Source: Vibrio alfacsensis (GTDB taxonomy: Bacteria; Pseudomonadota; Gammaproteobacteria; Enterobacterales; Vibrionaceae). From it: a stretch of 64,000 nt of DNA. Every line of letters starts with the position of its first letter. Positions within the stretch are counted from its first letter, which is position 1. The DNA lies in NCBI RefSeq assembly GCF_003544875.1, contig NZ_CP032094.1, forward strand, positions 1,178,001 to 1,242,000, in the 5' to 3' direction. The notes under the pieces are model-generated. The model searched no databases. It saw only the letters and a list, made by a program, of their open reading frames with translations, and had not been told where the DNA came from. Made by a program: the position numbers and the translations under genes. Positions 1 to 64,000 of the stretch are shown here, piece by piece.

Positions 1-2
1 CG

Positions 3-749
3 TTATTGAACGATTTTGGCTGGCAAGGCGCGATGCAAGCATTCGCTGTATTGTGTAGCTTTATGGTCGTTTTTGCGCTCTTCATGAAGACAGCGAAACC
101 AAAGTCGAGCGCATCAACAGGTACACAAGAAGACAACCAGACGCTAAAAGAAGCCCTAAAAGAAGCATTTTCACACAAAGGTTATTGGCTCATTCATGCT
201 GGTTTTTTCGTGTGTGGTTTCCATGTCATGTTCATCGCCACGCATTTACCGAGTTATTTGGCAGATAAGCACTTACCCGCTTCAACTGCGGCGATGGCAC
301 TGGCATACGTAGGCATTTTCAATATCTTCGGATCGTATTTCTGGGGCGTAATGGGGGATCGCTTTAACAAACGTCATGTCATGTCTGCTCTGTATTTAAT
401 GCGTACGGTCGTGATCGGTGCTTTTGTGACGTTACCCGTTACAGAGCACACTGCAGCCATCTTCGGCGGTGCAATCGGATTTTGTTGGTTAGGGACCGTC
501 CCTCTCACATCAGGCTTGGTTCGCCAGATCTTTGGTGCACGTTACTTATCAACACTTTACGGACTGGTGTTCTTTACGCACCAAGTAGGTAGCTTCCTAG
601 GCGCATGGGTTGGTGGTCGAATCTACGATTACTATGGTTCATATGAGCCAATCTGGTGGTCGACTGTTGCATTAGCGTTCATTGCTGCCCTGATCCACTT
701 ACCAATCAACGATAAACCCGTGCCTCGCTTAAGCATGGCGACAGCGTAA
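3..749 (+). CDS. MFS transporter, C-terminal part (truncated by window edge)
   Basis: The reading frame is open at the left edge, so the first apparent start (a TTG at 6) is almost certainly internal and the gene begins outside the window. What is visible is about 249 residues with a hydrophilic central loop (Lys/Ser/Gln-rich, roughly residues 30-55) followed by six hydrophobic segments. This matches the second half of a 12-helix major facilitator. Short motifs such as GDRFNKR after a membrane segment resemble the conserved loop between helices 8 and 9. The subgroup looks like the monocarboxylate/oxalate-formate antiporter type, but the substrate cannot be read from sequence. A strong terminator follows the stop codon. 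Confidence 0.8.
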   Translation, partial: LLNDFGWQGAMQAFAVLCSFMVVFALFMKTAKPKSSASTGTQEDNQTLKEALKEAFSHKGYWLIHAGFFVCGFHVMFIATHLPSYLADKHLPASTAAMALAYVGIFNIFGSYFWGVMGDRFNKRHVMSALYLMRTVVIGAFVTLPVTEHTAAIFGGAIGFCWLGTVPLTSGLVRQIFGARYLSTLYGLVFFTHQVGSFLGAWVGGRIYDYYGSYEPIWWSTVALAFIAALIHLPINDKPVPRLSMATA

Positions 750-776
750 CTTCCGCGCGCTATTTCAATCTGTATT

Positions 777-812
777 GGCTCTCAATGTTTTTCATTGGGA
801 GCCTTTTTGTTT
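777..812 (+). terminator. Rho-independent terminator of the MFS gene
   Basis: An 11-bp stem (777-787 with 793-803, one G-U pair) with a T5 loop is followed by TTTTTGTTT. It lies 28 bp after the stop codon. Confidence 0.85.
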
Positions 813-934
813 ATGAGCCCCTGTCTCTTTTCATGAAACATAATTTCTAATTTAAGATAAACCGCATCCATTCATCCTCTGTTAAGATTGATGTGACATA
901 CTTAACACAAGCTATAGATCAAAAAGGTTTTTAA

Positions 935-1366
935 ATGAGAACACTTGGCAACATCATCTGGTTTGTATTCGGTGGCGTATTCATGGGATTGTTATGGTGG
1001 TTTTTCGGACTGCTGGCGTTCATCAGTATCATCGGTATCCCATGGGGACGTGCTTGTTTCGTTATGGGTAACTTCTCGTTCTTCCCATTTGGTAAAGAAG
1101 CCGTTTCTAGAGATGAATTAACCAATGAGATGGACATAGGCACCAGCCCATTAGGTGTGATTGGTAACATCATTTGGTTTGTGTTTGCAGGTATTTGGTT
1201 AGCAATCGGTCATGTACTTTCTGCCGTGGCATGTTTTGTCACCATCATCGGGATTCCGTTTGCACTTCAACACCTGAAACTGGCGGTTATCTCCCTCGCG
1301 CCAATCGGTAAAACGGTTGTCACCACAGAAGAAGCGACAATGGCTCGCTATAATATCAATCGTTAA
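935..1366 (+). CDS. yccF: YccF-family inner-membrane protein
   Basis: This 143-residue integral membrane protein matches the YccF domain in length and layout. The sequence is an internal duplication: segments beginning GNIIWFVF occur at about residues 5 and 77, each followed by a hydrophobic hairpin and an IIGIP motif, which is the two-YccF-repeat arrangement of the family. It ends in a short cytoplasmic tail. No biochemical function is established for YccF proteins. It stands alone, with its own upstream region and a palindrome after the stop. Confidence 0.85.
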   Translation: MRTLGNIIWFVFGGVFMGLLWWFFGLLAFISIIGIPWGRACFVMGNFSFFPFGKEAVSRDELTNEMDIGTSPLGVIGNIIWFVFAGIWLAIGHVLSAVACFVTIIGIPFALQHLKLAVISLAPIGKTVVTTEEATMARYNINR

Positions 1367-1373
1367 TTCTCTC

Positions 1374-1402
1374 TACCCTCTAAGGAACTACCTTAGAGGG
1401 TA
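1374..1402. terminator. Perfect 12-bp stem-loop between convergent genes
   Basis: Arms 1374-1385 and 1391-1402 are perfectly complementary with a 5-nt loop. It lies just after yccF on the + strand and overlaps the stop codon of a tiny minus-strand ORF. Neither side has a clear T-run, so it may be a bidirectional terminator of modest strength or an mRNA 3'-end stabiliser. Confidence 0.5.
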
Positions 1403-1467
1403 ATTCCAGTCATAAGTAAGCCGACAATCGCCATTACATATTCAATCATCGTTGGTTGTGTGTTCAT
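1393..1467 (-). CDS. Putative 24-residue single-span membrane peptide
   Basis: The ATG lies 9 nt after the stop codon of the outer-membrane barrel gene. The TAAGGTGA at that junction provides an AAGGTGA ribosome-binding site at good spacing, so the two would be translated from one message. The 24 residues begin MNTQPTMIEY and continue as an uninterrupted hydrophobic segment ending GLLMTGITL, enough for one membrane helix. The stop codon falls inside the 12-bp stem-loop. No family is recognised, and expression is an inference from the RBS and location. Confidence 0.45.
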   Translation of the reverse strand: MNTQPTMIEYVMAIVGLLMTGITL

Positions 1468-1476
1468 GCTTTCACC

Positions 1477-2115
1477 TTAAAAATTAAAGTTAATGCCTAG
1501 CTCGACGCTGTTTTCTTCACTGACCTTGGTCGAACCCGGCGATACTCTATGTTCACCAAAGGTGTATTTCACATAAGGTTCTACCCACTTAGGTTTGAAT
1601 GTAATGCGCACCTCATGGTTCGTACGATGCCCTCCCTCGGTCAGTTTTTTATCGTAGTTATAAGCATAGCCAAGACTGATAAGATCTATCGGTGTGTACG
1701 TCGTCTCGAGTGTGTTTTTCCACTCTCTTGTAGTATTTTCAAGTGCAGGAAACACTTTACCAACCGCACTCTTTCGCCATTCATGAGAACTGTTGGCGTA
1801 AATCATCCAATCGTCACCTAATGCCGTTCCCGTAAATACACCCGCATCATAAACATCGAATAAGTCAGCACGTCCGTAACTTACAAACGCTTCTGTGTAA
1901 AACTGCCCGAGCATAATGCCGTATCCGGTCCCTAGCTCAAGGTAGCCTGTGGAGTCAATTTCAGCAGAAATGTTCCATTCTTCCGTTGCTTGTAAATAAC
2001 CACTTGCAGTAACAATCCATTCATCATCCGTACGAGACGCGTCAAATCCAAACTCTGGCACCTTGTCGTTAGCAGAAAAGCACGGTGCAGCAAACAGCGC
2101 GCACAACAGCATCAT
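1477..2115 (-). CDS. Outer-membrane beta-barrel protein (KdgM-like porin candidate)
   Basis: This 212-residue protein has an N-terminal hydrophobic stretch, an Ala-x-Ala-type cleavage region near residue 15, and then alternating polar/aromatic strands. It ends in Asn-Phe-Asn-Phe, the terminal aromatic expected for outer-membrane barrels. Length and the C-terminal VKYTF-type strands are compatible with small 12-strand porins such as KdgM/NanC, but I cannot confirm the substrate. The called start gives a signal peptide with no basic residue, so the true N-terminus may lie slightly upstream in another frame. A tiny membrane peptide ORF follows. Confidence 0.6.
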   Translation of the reverse strand: MMLLCALFAAPCFSANDKVPEFGFDASRTDDEWIVTASGYLQATEEWNISAEIDSTGYLELGTGYGIMLGQFYTEAFVSYGRADLFDVYDAGVFTGTALGDDWMIYANSSHEWRKSAVGKVFPALENTTREWKNTLETTYTPIDLISLGYAYNYDKKLTEGGHRTNHEVRITFKPKWVEPYVKYTFGEHRVSPGSTKVSEENSVELGINFNF

Positions 2116-2289
2116 GGATTCATTTCAATCTTTCCATTTCAAATCTTTGCGCTAGATTCATCTATATTGGCTTGATCATATCGCCGATAGAGTAGATAGG
2201 ACGTCTCTTTTGGGTTACAGTTTGTTACAGATACCAGAAGTCTTTCATTCTTATACTAAAAATGATTTTGACGCTTAGCAAGGATTCCT

Positions 2290-2906
2290 ATGATAAATAA
2301 AAAGTACTAATTCTCTTTGCTCATCCTTCACAGCATCGATCTGAAGTCAATGCTCCCCTTTTTAAAGCCGCCCAAGCCATTGAGGGTGTCACGTGTGTTG
2401 ACCTCTATGCTGAGTATCCAAACTTCAGCATTAACATCGATCAAGAACAACAACGTCTGCGCGACCATGATGTCATCATTTTCCAATTTCCGTTGTACTG
2501 GTATTCAACGCCCGCGATTTTAAAAGAGTGGCAAGATCTTGTGTTGGAGTACGGCTTTGCCTACGGCTCCAACGGGACCGAGCTTCAAGGCAAGACTATG
2601 CTGTGCGTGCTCTCCGCAGGCGGCAAAGAAGAAGCGTATAAAGCCGAGGGTTATAATCACTTCACCATTCGTGAACTGCTCGCCCCGATTGAACAAATGT
2701 CAGCCCTAACAGGCATGCATTACATTGCGCCCTTTGCATTATTTGGTTCTCGTACCGCACTGGAGGAAGACCGGGTTTCACACCATATTGAGCGCTACAA
2801 AGGTCTACTCACCGCATTGGTGGAAGATAAACTCGACCTTAATGCCGCAGCTTCTTTAATTAAGCTAAACAGTGCATTGCCACAACTGATAAAGGACGTG
2901 TTATGA
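2290..2906 (+). pseudogene. kefF: KefF-like NAD(P)H oxidoreductase, frame broken at codon 5
   Basis: This is a flavodoxin-fold quinone oxidoreductase of the KefF/MdaB type, the cytosolic partner that activates Kef K+/H+ antiporters. The ATG at 2290 starts M-I-N-K then hits TAC-TAA. One extra A in the A5 run at 2299-2303 would give MINKKVLILFAHPS, the classic start of the fold (beta-strand then AHP loop), and the frame is then open to 2906. FPLYWYSTPAILKEW is the conserved active-site region. The stop overlaps the kefC-like start (ATGA), so the pair is translationally coupled. A one-base sequence error is the simplest explanation; a real frameshift is the alternative. Confidence 0.75.
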
Positions 2907-4861
2907 CCGGAATATTCTTGCAAGCCTTTATTTACCTGATTGCGGCCGTAATCGCAGTTCCATTAGCCAAACGTTTAGGGCTAGGTTCGGTACTTGGCTA
3001 TCTGATCGCAGGTGTGGTTATTGGACCAATCATCGGTTTAGTCGGAGAAGAGACAACAACCATTCAACACTTTGCCGAGTTTGGCGTTGTCATGATGCTG
3101 TTCCTCGTCGGATTAGAGCTAGAACCTAAAATGCTATGGGCAATGCGTAACCGCTTAATGGGCCTTGGCGGTCTCCAAGTTGGAGGAACGGCGGCATTGA
3201 TAATGGGCATTGCGCTCTACTTCGGACAACCATGGACCATTGCTTTAGCCATTGGTTTGATCTTCGCATTATCATCAACGGCAATTGTTCTGCAAACATT
3301 TAGCGAAAAAGGGTTAACCAGAACTGAGGGCGGTCAAAATGCCTTTTCAGTGTTGCTATTCCAAGACATTGCCGTCATTCCAATGCTCGCATTTATACCC
3401 CTGCTAGCGCTACCTGAACTCGTTGCACAAGCGCAGTCTGCGGCTCAATCCGCAGCAGAACACCACGAAGAATTAAGCTTAGTGGCAGGTCTACCCGGCT
3501 GGGCATACGGGATTGTCATTACAGCTTCCATTGCCATTGTCGTTGTTGGCGGTCACTTCCTAAGCCGACCTCTATTCCGTTATGTAGCAAGTTCTGGCTT
3601 ACGTGAAATCTTTACTGCAACGGCCTTAATGCTCGTGATCGGCATCGCTGCACTCATGAGCTTAGTTGGCTTGTCTCCTGCGTTAGGAACATTCTTAGCG
3701 GGCGTCGTATTGGCAAACAGTGAGTTTCGTCATGAGTTAGAATCGAATATTGAGCCGTTCAAAGGCTTACTACTTGGTCTGTTTTTTATCACCGTTGGGG
3801 CGGGTATCGACTTCACAGTTCTGTTCAATGATTTCTTCTTAATTATTGGCCTTACACTGGGTGTAATGCTGCTAAAAGCCACTATTTTGTTCATCCTTGC
3901 GTTCATTTTCCGAGTGAAAGGCAGTAATCGTTGGTTGTTCACACTCAGTTTGGCGCAAGCAGGGGAATTTGGCTTCGTATTATTAAGCTTCTCTGTGCAA
4001 AACCACGTCATTCCATTTGAAATATCACAAACGCTTGCACTGGTTGTAGCGATATCAATGTTCCTAACACCTGGGTTATTCATTCTATTCGATAAGGTGA
4101 TTCTCCCTCGCTATGAGAGTGAGTCGAACGAACGAGAAAGTGACACCATTGAAGAACAAGGAACGGTGATCATTGCCGGTATCGGCCGGTTCGGACAAAT
4201 CGTCAATCGTCTATTGGTGTCTAACGGCGTCAAAACCGTTGTATTAGACCACCAAACTACCCAAGTTGATAATATGCGCCAAATTGGTACACGTGCTTAT
4301 TTTGGTGATGCAACTCGTCCTGATATGCTTCACACCGCGGGTATAGAGCATGCCGCTGCAATTGTTGTGGCAATCGACAACCAAGAAGCCAGTGTCGAAC
4401 TTGTGAAATATGTTAAGCACACTTATCCGCAAGTCACCATCATTGCTAGGGCTTTCGACCGCGGCCATGGCTATTTACTGCGTCAAGCAGGTGCAGACAT
4501 TATCGAATCCGAAACCTATCATTCTGCACTCGAAATGGGCGGACACGTGATGAAGTCATTGGGTATTCACCCATTCTTTGTGGAACAACAAAAAGGCACT
4601 TACAAGCGAGTTGAAGCTCGTAAGTCGGACATGCTCTATGAGGCGTGGGAAGACGACTCTGAGGGAGAACGATATGACAATAATTTCCGTCAGCTCTTTA
4701 TCCATCTCGAAGAGAAAATGGCCGAAGAAATGCAAAAAGATCGTCACGACAAGCTCTCTCGCTCAGAACGTGGTTGGACGCCACCGCCAAAAGGTTACGC
4801 GGATGACTTCAACGAGGAAAACGTTCAAGAGCTACATCCATGTAAAGAAAAACCACAATAA
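2903..4861 (+). CDS. Kef-type potassium/proton antiporter (CPA2 family)
   Basis: This 652-residue protein has about 12 hydrophobic segments over residues 1-390 forming a CPA2 Na+/H+ exchanger domain, with FGVVMMLFLVGLELEP and FQDIAVIPML matching family signatures. A Rossmann RCK_N domain begins near residue 418 (GTVIIAGIGRFGQ, GxGxxG) and runs to about 540. A charged cytoplasmic tail follows. In Kef systems glutathione adducts bound to the RCK domain open K+ efflux, which acidifies the cytosol to protect against electrophiles. The upstream kefF-like gene overlaps by 4 nt. Whether it is closer to KefB or KefC is not decided. Confidence 0.88.
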   Translation: MTGIFLQAFIYLIAAVIAVPLAKRLGLGSVLGYLIAGVVIGPIIGLVGEETTTIQHFAEFGVVMMLFLVGLELEPKMLWAMRNRLMGLGGLQVGGTAALIMGIALYFGQPWTIALAIGLIFALSSTAIVLQTFSEKGLTRTEGGQNAFSVLLFQDIAVIPMLAFIPLLALPELVAQAQSAAQSAAEHHEELSLVAGLPGWAYGIVITASIAIVVVGGHFLSRPLFRYVASSGLREIFTATALMLVIGIAALMSLVGLSPALGTFLAGVVLANSEFRHELESNIEPFKGLLLGLFFITVGAGIDFTVLFNDFFLIIGLTLGVMLLKATILFILAFIFRVKGSNRWLFTLSLAQAGEFGFVLLSFSVQNHVIPFEISQTLALVVAISMFLTPGLFILFDKVILPRYESESNERESDTIEEQGTVIIAGIGRFGQIVNRLLVSNGVKTVVLDHQTTQVDNMRQIGTRAYFGDATRPDMLHTAGIEHAAAIVVAIDNQEASVELVKYVKHTYPQVTIIARAFDRGHGYLLRQAGADIIESETYHSALEMGGHVMKSLGIHPFFVEQQKGTYKRVEARKSDMLYEAWEDDSEGERYDNNFRQLFIHLEEKMAEEMQKDRHDKLSRSERGWTPPPKGYADDFNEENVQELHPCKEKPQ

Positions 4862-4867
4862 AAGCCT

Positions 4868-4892
4868 AAAACCTCCCACTCGGGAGGTTTTT
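4868..4892 (+). terminator. Terminator of the kef operon
   Basis: A 10-bp stem (4868-4877 with 4882-4891) with a 4-nt loop ends in a T-run, 7 nt after the stop codon. Confidence 0.88.
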
Positions 4893-4936
4893 ACTATTCA
4901 AACCAAGCGCAGGCTCTAATTTCATTAAGCCAGTTA

Positions 4937-5230
4937 TTACATTAAGTCGCTCATTAGAGTCTCATATTCTTCATTTGCCTCATCAACAAGATGTGACAAT
5001 TCTAAAGCGTCTTTTCTGGCTAAGTTTACTTGCCATGGTGCGGTTCCCTCTTTGCCGCAAACACAAGTCGCACCACCATGGCTTTCAAAAGATAAGTCAC
5101 AAAAGTCGGTAGAATGATGCTCATCCAATTCCACAATATTGACGTCTAGCTTACCAATCGGGTTTATCTCTACATTCGCGTGTAGTCCCAAACAATTCTG
5201 TAAACTGTATTCTCGATGCACGGTAATCAT
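4937..5230 (-). CDS. Hypothetical cytosolic protein, 97 residues
   Basis: A strong GGAGG lies just before the ATG. The product is acidic and soluble, with no signal peptide or membrane segment. It carries a CVCG pair near residue 56 and a His-His near residue 38, which might bind a metal, and its C-terminal third is predicted helical (many Glu, Leu and Asp). I do not recognise the family. It is convergent with the kef pair and follows the LysR gene on the same strand with a gap of about 145 bp. Confidence 0.6.
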   Translation of the reverse strand: MITVHREYSLQNCLGLHANVEINPIGKLDVNIVELDEHHSTDFCDLSFESHGGATCVCGKEGTAPWQVNLARKDALELSHLVDEANEEYETLMSDLM

Positions 5231-5376
5231 GGCGGCCTCCTCGATCTTCTAGCTCCATTAGCTCACTATCTTTTAAAATTGTAGATGAGGCATTTTGACA
5301 CTTAGATTAAATTACGATGAAGATTGATCTTGATTAATTCAACCGCCAATAAAACTGTTCTTATCTATCAATGCGC

Positions 5377-6246
5377 TCATTCAACAGAGCACAACATGGT
5401 GTCATGAATACGCTTCTCAATTGCCTCAATCGCGATTTTTGCAGCCACTGGTAAATGTGTATGGTATGGATGCAAAATATAAATAGGATTCACTTTTGAT
5501 GGTTCCGCATCTGGCACAGCTTCAAGCTTGCTGTTTTCTTTCAAGATGAAGTCAGGGACGACACCGACCCCCATCCCCATTTCTAATAGTGATACCACGT
5601 CAAAAACCGTATTAGAGCGATGCTTTACAACAAATGGGACTTCCACCATATCTTGACCATGAGAAACCAAGTGATGGATAGGCCCAGTTTGCCAATGTTG
5701 AGCAATATAAGGTGTTGAGGTCAAATCCGAAGATAGATTTCGTGCGCGGCACAGGAGGTCACAAAATTGCCCCACTTTACGCTGCTTAAGATTCGAATCT
5801 CTCGAAGCTCCGACTCGCACTGCAACATCAATATCCTGCTGAACAATATCAACATGCTTATCATCACTAATCAGATTTAAATGCACATCCGGGAAGTCAG
5901 AAAACGCTGTAGTTAATGCTGGCAAAATGATTGTTCGCATTAATGCATGGGGAGCGGTCACCGTTAGGAGGCCCGCTGGAACCTGTTTAAATTCGGAAGC
6001 CTCCAACCACGCCATTTCTGCTTGCTTGGTCATCTTGGCGCATTGGAGATAAAAACGCTCTCCTGCCGAGGTTAACGTCTGCTTTCTTGTTGTTCGTTTC
6101 AGCAAACAGGTTTCGAGCTCCTGTTCCAATTGCTTCAGCGCTGAGCTGACAACCGATTTTGACAACTCAAGTTTATCGGCCGCTTTAGAGATCGAACCGC
6201 ACTCTACGACATGAACAAACAAGGACATTAAGCGTAACTTGTTCAT
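5377..6246 (-). CDS. LysR-family transcriptional regulator
   Basis: This 289-residue protein has an N-terminal winged helix-turn-helix (residues 1-60: ISKAADKLELSKSVVSSALKQLEQE) followed by a periplasmic-binding-like effector domain, the standard LysR length and layout. It is transcribed divergently from the SnoaL-like gene at 6365 with a 118-bp shared control region, so that gene is its most likely target. The effector is unknown. Confidence 0.88.
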   Translation of the reverse strand: MNKLRLMSLFVHVVECGSISKAADKLELSKSVVSSALKQLEQELETCLLKRTTRKQTLTSAGERFYLQCAKMTKQAEMAWLEASEFKQVPAGLLTVTAPHALMRTIILPALTTAFSDFPDVHLNLISDDKHVDIVQQDIDVAVRVGASRDSNLKQRKVGQFCDLLCRARNLSSDLTSTPYIAQHWQTGPIHHLVSHGQDMVEVPFVVKHRSNTVFDVVSLLEMGMGVGVVPDFILKENSKLEAVPDAEPSKVNPIYILHPYHTHLPVAAKIAIEAIEKRIHDTMLCSVE

Positions 6247-6364
6247 TTAATCTCACCTCAATTGTTCGGCCAAACAGAACATTACTTTCCGTTTGCTTTA
6301 TTTTTAAAACTAATAATACCTCTATGATTAGTCCATAAACAAACATTAACGATGGAAAATCAAA

Positions 6365-6736
6365 ATGACTCAATCAGCTTTAGAACGTGCTCAAGCCGGT
6401 ATCTCAGCATGGCAAGTGGCTTTCAACAGTCAAGATGCGGCTGGCTGTGCCGCTCAATATGCAGAAGATGCAATCATGGTGGCTAAGCCATTTGGTACGT
6501 TTGAAGGCCGAGAAGCCATTCAAGCGTTTTGGCAGAACATCATGAATCAAGGTTTCCATAGTGTGGATTACACCAACATCCAATGGGAGCAAGATAGCGA
6601 ACAAGGTTATATTCTGACGGCTGAGTGGACAATGAACAAAGCGTTCGGTGTTGTACACAAAGAGCTGTGGGAAATCCAAAAAGACGGTCTATCGCGCTTA
6701 ACTTACGACGAATTTGAAGTGCTTGGTGAGCGCTAA
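6365..6736 (+). CDS. SnoaL/NTF2-like (DUF4440-type) protein
   Basis: The 123 residues have the features of the cone-shaped NTF2-like fold: an N-terminal helix with WQVAFNSQDAAGCAAQYAEDA, then a glycine-turn segment (PFGTFEGREAIQAFWQ), then beta-strands ending RLTYDEFEVL. Such proteins are ligand-binding proteins or small isomerases/cyclases. It is divergent from the LysR gene, which suggests induction by a small molecule. No catalytic residues can be assigned. Confidence 0.72.
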   Translation: MTQSALERAQAGISAWQVAFNSQDAAGCAAQYAEDAIMVAKPFGTFEGREAIQAFWQNIMNQGFHSVDYTNIQWEQDSEQGYILTAEWTMNKAFGVVHKELWEIQKDGLSRLTYDEFEVLGER

Positions 6737-6760
6737 GTTGCTCAAATAATACCAATAAAA

Positions 6761-6784
6761 ATACCCAAGCCTTGGCTTGGGTAT
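6761..6784 (-). terminator. Terminator of the permease gene (may act on both strands)
   Basis: A perfect 11-bp stem (6761-6771 with 6774-6784) is followed on the minus strand by TTTTTATT, so it best serves the leftward permease gene. It also lies 24 bp after the SnoaL-like stop codon. Confidence 0.85.
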
Positions 6785-6812
6785 CTCGAGTTTCAATAAT
6801 TACTTAATTTCA

Positions 6813-7954
6813 TTAAGCGAAGATAAAGGTGTATAGGTAACCCGCTGCCATCGCCATACTTAGAATCACGAATAGAAACGCTGCAATCATTTGGTTCTTA
6901 AAGATAGATTTAAGCAAAATCACTTCTGTAAGACTTGCACCCGCACTACCAATGATCAACGCCATTACTGAGCCTAGCGCCATCCCTTTTTGTACTAGTG
7001 CCGCACTTAGTGGAATTACAGCTTCAGCACGAATGTACAATGGAATACCAATGATTGCTGCAACTGGAATCGCGTACCACTTCGCTTCACCTGCGTACTC
7101 TGCAATCAAGTCAGTAGGGATAAAGCCGTAGATGAATGAACCAATCGCAATACCCATCATTAGGTAAGGGAACACTTGTTTAAAATCTTTCCATGTTGAG
7201 TGCCAAATACGCATCCAACGGTTTGGTTGTTTCTCTTCTACAATTGTTGCCGTTGCTGCACCGTCAGATGAACAACAAGATACTTCCACTTTAGGCTCTG
7301 CTTTTGGTGCACTATCACCACAGCAAGAGGGTTTAGCTGCTGAGGTTTTCGCTACTCGTGGTGCAGGCTCACAACAAGATGTTTTCGCTACTACTGGTTC
7401 ACCACAAGAGCTAGTGCCACAGCTCGACGCTGGCTTTTCTTCAGCTTTTTTATTACTTGAGTCACCACAAGAGGTACCACATGATGATGCGCCTGCCGCT
7501 TTATATGCCTCTGGTTTTACATAACGTTCAAAACCTAGTTTTTCAAGTACATAGCCCGCTACTACTGACACCGTCATCGCGATAGCAAAGTAGAACACTG
7601 CCACTTTCCAACCAAAAGTCACCACAAACAAACCAATAATCACTGGGTTAAGTAGTGGACTTGCAAATAGGAACACCATCATCGGGCCAAAACCGGCTCT
7701 CGCACGAAGCAAACCTTTTAGGAAAGGAATGGTAGAACAAGAACAGAATGGTGTAATCGAACCTAATAGTGCCGCGATAAAGTAACCTTTACCTTTTTTC
7801 GAACTTAGGATCGATTGAATTTTTCTGGTGTAAGGAAGTCTTGTAACACACCAACAATATAGCTAATAGCTAAGAATAGTATGATGAGCTCTGTTGCTAG
7901 AAACGCAAACATATCAAGCGCTTCTTTAGCCATGGTCATAATTTCTGGGGTCAT
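6813..7954 (-). pseudogene. Permease of the ArsP/YraQ (DUF318) type with Cys-rich loop; frameshifted
   Basis: The start at 7954 has GGAG 7 nt upstream and reads MTPEIMTMAKEALDMF, then a membrane helix, then breaks at the T5 run 7820-7824. One more T restores a frame containing SITPFCSCSTIPFLKG, the hallmark of this permease family, into the 299-residue downstream part. The central loop is extraordinarily rich in Cys pairs: SCGTSCG, SCGTSSCG, TSCCEP, PSCCGDS and VSCCSS within about 90 residues. Relatives export organoarsenicals or other thiophilic substrates. It is divergent from an ArsR repressor and a sigma factor. The frameshift may be a sequencing error. Confidence 0.8.
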
Positions 7955-8065
7955 ATGGTTTCTCCTACTGATCTCTCATCAGTAACTGTAAATTTGCAAA
8001 ACGAAGCTTTTCTTCATTTCTATTTTTCTCGAATTATAGAAGTAAAAAGCATCGCGTCAACCATT

Positions 8066-8089
8066 ATATTTCGATATTTATCGAAATAT
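8066..8089. promoter_or_regulatory. Likely ArsR operator (perfect palindrome)
   Basis: ATATTTCGATA and TATCGAAATAT flank a TT spacer, giving a perfect 11-bp inverted repeat between the divergent permease and arsR genes. A second TATCGAAATA half-site occurs at 8164-8173, just upstream of arsR. Placement and symmetry fit an ArsR-family dimer site controlling both directions. Confidence 0.75.
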
Positions 8090-8203
8090 TTTTAAAAGCA
8101 ATATTTATCAGTAAGTTAGATATAAATATTATGTTATTTGCTATTCAGCAATATTTTCACTAATATCGAAATAAACGTATTATCATTCATCTCAGAGGTC
8201 AAC

Positions 8204-8497
8204 ATGGAACTCGAAGCAGTAGCAAAAGCGTTGAAAGAGCTAGGGCACCCTACTCGCTTATGTATCTATAAAGAAGTGGTTAAAGCTGGTTACCAAGGCA
8301 TCGCTGTCGGCGGCGTCCAAGACAAGCTCGGTATTCCTGGTTCAACGCTTTCTCATCATATATCTAGCCTTGCCTCTGCTGGCTTAATTAGCCAACGTCG
8401 TGAAGGGCGCACTCTATTCTGCGTTGCGGAATTTGAATGCCTCGATACTGTTATTGGGTTTCTGCGCGATGAGTGCTGCATCGATGAAAAATGCTAA
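8204..8497 (+). CDS. ArsR-family repressor
   Basis: I chose the ATG at 8204 because AGAGG precedes it; an upstream in-frame start at 8138 would add residues unlike the family. The 97 residues form a winged helix: LKELGHPTRLCIYKEV, then GSTLSHHISSLASAGL as the recognition helix region, then REGRTLFC. Cysteines occur near residues 20 and 75 and in a C-terminal CCIDEKC cluster, which could be the metal(loid) sensor. It overlaps the sigma-factor gene and faces the Cys-rich permease. Confidence 0.88.
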   Translation: MELEAVAKALKELGHPTRLCIYKEVVKAGYQGIAVGGVQDKLGIPGSTLSHHISSLASAGLISQRREGRTLFCVAEFECLDTVIGFLRDECCIDEKC

Positions 8498-9044
8498 TTT
8501 AGAAACTATTTGGAACGAATACGAGCACGCAATCCACGCGTTCTTACGCTCTAAAGTGAGTAATGAAGATGACGTTGAAGACTTGAAACAAGAAATCTTA
8601 CTTAAGACATATCAGAATCTTAAGGCGATTCGAGATGATTCAAGTGTTAAGTCTTGGCTGTTCCAGATCGCCAATAACACCATTATCGATTTCTACCGCA
8701 AGCGTGCACGAAACCAACGAGATAATCACCTCATTGCTGAGGATCTTTGGTTTGAAAGCCAAGAAGCGAACCTGAAACAAGAACTGTCAAAATGCATTGC
8801 ACCTTTTATTAAAGCTCTGCCTGAGGAACAATCCCAACTGCTCGCTTCTATTGAACTTGAGGGTATGAGTCAAAAGACACTGGCGGAAGAACAAGGTATC
8901 AGTTACTCAACTCTCAAATCACGCGTACAAAAAGGGCGTGTCGAATTGAAAAAGCTGTTTGAAGAATGCTGTCACTTTTCTTTTGATCAGCAAGGGCGTG
9001 TGACGGATTATCACCAAAAAAACGCGGGTTGCGATAGATGCTAA
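8484..9044 (+). CDS. sigZ: Sigma-70 family factor, SigZ-like
   Basis: Region 2 (residues about 10-75, with DLKQEILLKTYQNL and SWLFQIANNTIIDFYRKR) and region 4 (LPEEQSQLLASIELEGMSQKTLAEEQGISYSTLKSRVQKGR) are both clear, and the length of about 187 residues fits ECF-type SigZ. I chose the ATG at 8484; an alternative at 8469 also overlaps arsR. The 14-nt overlap with arsR implies translational coupling. The C-terminus carries CC and CDRC cysteines, unusual for sigma factors and echoing the Cys-rich neighbours. No anti-sigma gene is adjacent. Confidence 0.82.
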   Translation: MKNANLETIWNEYEHAIHAFLRSKVSNEDDVEDLKQEILLKTYQNLKAIRDDSSVKSWLFQIANNTIIDFYRKRARNQRDNHLIAEDLWFESQEANLKQELSKCIAPFIKALPEEQSQLLASIELEGMSQKTLAEEQGISYSTLKSRVQKGRVELKKLFEECCHFSFDQQGRVTDYHQKNAGCDRC

Positions 9045-9304
9045 GTCTCTGAAAAAATGACCCGCTTCTGTAGAATCAGGCGACCTAACGTGAATTCAAA
9101 AATAACCAACAAAAGTCGCCTGTCTATGAACTCACTCATACCCTGCTCCCTCCAAACGGCTTAGTATTTTCCCTCGATGCAAGTGATAGATTTACTGAAA
9201 TCTCAGCGAATGGAATAGAAAAGCAGAAAGAGAAGCGCGGGCACAACGTTGAACTCGCACTTCTATAGAATATTAAATAGACCTAAGTTACCGGTGGTAA
9301 ATAT
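9045..9304. other. Intergenic region with a long-armed hairpin
   Basis: Between sigZ and the amylase there is an 8-bp inverted repeat (9077-9084 with 9115-9122) around a 30-nt loop. No gene, clear terminator or known RNA was seen. It may be remnant or regulatory sequence. Confidence 0.3.
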
Positions 9305-10654
9305 TTATTGAGTGACAAGCAGCATCGCTGACTTGGCGGGAATTTTCACCTCCTCATCTGAGGACATTTCAATGCCAGATATCAAGTCAACATAGGTCTG
9401 AGCGAGTTTCAACGATAACGATTGAGCACGGGACGATTTATTCAATACTAAAATTCCTTTATCGCCTCGGCGAAGTGCCAGCATATCATCATTGCCCTCA
9501 AGCACCGTCATTGGCTCACCATGAACCAAATTATGGAAAGCAATCATCTTCGCCATGCGCTCGTCTTTCCACGCATTTTTCCATCTTGGCTTACCCTCTT
9601 TGCCTTTTATACCACTTGTATCTAGGTCGGTATAAATTAAGGGTACACCACCGTCACGACCAAGAATATATGCGTAAGCCAACCACTCACTTTCCTCATC
9701 CATGACCAAATCGAGAAACACATCGTTATTGGGAATATCATGAGTAACAGCAAATGTGATTGCACGACCATTAGATAACGCCTGCCCAAAACAAAATGGG
9801 TCAATCAACGATTTAAAGCTGCCTTTCTTTGAGAACGCTTTGAATATAGTTGAGAACAGTGGGAAGTCGTACGCTCCCAAGCGCGTCTCTTTCAGATATG
9901 GCTCAAGAAAGAGTTCATACTCTTCTACCGTTGCGCCGCCATCAGTAATAATTTCTCCGAATATGTGCACATCTCGAGTAATTTCATCCGTCCATACTTG
10001 CTTTAAATGCTCAAGCGTCATGTGCTTTGCTGCATCAATTCGAAATCCTTTTACTCCCAATGCTTTTAGCGCATTTAGGTACGCTCGTTGCTGCTCAACC
10101 ACATTGGGGCAAACTCGTAAAGTCGGCAAACCAGGATCTTTAGGTCCTCCGGTAATTCGACCATTTTGCACTTCCCATTTGTCTTTCCAATCTTTAATAC
10201 CAAACGGCTCGACGAAATCAGTTTCATCAAATAGAGGCTTTGATAAATCACCGAATAAAAGGAGATCTTGATACTTTGCAGCTTGTGCTTGGTATGCGTC
10301 CATGACGTCTTGACGTGGGTATTGTAAATCTCGTCTAAGGTGCGCTTCATTCGCCATATGGTTGAATACCACATCGGCATAAACCAATACGCCAACTTGA
10401 TCGAGTGCTTCGACCATGTTCCTAAAATCAATGGTATTACCGAGCGCGTTTTCAATGACTCGATAGTCTTGTGGCTGATAGCGTTGCCACCAGCGTTCAT
10501 CTTGCGCGCTTTTCATAGGTGGTGAAACCAAAACCGAGCCATAACCGAGCTCGCTAATCTCCGCTGCGCGTTGAGCAATGTCAGCATACTTCCAATCAAA
10601 GGCATGCAAAATCACGTTTGCACCCGTTGATTGCAATTCCTGTAGACTACTCAT
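9305..10654 (-). CDS. Cytoplasmic alpha-amylase family (GH13) glycosidase
   Basis: This 449-residue protein lacks a signal peptide, so it should act in the cytosol. GH13 motifs are visible in order: DVVFNH (94-99), GFRIDAAKH with the nucleophile Asp207, FGEI with the acid/base Glu234, and THD with the transition-state Asp306. It is compact, with only a short C-terminal beta domain. A natural role is hydrolysing maltodextrins or glycogen in the cytosol; the mal transporter genes lie about 47 kb away in the same window. No neighbouring gene shares its transcript. Confidence 0.88.
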   Translation of the reverse strand: MSSLQELQSTGANVILHAFDWKYADIAQRAAEISELGYGSVLVSPPMKSAQDERWWQRYQPQDYRVIENALGNTIDFRNMVEALDQVGVLVYADVVFNHMANEAHLRRDLQYPRQDVMDAYQAQAAKYQDLLLFGDLSKPLFDETDFVEPFGIKDWKDKWEVQNGRITGGPKDPGLPTLRVCPNVVEQQRAYLNALKALGVKGFRIDAAKHMTLEHLKQVWTDEITRDVHIFGEIITDGGATVEEYELFLEPYLKETRLGAYDFPLFSTIFKAFSKKGSFKSLIDPFCFGQALSNGRAITFAVTHDIPNNDVFLDLVMDEESEWLAYAYILGRDGGVPLIYTDLDTSGIKGKEGKPRWKNAWKDERMAKMIAFHNLVHGEPMTVLEGNDDMLALRRGDKGILVLNKSSRAQSLSLKLAQTYVDLISGIEMSSDEEVKIPAKSAMLLVTQ

Positions 10655-11113
10655 GTTTCTCTCCTAGTCGCGTTCACTCACTATTTCTTGTCTCTACGGT
10701 GAGTAAATTCAATACTTCGAATTATAAGAACTATTGGCGTATCGCCCTCACCCCTTTGTACTTTTCTACTAGGGGGAACGCCAAGGCGTAGCTCAGCCAT
10801 CTCATTGGTGGAAGCAAAGAAATAGCGATATTCCTTTATCATATTGCCGATACATTAACCCATCAATCGCATTCAAGTCTTTGTTATAAATATAAATAAT
10901 CAAAAATAGAACATCATCCCTAAGCAAACGGTTTGTTTTCGAACAGGCACACCTATTAATGGATTGACCGTATTAAATCGATATGTAACAAATATTTAAG
11001 AAAATAAAATTGCTGTGCAAATCACATTTGGTACACAAATGAGCAAGTCTGGAATATCAGGACTGCAAGTAAAGTACGATGAGAATGGAAAAAAGAAAGG
11101 AAACAAGATACAA
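10655..11113. other. Gene-free region between amylase and ppiC
   Basis: About 460 bp with no ORF of credible coding character. It must hold the amylase promoter. A TGTG/TCACA pair at about 11015-11027 looks CRP-like but its spacing is too short. I see nothing else. Confidence 0.4.
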
Positions 11114-11138
11114 AAATAGCGCGATGAACGCGCTATTT
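11114..11138 (-). terminator. Terminator of ppiC
   Basis: A perfect 10-bp stem (11114-11123 with 11129-11138) is followed on the minus strand by a T-run, about 60 bp past the ppiC stop codon. Confidence 0.85.
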
Positions 11139-11165
11139 GGGCCTAATTCGGTATCAATTCAGTAC

Positions 11166-11215
11166 CACAAGACTAAGTACGGTACAGCACCACAAGACTA
11201 AGTGCGGTACAGCAC
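11166..11215. repeat. 25-bp tandem duplication at the 3' end of ppiC
   Basis: Two 25-bp units (11166-11190 and 11191-11215) differ at one base. The unit covers the last codons and stop of ppiC plus the next bases, so the duplicate recreates the gene end just past the real stop. A partial third copy (11161-11165) precedes it. Confidence 0.9.
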
Positions 11216-11476
11216 TTTTACTACGTGCCAACCAAACTTGGTCTTCACTAAATGCGGAGTAAGCACTTCGCCAGAAAAACAAACTTTATCGAACTGTGGC
11301 ACCATTTGACCGCGGCGAAACTCACCTAGGTCGCCCCCACGTTTACCAGATGGACAAGTTGAATATTTCTTTGCCAATGTCTGGAACTTCGCACCTTTCT
11401 TAAGTTGCGAAATGATGTCTTCAGCTTGTTCTTTATGCTTTACAAGAATATGCAAAGCGGCTGCGGTATTTGCCAT
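11198..11476 (-). CDS. ppiC: Peptidyl-prolyl cis-trans isomerase C (parvulin)
   Basis: The ATG at 11476 gives 92 residues, the size of E. coli PpiC; an upstream extension in the same frame is not family-like. The parvulin fold is evident: [15 protein letters not shown] at the N-terminus, [28 protein letters not shown] in the middle (quoted as [11 protein letters not shown] and GQMVPQFD), and [12 protein letters not shown] at the end. It is a cytosolic single-domain rotamase. A tandem duplication spans its stop codon. Confidence 0.92.
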
Positions 11477-11763
11477 GTGTTTGTCTCTCACTATTCTGGT
11501 AGCACAAGTGTACCGAAACAACCTAATATCGCCAGTATTTTCTTGCACATGACGTGATCTTCAAATGGTAGCCTTGCTTTCAAACCAAGTCATTCCCGAA
11601 GAACCTAGCATCTTGAGGTTACTTGGATATAACACAACACCTTGACGATCCTAAGCCGCAATATTTATTAAAAAGCTCACTTTTCCAAGCACAACGGTTG
11701 AAGCGCTCGTCTTATAAGATTAGATTAGTGGCATAAATCAGTGATATTGATAAGGTTATCTTC

Positions 11764-12678
11764 ATGGCAAAAGTCGCAAGCAAGGCAAACCAATCGCAGG
11801 GTATGTTGGTATTTAAACTCACCTTACAACAGAATTTTGCTATTGGAACGCTCAAAGTCCGTGAGATCGTGCCTTACTTACCAACCACTAAGATTCCTTA
11901 TTCTCATCATCATGTTATTGGTACTGTCACCATTCGTGACCTCACTGTACCCGTTATCGACATGGCCGCAGCAATTGGTTTTCGTCCGATTAGCGAGGAA
12001 GAATACCCAAACTGTTACTTGATCGTGACCGATTGCTTAAGAACCGTTGTTGCATTCATGGTACGTCGTATTGAAAAAATCATCGAATGTGACTGGAAAT
12101 CTATTGAGACGCCACCAGCGAGCGCTGGACATAACATTTTTGTCACGGGCATTACTCGCTATGAAGAAAAGATTGTTCAAATGCTGGATGTCGAATTGCT
12201 GCTTTCCAAAATCTATCCGCAATATGAAAACACCAAAATACCGATGCTGACAGACATTGAACGCGAGCGTCTAAAAGCTCTGAATATTCTTTTAGTGGAC
12301 GATTCTTCTATTGCACGAAAACAACTCTGTGATGCACTAGACAGCATTAATATCCCATACCAAATTTGTAAGAATGGCTCCGATGCTTTGGGCCTAATGA
12401 AGAAAAATGCCGAAGAACATCGCCCTGTCGATTTACTTGTCAGCGATATAGAAATGCCGGGATTGGATGGATACGAACTGGCATTTGAAGTGCAAAACGA
12501 CGCAGCGCTAAACCATTCCTATCGTATTCTTCACACCTCTCTCTCTAGTGAGATATGTGTCGATCGCGCGCACCAAGTAGGCGCTCATGAAGCATTAGAA
12601 AAGTTTAACGCCGGAGAACTGATTGAAGCTATGCTCCGCGGCGCTAAAGAACTCGAAGCTAACGCAATAGCCTCTTAG
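11764..12678 (+). CDS. cheV: Chemotaxis coupling protein CheV
   Basis: This 304-residue protein has a CheW-like domain (about 10-155, with AIGTLKVREIVPYLP and IRDLTVPVIDM) fused to a receiver domain (about 172-300). The receiver shows the acidic pair DD179-180, phospho-acceptor Asp228 in VSDIEMPGLDG, a conserved HTS (Thr) and a Lys near residue 280. CheV couples chemoreceptors to the kinase CheA and tunes adaptation by phosphorylation. It stands alone, away from any flagellar cluster in this window, as is common for Vibrio cheV paralogues. Confidence 0.92.
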   Translation: MAKVASKANQSQGMLVFKLTLQQNFAIGTLKVREIVPYLPTTKIPYSHHHVIGTVTIRDLTVPVIDMAAAIGFRPISEEEYPNCYLIVTDCLRTVVAFMVRRIEKIIECDWKSIETPPASAGHNIFVTGITRYEEKIVQMLDVELLLSKIYPQYENTKIPMLTDIERERLKALNILLVDDSSIARKQLCDALDSINIPYQICKNGSDALGLMKKNAEEHRPVDLLVSDIEMPGLDGYELAFEVQNDAALNHSYRILHTSLSSEICVDRAHQVGAHEALEKFNAGELIEAMLRGAKELEANAIAS

Positions 12679-12745
12679 TGATCTGCGTCTTAGTAATGTG
12701 ATTGATCACTTAGTCGGTATCAATCTTGACTAGCATCAACCAATC

Positions 12746-13294
12746 CTACTTAGTATCAATCTTGCTTGGCATAGAATAGCTGCGAGATACAAATTCGGTT
12801 TCTTCAACTTGATAGATGTGATTAATGTAAGAAGCTAAACTGTAGAGCACATTAGCAAGCAAGTTTGCGTATCGGAACAAAATCGGATCCGGTTGTTTTT
12901 TACCTGAGTGCTCAACCGCAACAAGGGCACGGACCACCTTTTTGGCTTGGCAGCGACATAAATGCAATTGACTCGACGTTGGGTGCCCTCCCGGCAGCAC
13001 AAAGCCTTTAAAACCGCCGTCCAGTTTCGCCTTAATGACTTCGTAGTCAGCTTTAAGCTCATCCACTTCCATTTCTGTAATGGCTAACTTGCCTCGGATA
13101 GAGCCATTCACGTGATACACATTCGGCTGCATTCGAGTGAGGATGTCACGGCTAAAATCATCCAACTCCATCGATAGCACAAGGCCAATTCGGCTGCATA
13201 GCTCATCAGCGGTGATCTCAAAATCACACACAGGGCTGTCTTCATAAATGAATGGATAACAAATTTCGCCTAGTTCCTTACTTACTGGTCTCAT
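12746..13294 (-). CDS. PduO-type cobalamin adenosyltransferase-like protein
   Basis: This 182-residue helical-bundle protein resembles ATP:cob(I)alamin adenosyltransferases of the PduO type. The motif FVLPGGHPTSSQLHLCRCQAKK aligns with the family's LPGG...LHxxR..CRxxER region, but the usual C-terminal Arg-x-x-Glu-Arg is degenerate (AKKVVRA), so activity is uncertain. It could make adenosylcobalamin or have diverged to bind another tetrapyrrole, given that the neighbouring genes are for haem. It is convergent with cheV. Confidence 0.65.
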   Translation of the reverse strand: MRPVSKELGEICYPFIYEDSPVCDFEITADELCSRIGLVLSMELDDFSRDILTRMQPNVYHVNGSIRGKLAITEMEVDELKADYEVIKAKLDGGFKGFVLPGGHPTSSQLHLCRCQAKKVVRALVAVEHSGKKQPDPILFRYANLLANVLYSLASYINHIYQVEETEFVSRSYSMPSKIDTK

Positions 13295-13325
13295 GCTGAT
13301 TCTCTGTGCTTTTTGTTCTAATAAA

Positions 13326-13355
13326 AAAGGGAGTCAGTATAACCTAACTCCCTTT
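13326..13355 (-). terminator. Terminator of hutWXZ
   Basis: A 9-bp stem (13326-13334 with 13347-13355) is followed on the minus strand by TTTTATTAG, just after the hutZ stop codon. Confidence 0.85.
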
Positions 13356-13380
13356 CGTCATTTTAGAAATCAATTCACGA

Positions 13381-13911
13381 TTAAGCGTTTTCGATTTTCT
13401 TGTGACCTCTTGAAGCGTGAACGAAATCAACCAGATCATCACCTGATACTTGGTAAGCTTGACCAAATCCTTTCACGAATAGACCTTGTTCTGCTTTTAG
13501 GTTGAACAGAACGAAGTCTTCTAGTTGGCTCAGACCATCAATGATCTCACCAAAACGGTCTTTCATTTGACCAACAACTTGTTGCCACATTTCAGTATCA
13601 CGCTCAACAACGGTTGCAACCGCATCAAACGTCAAACGTTTACGTGCAAATAACTGTTTAGACGTATCTTCATCTTCGATCATCATTAAAGAAACATTTG
13701 GGTTTTCTAGTAAATTACGAGCATGACGTGCGATTTGCGAAATAAGAACAAAATAACCCTCTTGGTTTTGTACGTATGGCGCGTAACTCACATTAGGACG
13801 TCCATCTGCACTGACTGTCGCCAATTGAAGCGTACGACGCTCTTGACGAAATTCCTTAATCTCTGGCCCTAAACGACCTTGTAAACGTTCTTGCTTTACT
13901 TGCTGATCCAT
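13381..13911 (-). CDS. hutZ: Haem-utilisation protein HutZ
   Basis: The 176 residues have the split-barrel flavin-reductase-like fold (RTLQLATVSADGRPNVSYAPYV). A histidine sits at position 170 in a GHKK tail, the position of the haem-ligand His170 in V. cholerae HutZ. HutZ degrades haem to biliverdin-like products and releases iron. It is last in the hutW-hutX-hutZ operon, 83 bp after hutX. Family knowledge assigns the activity; the sequence shows the ligand residue. Confidence 0.94.
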   Translation of the reverse strand: MDQQVKQERLQGRLGPEIKEFRQERRTLQLATVSADGRPNVSYAPYVQNQEGYFVLISQIARHARNLLENPNVSLMMIEDEDTSKQLFARKRLTFDAVATVVERDTEMWQQVVGQMKDRFGEIIDGLSQLEDFVLFNLKAEQGLFVKGFGQAYQVSGDDLVDFVHASRGHKKIENA

Positions 13912-13994
13912 TTTGATACCTAACTTTGCTTATCTTTCGCTTTACTTATTAAACTTGGCTTGCATTGCACGAAATGCCGTTACTTGCTCTTCGA

Positions 13995-14456
13995 TCAATT
14001 CGCGTTTTCACTTCGTCCTAAGTAAATTTTAAAAACATTACTGCCGCATTCAGAGAAGAAACCAAAGTAATGACTCTCACGCCCCATAAACGGCTTACTG
14101 ACTAAAGCAATATTCTTAATATTGTCTAACTTAAGATGCCCATGAAGTTCGCCTTCTTTGCCCATTAAATTGTAGTAACCACGTGCCATCTTGCCTTTTG
14201 GAAATGGGGCCTTAACTTCAAAAATTGAGCCAAAAGAATGAACAATGGTAGTGACAGGGCCAAAACCAACCAACCCTTCAAGAATACTTTGAGCATGCTC
14301 GCCTGCGGCAACGGCCACCATCTCTTTTGGTAGCGCAGCCACGACATCAAATTCTGACACACCAAGGCGTTCCGACATTGCAGCTGGCAGTAATTGAGGT
14401 TCTTGCTCTAGTAGGGTTTCAACCTGTTGTTTAATTGATTCCATTATTGTTTCCAT
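13995..14456 (-). CDS. hutX: Cytosolic haem carrier HutX
   Basis: This protein of about 153 residues matches HutX, which passes haem to HutZ. Visible features are an N-terminal helical segment ending LPAAMSERLGVSEFDV and a beta-rich domain with VGFGPVTTIVHSFGSIFEVKAPFPKG. The ATG used (14456) has a second in-frame ATG at 14444; either could be the start. It lies 30 bp after hutW. Confidence 0.93.
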   Translation of the reverse strand: METIMESIKQQVETLLEQEPQLLPAAMSERLGVSEFDVVAALPKEMVAVAAGEHAQSILEGLVGFGPVTTIVHSFGSIFEVKAPFPKGKMARGYYNLMGKEGELHGHLKLDNIKNIALVSKPFMGRESHYFGFFSECGSNVFKIYLGRSENAN

Positions 14457-14486
14457 TTCTTTTAAATTAATGATTATTTTTTCAGA

Positions 14487-15854
14487 CTAGTGATTAGATG
14501 CCTGAGGCACCGCAATGCTCATTTCTGATGTCAGTACTTGAATACAAGCTTGAGCCAAAGGCACAGACCAGAAGCTACCCGCTAGCGTCAACACAAGGCT
14601 ACGCTCTTGCAGTTCCACTAAGCCCTTGTCATGCCAAACTTTAAACAGAGGCATAAGGAAGTTAAACGTATCCTCCCCCATAAATACTGGCAGTTTACTT
14701 GCTTGAATAATGCCTCGATCAAAACCGGATTTGAGCGAAGCAAAAAGCGGTTCTAATGGGCTTTGCTTCATCATCATGGCAATGGTGCTTTGCCCCTCAT
14801 TCACCGCATTCATATAGGTTGCTAAGGTTCTGTGTTGCATCATGCCGTAACTGCCGATATTGCCACCAGCCCCACAACCTACAGGTAATACTTCCGCATA
14901 GGTTTTCGCTAAGCTGTTATACAGACTGCGTTCTCGGTTATCGATTGCCCAGTGATTAACGCTAAGCTGTTTCATATGATGATCAGCCATAAACTTAACC
15001 CCTAGCTCGTACATTCCGGCTTTTTCAGGGGTTGTCGCTGGTGGAGGTATCTTGCCTTTTTCAACCAAATTCAACATTGGAGCGCTACCGCCAACCACAA
15101 GCTGATAAAGGTCTAATCCGTGAGCCCCGGTAGACATGAAATCGGTGAGATCTTGATGTAGTACGTCTTTGGTTTGATAAGGTAGGCCATAGAGTAAATC
15201 GATGATGACTGGAATTTTGTCTTCTTTTGCCAGTTCTGATACACGCTTTAATACATCTTCACGATCATCAAGACGCTTTGCACTCCGACGGACTTGAGTA
15301 TTAAAACTTTGTACACCAAACGAAAAACGATTAAAGCCACCATCGAGCGCACCTAAATACAACTCATCAGAAAATCGATTGATACGACCCTCAAGGGTAA
15401 TTTCGCAATCCGCAGTCAACGGAAAGTAGTCGTGAATGGCTTGCCCTAACGTCTTTACCTGTTCCGGAGATAGATCAGTTGGCGTACCACCACCAATGTA
15501 AACCGCATGAAAAATGCCACTTTGTGTCCAAGGCAGTGCCGCTTTTTTTTTTAGCTCTTTCATTAATGCTGAAAAGTACTCATCAACGAGTGTTCGACTG
15601 GCCGCATTTTGGAAAAAGTTACAGAACGTACAACGCACACGACAGAAAGGAACGTGAATATAAAGACAACGCTTCTTACTTGTTGTCGTTTCAGACGTAA
15701 TCCTCGAGAAAATAGCACTTTGCTGTGGCGGAGGAACGGGCATGCTGCTCCCCCCTGCATGTGCAGAATGCTTTTTCACGAATGCAAAACGCAAGGGGTC
15801 GGGACTATCACTCCCAAGAATGGATTCGTCAAATTTATAAATATCGACGCTCAT
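14487..15854 (-). CDS. hutW: Radical SAM anaerobic haem-degradation enzyme HutW
   Basis: This 455-residue radical SAM enzyme has the cluster motif Cys71-x3-Cys75-x2-Cys78 (VPFCRVRCTFC) and the SAM-binding VYIGGGTPT. It is the Vibrio counterpart of ChuW, which opens the haem ring without oxygen while transferring a methyl group. It is first in the Fur-region-driven operon with hutX and hutZ. A run of ten A (T10 at 15543-15552 on the plus strand) encodes a Lys stretch and stays in frame, which matters for judging the frameshifts elsewhere. Confidence 0.93.
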   Translation of the reverse strand: MSVDIYKFDESILGSDSPDPLRFAFVKKHSAHAGGSSMPVPPPQQSAIFSRITSETTTSKKRCLYIHVPFCRVRCTFCNFFQNAASRTLVDEYFSALMKELKKKAALPWTQSGIFHAVYIGGGTPTDLSPEQVKTLGQAIHDYFPLTADCEITLEGRINRFSDELYLGALDGGFNRFSFGVQSFNTQVRRSAKRLDDREDVLKRVSELAKEDKIPVIIDLLYGLPYQTKDVLHQDLTDFMSTGAHGLDLYQLVVGGSAPMLNLVEKGKIPPPATTPEKAGMYELGVKFMADHHMKQLSVNHWAIDNRERSLYNSLAKTYAEVLPVGCGAGGNIGSYGMMQHRTLATYMNAVNEGQSTIAMMMKQSPLEPLFASLKSGFDRGIIQASKLPVFMGEDTFNFLMPLFKVWHDKGLVELQERSLVLTLAGSFWSVPLAQACIQVLTSEMSIAVPQASNH

Positions 15855-15930
15855 AGATACTCACTTAAAGCCCAACAAACAAAAGGTTGAGACTAATTTC
15901 AAAAAACTGAAGCGATCATAATTTGAGCGT

Positions 15931-15955
15931 AATGATAATGCAATTGATAATTGAT
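15931..15955. promoter_or_regulatory. Fur-box-like site between hutW and tonB
   Basis: AATGATAATGCAATTGATAA followed by TTGAT resembles overlapping Fur hexamers (GATAAT type). It lies in the 166-bp divergent region between hutWXZ and tonB-exbBD-hutBCD, where iron repression of both operons is expected. Confidence 0.72.
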
Positions 15956-16020
15956 CTTATTTCCAATGTAAGTAATAATCAATTCCAACTTAAGCACAAC
16001 GTGTAACACAGAGATTTATT

Positions 16021-16782
16021 GTGAACTTAAAACGATATGCGATCGCCGGAGGCGCCTCACTTGCCATTCATGCCACTCTGCTTTTTGCCTCTCAAGAGAC
16101 AAAGGTATTTGCCATGCCTGCAGGCAATCCCGTTAGTACTGTTAGCCTAAATCTCGTGTCTGCCCCTAAGCCTGTGCCTACAACGCAAGAGGCTGTTCAC
16201 CAAACGGAACCAAAACCTCAAAAACAGCCAGAGCCGAAAGCACCTGAAGCCCCACCGCACAAAAAGAACGTTGAAAAGCCGATTGTCAAAAGAAGCGGTA
16301 AAACCAAAACGGATAGAAAAAACCAATAGAAACCTACACCCGTTGAGAAAACAAAAAGACGGCTCAGGTAAAAAGCACCGCAGCCAAAGCCAGTAACCAA
16401 ACAGCAGACTAAGCCAGAGCCAAAGAAAACAGCAAAAGAAGACATTCCCCAACAGAAATCAGCACCGACGGTGCAATCTAAAGGAGCAACCTCTGAGCCG
16501 GTTTTAGTTGAACAACCCACATTCGTCTCTCAACCAGTACAACCGCGTTACCCTCGTTCGGCGCGAAAACGTGGGATCGAGGGCGTGGCCATTTATGAAA
16601 TCTGGTTAGATGAAAATGGTCATCAAATTAGACAAGTGTTGATTGAATCATCAGGAGCAGAAATGCTCGACACATCAGCACTGCGAGCCATTAAGCAATG
16701 GCACTTTTCTCCACATATTTCCGGTGGGCAGCAAGTCGCTCATCGAGTTCAAATCCCAGTTCGTTTTAAGTTGGATGGATAA
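16021..16782 (+). pseudogene. tonB: TonB energy transducer with two in-frame stops in the linker
   Basis: A GTG start opens an N-terminal transmembrane anchor, then a Pro/Lys-rich periplasmic linker, then the TonB C-terminal domain (QPRYPRSARKRGIEGVAIYE to PVRFKLDG). The same reading frame carries TAG at 16327-16329 and TAA at 16369-16371 within the linker, so a full protein would not be made as written. The local sequence between the stops could also be explained by short A-run length errors, but the TAG looks like a substitution. The stop codon overlaps the exbB start (TAATG), so premature termination should also reduce coupled ExbB synthesis. Confidence 0.82.
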
Positions 16783-17480
16783 TGGAACAGCTACAACAAT
16801 TGCACACTCAGTTTGGTCTTATGACATGGCCTTTAATCATTTGTTCTGCACTCACGGTCATGATCATCGCAGAACGTTTATTTCATGTGTTGATAAGCCT
16901 GGGTGTAGGTAAAAAAGCAATACGCAAAAAATTGACCACGCTTGACCCAACAAATGGCAAAGACATCGAAGCCCTGGCTGATGAGCTTTCCGGAAAACGT
17001 CCACTGTTGTACCGCGGCGTGGCGATGTTACTTGCGCATCACTCATTCTCCAAATCACTTCGCGAAGATGCCGCCGGGATTTGGTTACAAGAAAAACGTC
17101 ATCAGCTGCACTCTGGCCTGCGCCTACTCACGTTAATCGGTGTCATTAGCCCGTTAATTGGGCTTTTAGGTACAGTATTGGGTTTGATCGATATGTTTAA
17201 AGGCATTGCCTCTTCAACCGGAAACATTACACCTAATGATCTCGCAGATGGCTTAGGTCTTGCCATGCGAACAACTGCTGCTGGTCTTATTATCGCTTTA
17301 CCTGCAATTTCAGGTGCGCAGCTGATAGGACTTTGGGCGGATCGTGTTATTGCCAAACTGGAACATACGCTCAACTACGTCAACCTGTGGCTAGAGGGGA
17401 TTTCACTTCAACATGTGTCTCCAGATAACAAGAAAACCATCGTGACGGTTGCCAGTCATGTTGAAGCGAGCGTGTCATGA
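16782..17480 (+). CDS. exbB: TonB-system proton channel protein ExbB
   Basis: This 232-residue inner-membrane protein has three hydrophobic segments (about 20-40, 115-140 and 155-180), as in ExbB/TolQ/MotA. The conserved region LTLIGVISPLIGLLGTVLGL precedes the second membrane segment and MRTTAAGLIIALPAI forms the third. With ExbD it conducts protons to power TonB. It overlaps tonB by 1 nt and exbD by 4 nt. Confidence 0.93.
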   Translation: MEQLQQLHTQFGLMTWPLIICSALTVMIIAERLFHVLISLGVGKKAIRKKLTTLDPTNGKDIEALADELSGKRPLLYRGVAMLLAHHSFSKSLREDAAGIWLQEKRHQLHSGLRLLTLIGVISPLIGLLGTVLGLIDMFKGIASSTGNITPNDLADGLGLAMRTTAAGLIIALPAISGAQLIGLWADRVIAKLEHTLNYVNLWLEGISLQHVSPDNKKTIVTVASHVEASVS

Positions 17481-17887
17481 TCAAAGTACCTCGTGATAAT
17501 AACCATGGTCTAGCACCAGATTTAACACCATTACTCGACATCATTTTCATCGTTATGGTGTTCTTAATGCTGACCGCTGCTGTAAAACTCGACTCACTCG
17601 ATGTTGATTTACCAAGTACCGATTCAAAGGCCGTTGCAGAGGTTGATAAGCAATCAATCACCGTAAATATCTTAAATGAGGCGCCGTACTGGGCGATCAA
17701 TGGCAAAACCTATATTGACTGGGAAAACTTCACGCTTGCTCTTTTGGAAGAAAGCAAATCAAGTGATAAACCCATTGTCATTGGCGCAGAAAAAACCGCA
17801 GACATTCAATACCTCGTTAAGTTACTTGGCTTTTTACAAGAAAACGGAATTCAGGCGACGCAACTTCTTACTGAAGAGTCGCAGTAA
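17477..17887 (+). CDS. exbD: TonB-system protein ExbD
   Basis: The 136 residues have a short cytosolic N-terminus and one membrane segment carrying the essential Asp (LTPLLDIIFIVMVFLMLTAA), followed by a periplasmic domain ending in an alpha/beta fold (PIVIGAEKTADIQYLVKLL). It partners ExbB. It starts within the exbB stop region (ATGA overlap). Confidence 0.93.
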   Translation: MIKVPRDNNHGLAPDLTPLLDIIFIVMVFLMLTAAVKLDSLDVDLPSTDSKAVAEVDKQSITVNILNEAPYWAINGKTYIDWENFTLALLEESKSSDKPIVIGAEKTADIQYLVKLLGFLQENGIQATQLLTEESQ

Positions 17888-17913
17888 AAGAACATACAAT
17901 AGAGAACTCATCC

Positions 17914-18803
17914 ATGAAAAATTTAGTACTGCCAGTTCGCAAAAAATTAACTGCCGCAGTGGCAACATTCACAACCGTAATAACGCTAATAACCAGCTCG
18001 AATCTTTTTGCCAACGAAGCTCCAACTTCGGAGCGTATCGTCAGTGCTGGCAGTGCGGTTACTGAGCTTTTGTTTGCTCTTGATGCCAAAGAAAACCTTG
18101 TTGCCGTTGATGTAACGAGTGAAATTCCTAAAGAAATGACGCTTCCTAAAGTGGGATATCATCGTCGACTCTCTGCTGAGGGGCTGCTAGCGCTCGCTCC
18201 TACCAAAGTGATCGGCTCAGATGAAATGGGACCAAATACAACGTTGGAACAACTGCAATCTGCAGGCGTTGACATCGAAATCGTCAATACAAAAGCGGAT
18301 GTTGATGGCTTATTACAGCGTATTGACCAAATCGCCAATCTTGTGGATCGTCAGCCTCAAGCAGTAAAACTGAAGCAAAAGTATCACAACAAGTTTCGGC
18401 TCTTGAACATAATCAACCAGAAAAAGCCGATAAGAAAAAAGTTCTGTTTCTTCTTATTCATGAAGGACGTGCAGCGAATGTTGCAGGCTTAGATACCACA
18501 CCAGACGCCATCATCAAACTAGCAGGCGGTGAAAACCCTGCCGCGGATAAGCTCACGTCGTACAAACCGCTTTCGACAGAAGCAATGGTAGAAATGCAGC
18601 CCGACGTTATTCTCGTCAGTGGTCGTAGCTACCAAACAATGGGGGGGGCGGACGCGATTTTGAAAGCAATGCCTCTATTGGCGGCAACGCCTGCTGGTAT
18701 GAACAAGAAGTTCGTGACAATCGATGGCCATGCTCTGGTGGGAGGTTTAGGCCTTAAGAGCCTTACTGAAGCTAAGCGTCTTAATCGCTTGTTGTACCCA
18801 TAG
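17914..18803 (+). pseudogene. hutB: Haem ABC transporter binding protein HutB, frameshifted
   Basis: The protein has a signal peptide (hydrophobic to about residue 30, ending LFANEA) and a type III periplasmic-binding fold: RIVSAGSAVTELLFALDA at the start, GYHRRLSAEGLLALAPT, then after the break LLIHEGRAANVAGLDT and VLPM-like MQPDVILVSGRS. The frame breaks at the A4 run 18377-18380; one extra A gives a continuous protein of about 296 residues. A G8 run at 18641-18648 further on is in frame. The break may be a sequencing error. HutB delivers haem to HutCD. Confidence 0.85.
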
Positions 18804-18812
18804 AGAACCCCA

Positions 18813-19850
18813 ATGCTGTTAAAACGACTTCCACTCTCAACGACTCTAGTTACGCTCTCGGGGTTTCTCGCTTTCATTGCCGTGGCTTCGATTACTGTTG
18901 GTCCAATGAATATTAGTTTTGCAGACAGTCTGCGAAGCTTGATTGGCGCAAGCTCTGATCTTGCGCCACATATTCAACTTGTCATTAATGAAATCCGCTT
19001 ACCACGAACGATCTTGTGTATGTTCGTCGGTGCCATTCTTGCAATTTGTGGCGTGGTGATGCAGGGGTTATTTCGCAACCCGCTTGCGGAGCCAGGCATC
19101 ATTGGGGTTTCTGCCGGAGCCGCACTTGGTGGTGCGTTTGCAATTGTGGTTTTTGCCGACTTTAGCCAGCACTACCCACAACTAATGAACTTAGCCGCTC
19201 TGCCATTTTTTGCCTTTCTTGGCGGCGCAATCACCACGATTTTAGTCTATTGGTTAGGCACCAATAAATTTGGCACATCCGTTACCATCATGCTACTTGC
19301 TGGTGTTGCTATCAGTGCGCTCTCAGGGGCAGCTATCGGCTTTATGAATTTTGTGGCCGATGACCAAATGCTAAGAGATTTAGCGCTTTGGTCAATGGGG
19401 TCATTAGCTGGTGCAAACTGGTCTGGTATTGGCCTAGCGGCTGTTACACTATTGATTCTTTTCTATTGGTTCCAGAAGAAGTCAATGGCATTAAATGCGC
19501 TTTTGTTAGGGGAACCTGAAGCCCGTCACTTAGGAGTACCGGTACAAAAACTTAAACGCCAGCTGATTTTGCTCTCTGCGGTAGGTGTCGGTGTGACGGT
19601 TAGTATATGCGGTGCGATCGGTTTTATTGGCCTTGTTATCCCTCACCTTGGCCGCATGATCTCGGGGCCAGACCACCGAACGCTTTTGCCTATCTCGGCG
19701 TTAATGGGAGCTTTGCTATTAACCGCTGCTGATATGTTTGCCCGTGTCGCGGTTGCACCAGCCGAGCTACCCGTTGGTATCGTTACGGCGTTAATTGGTG
19801 CACCATTCTTTATCTATCTACTGTTCCAACAAAAAGGAAAGATCCTGTAA
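18813..19850 (+). CDS. hutC: Haem ABC transporter permease HutC
   Basis: This 345-residue FecCD-family permease has about ten hydrophobic segments. Family signatures include RLPRTILCMFVGAILAICGVVMQ (quoted as RLPRTILCMFVGA), NPLAEPGIIGVSAGA, and GAIGFIGLVIPHLGRM as the coupling region. It starts 9 bp after hutB and its stop overlaps the hutD start (TAATG). Confidence 0.94.
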   Translation: MLLKRLPLSTTLVTLSGFLAFIAVASITVGPMNISFADSLRSLIGASSDLAPHIQLVINEIRLPRTILCMFVGAILAICGVVMQGLFRNPLAEPGIIGVSAGAALGGAFAIVVFADFSQHYPQLMNLAALPFFAFLGGAITTILVYWLGTNKFGTSVTIMLLAGVAISALSGAAIGFMNFVADDQMLRDLALWSMGSLAGANWSGIGLAAVTLLILFYWFQKKSMALNALLLGEPEARHLGVPVQKLKRQLILLSAVGVGVTVSICGAIGFIGLVIPHLGRMISGPDHRTLLPISALMGALLLTAADMFARVAVAPAELPVGIVTALIGAPFFIYLLFQQKGKIL

Positions 19851-20632
19851 TGAATCACACCGCTTTATCAGGCAAAAATATCTCTATGCAGTACGGCAAT
19901 CGAATTGTTCTCGATGACATCAGTATTGATATTCGCGCTGGTGAGGTCACCGCCCTATTGGGGCCAAATGGAGCAGGAAAGAGTACACTTCTCAAGCTTC
20001 TGTGTGGCGAAATACCATCACAGAATGACATCGAATATTTTGGTAAGCAGAAGAATGACTGGGCTCCGTCTGAAAGTGCTAAACACATTGCGATGCTGCC
20101 ACAACACAGCACATTAACATTTCCATTTTTAGCCAAAGAAGTGGTCGAGTTAGGTGCTATTCCACTTTCAATAACCAATAAAGAAACAACACAACTGGCT
20201 CTGCACTATATGGAACAGACGGATGTGTTACACCTTGCAGATCGCCTTTACCCCGCCCTTTCCGGAGGGGAGAAGCAACGCTTACATCTTGCTCGAGTGC
20301 TCACCCAACTTCATCAATCAGGAGAAAGGAAAATACTCATGCTGGATGAACCAACGTCGGCTTTGGATCTTGCCCACCAGCACAACACATTAAAGATCGC
20401 TCGCGAAGCAGCGAAACAACACAATGCGGCCGTTGTTGTTGTATTACACGATCTCAATTTAGCTTCACAGTACTCAGACCGCCTTGTGCTGCTTCATAAT
20501 GGAAAATTAGTTTGTGATGACACGCCATGGAATGCGCTAACGCCTGAACGCATTGAACACGTTTATGGCTATCGTTCGATTGTCACGAAACATCCAACTC
20601 TTAACTTTCCACAAGTCCACGCAGCGGCTTAG
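19850..20632 (+). CDS. hutD: Haem ABC transporter ATPase HutD
   Basis: The 260 residues carry Walker A GPNGAGKST (about 40-48), the signature LSGGEKQRLHLARVL, Walker B ILMLDEPT and the switch His in VVLHDLNLA. It energises haem import through HutC and is the last gene of the operon. A pentanucleotide repeat and a long bidirectional hairpin follow. Confidence 0.94.
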   Translation: MNHTALSGKNISMQYGNRIVLDDISIDIRAGEVTALLGPNGAGKSTLLKLLCGEIPSQNDIEYFGKQKNDWAPSESAKHIAMLPQHSTLTFPFLAKEVVELGAIPLSITNKETTQLALHYMEQTDVLHLADRLYPALSGGEKQRLHLARVLTQLHQSGERKILMLDEPTSALDLAHQHNTLKIAREAAKQHNAAVVVVLHDLNLASQYSDRLVLLHNGKLVCDDTPWNALTPERIEHVYGYRSIVTKHPTLNFPQVHAAA

Positions 20633-20664
20633 TACCTGTTTAAGGCTGGATAAACTAACTCACG

Positions 20665-20695
20665 TCTTGTCTTGTCTTGTCTTGTCTTGTCTTGT
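20665..20695. repeat. Pentanucleotide tandem repeat (TCTTG)6
   Basis: Six exact copies of TCTTG occupy 20665-20694, plus one further T, in the gap after hutD. The array is outside any ORF. Confidence 0.97.
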
Positions 20696-20741
20696 AAGAA
20701 TGCCACTGCACTAACTTAGAACTTATACCCCGCTCAAACAA

Positions 20742-20779
20742 AAGAAGCCCTGCTAACTAAATAGTTAGCAGGGCTTCTT
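20742..20779. terminator. Bidirectional terminator between hutD and luxT
   Basis: A perfect 17-bp stem (20742-20758 with 20763-20779) with an AAAT loop. On the minus strand it is followed by a T-rich stretch. Confidence 0.9.
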
Positions 20780-20799
20780 CTAACTATAAATATAGAGCA

Positions 20800-21261
20800 C
20801 TATTTGCTCATCTGAATCAAGGAGCGTCCAATCAGCCACTCTAACTCTTTTGCACTGTTTTCCCCAAACTGGCTTTCAACGACTTTGTAAAGACGGTCTA
20901 TACCGTTTGCGGCAAATTCATGAGCACTTTCAGACGTCACAATGTGATGGAATAACAAACGTAAAATTGCTAAGAATTCAGGATCCTCAAGCGCTTTAAT
21001 CCAACTATCAGAGAATGCATCTAATCCATTATCAAATTCCAAATGCTCTACGAACATTTTGAAAATACGACCATCTAATGCAGCAGTAAAATCTGTTTTC
21101 TTCGGGAAATGGTGGCTAATGCCCGTACGCGATACCCCTGTCTGTTGGCTTAATGTGGTATAAGACATTTTGTCGTAACCAAGTCTTAGAAGTTGATCGA
21201 CAACGGCATCCATAATCTTTTGGATCGTGATTTCAGTATCTTCTTTACTACGCTTTGGCAT
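20800..21261 (-). CDS. luxT: TetR-family regulator LuxT/SwrT
   Basis: The 153 residues closely match what I recall of V. harveyi LuxT, including the opening MPKRSKEDTEITIQ, the helix-turn-helix LSQQTGVSRTGISHHFPKKTDF and the ending SLIQMSK. LuxT (SwrT in V. parahaemolyticus) affects quorum-sensing regulation, swarming and luminescence. It is a single gene with a long upstream region and the shared terminator downstream. Recognition is from memory. Confidence 0.88.
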   Translation of the reverse strand: MPKRSKEDTEITIQKIMDAVVDQLLRLGYDKMSYTTLSQQTGVSRTGISHHFPKKTDFTAALDGRIFKMFVEHLEFDNGLDAFSDSWIKALEDPEFLAILRLLFHHIVTSESAHEFAANGIDRLYKVVESQFGENSAKELEWLIGRSLIQMSK

Positions 21262-21786
21262 ATTTTAAGCTCTTCTCTTCTTAAATCCATCTAACCCATT
21301 ATCTTATGAGTTTAAAATGAAATTCATCCTCAATATTATGTACTGTCGTTACCCAAATTTATATTAGGTATCAAATCACTTGTACAAAACGCGCCGTAAC
21401 GTGCACTTTACAGTGATACTTCCATCAATACATGTGACTCAAAATCGGCAAAAATCTATTCCATTATAAATTTATGCCGATAACATTCATAAAAATCATC
21501 CTAAAGCCAAGAATGATAACTTTGTGAAAATGGTCAATCGAGAAATAGTCTTATAAATTGATTCCTAGTTCAACTCACCTGACGAAAATCTCATAGAGAT
21601 CTCGCTCGATTGGAGCAAAACATTGACAGATATCACAATAATTTTCTACAACTGACGCAAAAGATGTACGTAACCTATTGTTAACAACATAACATACCGG
21701 CTCTTTTTTGTCCGAAATCATTCATTTTTGTAGATACAGATCAAATACCTGATAGAATACCCGCAGTATTTACAAGAGGATTCGTT
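21262..21786. promoter_or_regulatory. Long control region between luxT and the yfcZ-like gene
   Basis: About 525 bp of AT-rich sequence with no credible ORF. It must hold the luxT promoter on one side and the yfcZ-like promoter (near 21740-21770) on the other. I looked for a Qrr-like conserved core and did not see one. Confidence 0.4.
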
Positions 21787-22086
21787 ATGAGTATCGAATT
21801 AGAACAGAACCAAGTTTGTGAAGCTTGCGGTTGTGCTGGTGAAATGGGCTTTATCATCAAAGAAGGCGACGACGTTGCTGAAGTAACGATTTTCGCAGAC
21901 TCTAAAGCCACACTAGAAGCAGAATTAGCAAAATACGTTGAATTAGCAAAAACAGTATGTGCAAACGTTGAATACAATGTATCTGCCCTAACTGAAGAGT
22001 CTAAAGAACTAAAGGCACGCTTTAAATTTGAAGTAAGTGCAGAAAAGCTAATCTTCGAACTAAAAACTCGCTCTCTAATGCGTTAA
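21787..22086 (+). CDS. YfcZ/YiiS (DUF406) family protein
   Basis: The 99 residues match the small YfcZ/YiiS family: N-terminal CEACGCAGEMGFIIKEGDDVAEV, then an amphipathic helix with many Ala and Glu, then a beta-strand and FELKTRSLMR. The Cys-x2-Cys-x-Cys near residue 12 may bind metal. AAGAGGA precedes the ATG. Its function is not established. It has its own terminator. Confidence 0.85.
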   Translation: MSIELEQNQVCEACGCAGEMGFIIKEGDDVAEVTIFADSKATLEAELAKYVELAKTVCANVEYNVSALTEESKELKARFKFEVSAEKLIFELKTRSLMR

Positions 22087-22113
22087 TCATCGATATTTAA
22101 TCGATAGAGACGT

Positions 22114-22138
22114 AAAAGCGAGCAATCAGCTCGCTTTT
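22114..22138 (+). terminator. Terminator of the yfcZ-like gene
   Basis: A perfect 10-bp stem (22114-22123 with 22129-22138) rich in A before and T after the GC core. Confidence 0.88.
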
Positions 22139-22156
22139 GATCGTTTGTCAACCTGT

Positions 22157-22432
22157 CTAACTCTTGTCTTGTTGAAACACCACCCACTTCAATGCCCCAT
22201 TGGTTTCAAACTCATTCTCATCGCTACACAGTAGCAACACGCCCTCAACGTTTAATATCGCCCCTGTTGTATAAGCTTTGTCATCGTAGTAACAAACTCG
22301 TTGTCCTAACTTGCTATCAGCCACGATAAGGGCCTTGGCATCTGGCGTGCTATAAGATTTAGCCAGCGCAGCACTTGAAAACAGTACGCTTACCATACTC
22401 GCGACGATGAAAGATCTCGATTTTAGGTTCAT
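22157..22432 (-). CDS. Small secreted hypothetical protein
   Basis: The 91 residues start with a clear signal peptide: basic MNLKSR, a hydrophobic core, then SSAALA as the cleavage site at about residue 24. The mature part is about 67 residues with two Cys (RVCYYD and LLCSDE), perhaps one disulfide. I do not recognise the family. Confidence 0.6.
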   Translation of the reverse strand: MNLKSRSFIVASMVSVLFSSAALAKSYSTPDAKALIVADSKLGQRVCYYDDKAYTTGAILNVEGVLLLCSDENEFETNGALKWVVFQQDKS

Positions 22433-22570
22433 AACTCCCCCCTTTATAAGGTAATCATACTATCAGGGATGGATTTCACGTTCTTGGCAGCATCTCATGT
22501 TCTTGATGCTAGAAGCTCATTAGACTTTACGTTATGCTTTTTCTGACTCCTAATCACCAGTATTCTCGTT

Positions 22571-23230
22571 ATGTGCTTTTTCGCTTTTTTGCCTCGCTTT
22601 TTCACTTTGTCTCGCTTATTCCCTTTGCCACGTCATTTATTCACTTTACTAGTTAGCTTTGTGGCTTTATCCGGCACGTCGATGGCTCATGACCTAGACT
22701 ACTACACAAAACTGAACCATACCGACAACTACGGCAATCTTGACCTACGCAACAAGCCTTACACGTCGCTTCCTGACGGCCTCATCGTAAAAGGTAATTT
22801 AGACCTATCACAATCCCCTATCACTAAACTCACTAGAGGGTTGGATGTAGGAGGAAGCCTCACTGCCAAAAACAGCGCGCTGAAAATCATCAGGCCCGGT
22901 ATCAAAATAAAAGGTTATGCAAATCTGTTAGGAAGCCAAATCGAACGCTGGCCAAGAGGAGTAAAACTTGGTGGGTACTTAAACTTGGCCGATACGCCAC
23001 TCGTGAGCTTGCCAGCAAGGCTTAATGTGAAAGGAGACCTAAGCGTCATTAGAACGCCATTAACTCAACTACCAGAGGGATTAGTCGTCGATGGTAACCT
23101 TTACATTGGCGGATCTGCTATTACAACGTTTCCTGAAACAATGACGGTACGAGGCAATATCTTTTTGGGGGGAAACCGGATTTCCAAATGGCCAAGCCAG
23201 CTCACTTTGGGAGGAGCGGTTGCACCATAG
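22571..23230 (+). CDS. Exported 20-residue-repeat solenoid protein
   Basis: After about 55 N-terminal residues (basic/hydrophobic, likely a signal region ending near GTSMAHD) come eight consecutive repeats of exactly 20 residues, from residue 56 to 215. The consensus is x-L-x-L-x-x-T-P-I-x-x-L-P-x-G-L-x-V-x-G, as in NLDLRNKPYTSLPDGLIVKG. The regular Leu/Val spacing fits a short leucine-rich-repeat or beta-helix solenoid, a shape usually used for binding. The exact start and partner are unknown. It is a single gene near other small exported proteins. Confidence 0.7.
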   Translation: MCFFAFLPRFFTLSRLFPLPRHLFTLLVSFVALSGTSMAHDLDYYTKLNHTDNYGNLDLRNKPYTSLPDGLIVKGNLDLSQSPITKLTRGLDVGGSLTAKNSALKIIRPGIKIKGYANLLGSQIERWPRGVKLGGYLNLADTPLVSLPARLNVKGDLSVIRTPLTQLPEGLVVDGNLYIGGSAITTFPETMTVRGNIFLGGNRISKWPSQLTLGGAVAP

Positions 23231-23370
23231 AGGCGACAGCATAATGGATGCAATACCATAACGAATTTGCCACCGTCCGACTATATCAGCGAGTACCGCA
23301 TAAGCTCATTCGCTCTAAACAAGTCGGTCTAAGTAATGACCTTACAAGCCTCTAACCCGTTGCTGAATAA

Positions 23371-23439
23371 ATGAGCGCTTAAGCTATGAGGACTTAAGCC
23401 ATGAGTGCGTAAGCTATGACCACGTAAGCTATGAGTACG
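23371..23439. repeat. 15-bp imperfect tandem repeat
   Basis: Four and a half copies of a 15-bp unit of the form ATGAGNRCKTAAGCY start at 23371, 23386, 23401, 23416 and 23431. Each of the first four contains ATG, two codons and TAA. Confidence 0.85.
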
Positions 23440-23521
23440 TATACAACGACTAGACTAATTGAGGAATGAGGCAGCAAAGCCCGCATTCCTCACATTATGT
23501 GTTTGCTAATGAAATAGGTAA

Positions 23522-24631
23522 TTAAACCTCTTGGTTGTTGACCGGGTTGGCATAACTTGCAACTAAATAAGTTTGAGCCCCCGTTGGCAGCTGCTGCAAT
23601 TTCTCTGCTAGTTGAGACTTTACAGAATCCGTGATGCTTTCATCCTCTCGTCCCGCCGCAAGCAGATTGATCGGGAATACTCGGTAGTTGTTATGAATTT
23701 GGCGGTCGATTTCATTAGCTAACGCGTCTGGAGTTTCAAACTCTTGGTCAATCACCTCGCCAAACGCGACATGAACTTTCCCTTTGTAACCGATAATGCC
23801 TTGAATGATGCTCTCGATATCCTCAAATTCACCTTTTTCATAACGACCATTTTCTGCTTTTTCATACAGTTCTTTTGCTTTCGCAATGTCACACGGATCA
23901 TTTTGATATGAAATTGATACCGGTACGATTTTCAATGAACGCGTGTACTCACCAAAACTGACCTTTTGCTTACGTCCCTCTACGTGGAACATTTTCAAAA
24001 TGGCAGGATCGGTAAAATCATTGCCATCTTTCGCTCGGCCCTCTTTCTGTGCAATCCAGATAGAGTTGCCCGTCTCTAACGAGTGCTTGATGTAGCCTGA
24101 CAATTGCCCTAGCGCTTTCATCATTTCACGAGGCGCTTTTACTGAGCGCTTAACGATAAAGCTTTTGTTGAGCTTCATAAGCTCTGTTGCACATGGTTTT
24201 TTCAATAAGTTATCGCCAATCGCAATGCGCACCGTTCGGTGTCCACTTTGGTGCAAACCAAAATTCACTAAAGCAGGATCCATCGCGATGTCGCGGTGAT
24301 TGGAGACAAAGAGATATGAAGTATTCTTATCTAGCTTATCTAAACCAGAAAATGTGACGCCGTCTGTCGTCGAGTTTAGCGTATCTCGAAGGTATTTCTT
24401 TACCTCCAGTTGAATCGCCTCAACAGAGTTCAATTTGCTCCACTTCGCTTTCAAGTAAATACGAAGCACTGGGGCCATCAATGCTTTAAACCAGCTCGCT
24501 TTGTTATTAAAGCGATGGTTTATAATTGCACTAATGAACTCATCATCTTGGATCAATCGATCCAAAGCAGCAGGAATTTCATCGTCGTTATATGGACGAA
24601 TTTCAATATAAGGATCGTTATTGGTTGTCAT
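23522..24631 (-). CDS. Glycerolipid acyltransferase-like protein
   Basis: This 369-residue protein has a PlsC/PlsB-type core: NHRDIAMDPALVNFGL at about residue 108 as the catalytic His/Asp motif (spacing one longer than the usual HX4D), then SFIVKRS and a GNSIWIAQKEGRAKDG block that fits the EGTRS-type substrate site. It should transfer an acyl chain to a glycerol phosphate or related acceptor at the membrane. Substrate and regulation are unknown. It is divergent from the cupin-type regulator gene. Confidence 0.75.
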   Translation of the reverse strand: MTTNNDPYIEIRPYNDDEIPAALDRLIQDDEFISAIINHRFNNKASWFKALMAPVLRIYLKAKWSKLNSVEAIQLEVKKYLRDTLNSTTDGVTFSGLDKLDKNTSYLFVSNHRDIAMDPALVNFGLHQSGHRTVRIAIGDNLLKKPCATELMKLNKSFIVKRSVKAPREMMKALGQLSGYIKHSLETGNSIWIAQKEGRAKDGNDFTDPAILKMFHVEGRKQKVSFGEYTRSLKIVPVSISYQNDPCDIAKAKELYEKAENGRYEKGEFEDIESIIQGIIGYKGKVHVAFGEVIDQEFETPDALANEIDRQIHNNYRVFPINLLAAGREDESITDSVKSQLAEKLQQLPTGAQTYLVASYANPVNNQEV

Positions 24632-24819
24632 CTTTCAATTCATTCTTTAAAAAGCTGGCACATTTTACGCATAGTTTTGCCAACTCGCAGCAACTCAAAC
24701 CATACTTTTAACATGGTCATACCAGTAGCATTACAATCTTGGCAAAAAACTCGGTTAACCGGTTGGCATTCAAAAGCTTTAGCGGTAACCTTATCGGCCC
24801 AAAAACTCCGGTAATCATA

Positions 24820-25428
24820 ATGAACTACGCAATTGAATTTCACGATACACATTTCCCATTTCTGCATGTCACAGCGCGTAAAAAAGCGCTTAAGCACAGT
24901 TTACTGTCTGTCGTAGAAGGGCTCGTGATCATCAAATTGGGTAAGCAAGAGTATGCCATTGAACCAGGTCAATACTTTTGGATTCCGCAAGATTGTTTGA
25001 GTTCCCTCACTTTTTTACCTAATACCAGATTGAATCGTTGCGACTTTTCAATCCGCCTGACTGACGAATTCCCCCAGCAAGCGGGGTTCTTTAAACCATC
25101 AAGTTTACTTAAAGCACTGGTTCAAAAGCTATCTATCACACAACAACGTGACCAATACCAATTGGATTTACTTGCGGTTGTGAAGCATGAAGTATTAGCT
25201 CTGAGACCAAGCTTAAACAACTCGCCTCTCACAAACTCGATCAATCAATGGCAGCCAGGCTGTGAAGAGCGCATTTCTCGTGAATTGTGCCTGGTTCTCA
25301 CATTACGAGAAGCAAGAAAGATGAAGCTATCGGGCAAAAAACAACAAGATATCGTAGAGCGACTATTCGCGGGAAATGAAGAAGAATTTGAGCAACTGTG
25401 CTTTTTAGTCTTTGGGGAAGCACTCTAA
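24820..25428 (+). CDS. AraC-like cupin-domain protein without a clear DNA-binding domain
   Basis: From the ATG at 24820 the protein has 202 residues. The first 100 look like an AraC-type arm (cupin): VVEGLVIIKLGKQEYAIEPGQYFWIPQDCLSS. The C-terminal half (ISRELCLVLTLREARKMKLSGKKQQDIVERLFAGNEEEF) is helical but lacks a normal pair of AraC helix-turn-helix motifs. It may be a diverged regulator or ligand sensor. It may control the adjacent acyltransferase. Confidence 0.6.
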   Translation: MNYAIEFHDTHFPFLHVTARKKALKHSLLSVVEGLVIIKLGKQEYAIEPGQYFWIPQDCLSSLTFLPNTRLNRCDFSIRLTDEFPQQAGFFKPSSLLKALVQKLSITQQRDQYQLDLLAVVKHEVLALRPSLNNSPLTNSINQWQPGCEERISRELCLVLTLREARKMKLSGKKQQDIVERLFAGNEEEFEQLCFLVFGEAL

Positions 25429-25505
25429 ACTCTTATTTGTTGAGACAGTGCATACATTACGGCTCTTCATCCGATACTCTGTTGAAAAGCAGAAAACTCA
25501 AATAG

Positions 25506-25533
25506 AAAAGGCAGCCATTTGAGGCTGCCTTTT
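25506..25533. terminator. Terminator between the cupin gene and the GntR gene
   Basis: A perfect 11-bp stem (25506-25516 with 25523-25533) with A4 before and T4 after. It can serve both convergent genes. Confidence 0.88.
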
Positions 25534-25556
25534 AAATTGTTGAGTTGGAATCGAGT

Positions 25557-26213
25557 TTATTTAACACTCTTTCCGGCAAGTTCAGCAAAACTGGTAATAT
25601 TCTCTTTCGCTTCTTTCCAAGCTTTTTCCGCATCACCAGCACAAATTGCATTAACCAACGGCTTGTGACTTAAACCACTTTGAGACAAATCGTACTCGAT
25701 ATGAGTCATCTCGATATAGCTTTTCAGTTGATTGGCGATTTGAGCGTATATCTTAGCAAATCGTGGACTGTGACTAAGTTCGACCACTTTTTGGTGGAAG
25801 TCAAAATCCATCTTATAAATCGCTAACGAGTCTTCGCCGCTATCACACACACGACAAAATTCGTTAAGAAGTTCAATTAACTCTTCTTTGTCTTGTTCCG
25901 TGGCGCGTTCTGCTGCCATCGCAGCGGCTTGGCTCTCAATTGCAACCCTCATATTGTATAGTTCCCACAACTCTTCATCATCAAGCGTGAAAACATGCCA
26001 ACCGACATAAGGTTTTTGAACAACGAGTCCCTCATGTGATAATGAGTTCAAAGCCATACGAACAGTACTGCGCGAAAGCTCTAACTCTTTCGACAATGTA
26101 CTTTCAACAATTTTTGTACCTTGCTCCAACTGACCGTCAGTGATCATTTCCCTGATGTATTCTGTCGCTTGCTCTTCCAAGCTTTGCTTATTTATTTTCA
26201 TTTCCCGACTCAT
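25557..26213 (-). CDS. GntR-family regulator, FCD type
   Basis: The 218 residues have an N-terminal winged helix (GTKIVESTLSKELELSRSTVRMALNSLSHEGLV) and an all-helical FCD effector domain (YNMRVAIESQAAAMAAE; His in MDFDFHQKVVELSH) that usually binds a carboxylate with a metal. An ATG 4 codons in (MKINKQS) is an alternative start. A symmetric site upstream suggests autoregulation. The controlled pathway is not visible. Confidence 0.87.
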   Translation of the reverse strand: MSREMKINKQSLEEQATEYIREMITDGQLEQGTKIVESTLSKELELSRSTVRMALNSLSHEGLVVQKPYVGWHVFTLDDEELWELYNMRVAIESQAAAMAAERATEQDKEELIELLNEFCRVCDSGEDSLAIYKMDFDFHQKVVELSHSPRFAKIYAQIANQLKSYIEMTHIEYDLSQSGLSHKPLVNAICAGDAEKAWKEAKENITSFAELAGKSVK

Positions 26214-26301
26214 TAACGGTTATGCTTCGTTCTTAGCGACAATTGTCTCACAAAATTGTGACTAAAGTCATTTTCGTTTACTGTTAATCAGTATAACGCC
26301 G

Positions 26302-26325
26302 ATTGTCAGACAGTTTTCTGTCACA
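26302..26325. promoter_or_regulatory. Candidate GntR operator
   Basis: TTGTCAGACAG-TTTT-CTGTCACA contains GACAG/CTGTC arms about 90 bp upstream of the GntR gene. The placement suits an operator for the FCD regulator. Confidence 0.4.
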
Positions 26326-26413
26326 CATCGACTTTTTGTGTTCGGAAAAGTGGGCAAAAACAGAACATGAAAAGGGAACAAACACCGTAAAAAGGTAACG
26401 GGAAAACAAAAAG

Positions 26414-26444
26414 ACGTCCGATCAACTTGTTTGTCTTCGGACGC
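26414..26444 (-). terminator. Terminator after the secreted 160-residue gene
   Basis: An 8-bp stem (ACGTCCGA with TCGGACG, 26414-26421 and 26437-26443) followed on the minus strand by TCTTTTTGTTTT. Confidence 0.75.
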
Positions 26445-26549
26445 CTGAGTATCTAAATAAGGAAATACTAACCTTTAGTGCGGATTTCGCGTTGGGAGTT
26501 GACAACAGATCGTGAGCGATGAATGTCTAACACGATGCAAGGCGCCTCA

Positions 26550-27032
26550 TTAAAACGGCACTTCAATTTGCATCATCCAATCGGCGTCGTAGTAGTCATG
26601 CCATCGGTAATCAAAACGCATTCTGGGTTGATCGCCGTTTTTCTCTCCAAGACCAATACTAAACATCAGGCCATGGCTGCGCAGCCACTCTTCTGTGCTC
26701 ATTTTGTTCTCTTCGTCTTTGAGCTCTTCCGGCATCCAAACCCCTAAACCGAAGTAATTATTCTCAAGGTTTTGCGTTAAGAATGGCGTATCTTCTTGTT
26801 TGATCGCCCACTCATCCCAATAATTTTCTGGCGGCTCATCATAGGTTTTTTCGGATTGATACCAGTTCAATGTTTCCGTGCTCAGCACTCCGATGCTGTC
26901 CATCACATCTTCACATAGAGGAACGATGTTATCCGCAAAAACGACCGAACGATCAGATAAATAGTTACATGCAAAACTCGCTTGTGTTGCAACAAGCAAT
27001 GCACATGTACTAAATACGGCGACTCTGACCAT
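26550..27032 (-). CDS. Secreted hypothetical protein, 160 residues
   Basis: A signal peptide is clear (MVRVAVFSTCALLVATQASFA then CNYLS). The mature part is acidic with many Trp and Tyr (NWYQSEKTYDEPPENYWDEW, RFDYRWHDYYDADWMMQIE). Two Cys near residues 22 and 39 could pair. No family is recognised. It follows the nadD-like gene on the same strand by about 30 bp and may share its transcript. Confidence 0.6.
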   Translation of the reverse strand: MVRVAVFSTCALLVATQASFACNYLSDRSVVFADNIVPLCEDVMDSIGVLSTETLNWYQSEKTYDEPPENYWDEWAIKQEDTPFLTQNLENNYFGLGVWMPEELKDEENKMSTEEWLRSHGLMFSIGLGEKNGDQPRMRFDYRWHDYYDADWMMQIEVPF

Positions 27033-27061
27033 TTAAAATTTAACCTCTTAAGTTACCAGAA

Positions 27062-27593
27062 TTAGTTACCAGAAAATGAATCTTGGTATAAACCCTCGCT
27101 TACCAATATTTCATTAACGCTTGGTGTCGTGAAAGTACTGATATCTTGGCCTTTCACCAATGCTTCTCGAATGTCCGTGCTTCTCACTTTCACTCTTTCA
27201 GGGCACGCCATGACTGTCCATCGCTGAGTAATCTCTTGTGCCTTATAAAATTTAGCAAAATTAAAGAAATTATCCGGACCAATAACAAACGTTATATCGG
27301 CTTGGGGTAGATTTCTTGAATTTTTCTAATAACGCAAAAGTCGTCACACTTTGTTCAGGTTGGTATAAAGCTTGCTCTTGCTCTGAGCGTTGGACATTAG
27401 AAAGCCCGAGATCCGTGATAAAGGCATCGACCAATTTGCACCGTATTGGGTAATCCAGCATATTTTTTCCCCAAGCGTGTGCAATGCTTGGTTCTAGAAG
27501 CACAAGATCAAAGTGACTCAGTGATTCGATCACACTCTTGTGACCTAAACTAGGTGGGTTAAATGCACTACCAAAAACGGCGATTTTTTTCAT
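27062..27593 (-). pseudogene. nadD: NadD-like nucleotidyltransferase, frameshifted
   Basis: The start MKKIAVFGSAFNPPSLGHK is the nucleotidyltransferase signature, with GSAFNPPSLGH in place of the usual GGTFDPIHxGH. The frame breaks near 27304-27325. Adding one base in the T5 run (27321-27325) and one in the G4 run (27304-27307) gives EKIQEIYPQADITFVIGPDN, and then an open frame to 27062, about 177 residues, containing the R-S-T-D-I-R motif of the family. It should adenylylate nicotinate or nicotinamide mononucleotide. It is divergent from nadE, which fits NAD synthesis or salvage. Confidence 0.78.
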
Positions 27594-27800
27594 ATCCGGT
27601 AATTACCTGGTTGAAGGAGTTTTCTAATCCGATGAATTCGGTATGATACTACTAATCTTTAAAGCTTTTTGACACCAAAGCGACATTTATGAACATCAAC
27701 TGAGTAGTTTATCACCAGTCATATCATAGACGTCTTCATATGGATGAATCACGTCACCCTCGTTTTGTGTCAAATCTATTTGCAGGAAAAGGAACCTTAA

Positions 27801-28631
27801 ATGGAACAATCCATCCGCGATGAAATGCGAGTACTCCCATCGATTGATGCGCATTTCGAAATTAAACGCCGCATCGCTTTCATTAAACGTAAGCTGCAAG
27901 ACTCTGGATGCAAATCCCTTGTGCTGGGTATTAGCGGCGGTGTGGACTCGACAACGTGTGGCCGTTTGGCTCAACTCGCTGTCAACCAACTCAACGAAGA
28001 ATCGGGCAACAATAGCTATCAATTTATCGCGGTTCGCCTACCATATGGCGAGCAAAAAGACGAAGATGAAGCGCAACTTGCCCTTTCTTTCATTCAACCG
28101 ACCCACTCCGTGTCTGTGAATATTAAAGACGGTGTAGATGGGCTTCATACGGCGTCGCACGTTGCATTGGAGGGTACAGGTCTTCTACCAACGGACGCGG
28201 CAAAAGTAGACTTCGTGAAAGGCAACGTTAAAGCACGTGCTCGTATGATTGCCCAATATGAAATCGCCGGTTACGTTGGCGGATTAGTGATTGGTACGGA
28301 TCATTCTGCAGAGAACATCACTGGTTTCTACACCAAATTTGGTGATGGGGCATGTGATATGGCACCGCTGTTTGGTCTCAACAAACGTCAAGTGCGTGAA
28401 GTTGCGGCAACACTAGGCGCACCAGAATTACTCGTGAAGAAAGTCCCAACGGCGGACCTAGAAGAACTTGCTCCGCAAAAAGCAGACGAAGATGCTTTGA
28501 GCCTTACTTACGAACAAATCGATGATTTCCTTGAGGGTAAGCCAGTATCCCAAGAAGTCAGTGATCGTCTCGTTGCAATCTACAAAGCGACTCAACACAA
28601 GCGTCAACCTATCCCAACAATCTACGATTAG
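27801..28631 (+). CDS. nadE: NH3-dependent NAD+ synthetase
   Basis: This 276-residue protein of the NadE single-domain type has the PP-loop [16 protein letters not shown] at about 45-60, and [29 protein letters not shown] for the deamido-NAD and ATP sites. It amidates nicotinate adenine dinucleotide with ammonia as the last step of NAD synthesis. A terminator follows. It is divergent from the nadD-like gene. Confidence 0.95.
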
Positions 28632-28684
28632 CATCGATGGTGCTCATGAGAGACTCGCTTCTCAAGTCGATAAAAAGTCGATAA

Positions 28685-28716
28685 AAAACGCCGCTAAGTT
28701 CAGTTAGCGGCGTTTT
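28685..28716. terminator. Bidirectional terminator after nadE
   Basis: A perfect 13-bp stem (28685-28697 with 28704-28716) with A4 and T4 at the ends, and a 6-nt loop. Confidence 0.92.
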
Positions 28717-28754
28717 CGTTACTAATTATGAGCAACATTTATCATATAAGAGCG

Positions 28755-30572
28755 TTAGTCTGTCAACGTCACGTCTGTTTGCGGAATAGCGCAACACGCC
28801 AACACCTTGCCCATACTGCGCTCTTCTTCAGTGATTGCAGGAACCTCTGGGTGGTCAACCTGCCCTGACTCCAATTGAACCTTACACGCTCCGCACAAGC
28901 CCGCACGGCAGCTATTGGCAATACTCCGCCCTGCATTTTCAACTTGTTCTAACAACGTTTGTTGGTTATTACCGATGAGCTTAAATCCGTTGAACTCGAT
29001 TTCTACACTCTTTTCTGGCTTCGTCGTTGCAGCAGCGACACCAAACGCTTCTTGGTGATAGTGTTCTTCCGGCAAGCCTTTCTTAAGCAATAGATTTTTC
29101 GCTTTTTGCATAAAGCCGTCTGGTCCACAGACGAACACTTGACGCTGTTCTACATCTTTAATCTGTTTGATATGAGATAAACTGATGCGTCCTTTCAAAC
29201 CAAACCAATCAATCGCTGGCTGGGTTAAGCAAATCTTCAAGTCCAAACCTGGGTGTTGGCGCTTTAGTTCATCGAGCTCATCTTTACATGGAATATCAAT
29301 CTCACTGCTGCACTGATGGTAGAACACCACATCATCAAGTTGGTTGTGATCAGCTAAGTAACGAACCATTGACAGCATTGGTGTTACACCGCTGCCTGCA
29401 GAAAGCAGTAGTAATGGCTGAGCTTGATGCTCTTTAAGATGAAATTGACCATCCGGTGTTTCAGCTTCAAGCACATCCCCTACTTGCAAGTTATCAAGCA
29501 GTGCATTTGACACGCGTCCACCAGAAACGCGCTTAACGGAAATGGCATAACGACCTAAGCGAGATGGGCTAGATGACAGCGTGTAACGACGCCCCACTTT
29601 CTTGCCATCAATGCCCACATCAATAGGCAGGTGTTGACCAGGTAGATACACAGGCAGTGAACCTTTGCTTGGCTCTAGCCAGAATGTCACAAAATCACGG
29701 GCGATTTCTTCTCGTTCGACACAGGTCAGCGTCATTCGATTAGGCGAATTATCTGAGTAAAACTCTGGCTCTTTATATTCCAAAACCTCAACTTTATCGC
29801 CTTGGCGGATAATGCCTTCATTGCGTGCAACCAGATTTTGTCCAAAGAAAACGCCACCACGCTCATTCGCACGGAATTCTTGCAGTGTTTTCAGTGGTTC
29901 TTTGCTTTCTCGGAATGTGCCGCGTTGAGTGTTCACGGTCGTTAGAATGCATCTCTCACAAGGTTTGACTGATTCAAATTCCACTTCGCCAATGCGAATG
30001 CGTTTCCATGAGTCTTCTTCAAATGGTTTCGTGTCTGCAACGACAAGGTTGGTGCGAAACTGATCCATTGAGTGCTGTTCAGAGCTTCTGCGATTCAACT
30101 CTTCTAGCGACGCTTCGCTTATCACAAGTACTGGGTAACCATCGGCAAAGCTCACATTGTGGCCCAATTTTTCTCTGATACGATTGGATTGTTCGCCGGT
30201 AAAAAGCAACTCGACTCGCAGACCCACGACTTTACTAAACCAATCATCCGCTTCATCGGTGGTCGTATATGCCATAAAACGGTCTTTCCAAACCGTCGCA
30301 GGTGCTTCCTGCATTTTGAAATCTTGATAGCGGATCTTTAAAGGCGCTTCACCAAGGCTGGTAAACACCACACCATCAGGCAACAATGCCGACTTTATGG
30401 TCACCATTTGCGGAAATTTTCGAGCTGTCACCATTGAGCCATCTGAGGTCGCAATCATAAAACGACGGTCAAAACTCAAGCCTTGCTTTTCTACCCACGC
30501 TGAAGACAATGCCACACCGCCAACGGACTTTACGGGGAAAACATTAATCTGAGATAAAACGGAATGCGACAT
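28755..30572 (-). CDS. MOSC-FNR-[2Fe-2S] fusion reductase
   Basis: This 605-residue three-module protein has a MOSC N-terminal barrel and MOSC domain (1-265, with CERCILTTV), then a ferredoxin-reductase-like FAD/NAD region (285-500, with RRYTLSSSPS and LSAGSGVTPMLSM), then a plant-type [2Fe-2S] domain (CRAGLCGACKVQ, final Cys near the end). The order YcbX-like plus Hcr-like suggests a hydroxylamine or N-hydroxyl reductase, or electron donor to the hybrid-cluster protein. hcp is not in the window. The gene stands alone. Confidence 0.83.
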   Translation of the reverse strand: MSHSVLSQINVFPVKSVGGVALSSAWVEKQGLSFDRRFMIATSDGSMVTARKFPQMVTIKSALLPDGVVFTSLGEAPLKIRYQDFKMQEAPATVWKDRFMAYTTTDEADDWFSKVVGLRVELLFTGEQSNRIREKLGHNVSFADGYPVLVISEASLEELNRRSSEQHSMDQFRTNLVVADTKPFEEDSWKRIRIGEVEFESVKPCERCILTTVNTQRGTFRESKEPLKTLQEFRANERGGVFFGQNLVARNEGIIRQGDKVEVLEYKEPEFYSDNSPNRMTLTCVEREEIARDFVTFWLEPSKGSLPVYLPGQHLPIDVGIDGKKVGRRYTLSSSPSRLGRYAISVKRVSGGRVSNALLDNLQVGDVLEAETPDGQFHLKEHQAQPLLLLSAGSGVTPMLSMVRYLADHNQLDDVVFYHQCSSEIDIPCKDELDELKRQHPGLDLKICLTQPAIDWFGLKGRISLSHIKQIKDVEQRQVFVCGPDGFMQKAKNLLLKKGLPEEHYHQEAFGVAAATTKPEKSVEIEFNGFKLIGNNQQTLLEQVENAGRSIANSCRAGLCGACKVQLESGQVDHPEVPAITEEERSMGKVLACCAIPQTDVTLTD

Positions 30573-30858
30573 AGCTTCTACCTGCTGGTGTATTTTAATT
30601 GTCCGACTATCATATCCTTATCTTCGTCCTTGCCCAAGTAAACACAAGCCGTTATTTTTGCTAGATTCTACATAGCACAAGGAAGCGACAGCAGCAAAAG
30701 AGAAACAACGCCCAAGATAAGATGCTCTCCACCATTTAAGAGTGAAATCCTTTTAAAATTTGCATCATTCTGACCGAGTGACTATTGCCAAAATGTGACA
30801 TTAGACACATAATGCGTCGGTTTTTTGACGTTGATTCCACCTATCCGGAGCATAATTC

Positions 30859-31023
30859 ATGGATACTAACAAACTGATTCTAATTCTACTTTGTATCTTC
30901 CTTCCACCAGTGGCGGTTTACATGGAAAAAGGTCTAGAAAAAGACTTCTTCATCAACCTGATCCTGACGTTTTTCTTCTTCCTTCCGGGCACCATTCATG
31001 CGCTTTGGTTGACGATGAAATAA
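30859..31023 (+). CDS. Pmp3/YqaE-type small membrane protein
   Basis: The ORF encodes 54 residues starting at ATG 30859, preceded by TCCGGAG at good spacing. It has two hydrophobic helices separated by a short charged loop (KGLEKDF), with the Pro-Pro of FLPPVAVY and the FLPGTIHALW ending typical of the UPF0057/Pmp3 family, which affects membrane potential and salt tolerance. It is a single gene upstream of pyrC. Confidence 0.85.
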   Translation: MDTNKLILILLCIFLPPVAVYMEKGLEKDFFINLILTFFFFLPGTIHALWLTMK

Positions 31024-31103
31024 CCAGTTCGGCTCTCACCTTTAAGAAATATGAAAAATGGGATGCAATACTAGTGTAATTCCACTATCATCCTGTCGCC
31101 TAA

Positions 31104-31119
31104 GCGCAAGCGTTTGCTC
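31104..31119. promoter_or_regulatory. PurR-box-like site upstream of pyrC
   Basis: GCGCAAGCGTTTGCTC matches the 16-bp PurR consensus ACGCAAACGTTTGCGT at 12 positions, including the central CG. It lies 60 bp upstream of pyrC. E. coli pyrC is a known PurR target. Confidence 0.72.
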
Positions 31120-31142
31120 TTGAGGTAAATGCAGCGTTTTAG

Positions 31143-31173
31143 GCTCCAAACATAACTTTTAAATGGTGGGAGC
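31143..31173 (+). promoter_or_regulatory. Leader hairpin hiding the pyrC ribosome-binding site
   Basis: GCTCC (31143-31147) can pair with GGAGC (31169-31173), covering the GGGAG just before the pyrC ATG. This resembles the E. coli pyrC leader, where longer transcripts fold and block translation when CTP is high. The hairpin is visible; the control is inferred. Confidence 0.5.
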
Positions 31174-31178
31174 AATTA

Positions 31179-32207
31179 ATGACAACACTGACTATTACTC
31201 GTCCTGACGATTGGCACGTTCACTTACGCGATGGAGAGGTATTAAAAGATACCGTTCGCGATATTAGCCGTTACAACGGCCGTGCGCTGATCATGCCAAA
31301 CACCGTCCCACCTGTTACCGATACTGAAATGGCGCTAGCCTACCGTGACCGAATCCTTGCTGAGCAACACGGCGAGCAATTCGTTCCGCTTATGACGCTT
31401 TATCTGACAGACAACACCACACCAGATGAAATCCGCAAAGCCAAAGCAACAGGCAAAATTGTCGCAGCAAAGCTTTACCCAGCTGGCGCAACCACCAACT
31501 CTGATTCTGGTGTAACCGATGCAAAGAACATCTACCACGTTTTTGAAGCGATGGAAGAAGTGGGCATGCTGCTTTTGGTTCATGGTGAAGTGACTCATAA
31601 TCACGTTGATATTTTCGACCGTGAAAAAGAATTCCTAGACACGGTTCTTGCTCCTATCGTCAACGACTTCCCTAACCTAAAAATCGTTCTTGAGCACATC
31701 ACCACAGCTGACGCAGCGAACTTCGTCAACAACGCTTCTGACAATGTTGCAGCAACGATTACCGCTCACCACCTGCTCTTTAACCGTAACCACATGCTTG
31801 TGGGCGGCATTAAACCGCACTTCTACTGTCTACCAATTCTTAAGCGCAATACCCACCAACAAGCGCTTATCGAAGCAGCAACTAGCGGTAGCAAGAAGTT
31901 CTTCCTAGGCACAGACTCAGCACCACACGCAAAAGGCGCAAAAGAGTCGGCATGTGGTTGTGCAGGTTCATACACAGCGCACGCAGCACTAGAGCTTTAC
32001 GCAGAAGTGTTTGATAAAGAGGGTAAGCTGGAAAACCTAGAAGCATTCGCTAGTTTGAATGGCCCAGATTTCTACGGCATACCTCGTAATACCGATACTG
32101 TAACACTAGAGAAATCAGCATGGGCGGTACCAGAAAACATGCCGTTTGGTAACGACATCGTGGTGCCAATTCGTGCAAACGAAAATATTGAGTGGGAAGT
32201 GAAGTAA
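31179..32207 (+). CDS. pyrC: Dihydroorotase
   Basis: This 342-residue PyrC is of the E. coli class II-type length. Metal ligands are visible in HVHLRDG near the N-terminus, the carboxylated Lys in [14 protein letters not shown], His in LVHGEVT and LEHITT, and Asp in FLGTDSAPH. It closes carbamoyl-aspartate to dihydroorotate in pyrimidine synthesis. PurR and leader sites precede it. A terminator follows. Confidence 0.96.
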
Positions 32208-32222
32208 TCACCCCATTAAATA

Positions 32223-32267
32223 AAAAGGTCATGCCGCCATATTCGATATGAAAATGCATGACCTTTT
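32223..32267. terminator. Bidirectional terminator between pyrC and the DUF808 gene
   Basis: Arms AAAAGGTCATG and CATGACCTTTT (32223-32233 and 32257-32267) are perfect, with a 23-nt loop. Confidence 0.82.
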
Positions 32268-32295
32268 CTTTTGCTGCTAAAGAGCTATTTAGCGC

Positions 32296-33204
32296 TTATT
32301 TACCTCGAACTTTCTCAACCACCGTCCAAACTGCGACAACCGTTAACCCCGCTAACACACCAATCAAACCGTTAAGCAGTGTAGGCACAATGGCCGTTGC
32401 GATAGTATGACCGCGAAAATCCATGATGATAGGTTCAATCAAGTAATGGATCGCAGGTACGTTATGAACAACAATACCACCGCCAACCAAGAACATCGCC
32501 GCCGTACCAACAATCGCAAGCATCTTCATCAATTTTGGCGCGAACGCCACTAAAGCACCACCGAGTTTGGCCTTAAAACCCTCACCGTTAGAAGTGCGCT
32601 CTAGGTAGAAGCCCAAATCATCAAGCTTAACGATGCCAGCCACTAAACCGTACACACCAATAGTCATCAAGACCGCAATTAGGCTTACCACGAGGATCTG
32701 CGTCACGATACTTGTCCCAGTTACCGTACCTAACGCAATCACGATGATTTCAGCAGACAAAATAAAGTCCGTACGAATCGCCCCCGCCACTTTTCTTTTC
32801 TCGTACTCTTCCACAGACTCACCCGTATCAGAGGACTCCTCCGCTTTATCTTCATGTTGATGAGCATGAGGAAAGAGTTTTTCTAAAATCTTCTCTGCGC
32901 CTTCAAAACAGAGAAACAAACCACCAATTAAGAGTAATGGCATGATAAGCCACGGAATAAACGCACTAATGAGCAACGCAGCTGGCACCAGTATCAGCTT
33001 ATTTTTAAATGAGCCTTTCGCGACCGCCCATACCACTGGGATTTCGCGTTCAGCAGCAACACCTGATACTTGTTGTGCATTTAGAGCCAGATCATCGCCC
33101 AAAACCCCGGCTGTTTTTTTTGCCGCCACTTTCGACATTAACGCGACATCATCCAATACAGCGGCAATGTCATCCAACAGTGTGAGTAAACTTGCTCCAG
33201 CCAT
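32296..33204 (-). CDS. DUF808/YedI family membrane protein
   Basis: From the ATG at 33204 there are 302 residues. The first part MAGASLLTLLDDIAAVLDDVALMSKVAAKKT is the DUF808 signature, quoted as LLTLLDDIAAVLDD. It is followed by six or so hydrophobic segments and a His-rich soluble loop (HAHQHEDK). Function of the family is unknown. It is convergent with pyrC. Confidence 0.85.
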   Translation of the reverse strand: MAGASLLTLLDDIAAVLDDVALMSKVAAKKTAGVLGDDLALNAQQVSGVAAEREIPVVWAVAKGSFKNKLILVPAALLISAFIPWLIMPLLLIGGLFLCFEGAEKILEKLFPHAHQHEDKAEESSDTGESVEEYEKRKVAGAIRTDFILSAEIIVIALGTVTGTSIVTQILVVSLIAVLMTIGVYGLVAGIVKLDDLGFYLERTSNGEGFKAKLGGALVAFAPKLMKMLAIVGTAAMFLVGGGIVVHNVPAIHYLIEPIIMDFRGHTIATAIVPTLLNGLIGVLAGLTVVAVWTVVEKVRGK

Positions 33205-33378
33205 TTTATTTTCTCTTATATGGAATTGAATAAGTAACAAAATGTAACACCATTAATTCACTCAGCAAAGTGATGATTCTGCAAAGAATAAGGTCACAAA
33301 TTGTGTTTTCTGTTGCCGTGGCTTGGAGACAGGACTAGTCTTGTCTTACCTTTCAAGCACACAAAAGAAAAAGTATAG

Positions 33379-34299
33379 ATGAAAAGCGGATACACTTACC
33401 CAATCGGTACCCAAGGCGAACCTTGGGGTGAAGTAGAACGTAAAGCATGGTTTGAACAACGCGATGTGAAGCGCAGCTACCAACAAGAAGTGGTGTCTAA
33501 GATTGATGCGCTTCGTGATCGTTTCGATGTGGAACAATACGGTGCCCTTTCTTACGATGAATCACGCTTCCCACTATTTTGCATCAAAACTCGCAACTGG
33601 GATGCAAACAAACCTGTTGTTTTAGTAACCGGTGGGGTTCATGGTTACGAAACGAGCGGCGTGCATGGCGCACTTAAGTTTGTTGATGCGCAAGCAGAAC
33701 GTTACGCTGAGCACTTCAACATTGTCGTCGCACCTTGTGTTAGCCCTTGGGGTTACGAAGTGATTAACCGCTGGAACCCAAATGCGATTGATCCAAACCG
33801 CTCTTTCTATTCGGACAGCCCAGCGGAAGAATCGGCGAACCTCATCAAATTGGTGGCAACATTAGGCGATGTGTTAATGCACATTGACCTCCATGAAACG
33901 ACGGATTCTGATGAAACCGAATTCCGACCAGCGCTAGCAGCCCGTGATGGCATTGAGTACATTGAGGGTATGATCCCTGATGGTTTCTACACAGTAGGTG
34001 ATACAGAAAACCCTCAACCAGAGTTTCAGAAAGCCATTATTGAATCTGTCGCTAAAGTCACGCACATCGCCCCTGCTGATGATAAAGGTGAAATCATCGG
34101 CTCTCCAGTGGTTCAATTTGGTGTGATCAACTACCCGATGGTGAAGCTAGGTCTGTGTGGCGGTGTCACCAACTGTATTTACGGCACCACGACGGAAGTT
34201 TACCCAGACAGCCCAAAAGTGACTGACGAAGAGTGCAATGACGCTCAAGTAGCAGCGGTTGTGGGTGGGTTGGATTTCTTGCTAGCCAAGCGCGCATGA
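33379..34299 (+). CDS. M14-family metallocarboxypeptidase or deacylase
   Basis: This 306-residue zinc hydrolase has VTGGVHGYETSG (His-x-x-Glu zinc ligands), then NPNAIDPNRSF, then HIDLHETTDSDETEF with the third ligand His and a downstream Glu. It resembles succinylglutamate desuccinylase/aspartoacylase and related peptidases of the M14 clan. It has no signal peptide, so it acts in the cytosol. The substrate is not known. Confidence 0.82.
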   Translation: MKSGYTYPIGTQGEPWGEVERKAWFEQRDVKRSYQQEVVSKIDALRDRFDVEQYGALSYDESRFPLFCIKTRNWDANKPVVLVTGGVHGYETSGVHGALKFVDAQAERYAEHFNIVVAPCVSPWGYEVINRWNPNAIDPNRSFYSDSPAEESANLIKLVATLGDVLMHIDLHETTDSDETEFRPALAARDGIEYIEGMIPDGFYTVGDTENPQPEFQKAIIESVAKVTHIAPADDKGEIIGSPVVQFGVINYPMVKLGLCGGVTNCIYGTTTEVYPDSPKVTDEECNDAQVAAVVGGLDFLLAKRA

Positions 34300-34360
34300 T
34301 TTAAGTAAGCAGTCAGCCACCATTGATGTGATTTGGCACTGCTGAGTTAGCGCAGAACAA

Positions 34361-34383
34361 AGTTAGCGCAGAACGCGCTAACT
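34361..34383 (+). terminator. Hairpin after the M14 peptidase gene
   Basis: A 9-bp stem (AGTTAGCGC with GCGCTAACT) with 5-nt loop; no strong T-run. A direct copy of GTTAGCGCAGAAC precedes it. Confidence 0.6.
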
Positions 34384-34581
34384 CTAAATAGGACAGAATG
34401 AGTCAGCGATTTGCTAAACTATCAATAAATGAAAAACTGCGGATATGGATAAATCACTTCGTAAAGATTTCCAGCCTGCCTCAAGCCTAGCAATGGGTTA
34501 CTTCTAGGTGAAGAATAATGATGAGTAAAAGGAAATAACAACCACTATTGTTTTAAGGGTGACTGGATATATTAAGGAAAA

Positions 34582-34608
34582 CCCGAGTCACTATCTTAAT
34601 AACTCGGG
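34582..34608 (-). terminator. Terminator of grx2
   Basis: CCCGAGT (34582-34588) and ACTCGGG (34602-34608) form a stem followed on the minus strand by TTTTCCTT. Confidence 0.72.
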
Positions 34609-34638
34609 GCTAATTGATGTGTTTTCAGGCCCATCAGT

Positions 34639-35274
34639 CTAAAGACTTAGTAAGCTAGCACCTAGATCATCACTGTTTGTTTCCAGCCATAACTTAAGCT
34701 CTTTCGGCCAATCAATGGTAGATTCTGTAAAGAAGCCACGCAGTAGCGAGAAGTAGATTGCCTGATCAACCAAAGGCAATGGCGATTTACCCGCATTCGG
34801 TTGGATCAACGTTTCAGCTTTAAGCAACTGTGCGTTCACCTCTGCAACAATCTGCTCTGTGTTTTCTAACAGGCGAACAAAGTTCAGCTCTTCTGTCTCT
34901 TTCTTCGCTTGCCATGCAGCAACACTTGCTCCAGTAGCGAACTCTTTTAGATTCAGTTTCGTCCAGCGAGGGTAGCCAATTCTTTGAATCAAAGGGAAAG
35001 TCTCACGCTGAAATGCCAACGTCTCTTCCGATGGTGCAGCTACCGCATCAATACCAGCTTGCTCGATAAAGTAAGCAATGATATCCATACTTTCTGCCAT
35101 CACGCTGCCATCCGCTTTCTCCAATACTGGCACCATTTTCTGACCGATCAAATCAATCAGAGTTTGCGTATCAGCATAATCTACAACTTGGTATTCAACG
35201 TTAAGCTCCAGTGCATTAGCAACATAAGCAACACGGGCACAAAATGGACAATGCTCTTAGATATACAGTTTCAT
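34639..35274 (-). pseudogene. grxB: Glutaredoxin 2, interrupted by an early stop
   Basis: From the ATG at 35274 the frame reads M-K-L-Y-I then TAA (35257-35259) then EHCPFCARVAYVANALEL, the Grx2 start with its CPFC active site. The expected residue at that point is Tyr, so a single base change explains the stop. The downstream frame is open to 34639, about 210 residues in all, with a glutathione-S-transferase-like C-terminal domain. Translation might restart at a later Met, giving a protein without the active site. Confidence 0.82.
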
Positions 35275-35301
35275 CAAAAACCCCGTTTCTATAAGTCTGA
35301 A

Positions 35302-36327
35302 TTAGTATTTAATCGCAGTTTTGCCAATTGATGCGCTGCTTTCAATACGTTGGTGTGCGTCTTTTAACGTCTCAACACTAAAGCCATTCAATGTGGTGGT
35401 CAGTGTAGACTTAATGCGGCCAGCATCAATCAAGTTCGCAGCTTGGAATAGGATATCTTGCTGCTTCTGGATATCGTCAGTGTTAAACAGTGAGCGAGTA
35501 AACATCAGCTCCCAGATAAAGCCAGCTGATTTGCCTTGTAGTTTTGATAGGTCAACACCACCATCAAATTCTACAATTGAACTGATCATGCCTTGCGGAG
35601 CAATCAACTCGACCATTGTATCCCAGTGACCTTTAGTATCTGCAACGTTGAAGATGTAGTCCACATGCTGAATGCCTTGCTCACGTACCGACTCCACTAG
35701 ATTGCGGTGATTCACAACATGGTCAGCGCCCATATCTCTTACCCACTGCTCAGTCTCTGGTCTTGAAGCGGTCGCAATCACTGTTAAGTTAGTGAGCTGC
35801 TTCGCCAGTTGAATCGTAATCGAGCCGACACCGCCTGCGCCACCAATAATCAGGATAGATTTCTTCTCTTCTGGGCGAACGCGTAGGCGATCAAATAAGG
35901 CTTCCCAACCTGTCAATGTAGCGAGAGGCATAACGGCTGCTGATTCGTCAGAAAGGCTTTTTGGAGCGTGGGCTGTAATTCGGTAATCGACTGCTTGGTA
36001 CTCAGCATTCGCCCCCATACGTGTCACATCACCTGCGTAATAAACACGGTCACCAATTTCGAAGCCTGAAACATTGCCACCTTTAGCAACCACTTCACCC
36101 ACCGCGTCATAGCCCAATACTTTTGGCTGCTCTAGGGTTTTATCTTGTGCGTTTCGGATACGTATTTTTGCATCTGCTGGGTTAATCGAGGTCGCACTCA
36201 CTTTTACCAGCAGGTCATTGTCTTTTAGCTCTGGTAGGCTTGTTTCAAACTCGAATAAGCTGTCTTGCTCTGTAATTGCTAGTGATTGAGTAAAACCAAT
36301 CGCTTTCATTGTTGTTGGTGCTGACAT
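35302..36327 (-). CDS. Zinc-type alcohol dehydrogenase family oxidoreductase
   Basis: From ATG 36327 (GGAG upstream) there are 341 residues. The MDR fold shows SINPADAKIRIR, LGYDAVGEVVAKGG, and the NADP-binding IIGGAGGVGSITIQLAKQL. It lacks the structural-zinc cysteines, so it is of the quinone-oxidoreductase type. It is 27 bp upstream of the grx2 start on the same strand, so the two may be one transcript and a redox unit. Confidence 0.87.
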   Translation of the reverse strand: MSAPTTMKAIGFTQSLAITEQDSLFEFETSLPELKDNDLLVKVSATSINPADAKIRIRNAQDKTLEQPKVLGYDAVGEVVAKGGNVSGFEIGDRVYYAGDVTRMGANAEYQAVDYRITAHAPKSLSDESAAVMPLATLTGWEALFDRLRVRPEEKKSILIIGGAGGVGSITIQLAKQLTNLTVIATASRPETEQWVRDMGADHVVNHRNLVESVREQGIQHVDYIFNVADTKGHWDTMVELIAPQGMISSIVEFDGGVDLSKLQGKSAGFIWELMFTRSLFNTDDIQKQQDILFQAANLIDAGRIKSTLTTTLNGFSVETLKDAHQRIESSASIGKTAIKY

Positions 36328-36469
36328 GTTGTTTCTCCTTTGATCGGACACTTTCATCATAGAGATTTTTACCCTAGATAAACCGCCTAATCTTTTAATT
36401 ACATTCAATATATTTTGATAATCACACGACTCGACCGGGTAGTGTTGAGATACTTATCTGTTAACCTAG

Positions 36470-37255
36470 TTAGATAACACCTTGTGCAACCAACCACTCA
36501 TACGTTACTTCATCTTGTGGTTTACCCTCACGGCACACTTTATAATCAAGCTCTGCAATAATATCGTTGGAGAAACGTAATGAATCTAAGGTTTTAAGCT
36601 GCTCATCATTAAACAGATTTTTCTTATCATCTCTCAGTAACAGTACAGCTCGGTCTACAATTCCAAGCAGCCCTTTCGGCTCTTTAAGCTCGCGAATATC
36701 ATAACGATAGTGAAGAAATTGCGGTTTCCATAGCGGCACAATGACCCACTCTTTATTTGCGACGGCAGCTTCAAAAGCACTAAAACAGTCGTCTTCACTG
36801 CCTGTATAAAACTCATAGCCTGCTTTACTTAAACCGTACTCTTCCATCATCTGGATAGAGAAGCGAGTGATTCCAGCTCCTGGATTAATACCTTGAATTT
36901 TAGGTCTCATTTGCTCGACGACTTCAGGCTTCAATAAATCCGCCACTTCAGCGACCATCTCTTCAGGTACGTAATCCGGCACACCCCACAGTGCGTAAGG
37001 TTCGTAATGAAGTCCAAGCTCAATTAATGGCTCAACTTTTTCAACGTCCGACTTATAGATACCATGGCTCGAAGGTAACCAAGCAGAAGAGAGCATATCG
37101 ATTTCACCCATTTTCAGTTTTTCAAAATTTTCCTGATGCGGGGAAAAGACTCGCTCAACTTCGAACCCCATACTTTTCAATACATTGTTAACTAATGAAG
37201 CTGTCGTGCGATGAAATGACAAATCTGTTACACCCATTGTGATTTTTTTATTCAT
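36470..37255 (-). CDS. OpuAC-type substrate-binding domain protein, no signal peptide
   Basis: From the ATG at 37255 there are 261 residues. It has the glycine-betaine-binding (OpuAC) domain layout: an early VTDLSFHRTTASLVNNVLKSMGFEVE, LSSAWLPSSHGIYKSD, the WVIVPLWKPQFLHYRYDIREL block, and PLDSLRFSNDI-type ending (LKTLDSLRFSNDI). No signal peptide and no ABC permease or ATPase gene nearby. It may be a cytosolic ligand sensor or a decayed transporter part. Confidence 0.75.
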   Translation of the reverse strand: MNKKITMGVTDLSFHRTTASLVNNVLKSMGFEVERVFSPHQENFEKLKMGEIDMLSSAWLPSSHGIYKSDVEKVEPLIELGLHYEPYALWGVPDYVPEEMVAEVADLLKPEVVEQMRPKIQGINPGAGITRFSIQMMEEYGLSKAGYEFYTGSEDDCFSAFEAAVANKEWVIVPLWKPQFLHYRYDIRELKEPKGLLGIVDRAVLLLRDDKKNLFNDEQLKTLDSLRFSNDIIAELDYKVCREGKPQDEVTYEWLVAQGVI

Positions 37256-37436
37256 TGTTCTTTCGCTCTTATCGTTGCTGATAGATTGATAATACAAGGC
37301 ACTAGAGCAATCAAAAACAGCCTAATGTTTGAGTTATTATCAAAATAAATTGATAGACACCGATTTACACTTGATAAAAGCGCATGCATTGATGAAATAC
37401 ATACGCTTTATATTTACATGTCTATCTACTGTCGTC

Positions 37437-38519
37437 TTAATCTAGTTTGATGCGTAGCACATGGAACGGTTTGCTTGCCCCTTCTTCACCTTCATTAAGG
37501 GCTGGATTTAGATGCAGAGAGTTTTGCGTCACGTAGAGGTAACCACCCTGAATTGAGAAGCCATCTGCCCATGACAGCAATTTGTCATCTTGTGCAAACG
37601 TCTTGAAGCTCTCACTCGTTACAATGCTCACCGCGTTTTTCTCAACATCACCGACATAGATATCACCGTTATCGGCAATGATCATGCCGTCACTTGGGCG
37701 CTTTTCATTGTAGAATTCGATAGATTGAGCGAGCTCTTTATCTGTCAGTTTCTCGTTTGCAAGCGCACCCGCAGGTAGACGATAAATCGCACTGCCATTA
37801 ACCGTACCAAAGTATACCCACTCGTTCGCAGCATCAATCGTGATTGGGTTCAGCCCAAGGTAAAGCGCATCAGAGCTACCATCTTCACGCTTTGCTCCCA
37901 TCAGTGAACCATCAATAATTACGTCATGCTCTGGTGATATCAGCGCCTTGTAAGATTCAAGAACGCGGCGAGATTCACCCGTCTCTAAATCCACAACAAC
38001 AAATGCTGGCGCAGGCTCACCGAACAAGTTACCCAGGCTGGTATCTGCAATGTACATCTGGTTACGTTTGGTATCTAAAGCAAAATCCTGTAAGAAAGAA
38101 TTACCGACAGTGACATCTTTGCTTATCTCGATGCGTTTAAACAACTTATTGTTTACTGTATCCCAAGCCACAATCTGCGCTGGCGCTTCAGAACCGCCCA
38201 TATCCAGAATCCAAACCACACCATCTTTAGTACTATCAATACCAATGACCGACGAAAGCCCAACTTTGCCAGTCTCCGGACCATTCGCCCAATCCTCACT
38301 TGGGAAAGGCTGAGTTGACCCATCTTTCATCAGTTCAACAACGCGATATTTGGGGCCATCAAGAGGCTGCATCGAAAGGAATGTGCGGCCTTGTTCTGTC
38401 ACAGTGATGTTCCCAGGACGGGTACCGTCAAGCTCAGCGACAACTTCGATCTCTGCTGCTTGAGCAGTATTAAAGAGGGTTGCTACCGCAATAGCTAAAA
38501 GTGATTTTACGTTTTTCAT
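37437..38519 (-). CDS. Major royal jelly/Yellow-family secreted protein
   Basis: From ATG 38519 there are 360 residues with a signal peptide ending at AQAAE. The rest is a six-bladed propeller of the MRJP/Yellow family: RTFLSMQPLDGPKYRVVEL, VVWILDMGG, RNQMYIADTS, and FADGFSI-type blade (SWADGFSIQGGYLYVTQNS). Bacterial members are periplasmic or extracellular, of unknown function. It precedes the ABM gene's opposite neighbour; all three genes 36470-38880 run leftward. Confidence 0.82.
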   Translation of the reverse strand: MKNVKSLLAIAVATLFNTAQAAEIEVVAELDGTRPGNITVTEQGRTFLSMQPLDGPKYRVVELMKDGSTQPFPSEDWANGPETGKVGLSSVIGIDSTKDGVVWILDMGGSEAPAQIVAWDTVNNKLFKRIEISKDVTVGNSFLQDFALDTKRNQMYIADTSLGNLFGEPAPAFVVVDLETGESRRVLESYKALISPEHDVIIDGSLMGAKREDGSSDALYLGLNPITIDAANEWVYFGTVNGSAIYRLPAGALANEKLTDKELAQSIEFYNEKRPSDGMIIADNGDIYVGDVEKNAVSIVTSESFKTFAQDDKLLSWADGFSIQGGYLYVTQNSLHLNPALNEGEEGASKPFHVLRIKLD

Positions 38520-38589
38520 TTCATGCATCCTACTGGGATTCACTTGATTATGGATTGCTTTAAATAGCTGATGACCATCTAATGTAAAG

Positions 38590-38880
38590 TTAAGCGATTT
38601 GAGTCATCTCATTCAGTGTGAAACTTGCAACACACCCTTCTGTTGCTGCCATATATTCTGCAAGGTGAGTATTACCCATATGAACTTGCCACAGTTCACG
38701 AGATACCCAGTTCTCATAAAACATGAAATGTGCTGGGTCTTCGTTGTCTTGATGAAGGTCGTAGTTAATGCACCCCTCTTCCGCCCGAGTGATATCAATC
38801 AGCTTCAATAGCTCTGCTTTTACCAGTTCTACTTTATCTTCGTTCGCAACAATATTTGCAACAATAGTCAATTTAGCCAT
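38590..38880 (-). CDS. ABM-domain putative quinol monooxygenase
   Basis: From ATG 38880 there are 96 residues, a dimeric alpha-beta-barrel of the antibiotic-biosynthesis-monooxygenase type: KLIDITRAEEGCINYDLHQDNEDPAHFMFYENW (quoted as EEGCINYDLHQ and FMFYENW). No cofactor needed in relatives such as YgiN. It starts divergently from the LysR gene at 39254 and heads the leftward genes to 36470, so it is a likely LysR target. Confidence 0.85.
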   Translation of the reverse strand: MAKLTIVANIVANEDKVELVKAELLKLIDITRAEEGCINYDLHQDNEDPAHFMFYENWVSRELWQVHMGNTHLAEYMAATEGCVASFTLNEMTQIA

Positions 38881-39253
38881 GTTTAATTCCTTTATCTCTC
38901 TACTTATTAACGACAACAAAACCAATATAAACAAACTTTTATTAATAAATAATCATCATAAGCACTGGCGATACACACTCAGTGTAGACAATAAAACATC
39001 ATTGATTATCTAATCATTTTGAAACAGTGTCTAAAGTGAATTGATAATCATAAACGTCATACATTAGGTCTTGTGTTTGACCAGTTTTGTTTGAATGACG
39101 GTATGGTAGGCGAGTTATTAACAATGAAAAACAGGCTCTAATTTGAATTATTATCAAAATAATTTGAAATTATATTGTCCTGTCGTCATAGCTGCATTAT
39201 AAATAGAAGGCACTCAGCAATTATTGCTTCCCTTTCCTAACGAAGGTCTTGTC

Positions 39254-40171
39254 ATGCTTTTAGAAGATTTACAGGTTATTTTGAAAGTCGCGGAGTTTCG
39301 CAGCATCACGGCAGCCGCAACCAATTTAGATATGCGTACCGCCACAGCAAGTGCTGCAGTAAAGCGCGTTGAAGCATCATTGGGCACAGAGCTTTTTGTT
39401 CGAACCACTCGCCATTTGAGATTATCGTCTGCCGGAGAGCGTTATTTACCTCAGTGTGAAGAGGCGTTAAAGATGCTTGAGCAGGCCAAAATGAATATGC
39501 ATGAAGAGTTAGGCATCATTGGTGGTGAAATTCGTATCGCGTTATCGTCGGATTTGGGACGCAATCTTATCACCCCTTGGTTAGATGAGTTTTTGCTGCA
39601 ATACCCGAACGTCTCACTACGCTCAAGTATTAGCGATAGCAACATTGATTTCTACCGCGATTCTGTCGACATGGCTCTGCGCTATGGCTCACCTACTGAT
39701 GCCAATATGTATGGCTTTAAAATCTGTGATGTACCGAGAGTGCTGTGTGCGAGCCCAAGCTATTTAGCTGAGCATCACACTCCCACTCAGCCTAACGATC
39801 TACTTGAGCACAATGCGCTGTTTTATCAGCTGCATGATGTGTTGCAAAATGAGTGGTTATTTCGCCATGAGGATACGACTCATAAGGTAAAACTTAAGGG
39901 TAATAGAGCTTCGAATGATGGGGATCTGGTTAGGCGCTGGTGTGTTGCAGGTAAAGGCGTGGCAATCAAATCTTGCCTTGATATGTCGGATGATCTTCTT
40001 AGCGGTCGTGTTATGAGTATTATGCGGGAGTATAAGCCGACTCCGACTGAATTGTGGTTGGTTTGTCCGAGCCGTCAGTCCATCACACCAACAGTTCGGT
40101 TGTTAAGGGATTTATTTAGAGAGAAAACCAACGTGATTCTTGAGCAATTGGCAGAAAAAGAAGCGATTTAA
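39254..40171 (+). CDS. LysR-family transcriptional regulator
   Basis: From ATG 39254 there are 305 residues. The N-terminal helix-turn-helix is ITAAATNLDMRTATASAAVKRVEASLG, followed by a LysR substrate domain with a typical PGRVLCASPSYL-like segment (RVLCASPSYLAEH). The spacing to the divergent ABM gene is about 370 bp. It probably controls the ABM-MRJP genes or itself. Confidence 0.87.
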   Translation: MLLEDLQVILKVAEFRSITAAATNLDMRTATASAAVKRVEASLGTELFVRTTRHLRLSSAGERYLPQCEEALKMLEQAKMNMHEELGIIGGEIRIALSSDLGRNLITPWLDEFLLQYPNVSLRSSISDSNIDFYRDSVDMALRYGSPTDANMYGFKICDVPRVLCASPSYLAEHHTPTQPNDLLEHNALFYQLHDVLQNEWLFRHEDTTHKVKLKGNRASNDGDLVRRWCVAGKGVAIKSCLDMSDDLLSGRVMSIMREYKPTPTELWLVCPSRQSITPTVRLLRDLFREKTNVILEQLAEKEAI

Positions 40172-40483
40172 GATACTGCTTATAGCTTAGCGATACTAGA
40201 ATGCCGTATTTTTATAGCCGTAATGAATAATACGCAATAGCTAGCTTGCTCATAGGCATTTGCTCAGAGTTAACCTGTGTAACCGGTTGGGCTACCGTGT
40301 TTTGATGGCTGTATGATATGGCGTGATTAGTATTGGAAAAACAGGATAGAAAAGATTAATTAGCAAATATATTTTGACAATGATTGTCTAACATTATTTG
40401 ATAATTAATCAAAACATACCTTGTTTTTGACTTATCTTGTTTCAAGTAGCATAAGCGCAATGATTTCACTAATAAGATTCATC

Positions 40484-41512
40484 ATGACACACATTCAGTT
40501 TCAACAAGGTCCAATTCGTCCACCCTCTGAAGCAGAGAGTCTACTGATAAGAACAACGCAAGGCTGCCCATGGAATAAATGTAAGTTTTGCACGTTATTC
40601 GAAGGGATGGAATTCTCTATTCGTCCAGTTGAAGATATTAAGCGTGATATCTGGGCGGCAAGAGCGTTCTATAAAAACCGGCGGTTTGAGCGCTGTTTTT
40701 TACAAGATGGTGATTCTTTTGCAATGGAAACGGACGCTCTGCTGGATGTACTTAATACATTAAAAGAGGCGTTCCCAGAGCTCAAACAAATTAGCTCTTA
40801 CGGCAGAGCTCAAACCATGACTAAAAAGTCTCCAGCCGAGATGAAAGCGATCTGCGATGCCGGGTTAAACATGCTGTATTGCGGTATGGAGTCAGGCTCA
40901 CTTGACGTACTAAAATTGATGAAAAAAGGGATTACCCCTAAGACAATTTTAAAGTCAGCAGAGTACGCGAAACAAGCTGGTATGAAGATGATGACATTCA
41001 TCATTCTTGGGTTAGGTGGAAAGGCGTTGTCCGAACTTCATGTTGCGGAAACTGCCCAACTTTTAAATCAGATTAACCCTGATGAGATCCGGATATTATC
41101 GTTAGCGGTAAAACCCGGTACAGAGTTGGATGACATGGTTCAAAACGGGCTGTTTACGCCACTTACCGAGCGTGAGATGCTTGAAGAACAATATCAATTG
41201 ATTAGCCAATTAAATGGCATCAACAGCAATTACGGTAATTATCATGGGATAAACTTGCTGATGGAACTCAATGGACAATTTCCGCATGATAGAGAGGCAT
41301 TTTTGCGTAGCATTGACCAATTCATGATGATGAACGAAAACGATCAAAATAACTTTATTTTAGGCCGTCGTACCCAACACTATGCGACACTGAATGACAT
41401 GAACAATAAGCTCATGTATGACACGGTGCAGCAACAGCTTCAACACATTGAGCAGCAAAAACTTGGCAACCTCGAAGATATTTTTTATCGCCTTCGCCAA
41501 CGTATGATCTAA
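40484..41512 (+). CDS. Radical SAM protein with CX4CX2C cluster motif
   Basis: From ATG 40484 there are 342 residues. The cluster motif is GCPWNKCKFCTLF, where the first spacing is four rather than three residues (Cys-PWNK-Cys-KF-Cys). The following Elp3-type barrel shows LQDGDSFAMETDALLDVL, LNMLYCGMESGSLDVLKLMKKG and MMTFIILGLGGKAL. Substrate unknown. The downstream DUF1349 gene starts 16 bp after the stop, with an AGGAG just before it, so the two are an operon. Confidence 0.82.
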   Translation: MTHIQFQQGPIRPPSEAESLLIRTTQGCPWNKCKFCTLFEGMEFSIRPVEDIKRDIWAARAFYKNRRFERCFLQDGDSFAMETDALLDVLNTLKEAFPELKQISSYGRAQTMTKKSPAEMKAICDAGLNMLYCGMESGSLDVLKLMKKGITPKTILKSAEYAKQAGMKMMTFIILGLGGKALSELHVAETAQLLNQINPDEIRILSLAVKPGTELDDMVQNGLFTPLTEREMLEEQYQLISQLNGINSNYGNYHGINLLMELNGQFPHDREAFLRSIDQFMMMNENDQNNFILGRRTQHYATLNDMNNKLMYDTVQQQLQHIEQQKLGNLEDIFYRLRQRMI

Positions 41513-41528
41513 ACACTAGGAGCCCGAA

Positions 41529-42077
41529 ATGAAGAATTTAAACAACTGGTACATTCAAAATGAGAACCCTAGCCATTGGTCATTCGATAACGGTGTGTTG
41601 TCTATGCAAGTGCAAGAGGGTAATATTTTTGGTGCCGGCTCGAGTGACGTTGATAACATTTTTATCCGCCCAGTATCTCAACCTAGTTATAGCGCAGAAA
41701 TCACCATCACCTTAGAGCCAACCTTGCCATTTGAACAAGCTGGTCTAGGTATTTACTGGGACAACGATAACTACATCAAAATTAGTAAAGAAATGTTCCT
41801 GGGCGAACCTTCCATTGTGTTTGTTGTAGAGCAACATGGCCAACCGGAGATCAAGCAACGTCGCTCATTTGATGGGGCGACAGCATCAGTAAAGATTGAA
41901 AAAAGTGATGGGACTATCACTGTCTACTTGGGATGTCATCAAAAACTCTCTTGGCAAGCCATTGGATCTGCGCCAACACTAAACGGCCAAGCAAAAGGAC
42001 TTATGCTTTATACCTTTAGTGGTAACTCAAATACACCGAATGTTGCTAAGTTTAGTGAATTTCAACTAATGAGTTGA
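41529..42077 (+). CDS. DUF1349 lectin-like protein
   Basis: This 182-residue concanavalin-like beta-sandwich matches DUF1349: WSFDNGVLSMQVQEGNIFGAGS near the start, PFEQAGLGIYWDNDNYIKIS in the middle, YTFSGNSN near the end. Relatives bind glycans or act in sugar metabolism. No signal peptide. It is translated with the radical SAM gene. Confidence 0.82.
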   Translation: MKNLNNWYIQNENPSHWSFDNGVLSMQVQEGNIFGAGSSDVDNIFIRPVSQPSYSAEITITLEPTLPFEQAGLGIYWDNDNYIKISKEMFLGEPSIVFVVEQHGQPEIKQRRSFDGATASVKIEKSDGTITVYLGCHQKLSWQAIGSAPTLNGQAKGLMLYTFSGNSNTPNVAKFSEFQLMS

Positions 42078-42246
42078 GCCAATCTGGTATATAGCAATTG
42101 ACTTTTGTATTAGTTTTATTCTTGAAAAGTCATGTTTGTCAGTAGCGCTTAGTGGGTTCGAAACACACAATGGGGCAAACATGAGTTGAAAGAACTGGCA
42201 CCATAACTTAATTTGTTAAATCTCGTCATTCTGTATATGGACTCCC

Positions 42247-42477
42247 AATTAATTACAACCGATTTTTAAACAGTGAAAGATAGATAGGATGCGTGCGTAT
42301 ATTCGGGCTCTTTGTGAGTAGCGAACTCTGCCCCTTTATGCATTCGCACCTTAATGCCACACCGAACAGTCGATATTGGATATCTTCAGAATGAGCTGGC
42401 TCTTTAAGGTCGGTCTTACCTGTCTTTCGCTCTTTATTATTGGTAGTAACTAAATTTCGCAAGTATAGATTTAGCTG
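42247..42477 (-). ncRNA. Candidate bridge-RNA region of the IS110 element
   Basis: This non-coding stretch between the transposase stop and the end repeat is where IS1111-group elements are known to encode the bridge RNA that guides the recombinase. Location and length fit; a structured RNA was not modelled. A 69-codon ORF inside it has no coding character. Confidence 0.4.
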
Positions 42478-43513
42478 CTAGGCAGCATGTTTAAATGAAG
42501 TAGAGTACTGAGTGTCATGTTTCAGCATAGACCATGCAGTGCGTATGCTTTTATTCGCTAACGCGACAGCAGCTCTTCTTAGGCCAGCTCTCACTATCAA
42601 GGCTTTTAGCCAAGTCTCCTTACCATTTTTAGGCTCTCGATACTGAAGCAATCGGACAACGGATAGAGCACCTTGGATGAGATTTGCACGCAGCCTTTTG
42701 TTTGCTACTTTCTTACTAATACCAAGCATAGTCGTGACACCTCCAGTACTGTACTGCTTTGGTGTTAAACCAATACAAGCAGAAGCTTCTCGGCCGTTTT
42801 TGAAATTTCTACCAGTGTGTCCTAGTGCCAAATAGAGGCCGAGAGCATTGATAGGGCCAATCCCTTCCAAGTTCAAGTAGTTTTTACACTCTGAATGCCG
42901 GTTGATGTAGTAACTCAATTCTTTTCAATCTGAACTTTTGTTCTGAAAGCCCTTGGTGCAAGTTATACATATGGTGTAAATAAGGGCGCAATATATCAGG
43001 AAGTTCACTATCGCCATTTTCTAAAATTTGCGGGATGATTTTGTTAAAGGCGCTAACTCCCTTTGGGATAGCGATACCAAACTCTAAAATCAGACCTCGC
43101 ACCATGTTACTGGTAGCCACTATGAGGTCATTGAGATGTTGCCGAACGCGTTCAATCGATTGAAGCGCTTGAGCATCGATAGTTTTCACTCCAACAGAAT
43201 GAACATTAGGTTGGCGTGCTGCAATTGCGATGGCAAGAGCATCATTTTTATCAGTCTTTTGGTTTGCTCTAAAAGGAGTTACGTTTTTTGGGGCAATAAT
43301 ACTGACATCATGGCCTAAGTTTTGGCAAAAACGTCCCCAATGATGCGCAGATCCACAAGCTTCCATTACTACATGAGAAGAGGGTTGTTTTGTAACCATG
43401 ACTTCAATTTTGGTTATTTAAGGCTTTTCAGAGGCAACTTGATCTCTAACTAGCTTACAAATTTGAAATGAGTTTTTTGCTAAATCAATGGCGATAGTAG
43501 TAGACTTTTTCAT
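42478..43513 (-). pseudogene. IS110-family transposase, interrupted
   Basis: The protein starts MKKSTTIAIDLAKNSFQIC, with the DEDD-type catalytic Asp in AIDLAKN, then PSSHVVMEACGSAHHWGRF, then TDKNDALAIAIAA. The C-terminal part has GIGPINALGLYLALGH and GLTPKQYSTGG, the Tnp20 domain with the catalytic Ser. An in-frame TAA stands at codon 32 (43418-43420) and a frameshift lies near 42905-42920. About 345 residues if intact. Confidence 0.85.
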
Positions 43514-43582
43514 GTATGGCTCCCGATTAAAATTTCTGTTTGCACTAAAATTTTAGCTCCTCCTTGGAGGGGGGAGTCCATA

Positions 43583-44164
43583 CATCGAACCGCGAGGTAC
43601 GAGCATGATTCAGAATCTACTAAACGATTTCCGAGTGGTTCAGGTTAGTCATTAGTTTAGAAGCATACTTTCTGATATTCCTAGTCTCGCGTAGGCTCGC
43701 TGAAATGATCGTTTTCACTTGCACCGAAAGTAATTCCCCTACTCTATCACTGGAGATAGAACAAAACATAAACACCAAGTTCAAAAAAACGAGCTAATTG
43801 GTTCGCCTTGTATGTTCATAACTTGATGACTGGCTTTTGTGCACTTTTGAACTTCGGTGTACCGACCGTAAAAATTCTTAACAGAGATGCTTTAGAGCCG
43901 AATGGTTGCTCTGTGCCATTTGCGATCACGCAAATTTAACTCGCTCTTACCCGCCCGTTAGCCTTCAGACATCAATTAGATAAGAACTAAACTCGGCATT
44001 TATTGCCCATCTTGCTTTAGCTAAATTGACAGTAAACTTCGAGCTCGACTGTCAGAAAAATTTACAATCAGGTCACCGCAAACACCTAACCAATTGTTAT
44101 ATATCGCAATTCATTTTGGAATGATAATTGCCTTAAAGCAGAAAACTATTGCGAACAGGGCGTC
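43583..44164. other. Gene-free region between IS110 and the PEP-CTERM gene
   Basis: About 580 bp with no credible ORF or known element. It carries the promoter of the gene at 44165 at its right end. Confidence 0.4.
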
Positions 44165-44794
44165 ATGAAGAATATGAAAGGCTTAATACTGTTTTTAATT
44201 GTTTCTGCCAGTGTCACATTCAAAGCTGGTGCAGGAATGATTTATGAAATATCTGGCGATATTACACCTGATGTGAACAACTCTTTTACTGGCTCATTTA
44301 GCATCATGGTTGATTCTGATGATTTACAGCTCGAGTTGTTTGGCGCACATCCAAACCTTCCCACAGGCTTAGTTGATGGCCCTTGGTACAGCTACGATGT
44401 TTTCTCTGGCGATGTGTCTATTGATGTTGCCCCTCTAGGGAGCTTAGTCTGGTCAGAGTCTGACATCAGAGCAGATTTTAACGAACCAGCATTAAGCTTT
44501 GGTGGTCTAACATCAGAGCTTTGGTTGACGTCACCGATTGAAGATACTTTCCAAGATATGTCGATTGTTTTTGAAAACAGTGACGGTCTTCTGTACCTCG
44601 GATTTCAAACGGCAAACTCGCAAAGCGTTATCATCAATCAAGTGATTTTCGATGACAGAAACAACATTATTGAAGTTGGTACATTCACAAACGTGGCGGT
44701 TTCAAAGGTAGAAGTCTCTGAACCCCATATGGCAGCAATTTTCGGCTTGATGTTAACCAGTTTGTTATTAATTAGAGCTAAGCATAGAGCTTGA
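44165..44794 (+). CDS. PEP-CTERM-like exported protein
   Basis: This 209-residue protein has a signal peptide (MKNMKGLILFLIVSASVTF, cleavage near AGA), an all-beta middle with FTGSFSIMVDSDD and FGGLTSELWLTSPIED, and a C-terminal tail of SEPHMAAIFGLMLTSLLLIRAKHRA: Glu-Pro motif, hydrophobic span, basic end. This is the layout of PEP-CTERM sorting signals, which need an exosortase; none is visible here. It sits between two insertion sequences. Confidence 0.68.
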   Translation: MKNMKGLILFLIVSASVTFKAGAGMIYEISGDITPDVNNSFTGSFSIMVDSDDLQLELFGAHPNLPTGLVDGPWYSYDVFSGDVSIDVAPLGSLVWSESDIRADFNEPALSFGGLTSELWLTSPIEDTFQDMSIVFENSDGLLYLGFQTANSQSVIINQVIFDDRNNIIEVGTFTNVAVSKVEVSEPHMAAIFGLMLTSLLLIRAKHRA

Positions 44795-44893
44795 TTGCGG
44801 GTGCGCTGCGGATTCACCCTACAAAAAGGGAATTTAAGGGTTTAAAACTATAATGACAGCAGCTTCTGATTCAGAAGCTGCTTAGGTTAATAA

Positions 44894-46124
<1,231 letters not shown>

Positions 46125-46136
46125 TAACCAACTCAA

Positions 46137-46924
46137 CTATAACAAGCGATTCTTATACTGCTCCGGTGTAATGCCGGAGTATTTCTTAAACATCGCAATG
46201 AATGGACTGGCTTGGTTGTACCCTAAGGTGAGCGCCACTTCTTTTACTGTCTGCCCTTTTCTTAACAGCTCCATTGAATGCAAATAGCGCACTCGCAATC
46301 GCCATTCCGTAAAACTCATCCCTAATTCACTCTGGCAGTGGCGCGCCAACGTGCGTTCCGTTGTGTGCACTTTTTCTGCCCATTCTCCGAGGCTAACATC
46401 ATCTGTAGGCGCCTCTTCAACAGCTTTCAAAATGGGTTCAAGGTACTTATTATTGGTCGTTGGTAAAAAGTGATGTTCGACTTCTTGTTTCGCTAATTGA
46501 TCTAACAACACTTGAACAATACGCTTGTCTTCATCACTCTGTGCAACGTTGATTTTTCGCTGGCGAAAGTCTTCCACAATCGCGGACACTATCGGCGTTA
46601 CCTTGATCAAGCTGGTTTTTGTTGGAAAATGTGGGGTAATTCTGGGGCAATATTGAGAGAACAATATTCCAAAGGTTTTCGGTTGTAACTTGTGTGCCGG
46701 ACTCCAGCAGGCACCCAAATGGCAAGGTGAGGCGGAGCTAAAAAACGGGTATCTTCGGCATCCATTTCTAAAATGCCGCCACTTATCAACTGAACTTGCC
46801 CCCAAGGGTGACTATGAATTCGCGTTTCAGTATTCGAAAGGAAAGCCTCGAAATTCATAAATACATCGGATGGCGCTATATCAATTGATAATGATGGGTG
46901 AAGATTCCTTGTACTCTTTCTCAA
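46137..46924 (-). pseudogene. AraC-family regulator, frameshifted
   Basis: The N-terminal cupin (IHSHPWGQVQLISGGILEMDAEDTRF, quoted as SHPWGQVQLISGG) and the C-terminal AraC domain (WAEKVHTTERTLARHCQSELGMSFTEWR and EVALTLGYNQASPFIAMFKKYSGITPEQY) lie in two frames. The break is at the A4 run 46626-46629 on the plus strand; one more base joins ELPH to PTKTSLIKV in one frame, total about 263 residues. It is divergent from the EamA exporter, which it would be expected to control. Confidence 0.83.
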
Positions 46925-47022
46925 AATTGTCTTCCTATCGCTTACGATGTCTTTCTAGAGATACTTTCCATTATAAAGACCTGTCAGACTAGCGCCATCA
47001 ATTATTGTGCGATGAGGTTCTC

Positions 47023-47931
47023 ATGGTTTACTTGCTTCCGTTTTTCACTGTTATGATTTGGGGCGGTAATGCCATTGTGAATAAAATGGCCTCAAGCACA
47101 ATAGAGCCGAGCGCGATGAGTTTTTACCGATGGCTATTGTCGATGGTAATTTTAACCCCTTTCTGCCTTCCAGCTGTGCTCAGACAACGTCATATCATAA
47201 AGCCTCACCTAACCAAGTTAGCGGTACTCGCACTTTTGGGCATGGTTCTTAACCAATCACTTGGTTACTACGCGGGTCTAACGACATCTGCTTCCAATAT
47301 GGCGCTGATCACCTCCCTTGTGCCACTAATGAGTGTGTTCTTAAGTGTGCCTCTTTTGGGCAAATCCATTTCCATGCTGAGCATTGTCGGCGGGGTACTC
47401 TCATTGTCGGGCCTCGCGTTCATGCTTGGCCATGGCGATATTCGCTACTTTTTTAATCAAGACATAACTCAAGGGGATAGCTTGATGATTTTAGCATCCC
47501 TTTGTTACGCGGTTTACTGTGTGCTGCTTAAGCGTTGGAAAATGCCGTTCAACAGCATGACTCTAGTTTACATGCAAGGCGCATTCACTCTGATCATGCT
47601 AATGCCTTTATGGCTTCGTAGCGAACACTTGCTACCAAGCCAAAGCGCACTACCTCTGATTGCTTACGCAGGCATTGCAGCATCCATTTTTGCCCCGCTG
47701 ATGTGGGTAAAAGCGATCGATTTAATTGGGGCCGACTCAAGCGCGATGTTTATGAACTTAATGCCTGTTGTGTCCGTGGCACTTGCATCCACATTACTTG
47801 GCGAGAAGATTCATACCTACCATATCATCGGCGGTATGTTGGTGATCTCTGGCGTTATCCTTTCGCAAATCAAACTACGTAGAAAAGGCAAAGCCATCGA
47901 CCCAGAAGCGCAAGCTGCAACGAGCTCATAG
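47023..47931 (+). CDS. EamA/DMT-family exporter
   Basis: From ATG 47023 there are 302 residues with ten hydrophobic segments in two EamA repeats (MIWGGNAIVNKMASS at the start of the first, SLCYAVYCVLLKRWKMP in the second). Such proteins export amino acids or metabolites. Divergent from the AraC-type gene, which is a common regulator-exporter pair. A terminator follows. Confidence 0.87.
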   Translation: MVYLLPFFTVMIWGGNAIVNKMASSTIEPSAMSFYRWLLSMVILTPFCLPAVLRQRHIIKPHLTKLAVLALLGMVLNQSLGYYAGLTTSASNMALITSLVPLMSVFLSVPLLGKSISMLSIVGGVLSLSGLAFMLGHGDIRYFFNQDITQGDSLMILASLCYAVYCVLLKRWKMPFNSMTLVYMQGAFTLIMLMPLWLRSEHLLPSQSALPLIAYAGIAASIFAPLMWVKAIDLIGADSSAMFMNLMPVVSVALASTLLGEKIHTYHIIGGMLVISGVILSQIKLRRKGKAIDPEAQAATSS

Positions 47932-47936
47932 CAACT

Positions 47937-47971
47937 AAAAAGAAAAGAGCCATCATGGCTCTTTTCTTTTT
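47937..47971. terminator. Bidirectional terminator after the EamA gene
   Basis: A perfect 16-bp stem (47937-47952 with 47956-47971) with a TCA loop, A-rich before and T-rich after. It serves the EamA gene and the leftward envelope operon. Confidence 0.92.
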
Positions 47972-47984
47972 GCTTTCATTTGGA

Positions 47985-48566
47985 TTAAAGGGCTTCAGCC
48001 TGCTGTTCCAATTCTTTGCTTGTCTTTTGGCTCACAAACTCTTTGTATAGTGCCGCTTTATCCGTTGGATCAATGTCCGTACCTGCCGTTACAGCAGAGT
48101 TAAACATCTTTTCTGATTCAATTTTTGGCATGACTACTAGCGCACAAATTTGCTCTACGCCACCAATTTCAACCAGTGATACTTGCTCAACTTGGCTCTT
48201 TTGAATTGAAGTATTAGTTATTTGCTTAGCGATTTGCTCAAAAGATGTGCCAGAGGCTTGACCGTCAACTGAGCTATCAATTTTTTGATAGTTCTTCTCT
48301 AACACACTGACTTTAATATCAAGGTTTTGCGCAAGCGTGTTACGCGCTAGAGAGATAGCGTGGTTACGATCAACAGAAAAGTTACCTGACGCCGTAACAC
48401 AGTTTGACGCTGCAAAGCCATTCGCTGAAGTTGGGTTTAGTACCCAACTAGGCACATTGCTGCCTTTGTTGGTTTCCACTTTCGCCATGTTTTCAGAACC
48501 ACTTTGACTCGCACAACCAGATAAGATCACTGCGCTGATTGCAGCGGTAAGAATTTGATATTTCAT
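47985..48566 (-). CDS. LPP20-like lipoprotein (last gene of the envelope operon)
   Basis: From the ATG at 48566 (with AAAGGAA upstream) there are 193 residues. The lipobox LSGC puts the lipidated Cys at position 18. The mature part has PSWVLNPTSANGFAASNCV, then ISLARNTLAQNLDIKVSVLEK, the pattern of LPP20/FlgP-like lipoproteins. It is likely an outer-membrane lipoprotein facing the periplasm. It starts 12 bp after the transglycosylase gene. Confidence 0.75.
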   Translation of the reverse strand: MKYQILTAAISAVILSGCASQSGSENMAKVETNKGSNVPSWVLNPTSANGFAASNCVTASGNFSVDRNHAISLARNTLAQNLDIKVSVLEKNYQKIDSSVDGQASGTSFEQIAKQITNTSIQKSQVEQVSLVEIGGVEQICALVVMPKIESEKMFNSAVTAGTDIDPTDKAALYKEFVSQKTSKELEQQAEAL

Positions 48567-48578
48567 CTTCAATTCCTT

Positions 48579-49892
48579 TTAGATAATTGAGTTGGACTGC
48601 GCATGATAGGTTTTCATTCTATCGTTGACCTTTTTGAGATATTTGCGAGTCTCGTTATAAGGTAAGTTCTTGATAAGGTGCTCATATACTTCATCAGAAC
48701 TCATGGTATTGATTTTCTTAATCGCACTAGAAACACGTCGCTCACCAAATGCTTTGGCCACGTTACCTGACCCGGTGTTGTAAGCCGCGATCACACTGTA
48801 AGTCGCACTTTGTGGGTCTTTAATGCCTTTTAGGTATCGACTCTGAAGAATTTTTAGATACGCCGTGCCAGTTTCGATATTCAAATTGGGATCGTATAAG
48901 TCATTCGCTCTCATCGGCTTATCTTTACCGCGATATAGCTTATTCACATCATGACCAGCGGTTGTCGGCACGATTTGCATCAGCCCGTATGCTGGCACAT
49001 GAGATTTTGCCTTCGGGTTGAAATGCGACTCTTCGTGCATGATTGCCAAAACAAGTGCAGGCGGTAGTTCTCGCTTTGCACTTTCTTGTTGAATCGCAGG
49101 AAGGTACTGATTGGCGCGGTGCGCCAGTGATGATTTTGGAATCTTGACCTTATACTCAACAATCTTTTTAGGCTGTTGCTTTAGTTGCTTCTCTTGCTGA
49201 ACTAATTCTTGCTTCACAGCAGCAATGCGTTTTTCTTCCTGCTTCACCATTTGTTGTTTTTGCTGAACAATCACTTGCTCTTGCTTTTGTTCACTTAACA
49301 CCGCACTTTTTTCAGCAGCAAAGATGTCAAGTTGACTCATTTGGCGCTCAGTTTGCGCCTCAATCTCTTTCTTCACCTCTTCGAAAGTCTTTGGTTCTAC
49401 TTTTATTTCCTCAACGAAAACCATTGTTGGCTCGGCTTTTTTAGGTTGAGTTACACCAACTTCTTCAAACACCTTGGCGTTTTTCTCGATAACGGCATTG
49501 ACGACTTCAGCTTCAACAACTGGAGCTTCGGCTTTTTCTTCTTCCGCAGGCGGTAAGTAGCTAACCGTAATCTCACCTTTCTCCAAATCAACAACGGTTC
49601 GTGCGTTATGTTGTTCGTCATAAACCACTACCACATCCGGAGAAGGTATTTTGGTGTCACCCCATTTTTGAATAGAGGCTTTCTGTTTTTTGTCCCAATC
49701 CGCTAAGTAAGCTTGCTGCCATTGATTGAACTCTTGAATTTGGGCGGCATACCATTGCTCAAACTCATCCGTATCATCAGCGGTTAATTGTTCGATTTCT
49801 TGGTCCAGTTCAGCAAAAGGATCATTTGCAATACTTGGTTGCATCACAATTAGGTTTAACAACGCAGCCAGTGCGCAATATTTCAATTTCAT
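48579..49892 (-). CDS. MltC-like lytic murein transglycosylase
   Basis: This 437-residue exported protein has a signal peptide ending PSIAND with no lipobox Cys, unlike E. coli MltC. Residues about 25-110 look like the MltC N-terminal domain, 165-260 is a long Gln/Glu/Lys coiled coil (KQEEKRIAAVKQELVQQEK), and about 285-425 is the SLT domain: LAIMHEESHFNPKA with the catalytic Glu, YGLMQIVPTTAG, and AAYNTGSGNVAKAF. It cleaves peptidoglycan to allow insertion of a structure. Context suggests it opens the wall for the operon's complex. Confidence 0.87.
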   Translation of the reverse strand: MKLKYCALAALLNLIVMQPSIANDPFAELDQEIEQLTADDTDEFEQWYAAQIQEFNQWQQAYLADWDKKQKASIQKWGDTKIPSPDVVVVYDEQHNARTVVDLEKGEITVSYLPPAEEEKAEAPVVEAEVVNAVIEKNAKVFEEVGVTQPKKAEPTMVFVEEIKVEPKTFEEVKKEIEAQTERQMSQLDIFAAEKSAVLSEQKQEQVIVQQKQQMVKQEEKRIAAVKQELVQQEKQLKQQPKKIVEYKVKIPKSSLAHRANQYLPAIQQESAKRELPPALVLAIMHEESHFNPKAKSHVPAYGLMQIVPTTAGHDVNKLYRGKDKPMRANDLYDPNLNIETGTAYLKILQSRYLKGIKDPQSATYSVIAAYNTGSGNVAKAFGERRVSSAIKKINTMSSDEVYEHLIKNLPYNETRKYLKKVNDRMKTYHAQSNSII

Positions 49893-49918
49893 AAATTGAG
49901 TTACCGTAATTTGTTAAA

Positions 49919-50683
49919 TCAGAAATAAGAAGACAGATCTCCGACACTCTCAGCTTGTTGCTCAAACATTTGATCTTCAATGTCTATCACCAAACGCTCG
50001 CATTCTTTGCTTGAGCACTGCTTTGCGATGAACAAGCTTTCCTCAAGTTCTCCTTGCTCAAACTGCCATTGAGCTAGCCAGTGCTTGATTTCACTGTTGG
50101 AAATTGCGGAAACATCGACATACTGCTGATAGTAATTTTCAGCTTTGGTCACGTCTGATTGAGATAAGAGCAAGGTGACTAAACCTGCGGCATCCATTGC
50201 AACGCTAGGTTCTTTGATGATCAACGGTAATATCGGCTTGATGTGCTGGTACTGCTTGGTTGAGTAATACGCAATGGCATAGTTCAGCGCTGTGGTTTGC
50301 AGATTGGTTTTGTAGCCAGTATCATTGACATTCGCACTGCACTGAGCTTGACTCTTACTCACTGAAGAAAACTGAATATTGGTCAGTTCATAAGTTAGAC
50401 TCGCAAAAGGCCACGAATCTAAAGTTTCACGAATGAAACCACCTTCAAGCAACTTCTCTTCGTATTTTTTGCGAAGCTCTAAACCAAGCCCTTTACGACA
50501 CAATGACTTCATTTGTTTCGTGGTCAGTTCACGCTGTCTTTTCACTTCAACTGACACTTCTGAGTCACTGGTTTTAAGCTCATAATCCGTGCCATTGAAC
50601 GACCAAGAATGAGAGTCGGAAGCAAAAACTGGTAGACCTAAAAGGCCTACCAGAACAAGCAAGTATCTGTGGTTACAGATCAT
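49919..50683 (-). CDS. Exported hypothetical protein with helical repeats
   Basis: 254 residues with a signal peptide (MICNHRYLLVLVGLLGLPVFAS). The N-terminal half is beta-rich with Cys pairs; the C-terminal half has TPR/Sel1-like helical pairs (LNYAIAYYSTKQYQHIKPILPL, KAENYYQQYVDVSAI). Its start overlaps the DUF6844-like gene by 11 nt. Probably a periplasmic scaffold protein of the operon. No family name can be given. Confidence 0.65.
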   Translation of the reverse strand: MICNHRYLLVLVGLLGLPVFASDSHSWSFNGTDYELKTSDSEVSVEVKRQRELTTKQMKSLCRKGLGLELRKKYEEKLLEGGFIRETLDSWPFASLTYELTNIQFSSVSKSQAQCSANVNDTGYKTNLQTTALNYAIAYYSTKQYQHIKPILPLIIKEPSVAMDAAGLVTLLLSQSDVTKAENYYQQYVDVSAISNSEIKHWLAQWQFEQGELEESLFIAKQCSSKECERLVIDIEDQMFEQQAESVGDLSSYF

Positions 50684-51974
50684 TTGCGTTACTCACTTGA
50701 CCAGATGGTCCTTGAGTATTGTTGCTTCCGTCAGTCAGACCACCGGTTGTTGAAATTTTGTGGTCTGAGCTTGCGTTTTGACCTTCACGAACGCGCTTTT
50801 TGTTTTCTGCAGCTGCTTGCTTTGCCGTCGCCTCTAGAGAAGGGGCATAAACCGCAACGGCTAACATCCAGTCACCATCGCTGCTCTTAAAGGTTTTAAC
50901 AGAAACACCTGGAGGAACTTGACCCGCTGCAAATGACTTGTACGAATCAAAGCTCTTGATGTTGTTCATGAACGTGTGTTTGTCTTCTGCCAATACTTTC
51001 GCATCTGCTGGGTTAACGCTCTCAGGTGGGTACTCGAACTGTTCATTCTTCTCTAACTGGTTTTCAGTAAAACCACCTTCCCAGTAAACTTGTTCACCTT
51101 GCATTACTGCAATCAGACCGTTTCTCGCTTTTGCTTGCGCTTGAGATTTAGACATACCAAGCAGCTTGCGTTTCACGCTCTTATTCTTGTTGTCACGAAT
51201 GATCGAAGAACCGAAACCAAGTACAAACGACTCGCCCGTTTCAGCGTTGGTAATCACTTTCGCCCCAACAGGAGGCATAACACCCGCCTGCAGATCAGCG
51301 ATGATTTGTTTGAAAATCACGTTTGGTTCTGTAGTCTGAGTCAGAGCGCCCACTTTACGCTTCGTTTGTTCACGTGTTTTCGGCGTTGAAATCAAACTAA
51401 CACGAACTAGGTTTTCACTCGGATCATCATACACATCGAACGTCACGTAACCTGCCAACGCGCCTTTTACTGACTCAGCACAGTTATCGCTCATCATGCT
51501 TGTGGTGTTTGCCGCGCCTTCTGTCGCAGTATCAATCACATCCATGGTTTCGTTGATCGCTGTCGCACACATGTTGCTCATGCCTTCCATGTTTTCCACT
51601 AATTGCTTTTTCGCAATTTGGAAAGCTTTCATGTATGCGCCACGCTTAGATAACAACGTCGCGTTACGGTTTTCGTAAGTTTCGTAGCTACCAGAACCTG
51701 TAGATAGAATACCGATACCCGAGCCAACTGCGATCATCTTAACGCCATCACCTTCGTCTTCGATCAGGCTTTGATGAGCAACAAGTACTGCGGCTTTCGG
51801 GTCTGCTGCCACAACTAAATCACCCACCTCTTTTACGTCATCTGTATTTACAGCTTGTGTTTCAGAAGGTGCATCGGTTGCAGGAACGAGATCATTAAGG
51901 TCAAAATCTACATTTGCATGTGCAGAACCAAAGGCACTTGCTAGTACCAATGAAAGAAGTGTTTTTTTAAACAT
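50673..51974 (-). CDS. Exported DUF6844-like protein
   Basis: 433 residues: signal peptide (MFKKTLLSLVLASAFGSAHA), then an LPP20-like region (LLSKRGAYMKAFQIAKKQLVENM), then a segment with FDVYDDPSENLVRVSLISTPKT, and a low-complexity Gly/Ser/Asn tail at the end. The region around residue 130-230 resembles repeated FlgT/LPP20 domains. I believe it fits DUF6844, from memory. Overlaps the next gene in the operon. Confidence 0.65.
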   Translation of the reverse strand: MFKKTLLSLVLASAFGSAHANVDFDLNDLVPATDAPSETQAVNTDDVKEVGDLVVAADPKAAVLVAHQSLIEDEGDGVKMIAVGSGIGILSTGSGSYETYENRNATLLSKRGAYMKAFQIAKKQLVENMEGMSNMCATAINETMDVIDTATEGAANTTSMMSDNCAESVKGALAGYVTFDVYDDPSENLVRVSLISTPKTREQTKRKVGALTQTTEPNVIFKQIIADLQAGVMPPVGAKVITNAETGESFVLGFGSSIIRDNKNKSVKRKLLGMSKSQAQAKARNGLIAVMQGEQVYWEGGFTENQLEKNEQFEYPPESVNPADAKVLAEDKHTFMNNIKSFDSYKSFAAGQVPPGVSVKTFKSSDGDWMLAVAVYAPSLEATAKQAAAENKKRVREGQNASSDHKISTTGGLTDGSNNTQGPSGQVSNANDL

Positions 51975-51992
51975 AAATATCCTGTAGAGGTC

Positions 51993-53390
51993 TTAAAGCA
52001 CGTTGATTTGGTAATCGTTCAAAACACGTAGCTTGGACTGATAATTTGGCTGATGAATGCGCAACGTTGGCTGGATAAACTGAGCAAGGTCATTGGCGTT
52101 GTTTAATGAGCGAAGTCGGACAATCACCTTGCCAGAACGACTTTCAATCTTGATATCAGAAACGCCGTTGATCGCACTAAGCAAGGTATAAAGTTGACCT
52201 TGTTGACCTGCCGCTTTCGGCGTAAAGATCAATTCTCGAACCGGACCACCACGCATTGCCATCTTTTGGACGGCGCTATGTAACGCTTGAGTCAGCATTT
52301 TCTGGTTTTGATCGACAGCCAAGTGCACTGACGCTAGTTCATTCAGCATCCCCTCTTTGTTAGGAAGGGTCATCAGTGTTGGATCGTTGTGCCAATTACC
52401 GTATTCATTACCCGCTCGGTCTAATAGCTTAGCCGCCAATTCCAACTGCAAGCCGGAAGGCGTCACTTTCTCTTTTTCTTGAACTTGAAGAATGATGGTT
52501 GCCTGCTCTGGAGTACCAGAGAGATCGAAGCCCATCTGAGCAAGAGAACTACTGAACGTGGTTTGAACAACCGGAAGGTGCGCATCCACGTAAACGGCAG
52601 GTTGCCCTAGACTCTTGATAAGTTGAGCGATCTTAGCCTCAACCTTTTGGCGTTCAACAGACACATCGAGCGTCACGACAAGCACACCATTTGGTTTAGT
52701 TTGGCTAGAAATTTCGCTCCAACCAGTAATCATACCTTGCGATTGCATTGATAAGGATTGGACAGCTACATCATGCAAGTTAAAGTCATCACTGACCGCA
52801 TTTGCCGACATGCTTGAATAGGTTTGCTGAAGGTAGCCAGATTTAACCATCACGCCCAAAACTTGGCTGATAGCACGACGAAATGCATCTTGCTCAGCCG
52901 CTTGGCGCGCACTTAAACCTTGCTTAGCGTTCGGGATACCCTCACCGATGACCACAACAGAAACCGTCGAGTCAGAACCCCAAACAATACCCTCGTCTGA
53001 GTCTTCTTCTGTTTGCGTTGGTGGCATAAGACGCACATTCACACAGGTATCATCGCCGTAGATTTCAGGTTGCCCAAAATCCGCAGTGATCATCCCTCTC
53101 TCGATTCCAGTTACTAACATTTCTCGAGCAGCTTGATTAAACTGTTCGTTGAGTAATTCGGAATCTTCAGAAGATAAAGAAAGTGAAACCTGCCCATTTA
53201 AAAACAGTCGCAGGTTATTGATCGCATCCGCTTTCGCACCCTCTATCGCTAACGCACCACGACCATAGGCGCACCCCTGCTCAACAAGAGCCAGTGTTGA
53301 CTGGCTCTTATCAAGTTCAAGCGCAGCTGCAGGTACAGCCGAAAGCAATCCACCGAGGGTAAGACTAAGACTTATCCCTTTTGCGCCCAT
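51993..53390 (-). CDS. FlgT-like exported protein
   Basis: 465 residues with a signal peptide ending VPAAALELD. Two FlgT/LPP20-like units are visible: YGRGALAIEGAKADAINNLRLF at about 40 and ARQAAEQDAFRRAISQVLGVMV at about 165, each followed by a beta region (NGVLVVTLDVSVE). FlgT is a periplasmic H-ring protein of the Vibrio flagellum; this gene is not in a flagellar cluster, so it may be a paralogue used elsewhere. Its start overlaps the CsgG-like gene by 19 nt. Confidence 0.65.
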   Translation of the reverse strand: MGAKGISLSLTLGGLLSAVPAAALELDKSQSTLALVEQGCAYGRGALAIEGAKADAINNLRLFLNGQVSLSLSSEDSELLNEQFNQAAREMLVTGIERGMITADFGQPEIYGDDTCVNVRLMPPTQTEEDSDEGIVWGSDSTVSVVVIGEGIPNAKQGLSARQAAEQDAFRRAISQVLGVMVKSGYLQQTYSSMSANAVSDDFNLHDVAVQSLSMQSQGMITGWSEISSQTKPNGVLVVTLDVSVERQKVEAKIAQLIKSLGQPAVYVDAHLPVVQTTFSSSLAQMGFDLSGTPEQATIILQVQEKEKVTPSGLQLELAAKLLDRAGNEYGNWHNDPTLMTLPNKEGMLNELASVHLAVDQNQKMLTQALHSAVQKMAMRGGPVRELIFTPKAAGQQGQLYTLLSAINGVSDIKIESRSGKVIVRLRSLNNANDLAQFIQPTLRIHQPNYQSKLRVLNDYQINVL

Positions 53391-54550
53391 GTGCTGCGTT
53401 CCTTCATGAATTCCATCGGGACACCGACGCTAACTGCAAAGATTCGACGCTGACGATCTGGACGGTAAATACCCTGCTCAGCTTCGTCTTTCACTTGATC
53501 AGCAAGCTTACTGTCTTTCCAGCGTACAATTTTGCCTTGAGCACTTTGTTGGCTAGGGTTAACCGTCGCAACACCGATTGGCTCAACAAAACCTGCACTG
53601 TACTCAAATACAACCATGGTTTCATTTGGTAATACACCAGCATTTTGACCACGATCTAGCGAGATTCGGTCGCCTTTAATGCCCATAACTTGTGCTGTTG
53701 CTGGCATCTCTTTTAGCAGACGAGTCAACATGATATCGAAGCCACGTGACGCCATTTCGTTCATCACAGAATCAACGTCTTTGCTACTGGTGTAGTTAAA
53801 ACCGCGGTAGTAGTCTCCATTTGCGATTACGGTTGTGAAGCTTTCCTTATCACGAACATCAAAATTAGAAACGCGGATCTTACCGATATTCGGGTAGCTC
53901 AGCTTTTCACGAGTGTACGGGTCAATAACACCCGTCGTCATTTCCATTGATGTTTGGAATAAAGACTGCGTAGAACCAAAGAGCATATCGCCAGTTTTAA
54001 GCACGTCGACTTTCATGATGTAGTCCGTCGATAACTTGTCACGACCACTCATTTTTTGTGCGACTTTTGCTGCACCTTCATCGGCAAGAATCTCTTCCAT
54101 CGCCGCGTTTACTGACTTAGTGTCACGCGTCAAGATACGGAAACGGTTCACACCCGCAAATTGGTTTTCTAAGGTGTTCTCAAGCGCTTTCGTTTCGAAC
54201 TTACCAATACTTGAATGCATTGCATTGAATACATCGGCAGATTTGCCTTGAAGGTTCTCGCTAACGTCGGTTTGAACGTCACCGAAGTAAAGGCGAATAG
54301 TCTTTTTAGCTAACGGACAACGGCTGTCTTTCTCGTTTGCTTCGTAAGTACAGAATTGAAGACCTTGAGTGTTGAAGTATGCTGGAACTTCAATGTCACT
54401 GTTGGTGAATTCAAACGCTGACTTACCAATGATTAAAGACGAGTTGCCTGCGTTACTCTCAACTGCGTAAGTTTGTTGGCTGGGCGTGCTATTACACCCA
54501 GCCAAAACAAGACCAGCAGCGACAAGTGTTGCGATCTTTGAATATTTCAT
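53372..54550 (-). CDS. CsgG-like lipoprotein
   Basis: 392 residues. Lipobox VLAGC with Cys19. The middle part has a CsgG/FlgO-like layout: LENTLENQFAGVNRFRILTRDTKSV, AKVAQKMSGRDKLSTDYIMKVDVL (quoted as GRDKLSTDYIMKVDVL). Near residue 290-330 is a FlgT-C-like barrel: GIKGDRISLDRGQNAGVLPNETMVV. The start overlaps the preceding stop (TAATG). Probably outer-membrane-anchored and a core part of the assembly. Confidence 0.7.
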   Translation of the reverse strand: MKYSKIATLVAAGLVLAGCNSTPSQQTYAVESNAGNSSLIIGKSAFEFTNSDIEVPAYFNTQGLQFCTYEANEKDSRCPLAKKTIRLYFGDVQTDVSENLQGKSADVFNAMHSSIGKFETKALENTLENQFAGVNRFRILTRDTKSVNAAMEEILADEGAAKVAQKMSGRDKLSTDYIMKVDVLKTGDMLFGSTQSLFQTSMEMTTGVIDPYTREKLSYPNIGKIRVSNFDVRDKESFTTVIANGDYYRGFNYTSSKDVDSVMNEMASRGFDIMLTRLLKEMPATAQVMGIKGDRISLDRGQNAGVLPNETMVVFEYSAGFVEPIGVATVNPSQQSAQGKIVRWKDSKLADQVKDEAEQGIYRPDRQRRIFAVSVGVPMEFMKERSTWAQKG

Positions 54551-55260
54551 TACGACTTAACTTTCTCTGCTAAAACTTTGTCTAGGTTCTCTAGTTGCTC
54601 GATTGTGTTTTGGTCTAGAGAAATCATGTCGTTTGCATCGTAAACAAGAAGAGAACGTGCTTTCATCTCGTTGTAAGCTTCAACAACTGGCACTTCTTCT
54701 TTTGCTTCTGCATCCGCTTCGCCTTCTTCTTCAGACTCGTTCGATAGGAAAGAAAGTGCGTTGCCTAAACCCGCCATTGCAGAATCTTGCGCAATTACTG
54801 CCGCGTTGTCTGAAGCGATAATTGCAATTTCAGCCGCCTCAAGCGCGATGTCTTTCGCTAGCTCAATGTTCTTGTCAAAGATGGAATCAGACGCAGCTTT
54901 GTACGCTTCAACTTGTGGGCGAATTTTCTTGTTTTCAGCTTTGCCTTCATCGAATTCATTCATCGCAACAAGAAGCTCTTCATCACTCTTATCAGCATTG
55001 ATCTTTAGGAAACCTGCTACGTCTGCATGCTTGTCTGCTAGTGTGCGGTAGTCTTGGAATACAGCACATTGACGCTCTTGAATCGACACCATCACTTTAG
55101 ATACTTTGTCTACAGCGTAAGATACTGGTGTGTACTCAGAGCCTAGCTCAGTACAAGATTTAACAAGAGCTGCACTCATTTCGTTACGGTCAACCGTCGC
55201 AGACTCCATACCTGGCATTGAAGAACAACCTGCTAGTGCGGTAGCAAATAGAGAAGCCAT
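54550..55260 (-). CDS. Lipoprotein with coiled coil; start probably at 55276
   Basis: As written, the ATG at 55260 gives MASLFATALAGCSS: a lipobox at Cys12 but no basic residues ahead, which is abnormal. An ATG at 55276 with AAAGGA upstream would give a proper N-terminus (MFK..TVMASLF) if the T5 run 55266-55270 had a different length, so the frame is probably off there. The mature part is acidic and helical, with EIAIIASDNAAVIAQDSAMAG and an Asp/Glu-rich stretch near residue 180. 236 residues as called. Confidence 0.65.
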   Translation of the reverse strand: MASLFATALAGCSSMPGMESATVDRNEMSAALVKSCTELGSEYTPVSYAVDKVSKVMVSIQERQCAVFQDYRTLADKHADVAGFLKINADKSDEELLVAMNEFDEGKAENKKIRPQVEAYKAASDSIFDKNIELAKDIALEAAEIAIIASDNAAVIAQDSAMAGLGNALSFLSNESEEEGEADAEAKEEVPVVEAYNEMKARSLLVYDANDMISLDQNTIEQLENLDKVLAEKVKS

Positions 55261-55331
55261 GACTGTTTTTAAACATTTCTGTATCCTTTAGATCAATACT
55301 GAATAGATAGATTTATTAGTAAGCTTTTTAA

Positions 55332-56194
55332 TTATTTTTGCTCAGCAGCCAGTTTTGCCGCCGCAGAGCTAGCTTGGGATTTACCTAACACGGTGATCAC
55401 CTTTTGGGTCACCATATGAGATGAATTTGAATCGAAGACTTTAAGTTGGATACTTTGCTTGGCGACAAAGTCTTTCCCTTGTCGTCCCTGCTGGGATTTC
55501 GTCTTGATATAAACGGAGATGCCACCATGATTCGACGCAAATGCGTGACGTGATAGCAACTCGTGAATTTGATGAGAAAAAGCATCATTCGATGCGACAA
55601 ACGAAATTGAGAGCATTTCTCTCTTCGCGTTCATCGTTTCGCTAATCTGTAGGTGTTGTACATGGTATGACTCCGCAGCATCGGAATCTAAAATACCGAG
55701 CACATCGAGCTGAACGGCACTTTTCGTCATTAGCTCTTCAGCATGAAAGTAGTCCTTCACACCACGCCAGTTGTTGTTGAGATTTTTAAGTTTTATCGCA
55801 GCCGTTTGGTACGAGACCGTCAAATCATGCTCAACCTGTTTCTGCCAGTTTTTTTTACTCAGCCGATAGCGATACTCACAACTTTTCTCGCCACATTCAT
55901 GACTTAAAACTTCCAAGTGAGGGATTTCAATTGGAAGTGAGTGTATGGATGAATCCTGAGAAAAAGAGGAGTCAACACCATGAGAAGTCTTAACAATAGA
56001 TGACTTTTCATTCACTTCGATAACACTAATCAAGTTAAGTGCCAATTGCTTCTTAGCATCTTTTAGAGCGACATGTTCAGCGTCACCAAACCCTGAAGCA
56101 TACAGATACCCAGAGTCTACCCCAGCGTATATCTTTATACTAATTAGGGAGATAGCTAAACTAAGACTTAAAAACGGAACAAGAGGCTAACCAT
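55332..56194 (-). pseudogene. LPP20-like periplasmic protein, frameshifted (first gene of the operon)
   Basis: An ATG at 56194 reads MVSLLFRF then stops; one more base in the A5 run 56170-56174 (plus strand) gives a good signal peptide (hydrophobic, ending IKIYA) and then GVDSGYLYASGFGDAEHVALKDAKKQLAL, the LPP20-like start (quoted as ASGFGDAEHVALKDAKKQ). The rest runs to 55332, about 287 residues, with a beta-rich middle. It heads the eight-gene operon. The frameshift may be a sequence error. Confidence 0.72.
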
Positions 56195-56625
56195 AAAGTG
56201 TTATTTAAAACGGGCAGAACCATACGAAATAATTAAACCATATGCAATTGAGCAAGCAATCACCAAACAGCACTCTCAATGAATATTTATTCATAAAAAT
56301 TTGTGTGATATTCATTCCACAATTACAGTCCCTTACACAGCCCTTACAAACAAAGACACATCATTCTCAAAAGTAAGATAGCCAACAAAACAGATATTCA
56401 ATTAATTGAATTAGTGCGATTTTATCAATAGTATATTTTTAATAAGTGTGACTTATGTTTTATCTATAACATGATAAAACTCGATTTTGAAGCGGTTTTA
56501 GCCAGCTTTCGGATTGCTTAATCCAACTCGAAACGACACTGATGTGATAAATGTTTTGCTAACGCATTTAAGAGTCGTTGCATTGCTGTTACATTGAAGC
56601 TAAACAACGCACAAAGGAATGACAA
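56195..56625. promoter_or_regulatory. Promoter region between the envelope operon and the thioesterase gene
   Basis: About 430 bp of AT-rich sequence, expected to hold the operon promoter near 56200-56300 and the thioesterase promoter near 56560-56600. No ORF and no recognised operator. Confidence 0.4.
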
Positions 56626-57120
56626 ATGAGCAGTGGTCAAAGAGATATTACGCTTCGCTTTCTTGCTGAACCGGGGGATGTGAACTTCGGCGGAAAAGTC
56701 CATGGTGGTGCGGTAATGAAGTGGATCGATTTAGCCGCTTATGCTTGCAGCGCTGCGTGGAGTGGCAAATACTGTATCACCGCCTATGCTGGCGGCATTC
56801 GTTTTGTTGCTCCCATTCATGTGGGTAACTTGGTCGAAGTCAGTGCAAAAGTCATCTACACCGGACGCACATCAATGCACATTGCGATTGATGTCCAAGC
56901 AAGCGACCCAAAAGTGCTAAAAAATCGTCTGACCACGCACTGCATTGTTATCATGGTCGCGGTGGATGAGAATGGCAAACCAACAGATGTGCCAAAGTGG
57001 GTTCCGGAATCAGACGAAGATAAAGCATTAGAGCAATCGGCTATCCGCCTTATGAACATGCGTAAAGAGATTGGCGAAGAAATGGAAGCGCACGTCAAGT
57101 ATTTGAAATCGCCCTATTAG
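56626..57120 (+). CDS. Acyl-CoA thioesterase, hotdog fold (YciA type)
   Basis: 164 residues with a hotdog domain: DVNFGGKVHGGAVMKWIDLAAYACS is the conserved helix region with the catalytic Asp, followed by VGNLVEVSAKVIYTGRTSMHIAIDV. Cytosolic; hydrolyses acyl-CoA. A heptanucleotide repeat starts two bases after the stop codon. Confidence 0.87.
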   Translation: MSSGQRDITLRFLAEPGDVNFGGKVHGGAVMKWIDLAAYACSAAWSGKYCITAYAGGIRFVAPIHVGNLVEVSAKVIYTGRTSMHIAIDVQASDPKVLKNRLTTHCIVIMVAVDENGKPTDVPKWVPESDEDKALEQSAIRLMNMRKEIGEEMEAHVKYLKSPY

Positions 57121-57121
57121 T

Positions 57122-57175
57122 AACTGACAACTGACAACTGACAACTGACAACTGACAACTGACAACTGACAACTG
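57122..57175. repeat. Heptanucleotide tandem repeat (AACTGAC)7.7
   Basis: Seven perfect copies of AACTGAC (57122-57170) plus AACTG. It begins right after the thioesterase stop codon. Confidence 0.98.
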
Positions 57176-57345
57176 CGGGTTTCTACTCTCTCCAACCCCA
57201 TCATGCAAAATCACAGTACGAAGCAATGTCATGATTACGACGTTTTTCAAGGTTGTTGTCATCATTTGCTTCGTATTGTCATAAATATTTCACCAAGATC
57301 TGCTTAAATTCTCTGACTTGTTCGGCGTTGTATAGAGTTAGGATC

Positions 57346-57591
57346 TTGAAATTACAAAGCACAACTTTAAGTGAGAGCACACTAACCAACTTGAAAGCAG
57401 TGGAATACCAATGGGTACGCACCATGTATGTCGAGGGTTATAACGAAGCTGAAATTAACCACTACATTCAAGCGTGCTTTGGTGGTGATTCCACGTTCGC
57501 GAACTTGTTTCGTCGGGTCGCTCTGCAACAAGAAAGCCTCTATACCTTACTGCAATACGTTGGCTGTGCTCCCTCAAGCCGAGAGTTTTAA
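57346..57591 (+). CDS. Small hypothetical protein
   Basis: I chose the TTG at 57346 with AGGATC upstream; the frame is open further left but without family-like sequence. 81 residues, soluble, mixed alpha: LKAVEYQWVRTMYVEGYNEAEIN then FANLFRRVALQQESLYTLL. Not recognised. A later ATG at 57424 is a possible start. Confidence 0.4.
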   Translation: MKLQSTTLSESTLTNLKAVEYQWVRTMYVEGYNEAEINHYIQACFGGDSTFANLFRRVALQQESLYTLLQYVGCAPSSREF

Positions 57592-57747
57592 CTTACGCCC
57601 GCTTACCCTTTCGTATGCCCCTACTTTTAAGATATTTATGTGATGTGCTACGCAACGCAGTTTTGAGCATCTGTGTAATCCATTACAAAATCGCTAATCT
57701 CTAATCAAAACATAACAACATATATTTGTTTAAAAGACAGACATAAA

Positions 57748-57769
57748 AACCTGAGTCTAGACTCAGGTT
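57748..57769. terminator. 22-bp perfect palindrome
   Basis: AACCTGAGTCT with its exact complement, no loop; T-rich on the minus side (TTTATG). It may be a second terminator behind malG or a protein site. Confidence 0.5.
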
Positions 57770-57899
57770 ATGGTTACAAAACTGTTAGTGATTAAAGCGT
57801 AAGGAACTAAGCTAACAGCCAGCTATGCGTAACGCCAACAAAAAGCGGATATTACTGATCGGCGGCCAAACCAAAATTGTAATATCAACGCTATTTAAA

Positions 57900-57921
57900 A
57901 GGGCGACCTGTTGGTCGCCCT
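57900..57921 (-). terminator. Terminator of malEFG
   Basis: Stem AGGGCGACC / GGTCGCCCT with TGTT loop, followed on the minus strand by TTTTAAATAG, about 48 bp after the malG stop. Confidence 0.87.
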
Positions 57922-57968
57922 ATTTCTTATTATTCGGTTTACGTTAAGACTTAATGACCAATTAAGAA

Positions 57969-58859
57969 TTAACCTTTCACACCACCAGCTGTTAGACCAC
58001 CAACAAGCCAGCGTTGAGCAAGTAAGAATACCGCTGTAATTGGTACTGCTGAAAGTACCGCAGCCGCTGCAAAGTCACCCCATAGGTAGTTTTGTGGGTA
58101 AAGATACTGTTGCATACCAACTGCTAACGTGTACGAGTTTACATCAGATAGCAGCAGTGACGCTACAGGAACTTCACCGATCACCATGATAAATGACAGA
58201 ATAAACACTACTGCTAGGATTGGCACAGAAAGTGGCAACAGTACCAAACGGAATGCTTGCCATGGTGTTGCACCATCTAGCGCTGCCGCTTCTTCTAGAG
58301 AAGAGTCGATACTCTCGAAGTAACCTTTAATCGTCCATACGTGCAGTGCAATACCGCCCAAGTAAGCGAAGATCAAACCACCGTGGGTATTCAAGCCTAA
58401 GAAAGGAATGTACTGACCCAACTTATCAAACAGAGCGTAAAGTGCAACCAGTGCCAATACTGCTGGGAACATCTGGAAGATCATCATTGCTTTAAGGATG
58501 GTGTTCTTGCCTTTGAACTTCATACGAGCAAACGCATAAGCAGATGTTGTTGACAGTGCCACAATCAAAATTGCAGAAATACCGCCTACTTTTACTGAGT
58601 TCCATAGCCATGTCATTACTGGGAATGGCGGTGGTGTCACCGAACCATCAGCATTCGTAATAGACATACCCAGAGCCAATTTCCAGTGATCCAATGTTGG
58701 GTTATCCGGAATCAAGCTACCCGTCGCGAAGTTACCCTCACGGAATGAAATTGCGATGATCATCAACAGTGGGAAGATGATCAGAGCTAAGAACGCCCAC
58801 ATAGCTGCATGCGTAGCCCAAACTCGATATTTTAATGACTTGCCTTGTACCATTGCCAT
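57969..58859 (-). CDS. malG: Maltose/maltodextrin ABC permease MalG
   Basis: 296 residues, the length of E. coli MalG, with six membrane helices. The EAA loop [22 protein letters not shown] contacts MalK. It ends [12 protein letters not shown], matching the conserved MalG end. It starts 12 bp after malF on the same transcript. Confidence 0.95.
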
Positions 58860-58871
58860 TATGATGTCTCC

Positions 58872-60449
58872 TTAATCTTGAGCTACTTTGGTTACACGTA
58901 GGTTGAGTAGAGCTAACGCGCCAACCAACAGGAAGATCAGTGTTGCTACTGCACTTGCTAGACCAAAGTCTTGACCACCAGCACCCTCAAACGCGATACG
59001 GTACGTGTAGCTAACCAATAGGTCTGTGTAACCTGCAGGCTCGGACGTGCCGATCATGTTCGGGCCACCACCTGTCAACAATTGAATCAATACAAAGTTG
59101 TTGAAGTTAAACGCAAAGCTCGCAATCAATAGTGGCGTTAATGGCTTAAGCATCATTGGTAGCGTGATACGTGTGAAGTTGGTAATAAAGTTCGCACCAT
59201 CAATCGCAGACGCTTCATATAAGTCTTCTGGAATCGCCTTCAACAAGCCCATACACAGAATCATCATGTAAGGGAAGCCTAACCAAGTGTTCACAATCAG
59301 GATCATTGTCTTCGCTAGGAACGGGTCAGAGAACCACGCAGGGCTTATACCAAACAGCCCCTCTAACAACATATTGATCTCACCAAAGCTTTGGTTAAAT
59401 AGACCTTTAAAAATCAAGATAGAGATAAACGCTGGTACCGCATAAGGTAAGATAAGCAATAAACGGTAGACAGAACGTCCTTTCAACGCTTCCCATTGCA
59501 CAACACTTGCCAATACAAGGCCAATCACTAACGTAAACAGTACCGTCAATGCTGAGAACACAATGGTCCAAATGAAAATACTAATAAATGGTTCTTTGAT
59601 GCCGTCGTCTTTCCACACACGTTCAAAGTTGTGAGTACCAATGCTAACCACAAAACCAGGTGAAACTGTTTCACCAACAAATTGACCATTTGCATCAACT
59701 GGTTGGTAGTAACCGACTTCCATATTAGGGCGCAGCAGTTCTTCCGTGCGGTTGTTGTAAAGTGACTCGCCGTCTTCTTGTAATGTATACAATGGTACAA
59801 CCGCTGCAAACTTACGTAGACCGCTCATACGAATGTCATCACCGTTTGGCAGGTGAAGATCGACCCCACTCAACGCACTACGATTTTTAACAATCGTTTT
59901 GATCGGCTCTTTTTCGCCTGTTGGCTCTTGAGTGATTGGCGTTAAATCGAAATCGGTCGCTGAAAGTCCGTTAAGTGTGAAGTTTGGTGTCGCAAGAAGC
60001 TCACCGTTTTTCTTCACCACAATTTGGTGGCCTTGTTCAGTTTTGTACAAGGTAAACGGGTAACTTTCACCACTTTGATAGGTTCTATCCAGCAGTACGG
60101 TTTGTGCACGATCGAACGATAATTGGTTTTTTGCACTGTAGTTAGTAAACGCCAATCCTATGGTGTACGCCAATGGGAAAAGGATGAACAGAATCATCCC
60201 GGCGATACCTGGGTAAATATAACGATGTGCGTAAGTCTTTTTACTACCGAAAATATACAGCGCTAAACCGGTAAGAATAAGCGTCAGTAACGCAAAAGCG
60301 ATCTCACCGCGAGAATACATTAGGATAGTAGCGTAGCCATTGATAATGCCGACTGTGCCTAATAGTGCCCATTTGATAAACACTTTTTTGCTGCTCGGAA
60401 GGTTGGCTTCTGGTGCTGTCATAGCATTTGTACCTTGAACTGACTGCAT
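58872..60449 (-). CDS. malF: Maltose/maltodextrin ABC permease MalF
   Basis: 525 residues, slightly longer than E. coli MalF (514). It has N-terminal helices, the large periplasmic P2 loop (about residues 120-275), and the core helices with the EAA loop LYEASAIDGANFITNFTRITLPMM. An alternative ATG lies 9 codons in. It forms the translocation pore with MalG. A hairpin lies between malE and malF. Confidence 0.95.
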   Translation of the reverse strand: MQSVQGTNAMTAPEANLPSSKKVFIKWALLGTVGIINGYATILMYSRGEIAFALLTLILTGLALYIFGSKKTYAHRYIYPGIAGMILFILFPLAYTIGLAFTNYSAKNQLSFDRAQTVLLDRTYQSGESYPFTLYKTEQGHQIVVKKNGELLATPNFTLNGLSATDFDLTPITQEPTGEKEPIKTIVKNRSALSGVDLHLPNGDDIRMSGLRKFAAVVPLYTLQEDGESLYNNRTEELLRPNMEVGYYQPVDANGQFVGETVSPGFVVSIGTHNFERVWKDDGIKEPFISIFIWTIVFSALTVLFTLVIGLVLASVVQWEALKGRSVYRLLLILPYAVPAFISILIFKGLFNQSFGEINMLLEGLFGISPAWFSDPFLAKTMILIVNTWLGFPYMMILCMGLLKAIPEDLYEASAIDGANFITNFTRITLPMMLKPLTPLLIASFAFNFNNFVLIQLLTGGGPNMIGTSEPAGYTDLLVSYTYRIAFEGAGGQDFGLASAVATLIFLLVGALALLNLRVTKVAQD

Positions 60450-60489
60450 AGGGAACCTGCTAGCGAATATTGAATAAATATAGAAAAGT

Positions 60490-60511
60490 AAGGAGGAGTT
60501 GCCCCCTCCTT
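60490..60511 (-). promoter_or_regulatory. Hairpin between malE and malF
   Basis: AAGGAGG (60490-60496) pairs with CCTCCTT (60505-60511) in the 78-bp gap. In E. coli the same gap has REP hairpins that keep malE mRNA levels high relative to malF. This one has no REP sequence but is in the same place. Confidence 0.6.
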
Positions 60512-60527
60512 AAAAGGTGTTGCTGAA

Positions 60528-61706
60528 TTATTTAGTCATTTGTTTTTCTGCGTCAGCAAGTGCTGCATCTACAGTTTGACGACCATCTACAACGTTGATG
60601 ATTGCGTTCTTAGCTGCACCCCAGAATGCGTTCATTTGTGGGATGTTTGGCATGATTTCGCCGTTCATTGCGTTGTCCATTGTCGCAGCGATACGAGTAT
60701 CCGCATCTAGCTCTTTTTGGAACGAGTTAAGCGCAACCGCACCTAGTGGCTTGTCATTGTTAACCATACGTAGACCATCGTTAGTCAATAGGTAGTTCTC
60801 AATGAACTCGACAGCTAGATCTTTGTTAGGTGATGCAGTGCTGATACCCGCAGTCAGTACGCCTACGAATGGCTTAGAAGATTGACCTTGGAATTTAGGT
60901 AGTGTTGCCACACCGTAGTTGATACCAGACTTCTCGATGTTGCCCCAAGACCATGGACCATTGATCGTCATCGCCGTGTTGCCTTGGTTAAACGCAGACT
61001 CAGATACTGAGTAGTCCATATCTGCTGAGATAACGCCCTTATCAACAAGACCTTTCACGAAGTTCATTGCGTCTTTCACGCCCTCGTTCGCGATACCAGC
61101 ATCTTCTACATTGTAGCCGTTGCCTGTGTATTTAAACGCGTAGCCACCATCAGCCGCCATTAGTGGCCATGTGAAGTACGGTTCTTTTAGGTTCCACATA
61201 ATTGCAGATTTGCCGTCTTTCTTAAGTTTTGCGTCTAGCTCTGCAACTTCTTCCCATGTTTTTGGTGGGTTTGGAACCAAGTCTTTGTTGTAGATTAGAG
61301 ATAGAGATTCAACCGCAACTGGGTAGCCAATCAGTTTGCCGTTGTAGCTCACTGCATCCCATGCGAAATCAACGATGCCATCTTTTACTTCTTTAGATGG
61401 TTTGATCTCTGCTAGAAGACCCGCTTCTGCGTAACCACCGAAACGGTCGTGAGCCCAGAATACGATATCAGGACCATCACCCGTTGCCGCTGTTTGTGGG
61501 AACTTGTCTTGTAGGCCATCTGGGTGAGCAACTGTTACTTTGATACCCGTGTCTTCCTCAAACTTCTTACCAACTTCCGCAAGGCCGTTGTAACCTTTAT
61601 CACCGTTGATCCAGATAGTGAGTTGTCCTTCCTCGATAGCAGCATTTGCACCAAAAGAACCTAAAGCAACCAGAGTACCCAGTGCTACAGCGCTTAATTT
61701 TTTCAT
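60528..61706 (-). CDS. malE: Maltose/maltodextrin-binding protein MalE
   Basis: From ATG 61706 (AAAAGGATA upstream) there are 392 residues, the size of E. coli MalE. A signal peptide ends GANA, then [28 protein letters not shown] and [36 protein letters not shown], quoted as [11 protein letters not shown] and [16 protein letters not shown]. It captures maltodextrins in the periplasm for MalFGK2. First gene of malEFG. Confidence 0.96.
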
Positions 61707-62370
61707 GTTCGTATCCTTTTTATATTTTTGATGTAGGGCTAGTCCATTGAGGTTCAGCCATATTTCGACATATATCATCTGTAATAATCCACTATGTCTC
61801 ATCCTCCTAATCCCTACGCCCTTGCAATTATGACGTATTTTCGTGATCTTCATCTCCCAGGGTTAGCGACTCAAATCACAAAATGAATACGAGCTGTGAT
61901 CGATTTCAACTTTACGCCACGCAATTATGTGATTTCCGCCCAACTGCGTGATTCCTCCTCCTTTTGGACTCCTCCCTACCTACTCCCCCCACAATAATTT
62001 CGATTAGGAGGATGTAGCAGTGAACACAATCTTAGAAACTGCAGTCATCCAAGAGTGGATGGTAAGAACCCTTTTCCAGCAGTACCTACCCTATAGGTCA
62101 TTGTTTGCTGGTTTTACATTGCCATACGAGTGGAATGTCATTGTTTGTATTGTTAGTGGTAAATGATTCACGGGGGAGACGATGCGAATAATGTGGGGGA
62201 GAGAAACTCGTATTTGGCTATGATGGGTAGTGCTCCTATTTCAGGACATTTGGAGCACTACCCAGTTTTTCTTACCAACCGATAACTTACCAATTCCTAC
62301 TGTTACTGCTCGCGATAAAATTCATATAATGATGAGCGGTGAAAATAAAAATTGATCGAGGACGAGCTAC
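61707..62370. promoter_or_regulatory. Divergent malE-malK control region
   Basis: 664 bp between malE and malK. Purine-rich candidate MalT sites are present on both strands: AGGAGGAT at 62006-62013, its complement at 61801-61808, AGGAGG complements at 61953-61976, and GGGGGAGA at 62172-62179 and 62195-62202. Their number fits a MalT-activated divergent promoter, as in E. coli. The real spacing was not verified. Confidence 0.55.
62020..62166 (+). CDS. Possible 48-residue ORF in the mal control region
   Basis: GTG at 62020 has AGGAGG 8 nt upstream, a near-ideal ribosome site. The 48 residues are mixed (VNTILETAVIQEWM, FTLPYEWNVIVCIVSGK). The AGGAGGAT may instead be a MalT site, which would make the ORF chance. 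No family recognised. Confidence 0.25.
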   Translation: MNTILETAVIQEWMVRTLFQQYLPYRSLFAGFTLPYEWNVIVCIVSGK

Positions 62371-63486
62371 ATGGCGAGTGTCACGTTAAAAAATGTTTGT
62401 AAAGCGTATGGCGACGTACTGATTTCTAAAAACGTAGATCTAGAAATTAACGAAGGTGAATTCGTTGTTTTCGTTGGCCCATCAGGCTGTGGTAAATCTA
62501 CTCTTCTACGTTGTATTGCCGGTCTTGAAGACATTACTTCTGGTGATTTGTATATTGGTGACGAGCGCATGAACGACGTAGAACCATCCAAACGTGGTGT
62601 TGGTATGGTGTTCCAGTCTTACGCGCTTTACCCTCACCTAAATTTATACGACAACATGTCATTTGGTCTGAAACTGGCTAAAGCAGACAAAGCAGAAATC
62701 GACAAGCGCGTTGAACACGCCGCTGAAATTCTTCAATTAGGTCACTTGCTGGAACGTCAGCCTAAAGCGCTGTCAGGTGGTCAACGTCAACGTGTTGCTA
62801 TCGGTCGTACTCTTGTTTCACAGCCGAATGTTTTCCTACTGGATGAGCCATTATCAAACCTTGATGCGGCTTTACGTGTAAACATGCGCGCTCAGATCAC
62901 TAAGCTACAACGCCAGCTAGGCTGTACCATGATCTACGTAACGCACGATCAGGTAGAAGCGATGACGATGGCAGATAAAATTGTGGTTCTAGACGGCGGT
63001 TTTGTATCACAAGTAGGTAAGCCATTGGAGCTATACCACTACCCACAAAACCGTTTCGTTGCAGGCTTCATTGGTTCTCCAAAAATGAACTTCATGAGCG
63101 TATTCATTGATGAAGTCGAAGCAGAACGCGTGAAAGTTCAGCTATCAAACGGCACTTCTTTCTGGATCCCTGTGGACGGAACGACAGTTAACCGCGGCGA
63201 CCGCATGTCTCTAGGTGTTCGCCCTGAGCACCTACTTTCTGCGTCAGAGGCAGAGGCATCGATCCACGGTGAAGTGATGATTGTTGAGAAACTTGGTAAT
63301 GAAACACAAGTTTACTTGAACCTAGAAGGCGCTGACGCTGACGTTATTTTCCGTCAACCAGACACATTAGATGTTGATACTGGCGATAAACTAGAAATCG
63401 GCATTCCAGCTCACCGCTGCCACTTATTCCATAGTGATGGCCGTGCTTGCCGTCGTCTATTCCAAGAAATGGGCGTAGAAGCTTAA
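62371..63486 (+). CDS. malK: Maltose ABC transporter ATPase MalK
   Basis: 371 residues as in E. coli MalK. Walker [10 protein letters not shown], signature [13 protein letters not shown], Walker B VFLLDEP, switch VTHDQ, then the C-terminal regulatory domain (GVRPEHL, residues 235-371), which binds MalT and IIA-Glc in E. coli. Divergent from malE. A terminator follows. Confidence 0.96.
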
Positions 63487-63508
63487 TATACACCTTTGCA
63501 TGCTGCCA

Positions 63509-63536
63509 ATCCCTCTCAATCGAGAGGGATTTTTTT
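63509..63536 (+). terminator. Terminator of malK
   Basis: Perfect 9-bp stem (63509-63517 with 63522-63530), AATC loop, then a run of T. Confidence 0.93.
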
Positions 63537-63636
63537 ATCTAAAACTCGATAAGTATTTATCCATGCAATTTCGTTATGAACGCGGCAAACTGAACCGTAT
63601 AATGTCTGCTTATCCCCCCAATTAAGAGCATCCATC

Positions 63637-63957
63637 ATGTCATCTCATCCAACGAAAATTACTTTTTTTGAATTCCTAACTCCGCTTATCACGGCGGGCA
63701 AAAAGACCATCACCATCCGTGACGAATCAGAAAGCCACTATGTACCCAATACCGAAGTGGAAGTGTTTACTCTAGAGACAGACCGCAAAGTTTGTAACAT
63801 CAAAATCTTATCAGTCGCTCCGCTCAAATTTGAGGACATCAATGAATTTCACGCCGAGCAAGAAGCCATTGAACTGCCAAAACTAAAAGAACTTATTCGT
63901 GAAATTTACCCAAATATCGATGAGCTCTATGTGATTGAATACGAGTTGATCAAATAA
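63637..63957 (+). CDS. yqfB: ASCH-domain amidohydrolase, YqfB type
   Basis: 106 residues, near E. coli YqfB (103). Conserved features: ITFFEFLTPLITAGKKTITIRDESESHY with the Lys and Thr of the ASCH active site (quoted as GKKTITIRDESESHY), then ELPKLKELIREIYP. E. coli YqfB hydrolyses N4-acetylcytidine. A single gene. Confidence 0.9.
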   Translation: MSSHPTKITFFEFLTPLITAGKKTITIRDESESHYVPNTEVEVFTLETDRKVCNIKILSVAPLKFEDINEFHAEQEAIELPKLKELIREIYPNIDELYVIEYELIK

Positions 63958-64000
63958 CATCCAGGAACCACTAGACGACTGGTCTAATTTTGTTTATGGT

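Follow-up and report, generated by a model that had tools for sequence, protein, structure and literature searches.

A Vibrio alfacsensis operon with a transglycosylase gene and a possible role in building a non-flagellar periplasmic scaffold anchored in the outer membrane

Genes and reading frames of the operon

The window, that is, the whole stretch of DNA that was analyzed, comprises 64,000 nucleotides of V. alfacsensis contig NZ_CP032094.1. Its ORF list holds eight open reading frames at 47985-56045, all on the minus strand, which form an operon (Table 1). From gene 1 to gene 8, the gene-to-gene gaps are 71, -1, -19, 18, -11, 26 and 6 bp; the shared strand and the spacing of -19 to +71 bp bear out the single eight-gene operon proposed in the preliminary description. 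No minus-strand promoter-like site was found upstream of gene 1, and Rfam returned nothing near the operon besides MicX. Terminator-like sites numbered 13 in the region vs. 10.0 in shuffles, so that only the length of the 17-pair stem is notable. Composition fails to mark the operon, since its GC content is 0.442 vs. 0.436 for the window.

Table 1. Features of the operon and its borders (window coordinates)
Feature	Coordinates	Strand	Basis
Gene 1, LPP20-type family, open part as read	55332..56045	-	ORF and family profile
Gene 1, 5' end with signal-peptide stretch	56046..56194	-	Frame differs from ATG 56194; comparison with V. harveyi locus L001
Gene 2, small lipoprotein, lipobox LAGC	54550..55260	-	ORF; no Pfam family
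Gene 3, lipoprotein, FlgT/CsgG/LptE-type fold	53372..54550	-	Predicted model and structure searches
Gene 4, FlgP/FlgT_N-type family	51993..53390	-	Profile matches of remote relatives
Gene 5, exported protein, weak LPP20 similarity	50673..51974	-	Subthreshold match to Pfam LPP20 (E 0.0018)
Gene 6, exported protein, weak TPR similarity	49919..50683	-	Pfam E 0.071-0.28
Gene 7, MltC-like SLT transglycosylase without lipobox	48579..49892	-	Pfam SLT and active-site motif
Gene 8, LPP20-type lipoprotein, lipobox LSGC	47985..48572	-	Profile A5 vs. Lpp20 5ok8
Terminator-like stem between gene 8 and convergent gene	47936..47972	. (listed on +)	17 pairs, 5 G-C
Upstream region co-travelling with the operon	56195..56625	.	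Identity to V. harveyi

Read by eye, the N-termini of genes 2, 3 and 8 are of the lipobox type, in agreement with the three lipoproteins proposed earlier, and Sec-type signal peptides are readable in genes 4, 5, 6 and 7. The earlier statement that all eight products are exported thus stands for seven of them, but not for gene 1, whose start and signal-peptide stretch this assembly places in different frames. No in-frame ATG, GTG or TTG lies upstream of 56045, and the ATG at 56194, previously taken as the start, opens a different frame; in the V. harveyi locus, the same stretch is open and in frame. Gene 2 likewise begins at a later start (ATG 55260) than its relatives, the usual start being out of frame in this assembly. 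The disrupted frames of genes 1 and 2 may reflect either an error of the assembly or decay of the genes.

Recurrence of the gene set and exchange between species

We collected 28 related loci, selected for holding relatives of gene 3 or gene 4; a duplicate (L019, identical to L004) was excluded. Genes 1, 2, 3, 4, 7 and 8 occurred together in 24 of the 28, in at least three architectures, whereas genes 5 and 6 were missing from the other architectures in this sample. The exceptions to the six-gene core were L003 and L034, without gene 7; L035, without genes 1, 7 and 8; and L036, a short contig on which genes 1 and 2 were not seen. Gene 1 is split into two pieces in L030 and is weak in L034. The presence of the core is partly by construction, because the same loci were chosen by genes 3 and 4 and served as the source of the profiles. 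Independent support comes from the clustering, from the profile comparison, which connected the six families across architectures with 97-100% probability, and from the lack of strong gene 2 matches elsewhere. Gene 3 was present in 17 of 196 Vibrio genomes, and strong matches to the gene 2 profile fell in exactly the same 17; weak ones (E 4.7e-7 or weaker) occurred in 120 further genomes, mostly in short frames among the matches listed, and we read these as signal-peptide/Lpp-type matches. The co-conservation on which the preliminary description had made its proposal depend therefore holds. Judged by sequence comparison, the recurrence of the gene set in other species is more than chance, and the operon belongs to a conserved system. 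One relative of gene 4 is listed under V. natriegens.

Gene 8 also recurs outside these loci. The gene 8 matches listed number 63 and come from 57 genomes; from these we picked ten further loci by hand (L042-L051). Eight of the ten kept genes 7 and 8 together in reduced clusters, and L042 holds a decayed copy.

The borders of the operon stand out in a comparison with V. harveyi: DNA identity is 98-100% inside the operon vs. 75-85% immediately outside. The upstream region is 86-98% identical in 50-base bins, against 82-84% from 56650 on; gltX is 86% identical, and parts further out reach up to 86-93%. On these identities, the operon is a unit that has been exchanged between species as one block, and it therefore probably gives a selectable property without co-transferred partners. 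There were no phage matches to the operon, and the single plasmid record with a match was a non-mobilizable 805-kb Pseudoalteromonas replicon.

Relationships of the encoded proteins

Gene 7 certainly carries an SLT domain by its sequence (Pfam E 1.4e-29), with MltC as its nearest structures (E 8.9e-40), which upholds its earlier label as an MltC-like transglycosylase. The active-site motif (E-S-x-F ... GLMQ) was intact in all 27 gene 7 sequences, a set that includes the window and one duplicate locus. Gene 7 differs from MltC proper, however: it has no lipobox, it scores 188.7 bits against the NCBIfam MltC equivalog (cut-off 375), and the genome keeps its own MltC at C1:719783, which reached 407.6 bits in a genome search with the MltC model, compared with 184.1 for gene 7.

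The LPP20-like label also holds. The profile of gene 8 (A5) matched Helicobacter Lpp20 (5ok8) with E 2.9e-10, and the two marks sought for gene 8, a family profile match and a readable lipobox, were both present. The gene 1 family profile (A8) matched the LPP20-family structure 4kzs (E 5.2e-13), and 10 of 22 family members have a Pfam LPP20 match. Unlike Lpp20 and 4kzs, these proteins sit in a multi-gene set with a transglycosylase, and the single window proteins are unmatched or below the Pfam cut-off (for gene 8, 16.2 bits vs. 25.9). A search for LPP20 in the proteins' own genome was uninformative, as no control genome gave a match. Gene 2 matched no Pfam family, and the gene 5 profile gave E 0.62 at best. 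The TPR-like label of gene 6 stands in part, the Pfam TPR matches being present but weak, and the DUF6844-like label is without support: at E<=1, Pfam DUF6844 matched none of the eight.

Among known structures, Foldseek places FlgT of the Vibrio H/T rings closest to the predicted model of gene 3. FlgT ranked first (8z5n, E 1.9e-10; 3w1e, E 5.6e-10), with TM-scores of 0.23-0.25, the chain 8z5n_0 of the LPHT ring being assigned to FlgT by its length. CsgG (E 4.6e-5) and then PelC (E 3.6e-3) followed at lower ranks, and LptE rows tied in a second aligner. A structure search with the single gene 3 sequence returned nothing at E<=0.29 or better. In contrast to Vibrio FlgT, gene 3 lies outside a flagellar locus and shares its operon with a transglycosylase; the genome carries a separate FlgT of its own, and none of the eight window proteins matched Pfam FlgT_N at E<=1 (cut-off 28.8 bits).

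For gene 4, it is the remote relatives that point to FlgP, the protein of the Campylobacter basal disk. Their alignment with C. jejuni FlgP (9hmf; E 4.5e-5) covers 93 profile positions and takes in the stretch after the helix, and one of them matched Pfam FlgT_N with E 7.6e-4 (20.4 bits vs. the cut-off of 28.8). The FlgT-like label of the preliminary description is thus split between genes 3 and 4, the likeness of fold being best seen in gene 3. Gene 4 differs from FlgP in that it is much longer (465 aa), belongs to a non-flagellar operon and is unmatched when the window protein is used alone: its single-sequence structure search had no match, to FlgP or any other entry, at E<=0.29 or better, and its own monomer model (pLDDT 72.6) had no Foldseek match at E<=0.001, while the VIA-align rows were filled by a small C-terminal domain. 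PMC12222027 places FlgP in a broad family in which some proteins form rings, and ties ring formation to an insert after the helix. Residues 179-218 of gene 4, the stretch that corresponds to this post-helix region, are modeled with low confidence in the monomer but are no less conserved than the rest (0.71 vs. 0.68).

A possible scaffold and its alternatives

The kinship with the flagellar outer rings that had been noted earlier is supported by the Foldseek ranking of gene 3 (FlgT), the remote relatives of gene 4 (FlgP) and the LPP20-type genes 8 and 1. The joint strong match of all eight genes to one named system, which would have spoken against the earlier proposal, did not appear in Pfam, NCBIfam or PADLOC. 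Neither the papers listed in our literature searches, most of them as titles and abstract beginnings, nor the passages of PMC5554520, PMC4234667 and PMC12222027 describe the gene set.

We tentatively favor, at slightly less than even confidence, the explanation that the operon encodes a non-flagellar periplasmic scaffold anchored in the outer membrane, whose likeliest form is a ring or stacked disk and which has its own transglycosylase. Such a scaffold would be built from FlgT/CsgG-type and Lpp20/FlgP-type proteins. The products of genes 2, 3 and 8 would lie in the outer membrane; those of genes 3, 4, 8 and 1 might polymerize, by analogy with FlgT, FlgP, CsgG and PelC; and gene 7 would trim peptidoglycan so that the scaffold fits into the cell wall. 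Genes 5 and 6 may be variant parts, because other lineages lack them and some have other proteins instead. Since the operon, like the conserved core, encodes neither an inner-membrane motor nor a substrate, the scaffold would either support some machine with genes elsewhere or, alone, tether and stiffen the outer membrane. It is ring formation and function that we infer here. A wider claim is somewhat less probable: marine gammaproteobacteria would have an envelope machine without a description so far, consisting of a self-standing FlgT/FlgP-type outer-membrane ring or disk with a dedicated transglycosylase, traveling as an interspecies cassette and a cousin of the stock from which the flagellar outer rings and the basal disk were drawn. 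An operon that keeps FlgT-, FlgP- and Lpp20-type proteins and a wall-cutting enzyme outside flagellar loci is a test case for flagellum-free rings and their role.

We consider it unlikely that the operon is instead a peptidoglycan-remodeling set, in which LpoB-like and Lpp20-like outer-membrane lipoproteins would extend to the wall and control synthases and the dedicated transglycosylase, with no ring. Remote relatives of gene 3 carry the automatic name "penicillin-binding protein activator LpoB" in their sources, 7 of 56 closer gene 3 relatives match Pfam LpoB weakly at E<=0.01 (best E 7.2e-4), and the joint retention of genes 7 and 8 in the reduced clusters would suit such a set. However, gene 3 of the window has no LpoB match at E<=1, its Foldseek ranking favors FlgT and CsgG, and the FlgP/FlgT_N-type gene 4 would be left without explanation. 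PMC4234667 describes a 22-kDa LpoB-like protein, taken as a true LpoB from its size.

A curli-like secretion or assembly system of the outer membrane, with gene 3 as the pore, is improbable. CsgG is the second fold for gene 3 and all products are outer-envelope proteins, but Pfam CsgG matched none of the window proteins at E<=1 and had no match in the genome, the control matching in 4 of 14 genomes. CsgG has two membrane hairpins, and the predicted secondary structure of the gene 3 model appears to offer no clear counterpart of both. The operon has no curli or Pel synthase gene, unlike the CsgG pore and the PelC ring, and the conserved core, as clustered, holds no substrate gene of the CsgA/CsgB type.

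Little probability attaches to an envelope-level defense or competition module directed against phage, injected toxins or vesicles. Its patchy presence in Vibrio, the block exchange and the decayed copy would fit, but such spread also fits niche genes, and the eight proteins had no PADLOC match at E<=0.1. In an uncontrolled search, 148 defense models matched proteins that flank the cluster, a set of 141 that measure 120-900 aa, lie no further than about 4.2 kb away and come from 18 of the 28 loci; most of the 25 models listed were matched in one member each. The same proteins matched 169 Pfam families, the commonest being LysR with five members, and no common partner stood out among the 25 families listed.

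That the operon serves the cell's own flagellum as an accessory is very improbable: the gene 3 family is missing from 179 of the 196 sampled Vibrio genomes and no flagellar frame adjoins the operon, as stated earlier; the FlgT/FlgP-type relationships favor it, and the genome does have a flagellar FlgT locus, the one FlgT_N match lying at C1:2333191 on contig C1, beside genes that we take to be FlgO/FlgP-like.

Layout and reading frames of the operon

The eight minus-strand open reading frames lie on contig C2 (1.6 Mb) of the source genome, G000. A preliminary description had claimed eight close-packed genes on one strand, and this arrangement was borne out: successive gaps were 71, -1, -19, 18, -11, 26 and 6 bp, all within -19 to 71 bp. 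The operon ends at a terminator-like stem of 17 pairs, and genes that we take to be malG- and malF-like are also in the neighborhood. The small RNA MicX (Rfam RF01808, 187.7 bits) lies between the operon's neighbors and the malG-like gene.

The start of gene 1 had been placed at the ATG at 56194, but this ATG opens a different frame, and no in-frame ATG, GTG or TTG was found above 56045. In V. harveyi, the signal-peptide stretch is open at the place matching the 56194 region of gene 1. For gene 2, the usual start is out of frame and the remaining start is a later ATG. Since an AraC-type gene and an MltC-like gene of the same genome are similarly split between frames, the sequence suggests small assembly errors as a plausible source of split genes in G000, genes 1 and 2 included.

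Coordinates of features in the window and in related loci (L numbers)
Feature	Sequence	Position	Strand	Remark
Eight-gene operon	window	47985-56045	-	
Terminator-like stem	window	47936-47972		
Presumed DMT-type transporter gene	window	47005-47931		convergent neighbor
Presumed thioesterase-like gene	window	56626-57120		divergent neighbor
MicX	window	57741-57933	-	
Stretch of ~12 kb	window	34283-46131		
Presumed IS3-type transposase pieces	window	44928-45954		near end of ~12 kb stretch
AraC-type gene	window	46137-46924		split
MltC-like gene	G000:C1	476187-477160		split
Decayed eight-gene operon	L042 (G002:C35)	4895-6322		
CHAT-TPR protein	L049	11766-14132	-	CHAT E 6.3e-64
ETEC_3214-domain protein	L017	4602-5408	-	E 6e-16
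Mechanosensitive-channel-type protein	L020	6484-7662	-	
Zincin/M50-like protein	L038	17407-18177	+	E 2.9e-4, below cut-off

Exchange between species

Across 48000-55999, the window was 98-100% identical to V. harveyi DNA in 500-base bins. Outside the operon, identity was 75-83% in 46000-47999 and 77-85% in 56500-59999, with some more distant stretches at 86-93%. In 50-base bins, the edges of the high-identity block fell near 47900 (the terminator) and 56650 (the neighboring gene). A gene that we take to be gltX was 86% identical to its V. harveyi counterpart and 80% to that of V. sinaloensis, whose operon was 89-99% identical to the window's, with different flanks. Because of these edges and the V. 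sinaloensis operon without the same flanks, the exchanged unit is, judging from sequence, the operon with its upstream region. Separately, V. harveyi NBRC 15634 has nothing matching a stretch of ~12 kb at the corresponding position; the matches on either side abut there.

Conservation and protein families

Genes 1, 2, 3, 4, 7 and 8 were all present in 24 of 28 loci, a count that is partly circular since the loci were selected via gene 3 or gene 4 relatives. The gene 3 profile matched 17 of 196 Vibrio genomes, two of them (G060, G165) via the remote form. The 17 strong gene 2 matches (E 2.9e-51 or better) fell in exactly these genomes, the next match being an 88-residue frame at E 4.7e-7. Thus, co-conservation, proposed earlier as a check, holds. 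The gene 8 profile matched in 57 genomes. In the order sample (394 genomes), gene 3 matched nine non-Vibrio genomes, five via partial remote-form matches; in the class sample (369 genomes), it matched none except the source genome.

Gene order varied, and at least three architectures were seen: the eight-gene form; forms in which an ETEC_3214-type protein occurs and genes 5 and 6 are lacking; and a remote form that has both a TPR protein and a ~540-residue protein without family match. Profile comparison linked families between architectures with 97-100% probability at 14-33% identity.

Gene 7 encodes an SLT transglycosylase with MltC nearest, but at 188.7 bits it stays below the MltC cut-off of 375, and no lipobox is visible; a separate MltC (407.6 bits) is encoded elsewhere in the genome. 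The active-site motif was present in 27 of 27 sequences (26 by pattern, one by inspection), a set that counts the window and one duplicate locus. The gene 8 profile matched Lpp20 (E 2.9e-10). For the gene 1 family, the profile hit a structure of the LPP20 family (E 5.2e-13), and 10 of 22 members had a Pfam LPP20 match. Gene 5 matched LPP20 weakly (E 0.0018), and gene 6 had weak TPR matches.

Similarity to ring proteins and possible function

Gene 3 had no notable match in the Pfam search. For its predicted model (pLDDT 81.4), Foldseek ranked FlgT entries top (E 1.9e-10 and 5.6e-10), followed by CsgG (E 4.6e-5) and, lower down, PelC (E 3.6e-3), all with low whole-chain TM-scores; a second aligner ranked LptE-type lipoproteins equal to FlgT. 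The predicted fold can safely be called CsgG/LptE/FlgT-type, with FlgT the best Foldseek match. The gene 4 model was poorer (pLDDT 72.6, pTM 0.54) and had no Foldseek match at E<=0.001. Its remote relatives matched Pfam FlgT_N at E 7.6e-4, short of the cut-off, and a chain of 9hmf (E 4.5e-5), probably FlgP from its name and three copies. Excerpts of one report describe 9HMF as a Campylobacter periplasmic scaffold and tie ring formation in FlgP's family to an insert after a helix (PMC12222027).

Seven of the eight operon proteins have readable export signals in this assembly; the genes are co-inherited and exchanged, several products are kin to known families by fold or profile, and the transglycosylase motif is intact. 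The products may polymerize into rings, and gene 7 would open peptidoglycan locally. Lipoprotein sorting depends on the residue after the lipobox cysteine; since genes 2, 3 and 8 have no aspartate there, their products would be anchored in the outer membrane. The leading alternative to a ring is a gene set for wall regulation of the LpoB type. Seven of ten further loci were reduced clusters (gene 1-like, a 331-345-residue lipoprotein, gene 8 and gene 7; six with an ETEC_3214-type protein too), and these clusters, which lack genes 2-4 yet retain genes 7 and 8, are also compatible with this alternative. A self-powered secretion system is spoken against by the conserved core, in which no inner-membrane component was found. 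The building blocks of the putative ring are known; among the papers listed in literature searches, mostly of open-access work, none described an operon that combines them with a transglycosylase outside a flagellar locus.

The 331-345-residue lipoprotein gave only signal-sequence-type matches, with no core relative detected and no Pfam match in the two members tested. The other three loci were a gene 8-gene 7 pair, a decayed eight-gene operon (gene 8 intact, genes 6 and 7 only in pieces), and a locus where a CHAT-TPR protein with a lipobox-type N-terminus adjoins gene 1- and gene 8-like genes. Many loci pair genes 7 and 8 with an ETEC_3214-domain protein; nine proteins similar to that of L017 occur elsewhere. 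In E. coli, ETEC_3214 belongs to the T2SS/SslE island and is activated by CfaD, with no function assigned to it (PMC5554520). The mechanosensitive-channel-type protein directly adjoins a related cluster, its domain occurring in 2 of 141 flanking proteins. A remote-type cluster ends with the zincin/M50-like protein, and locus L039 has a protein of equal length at the same place.
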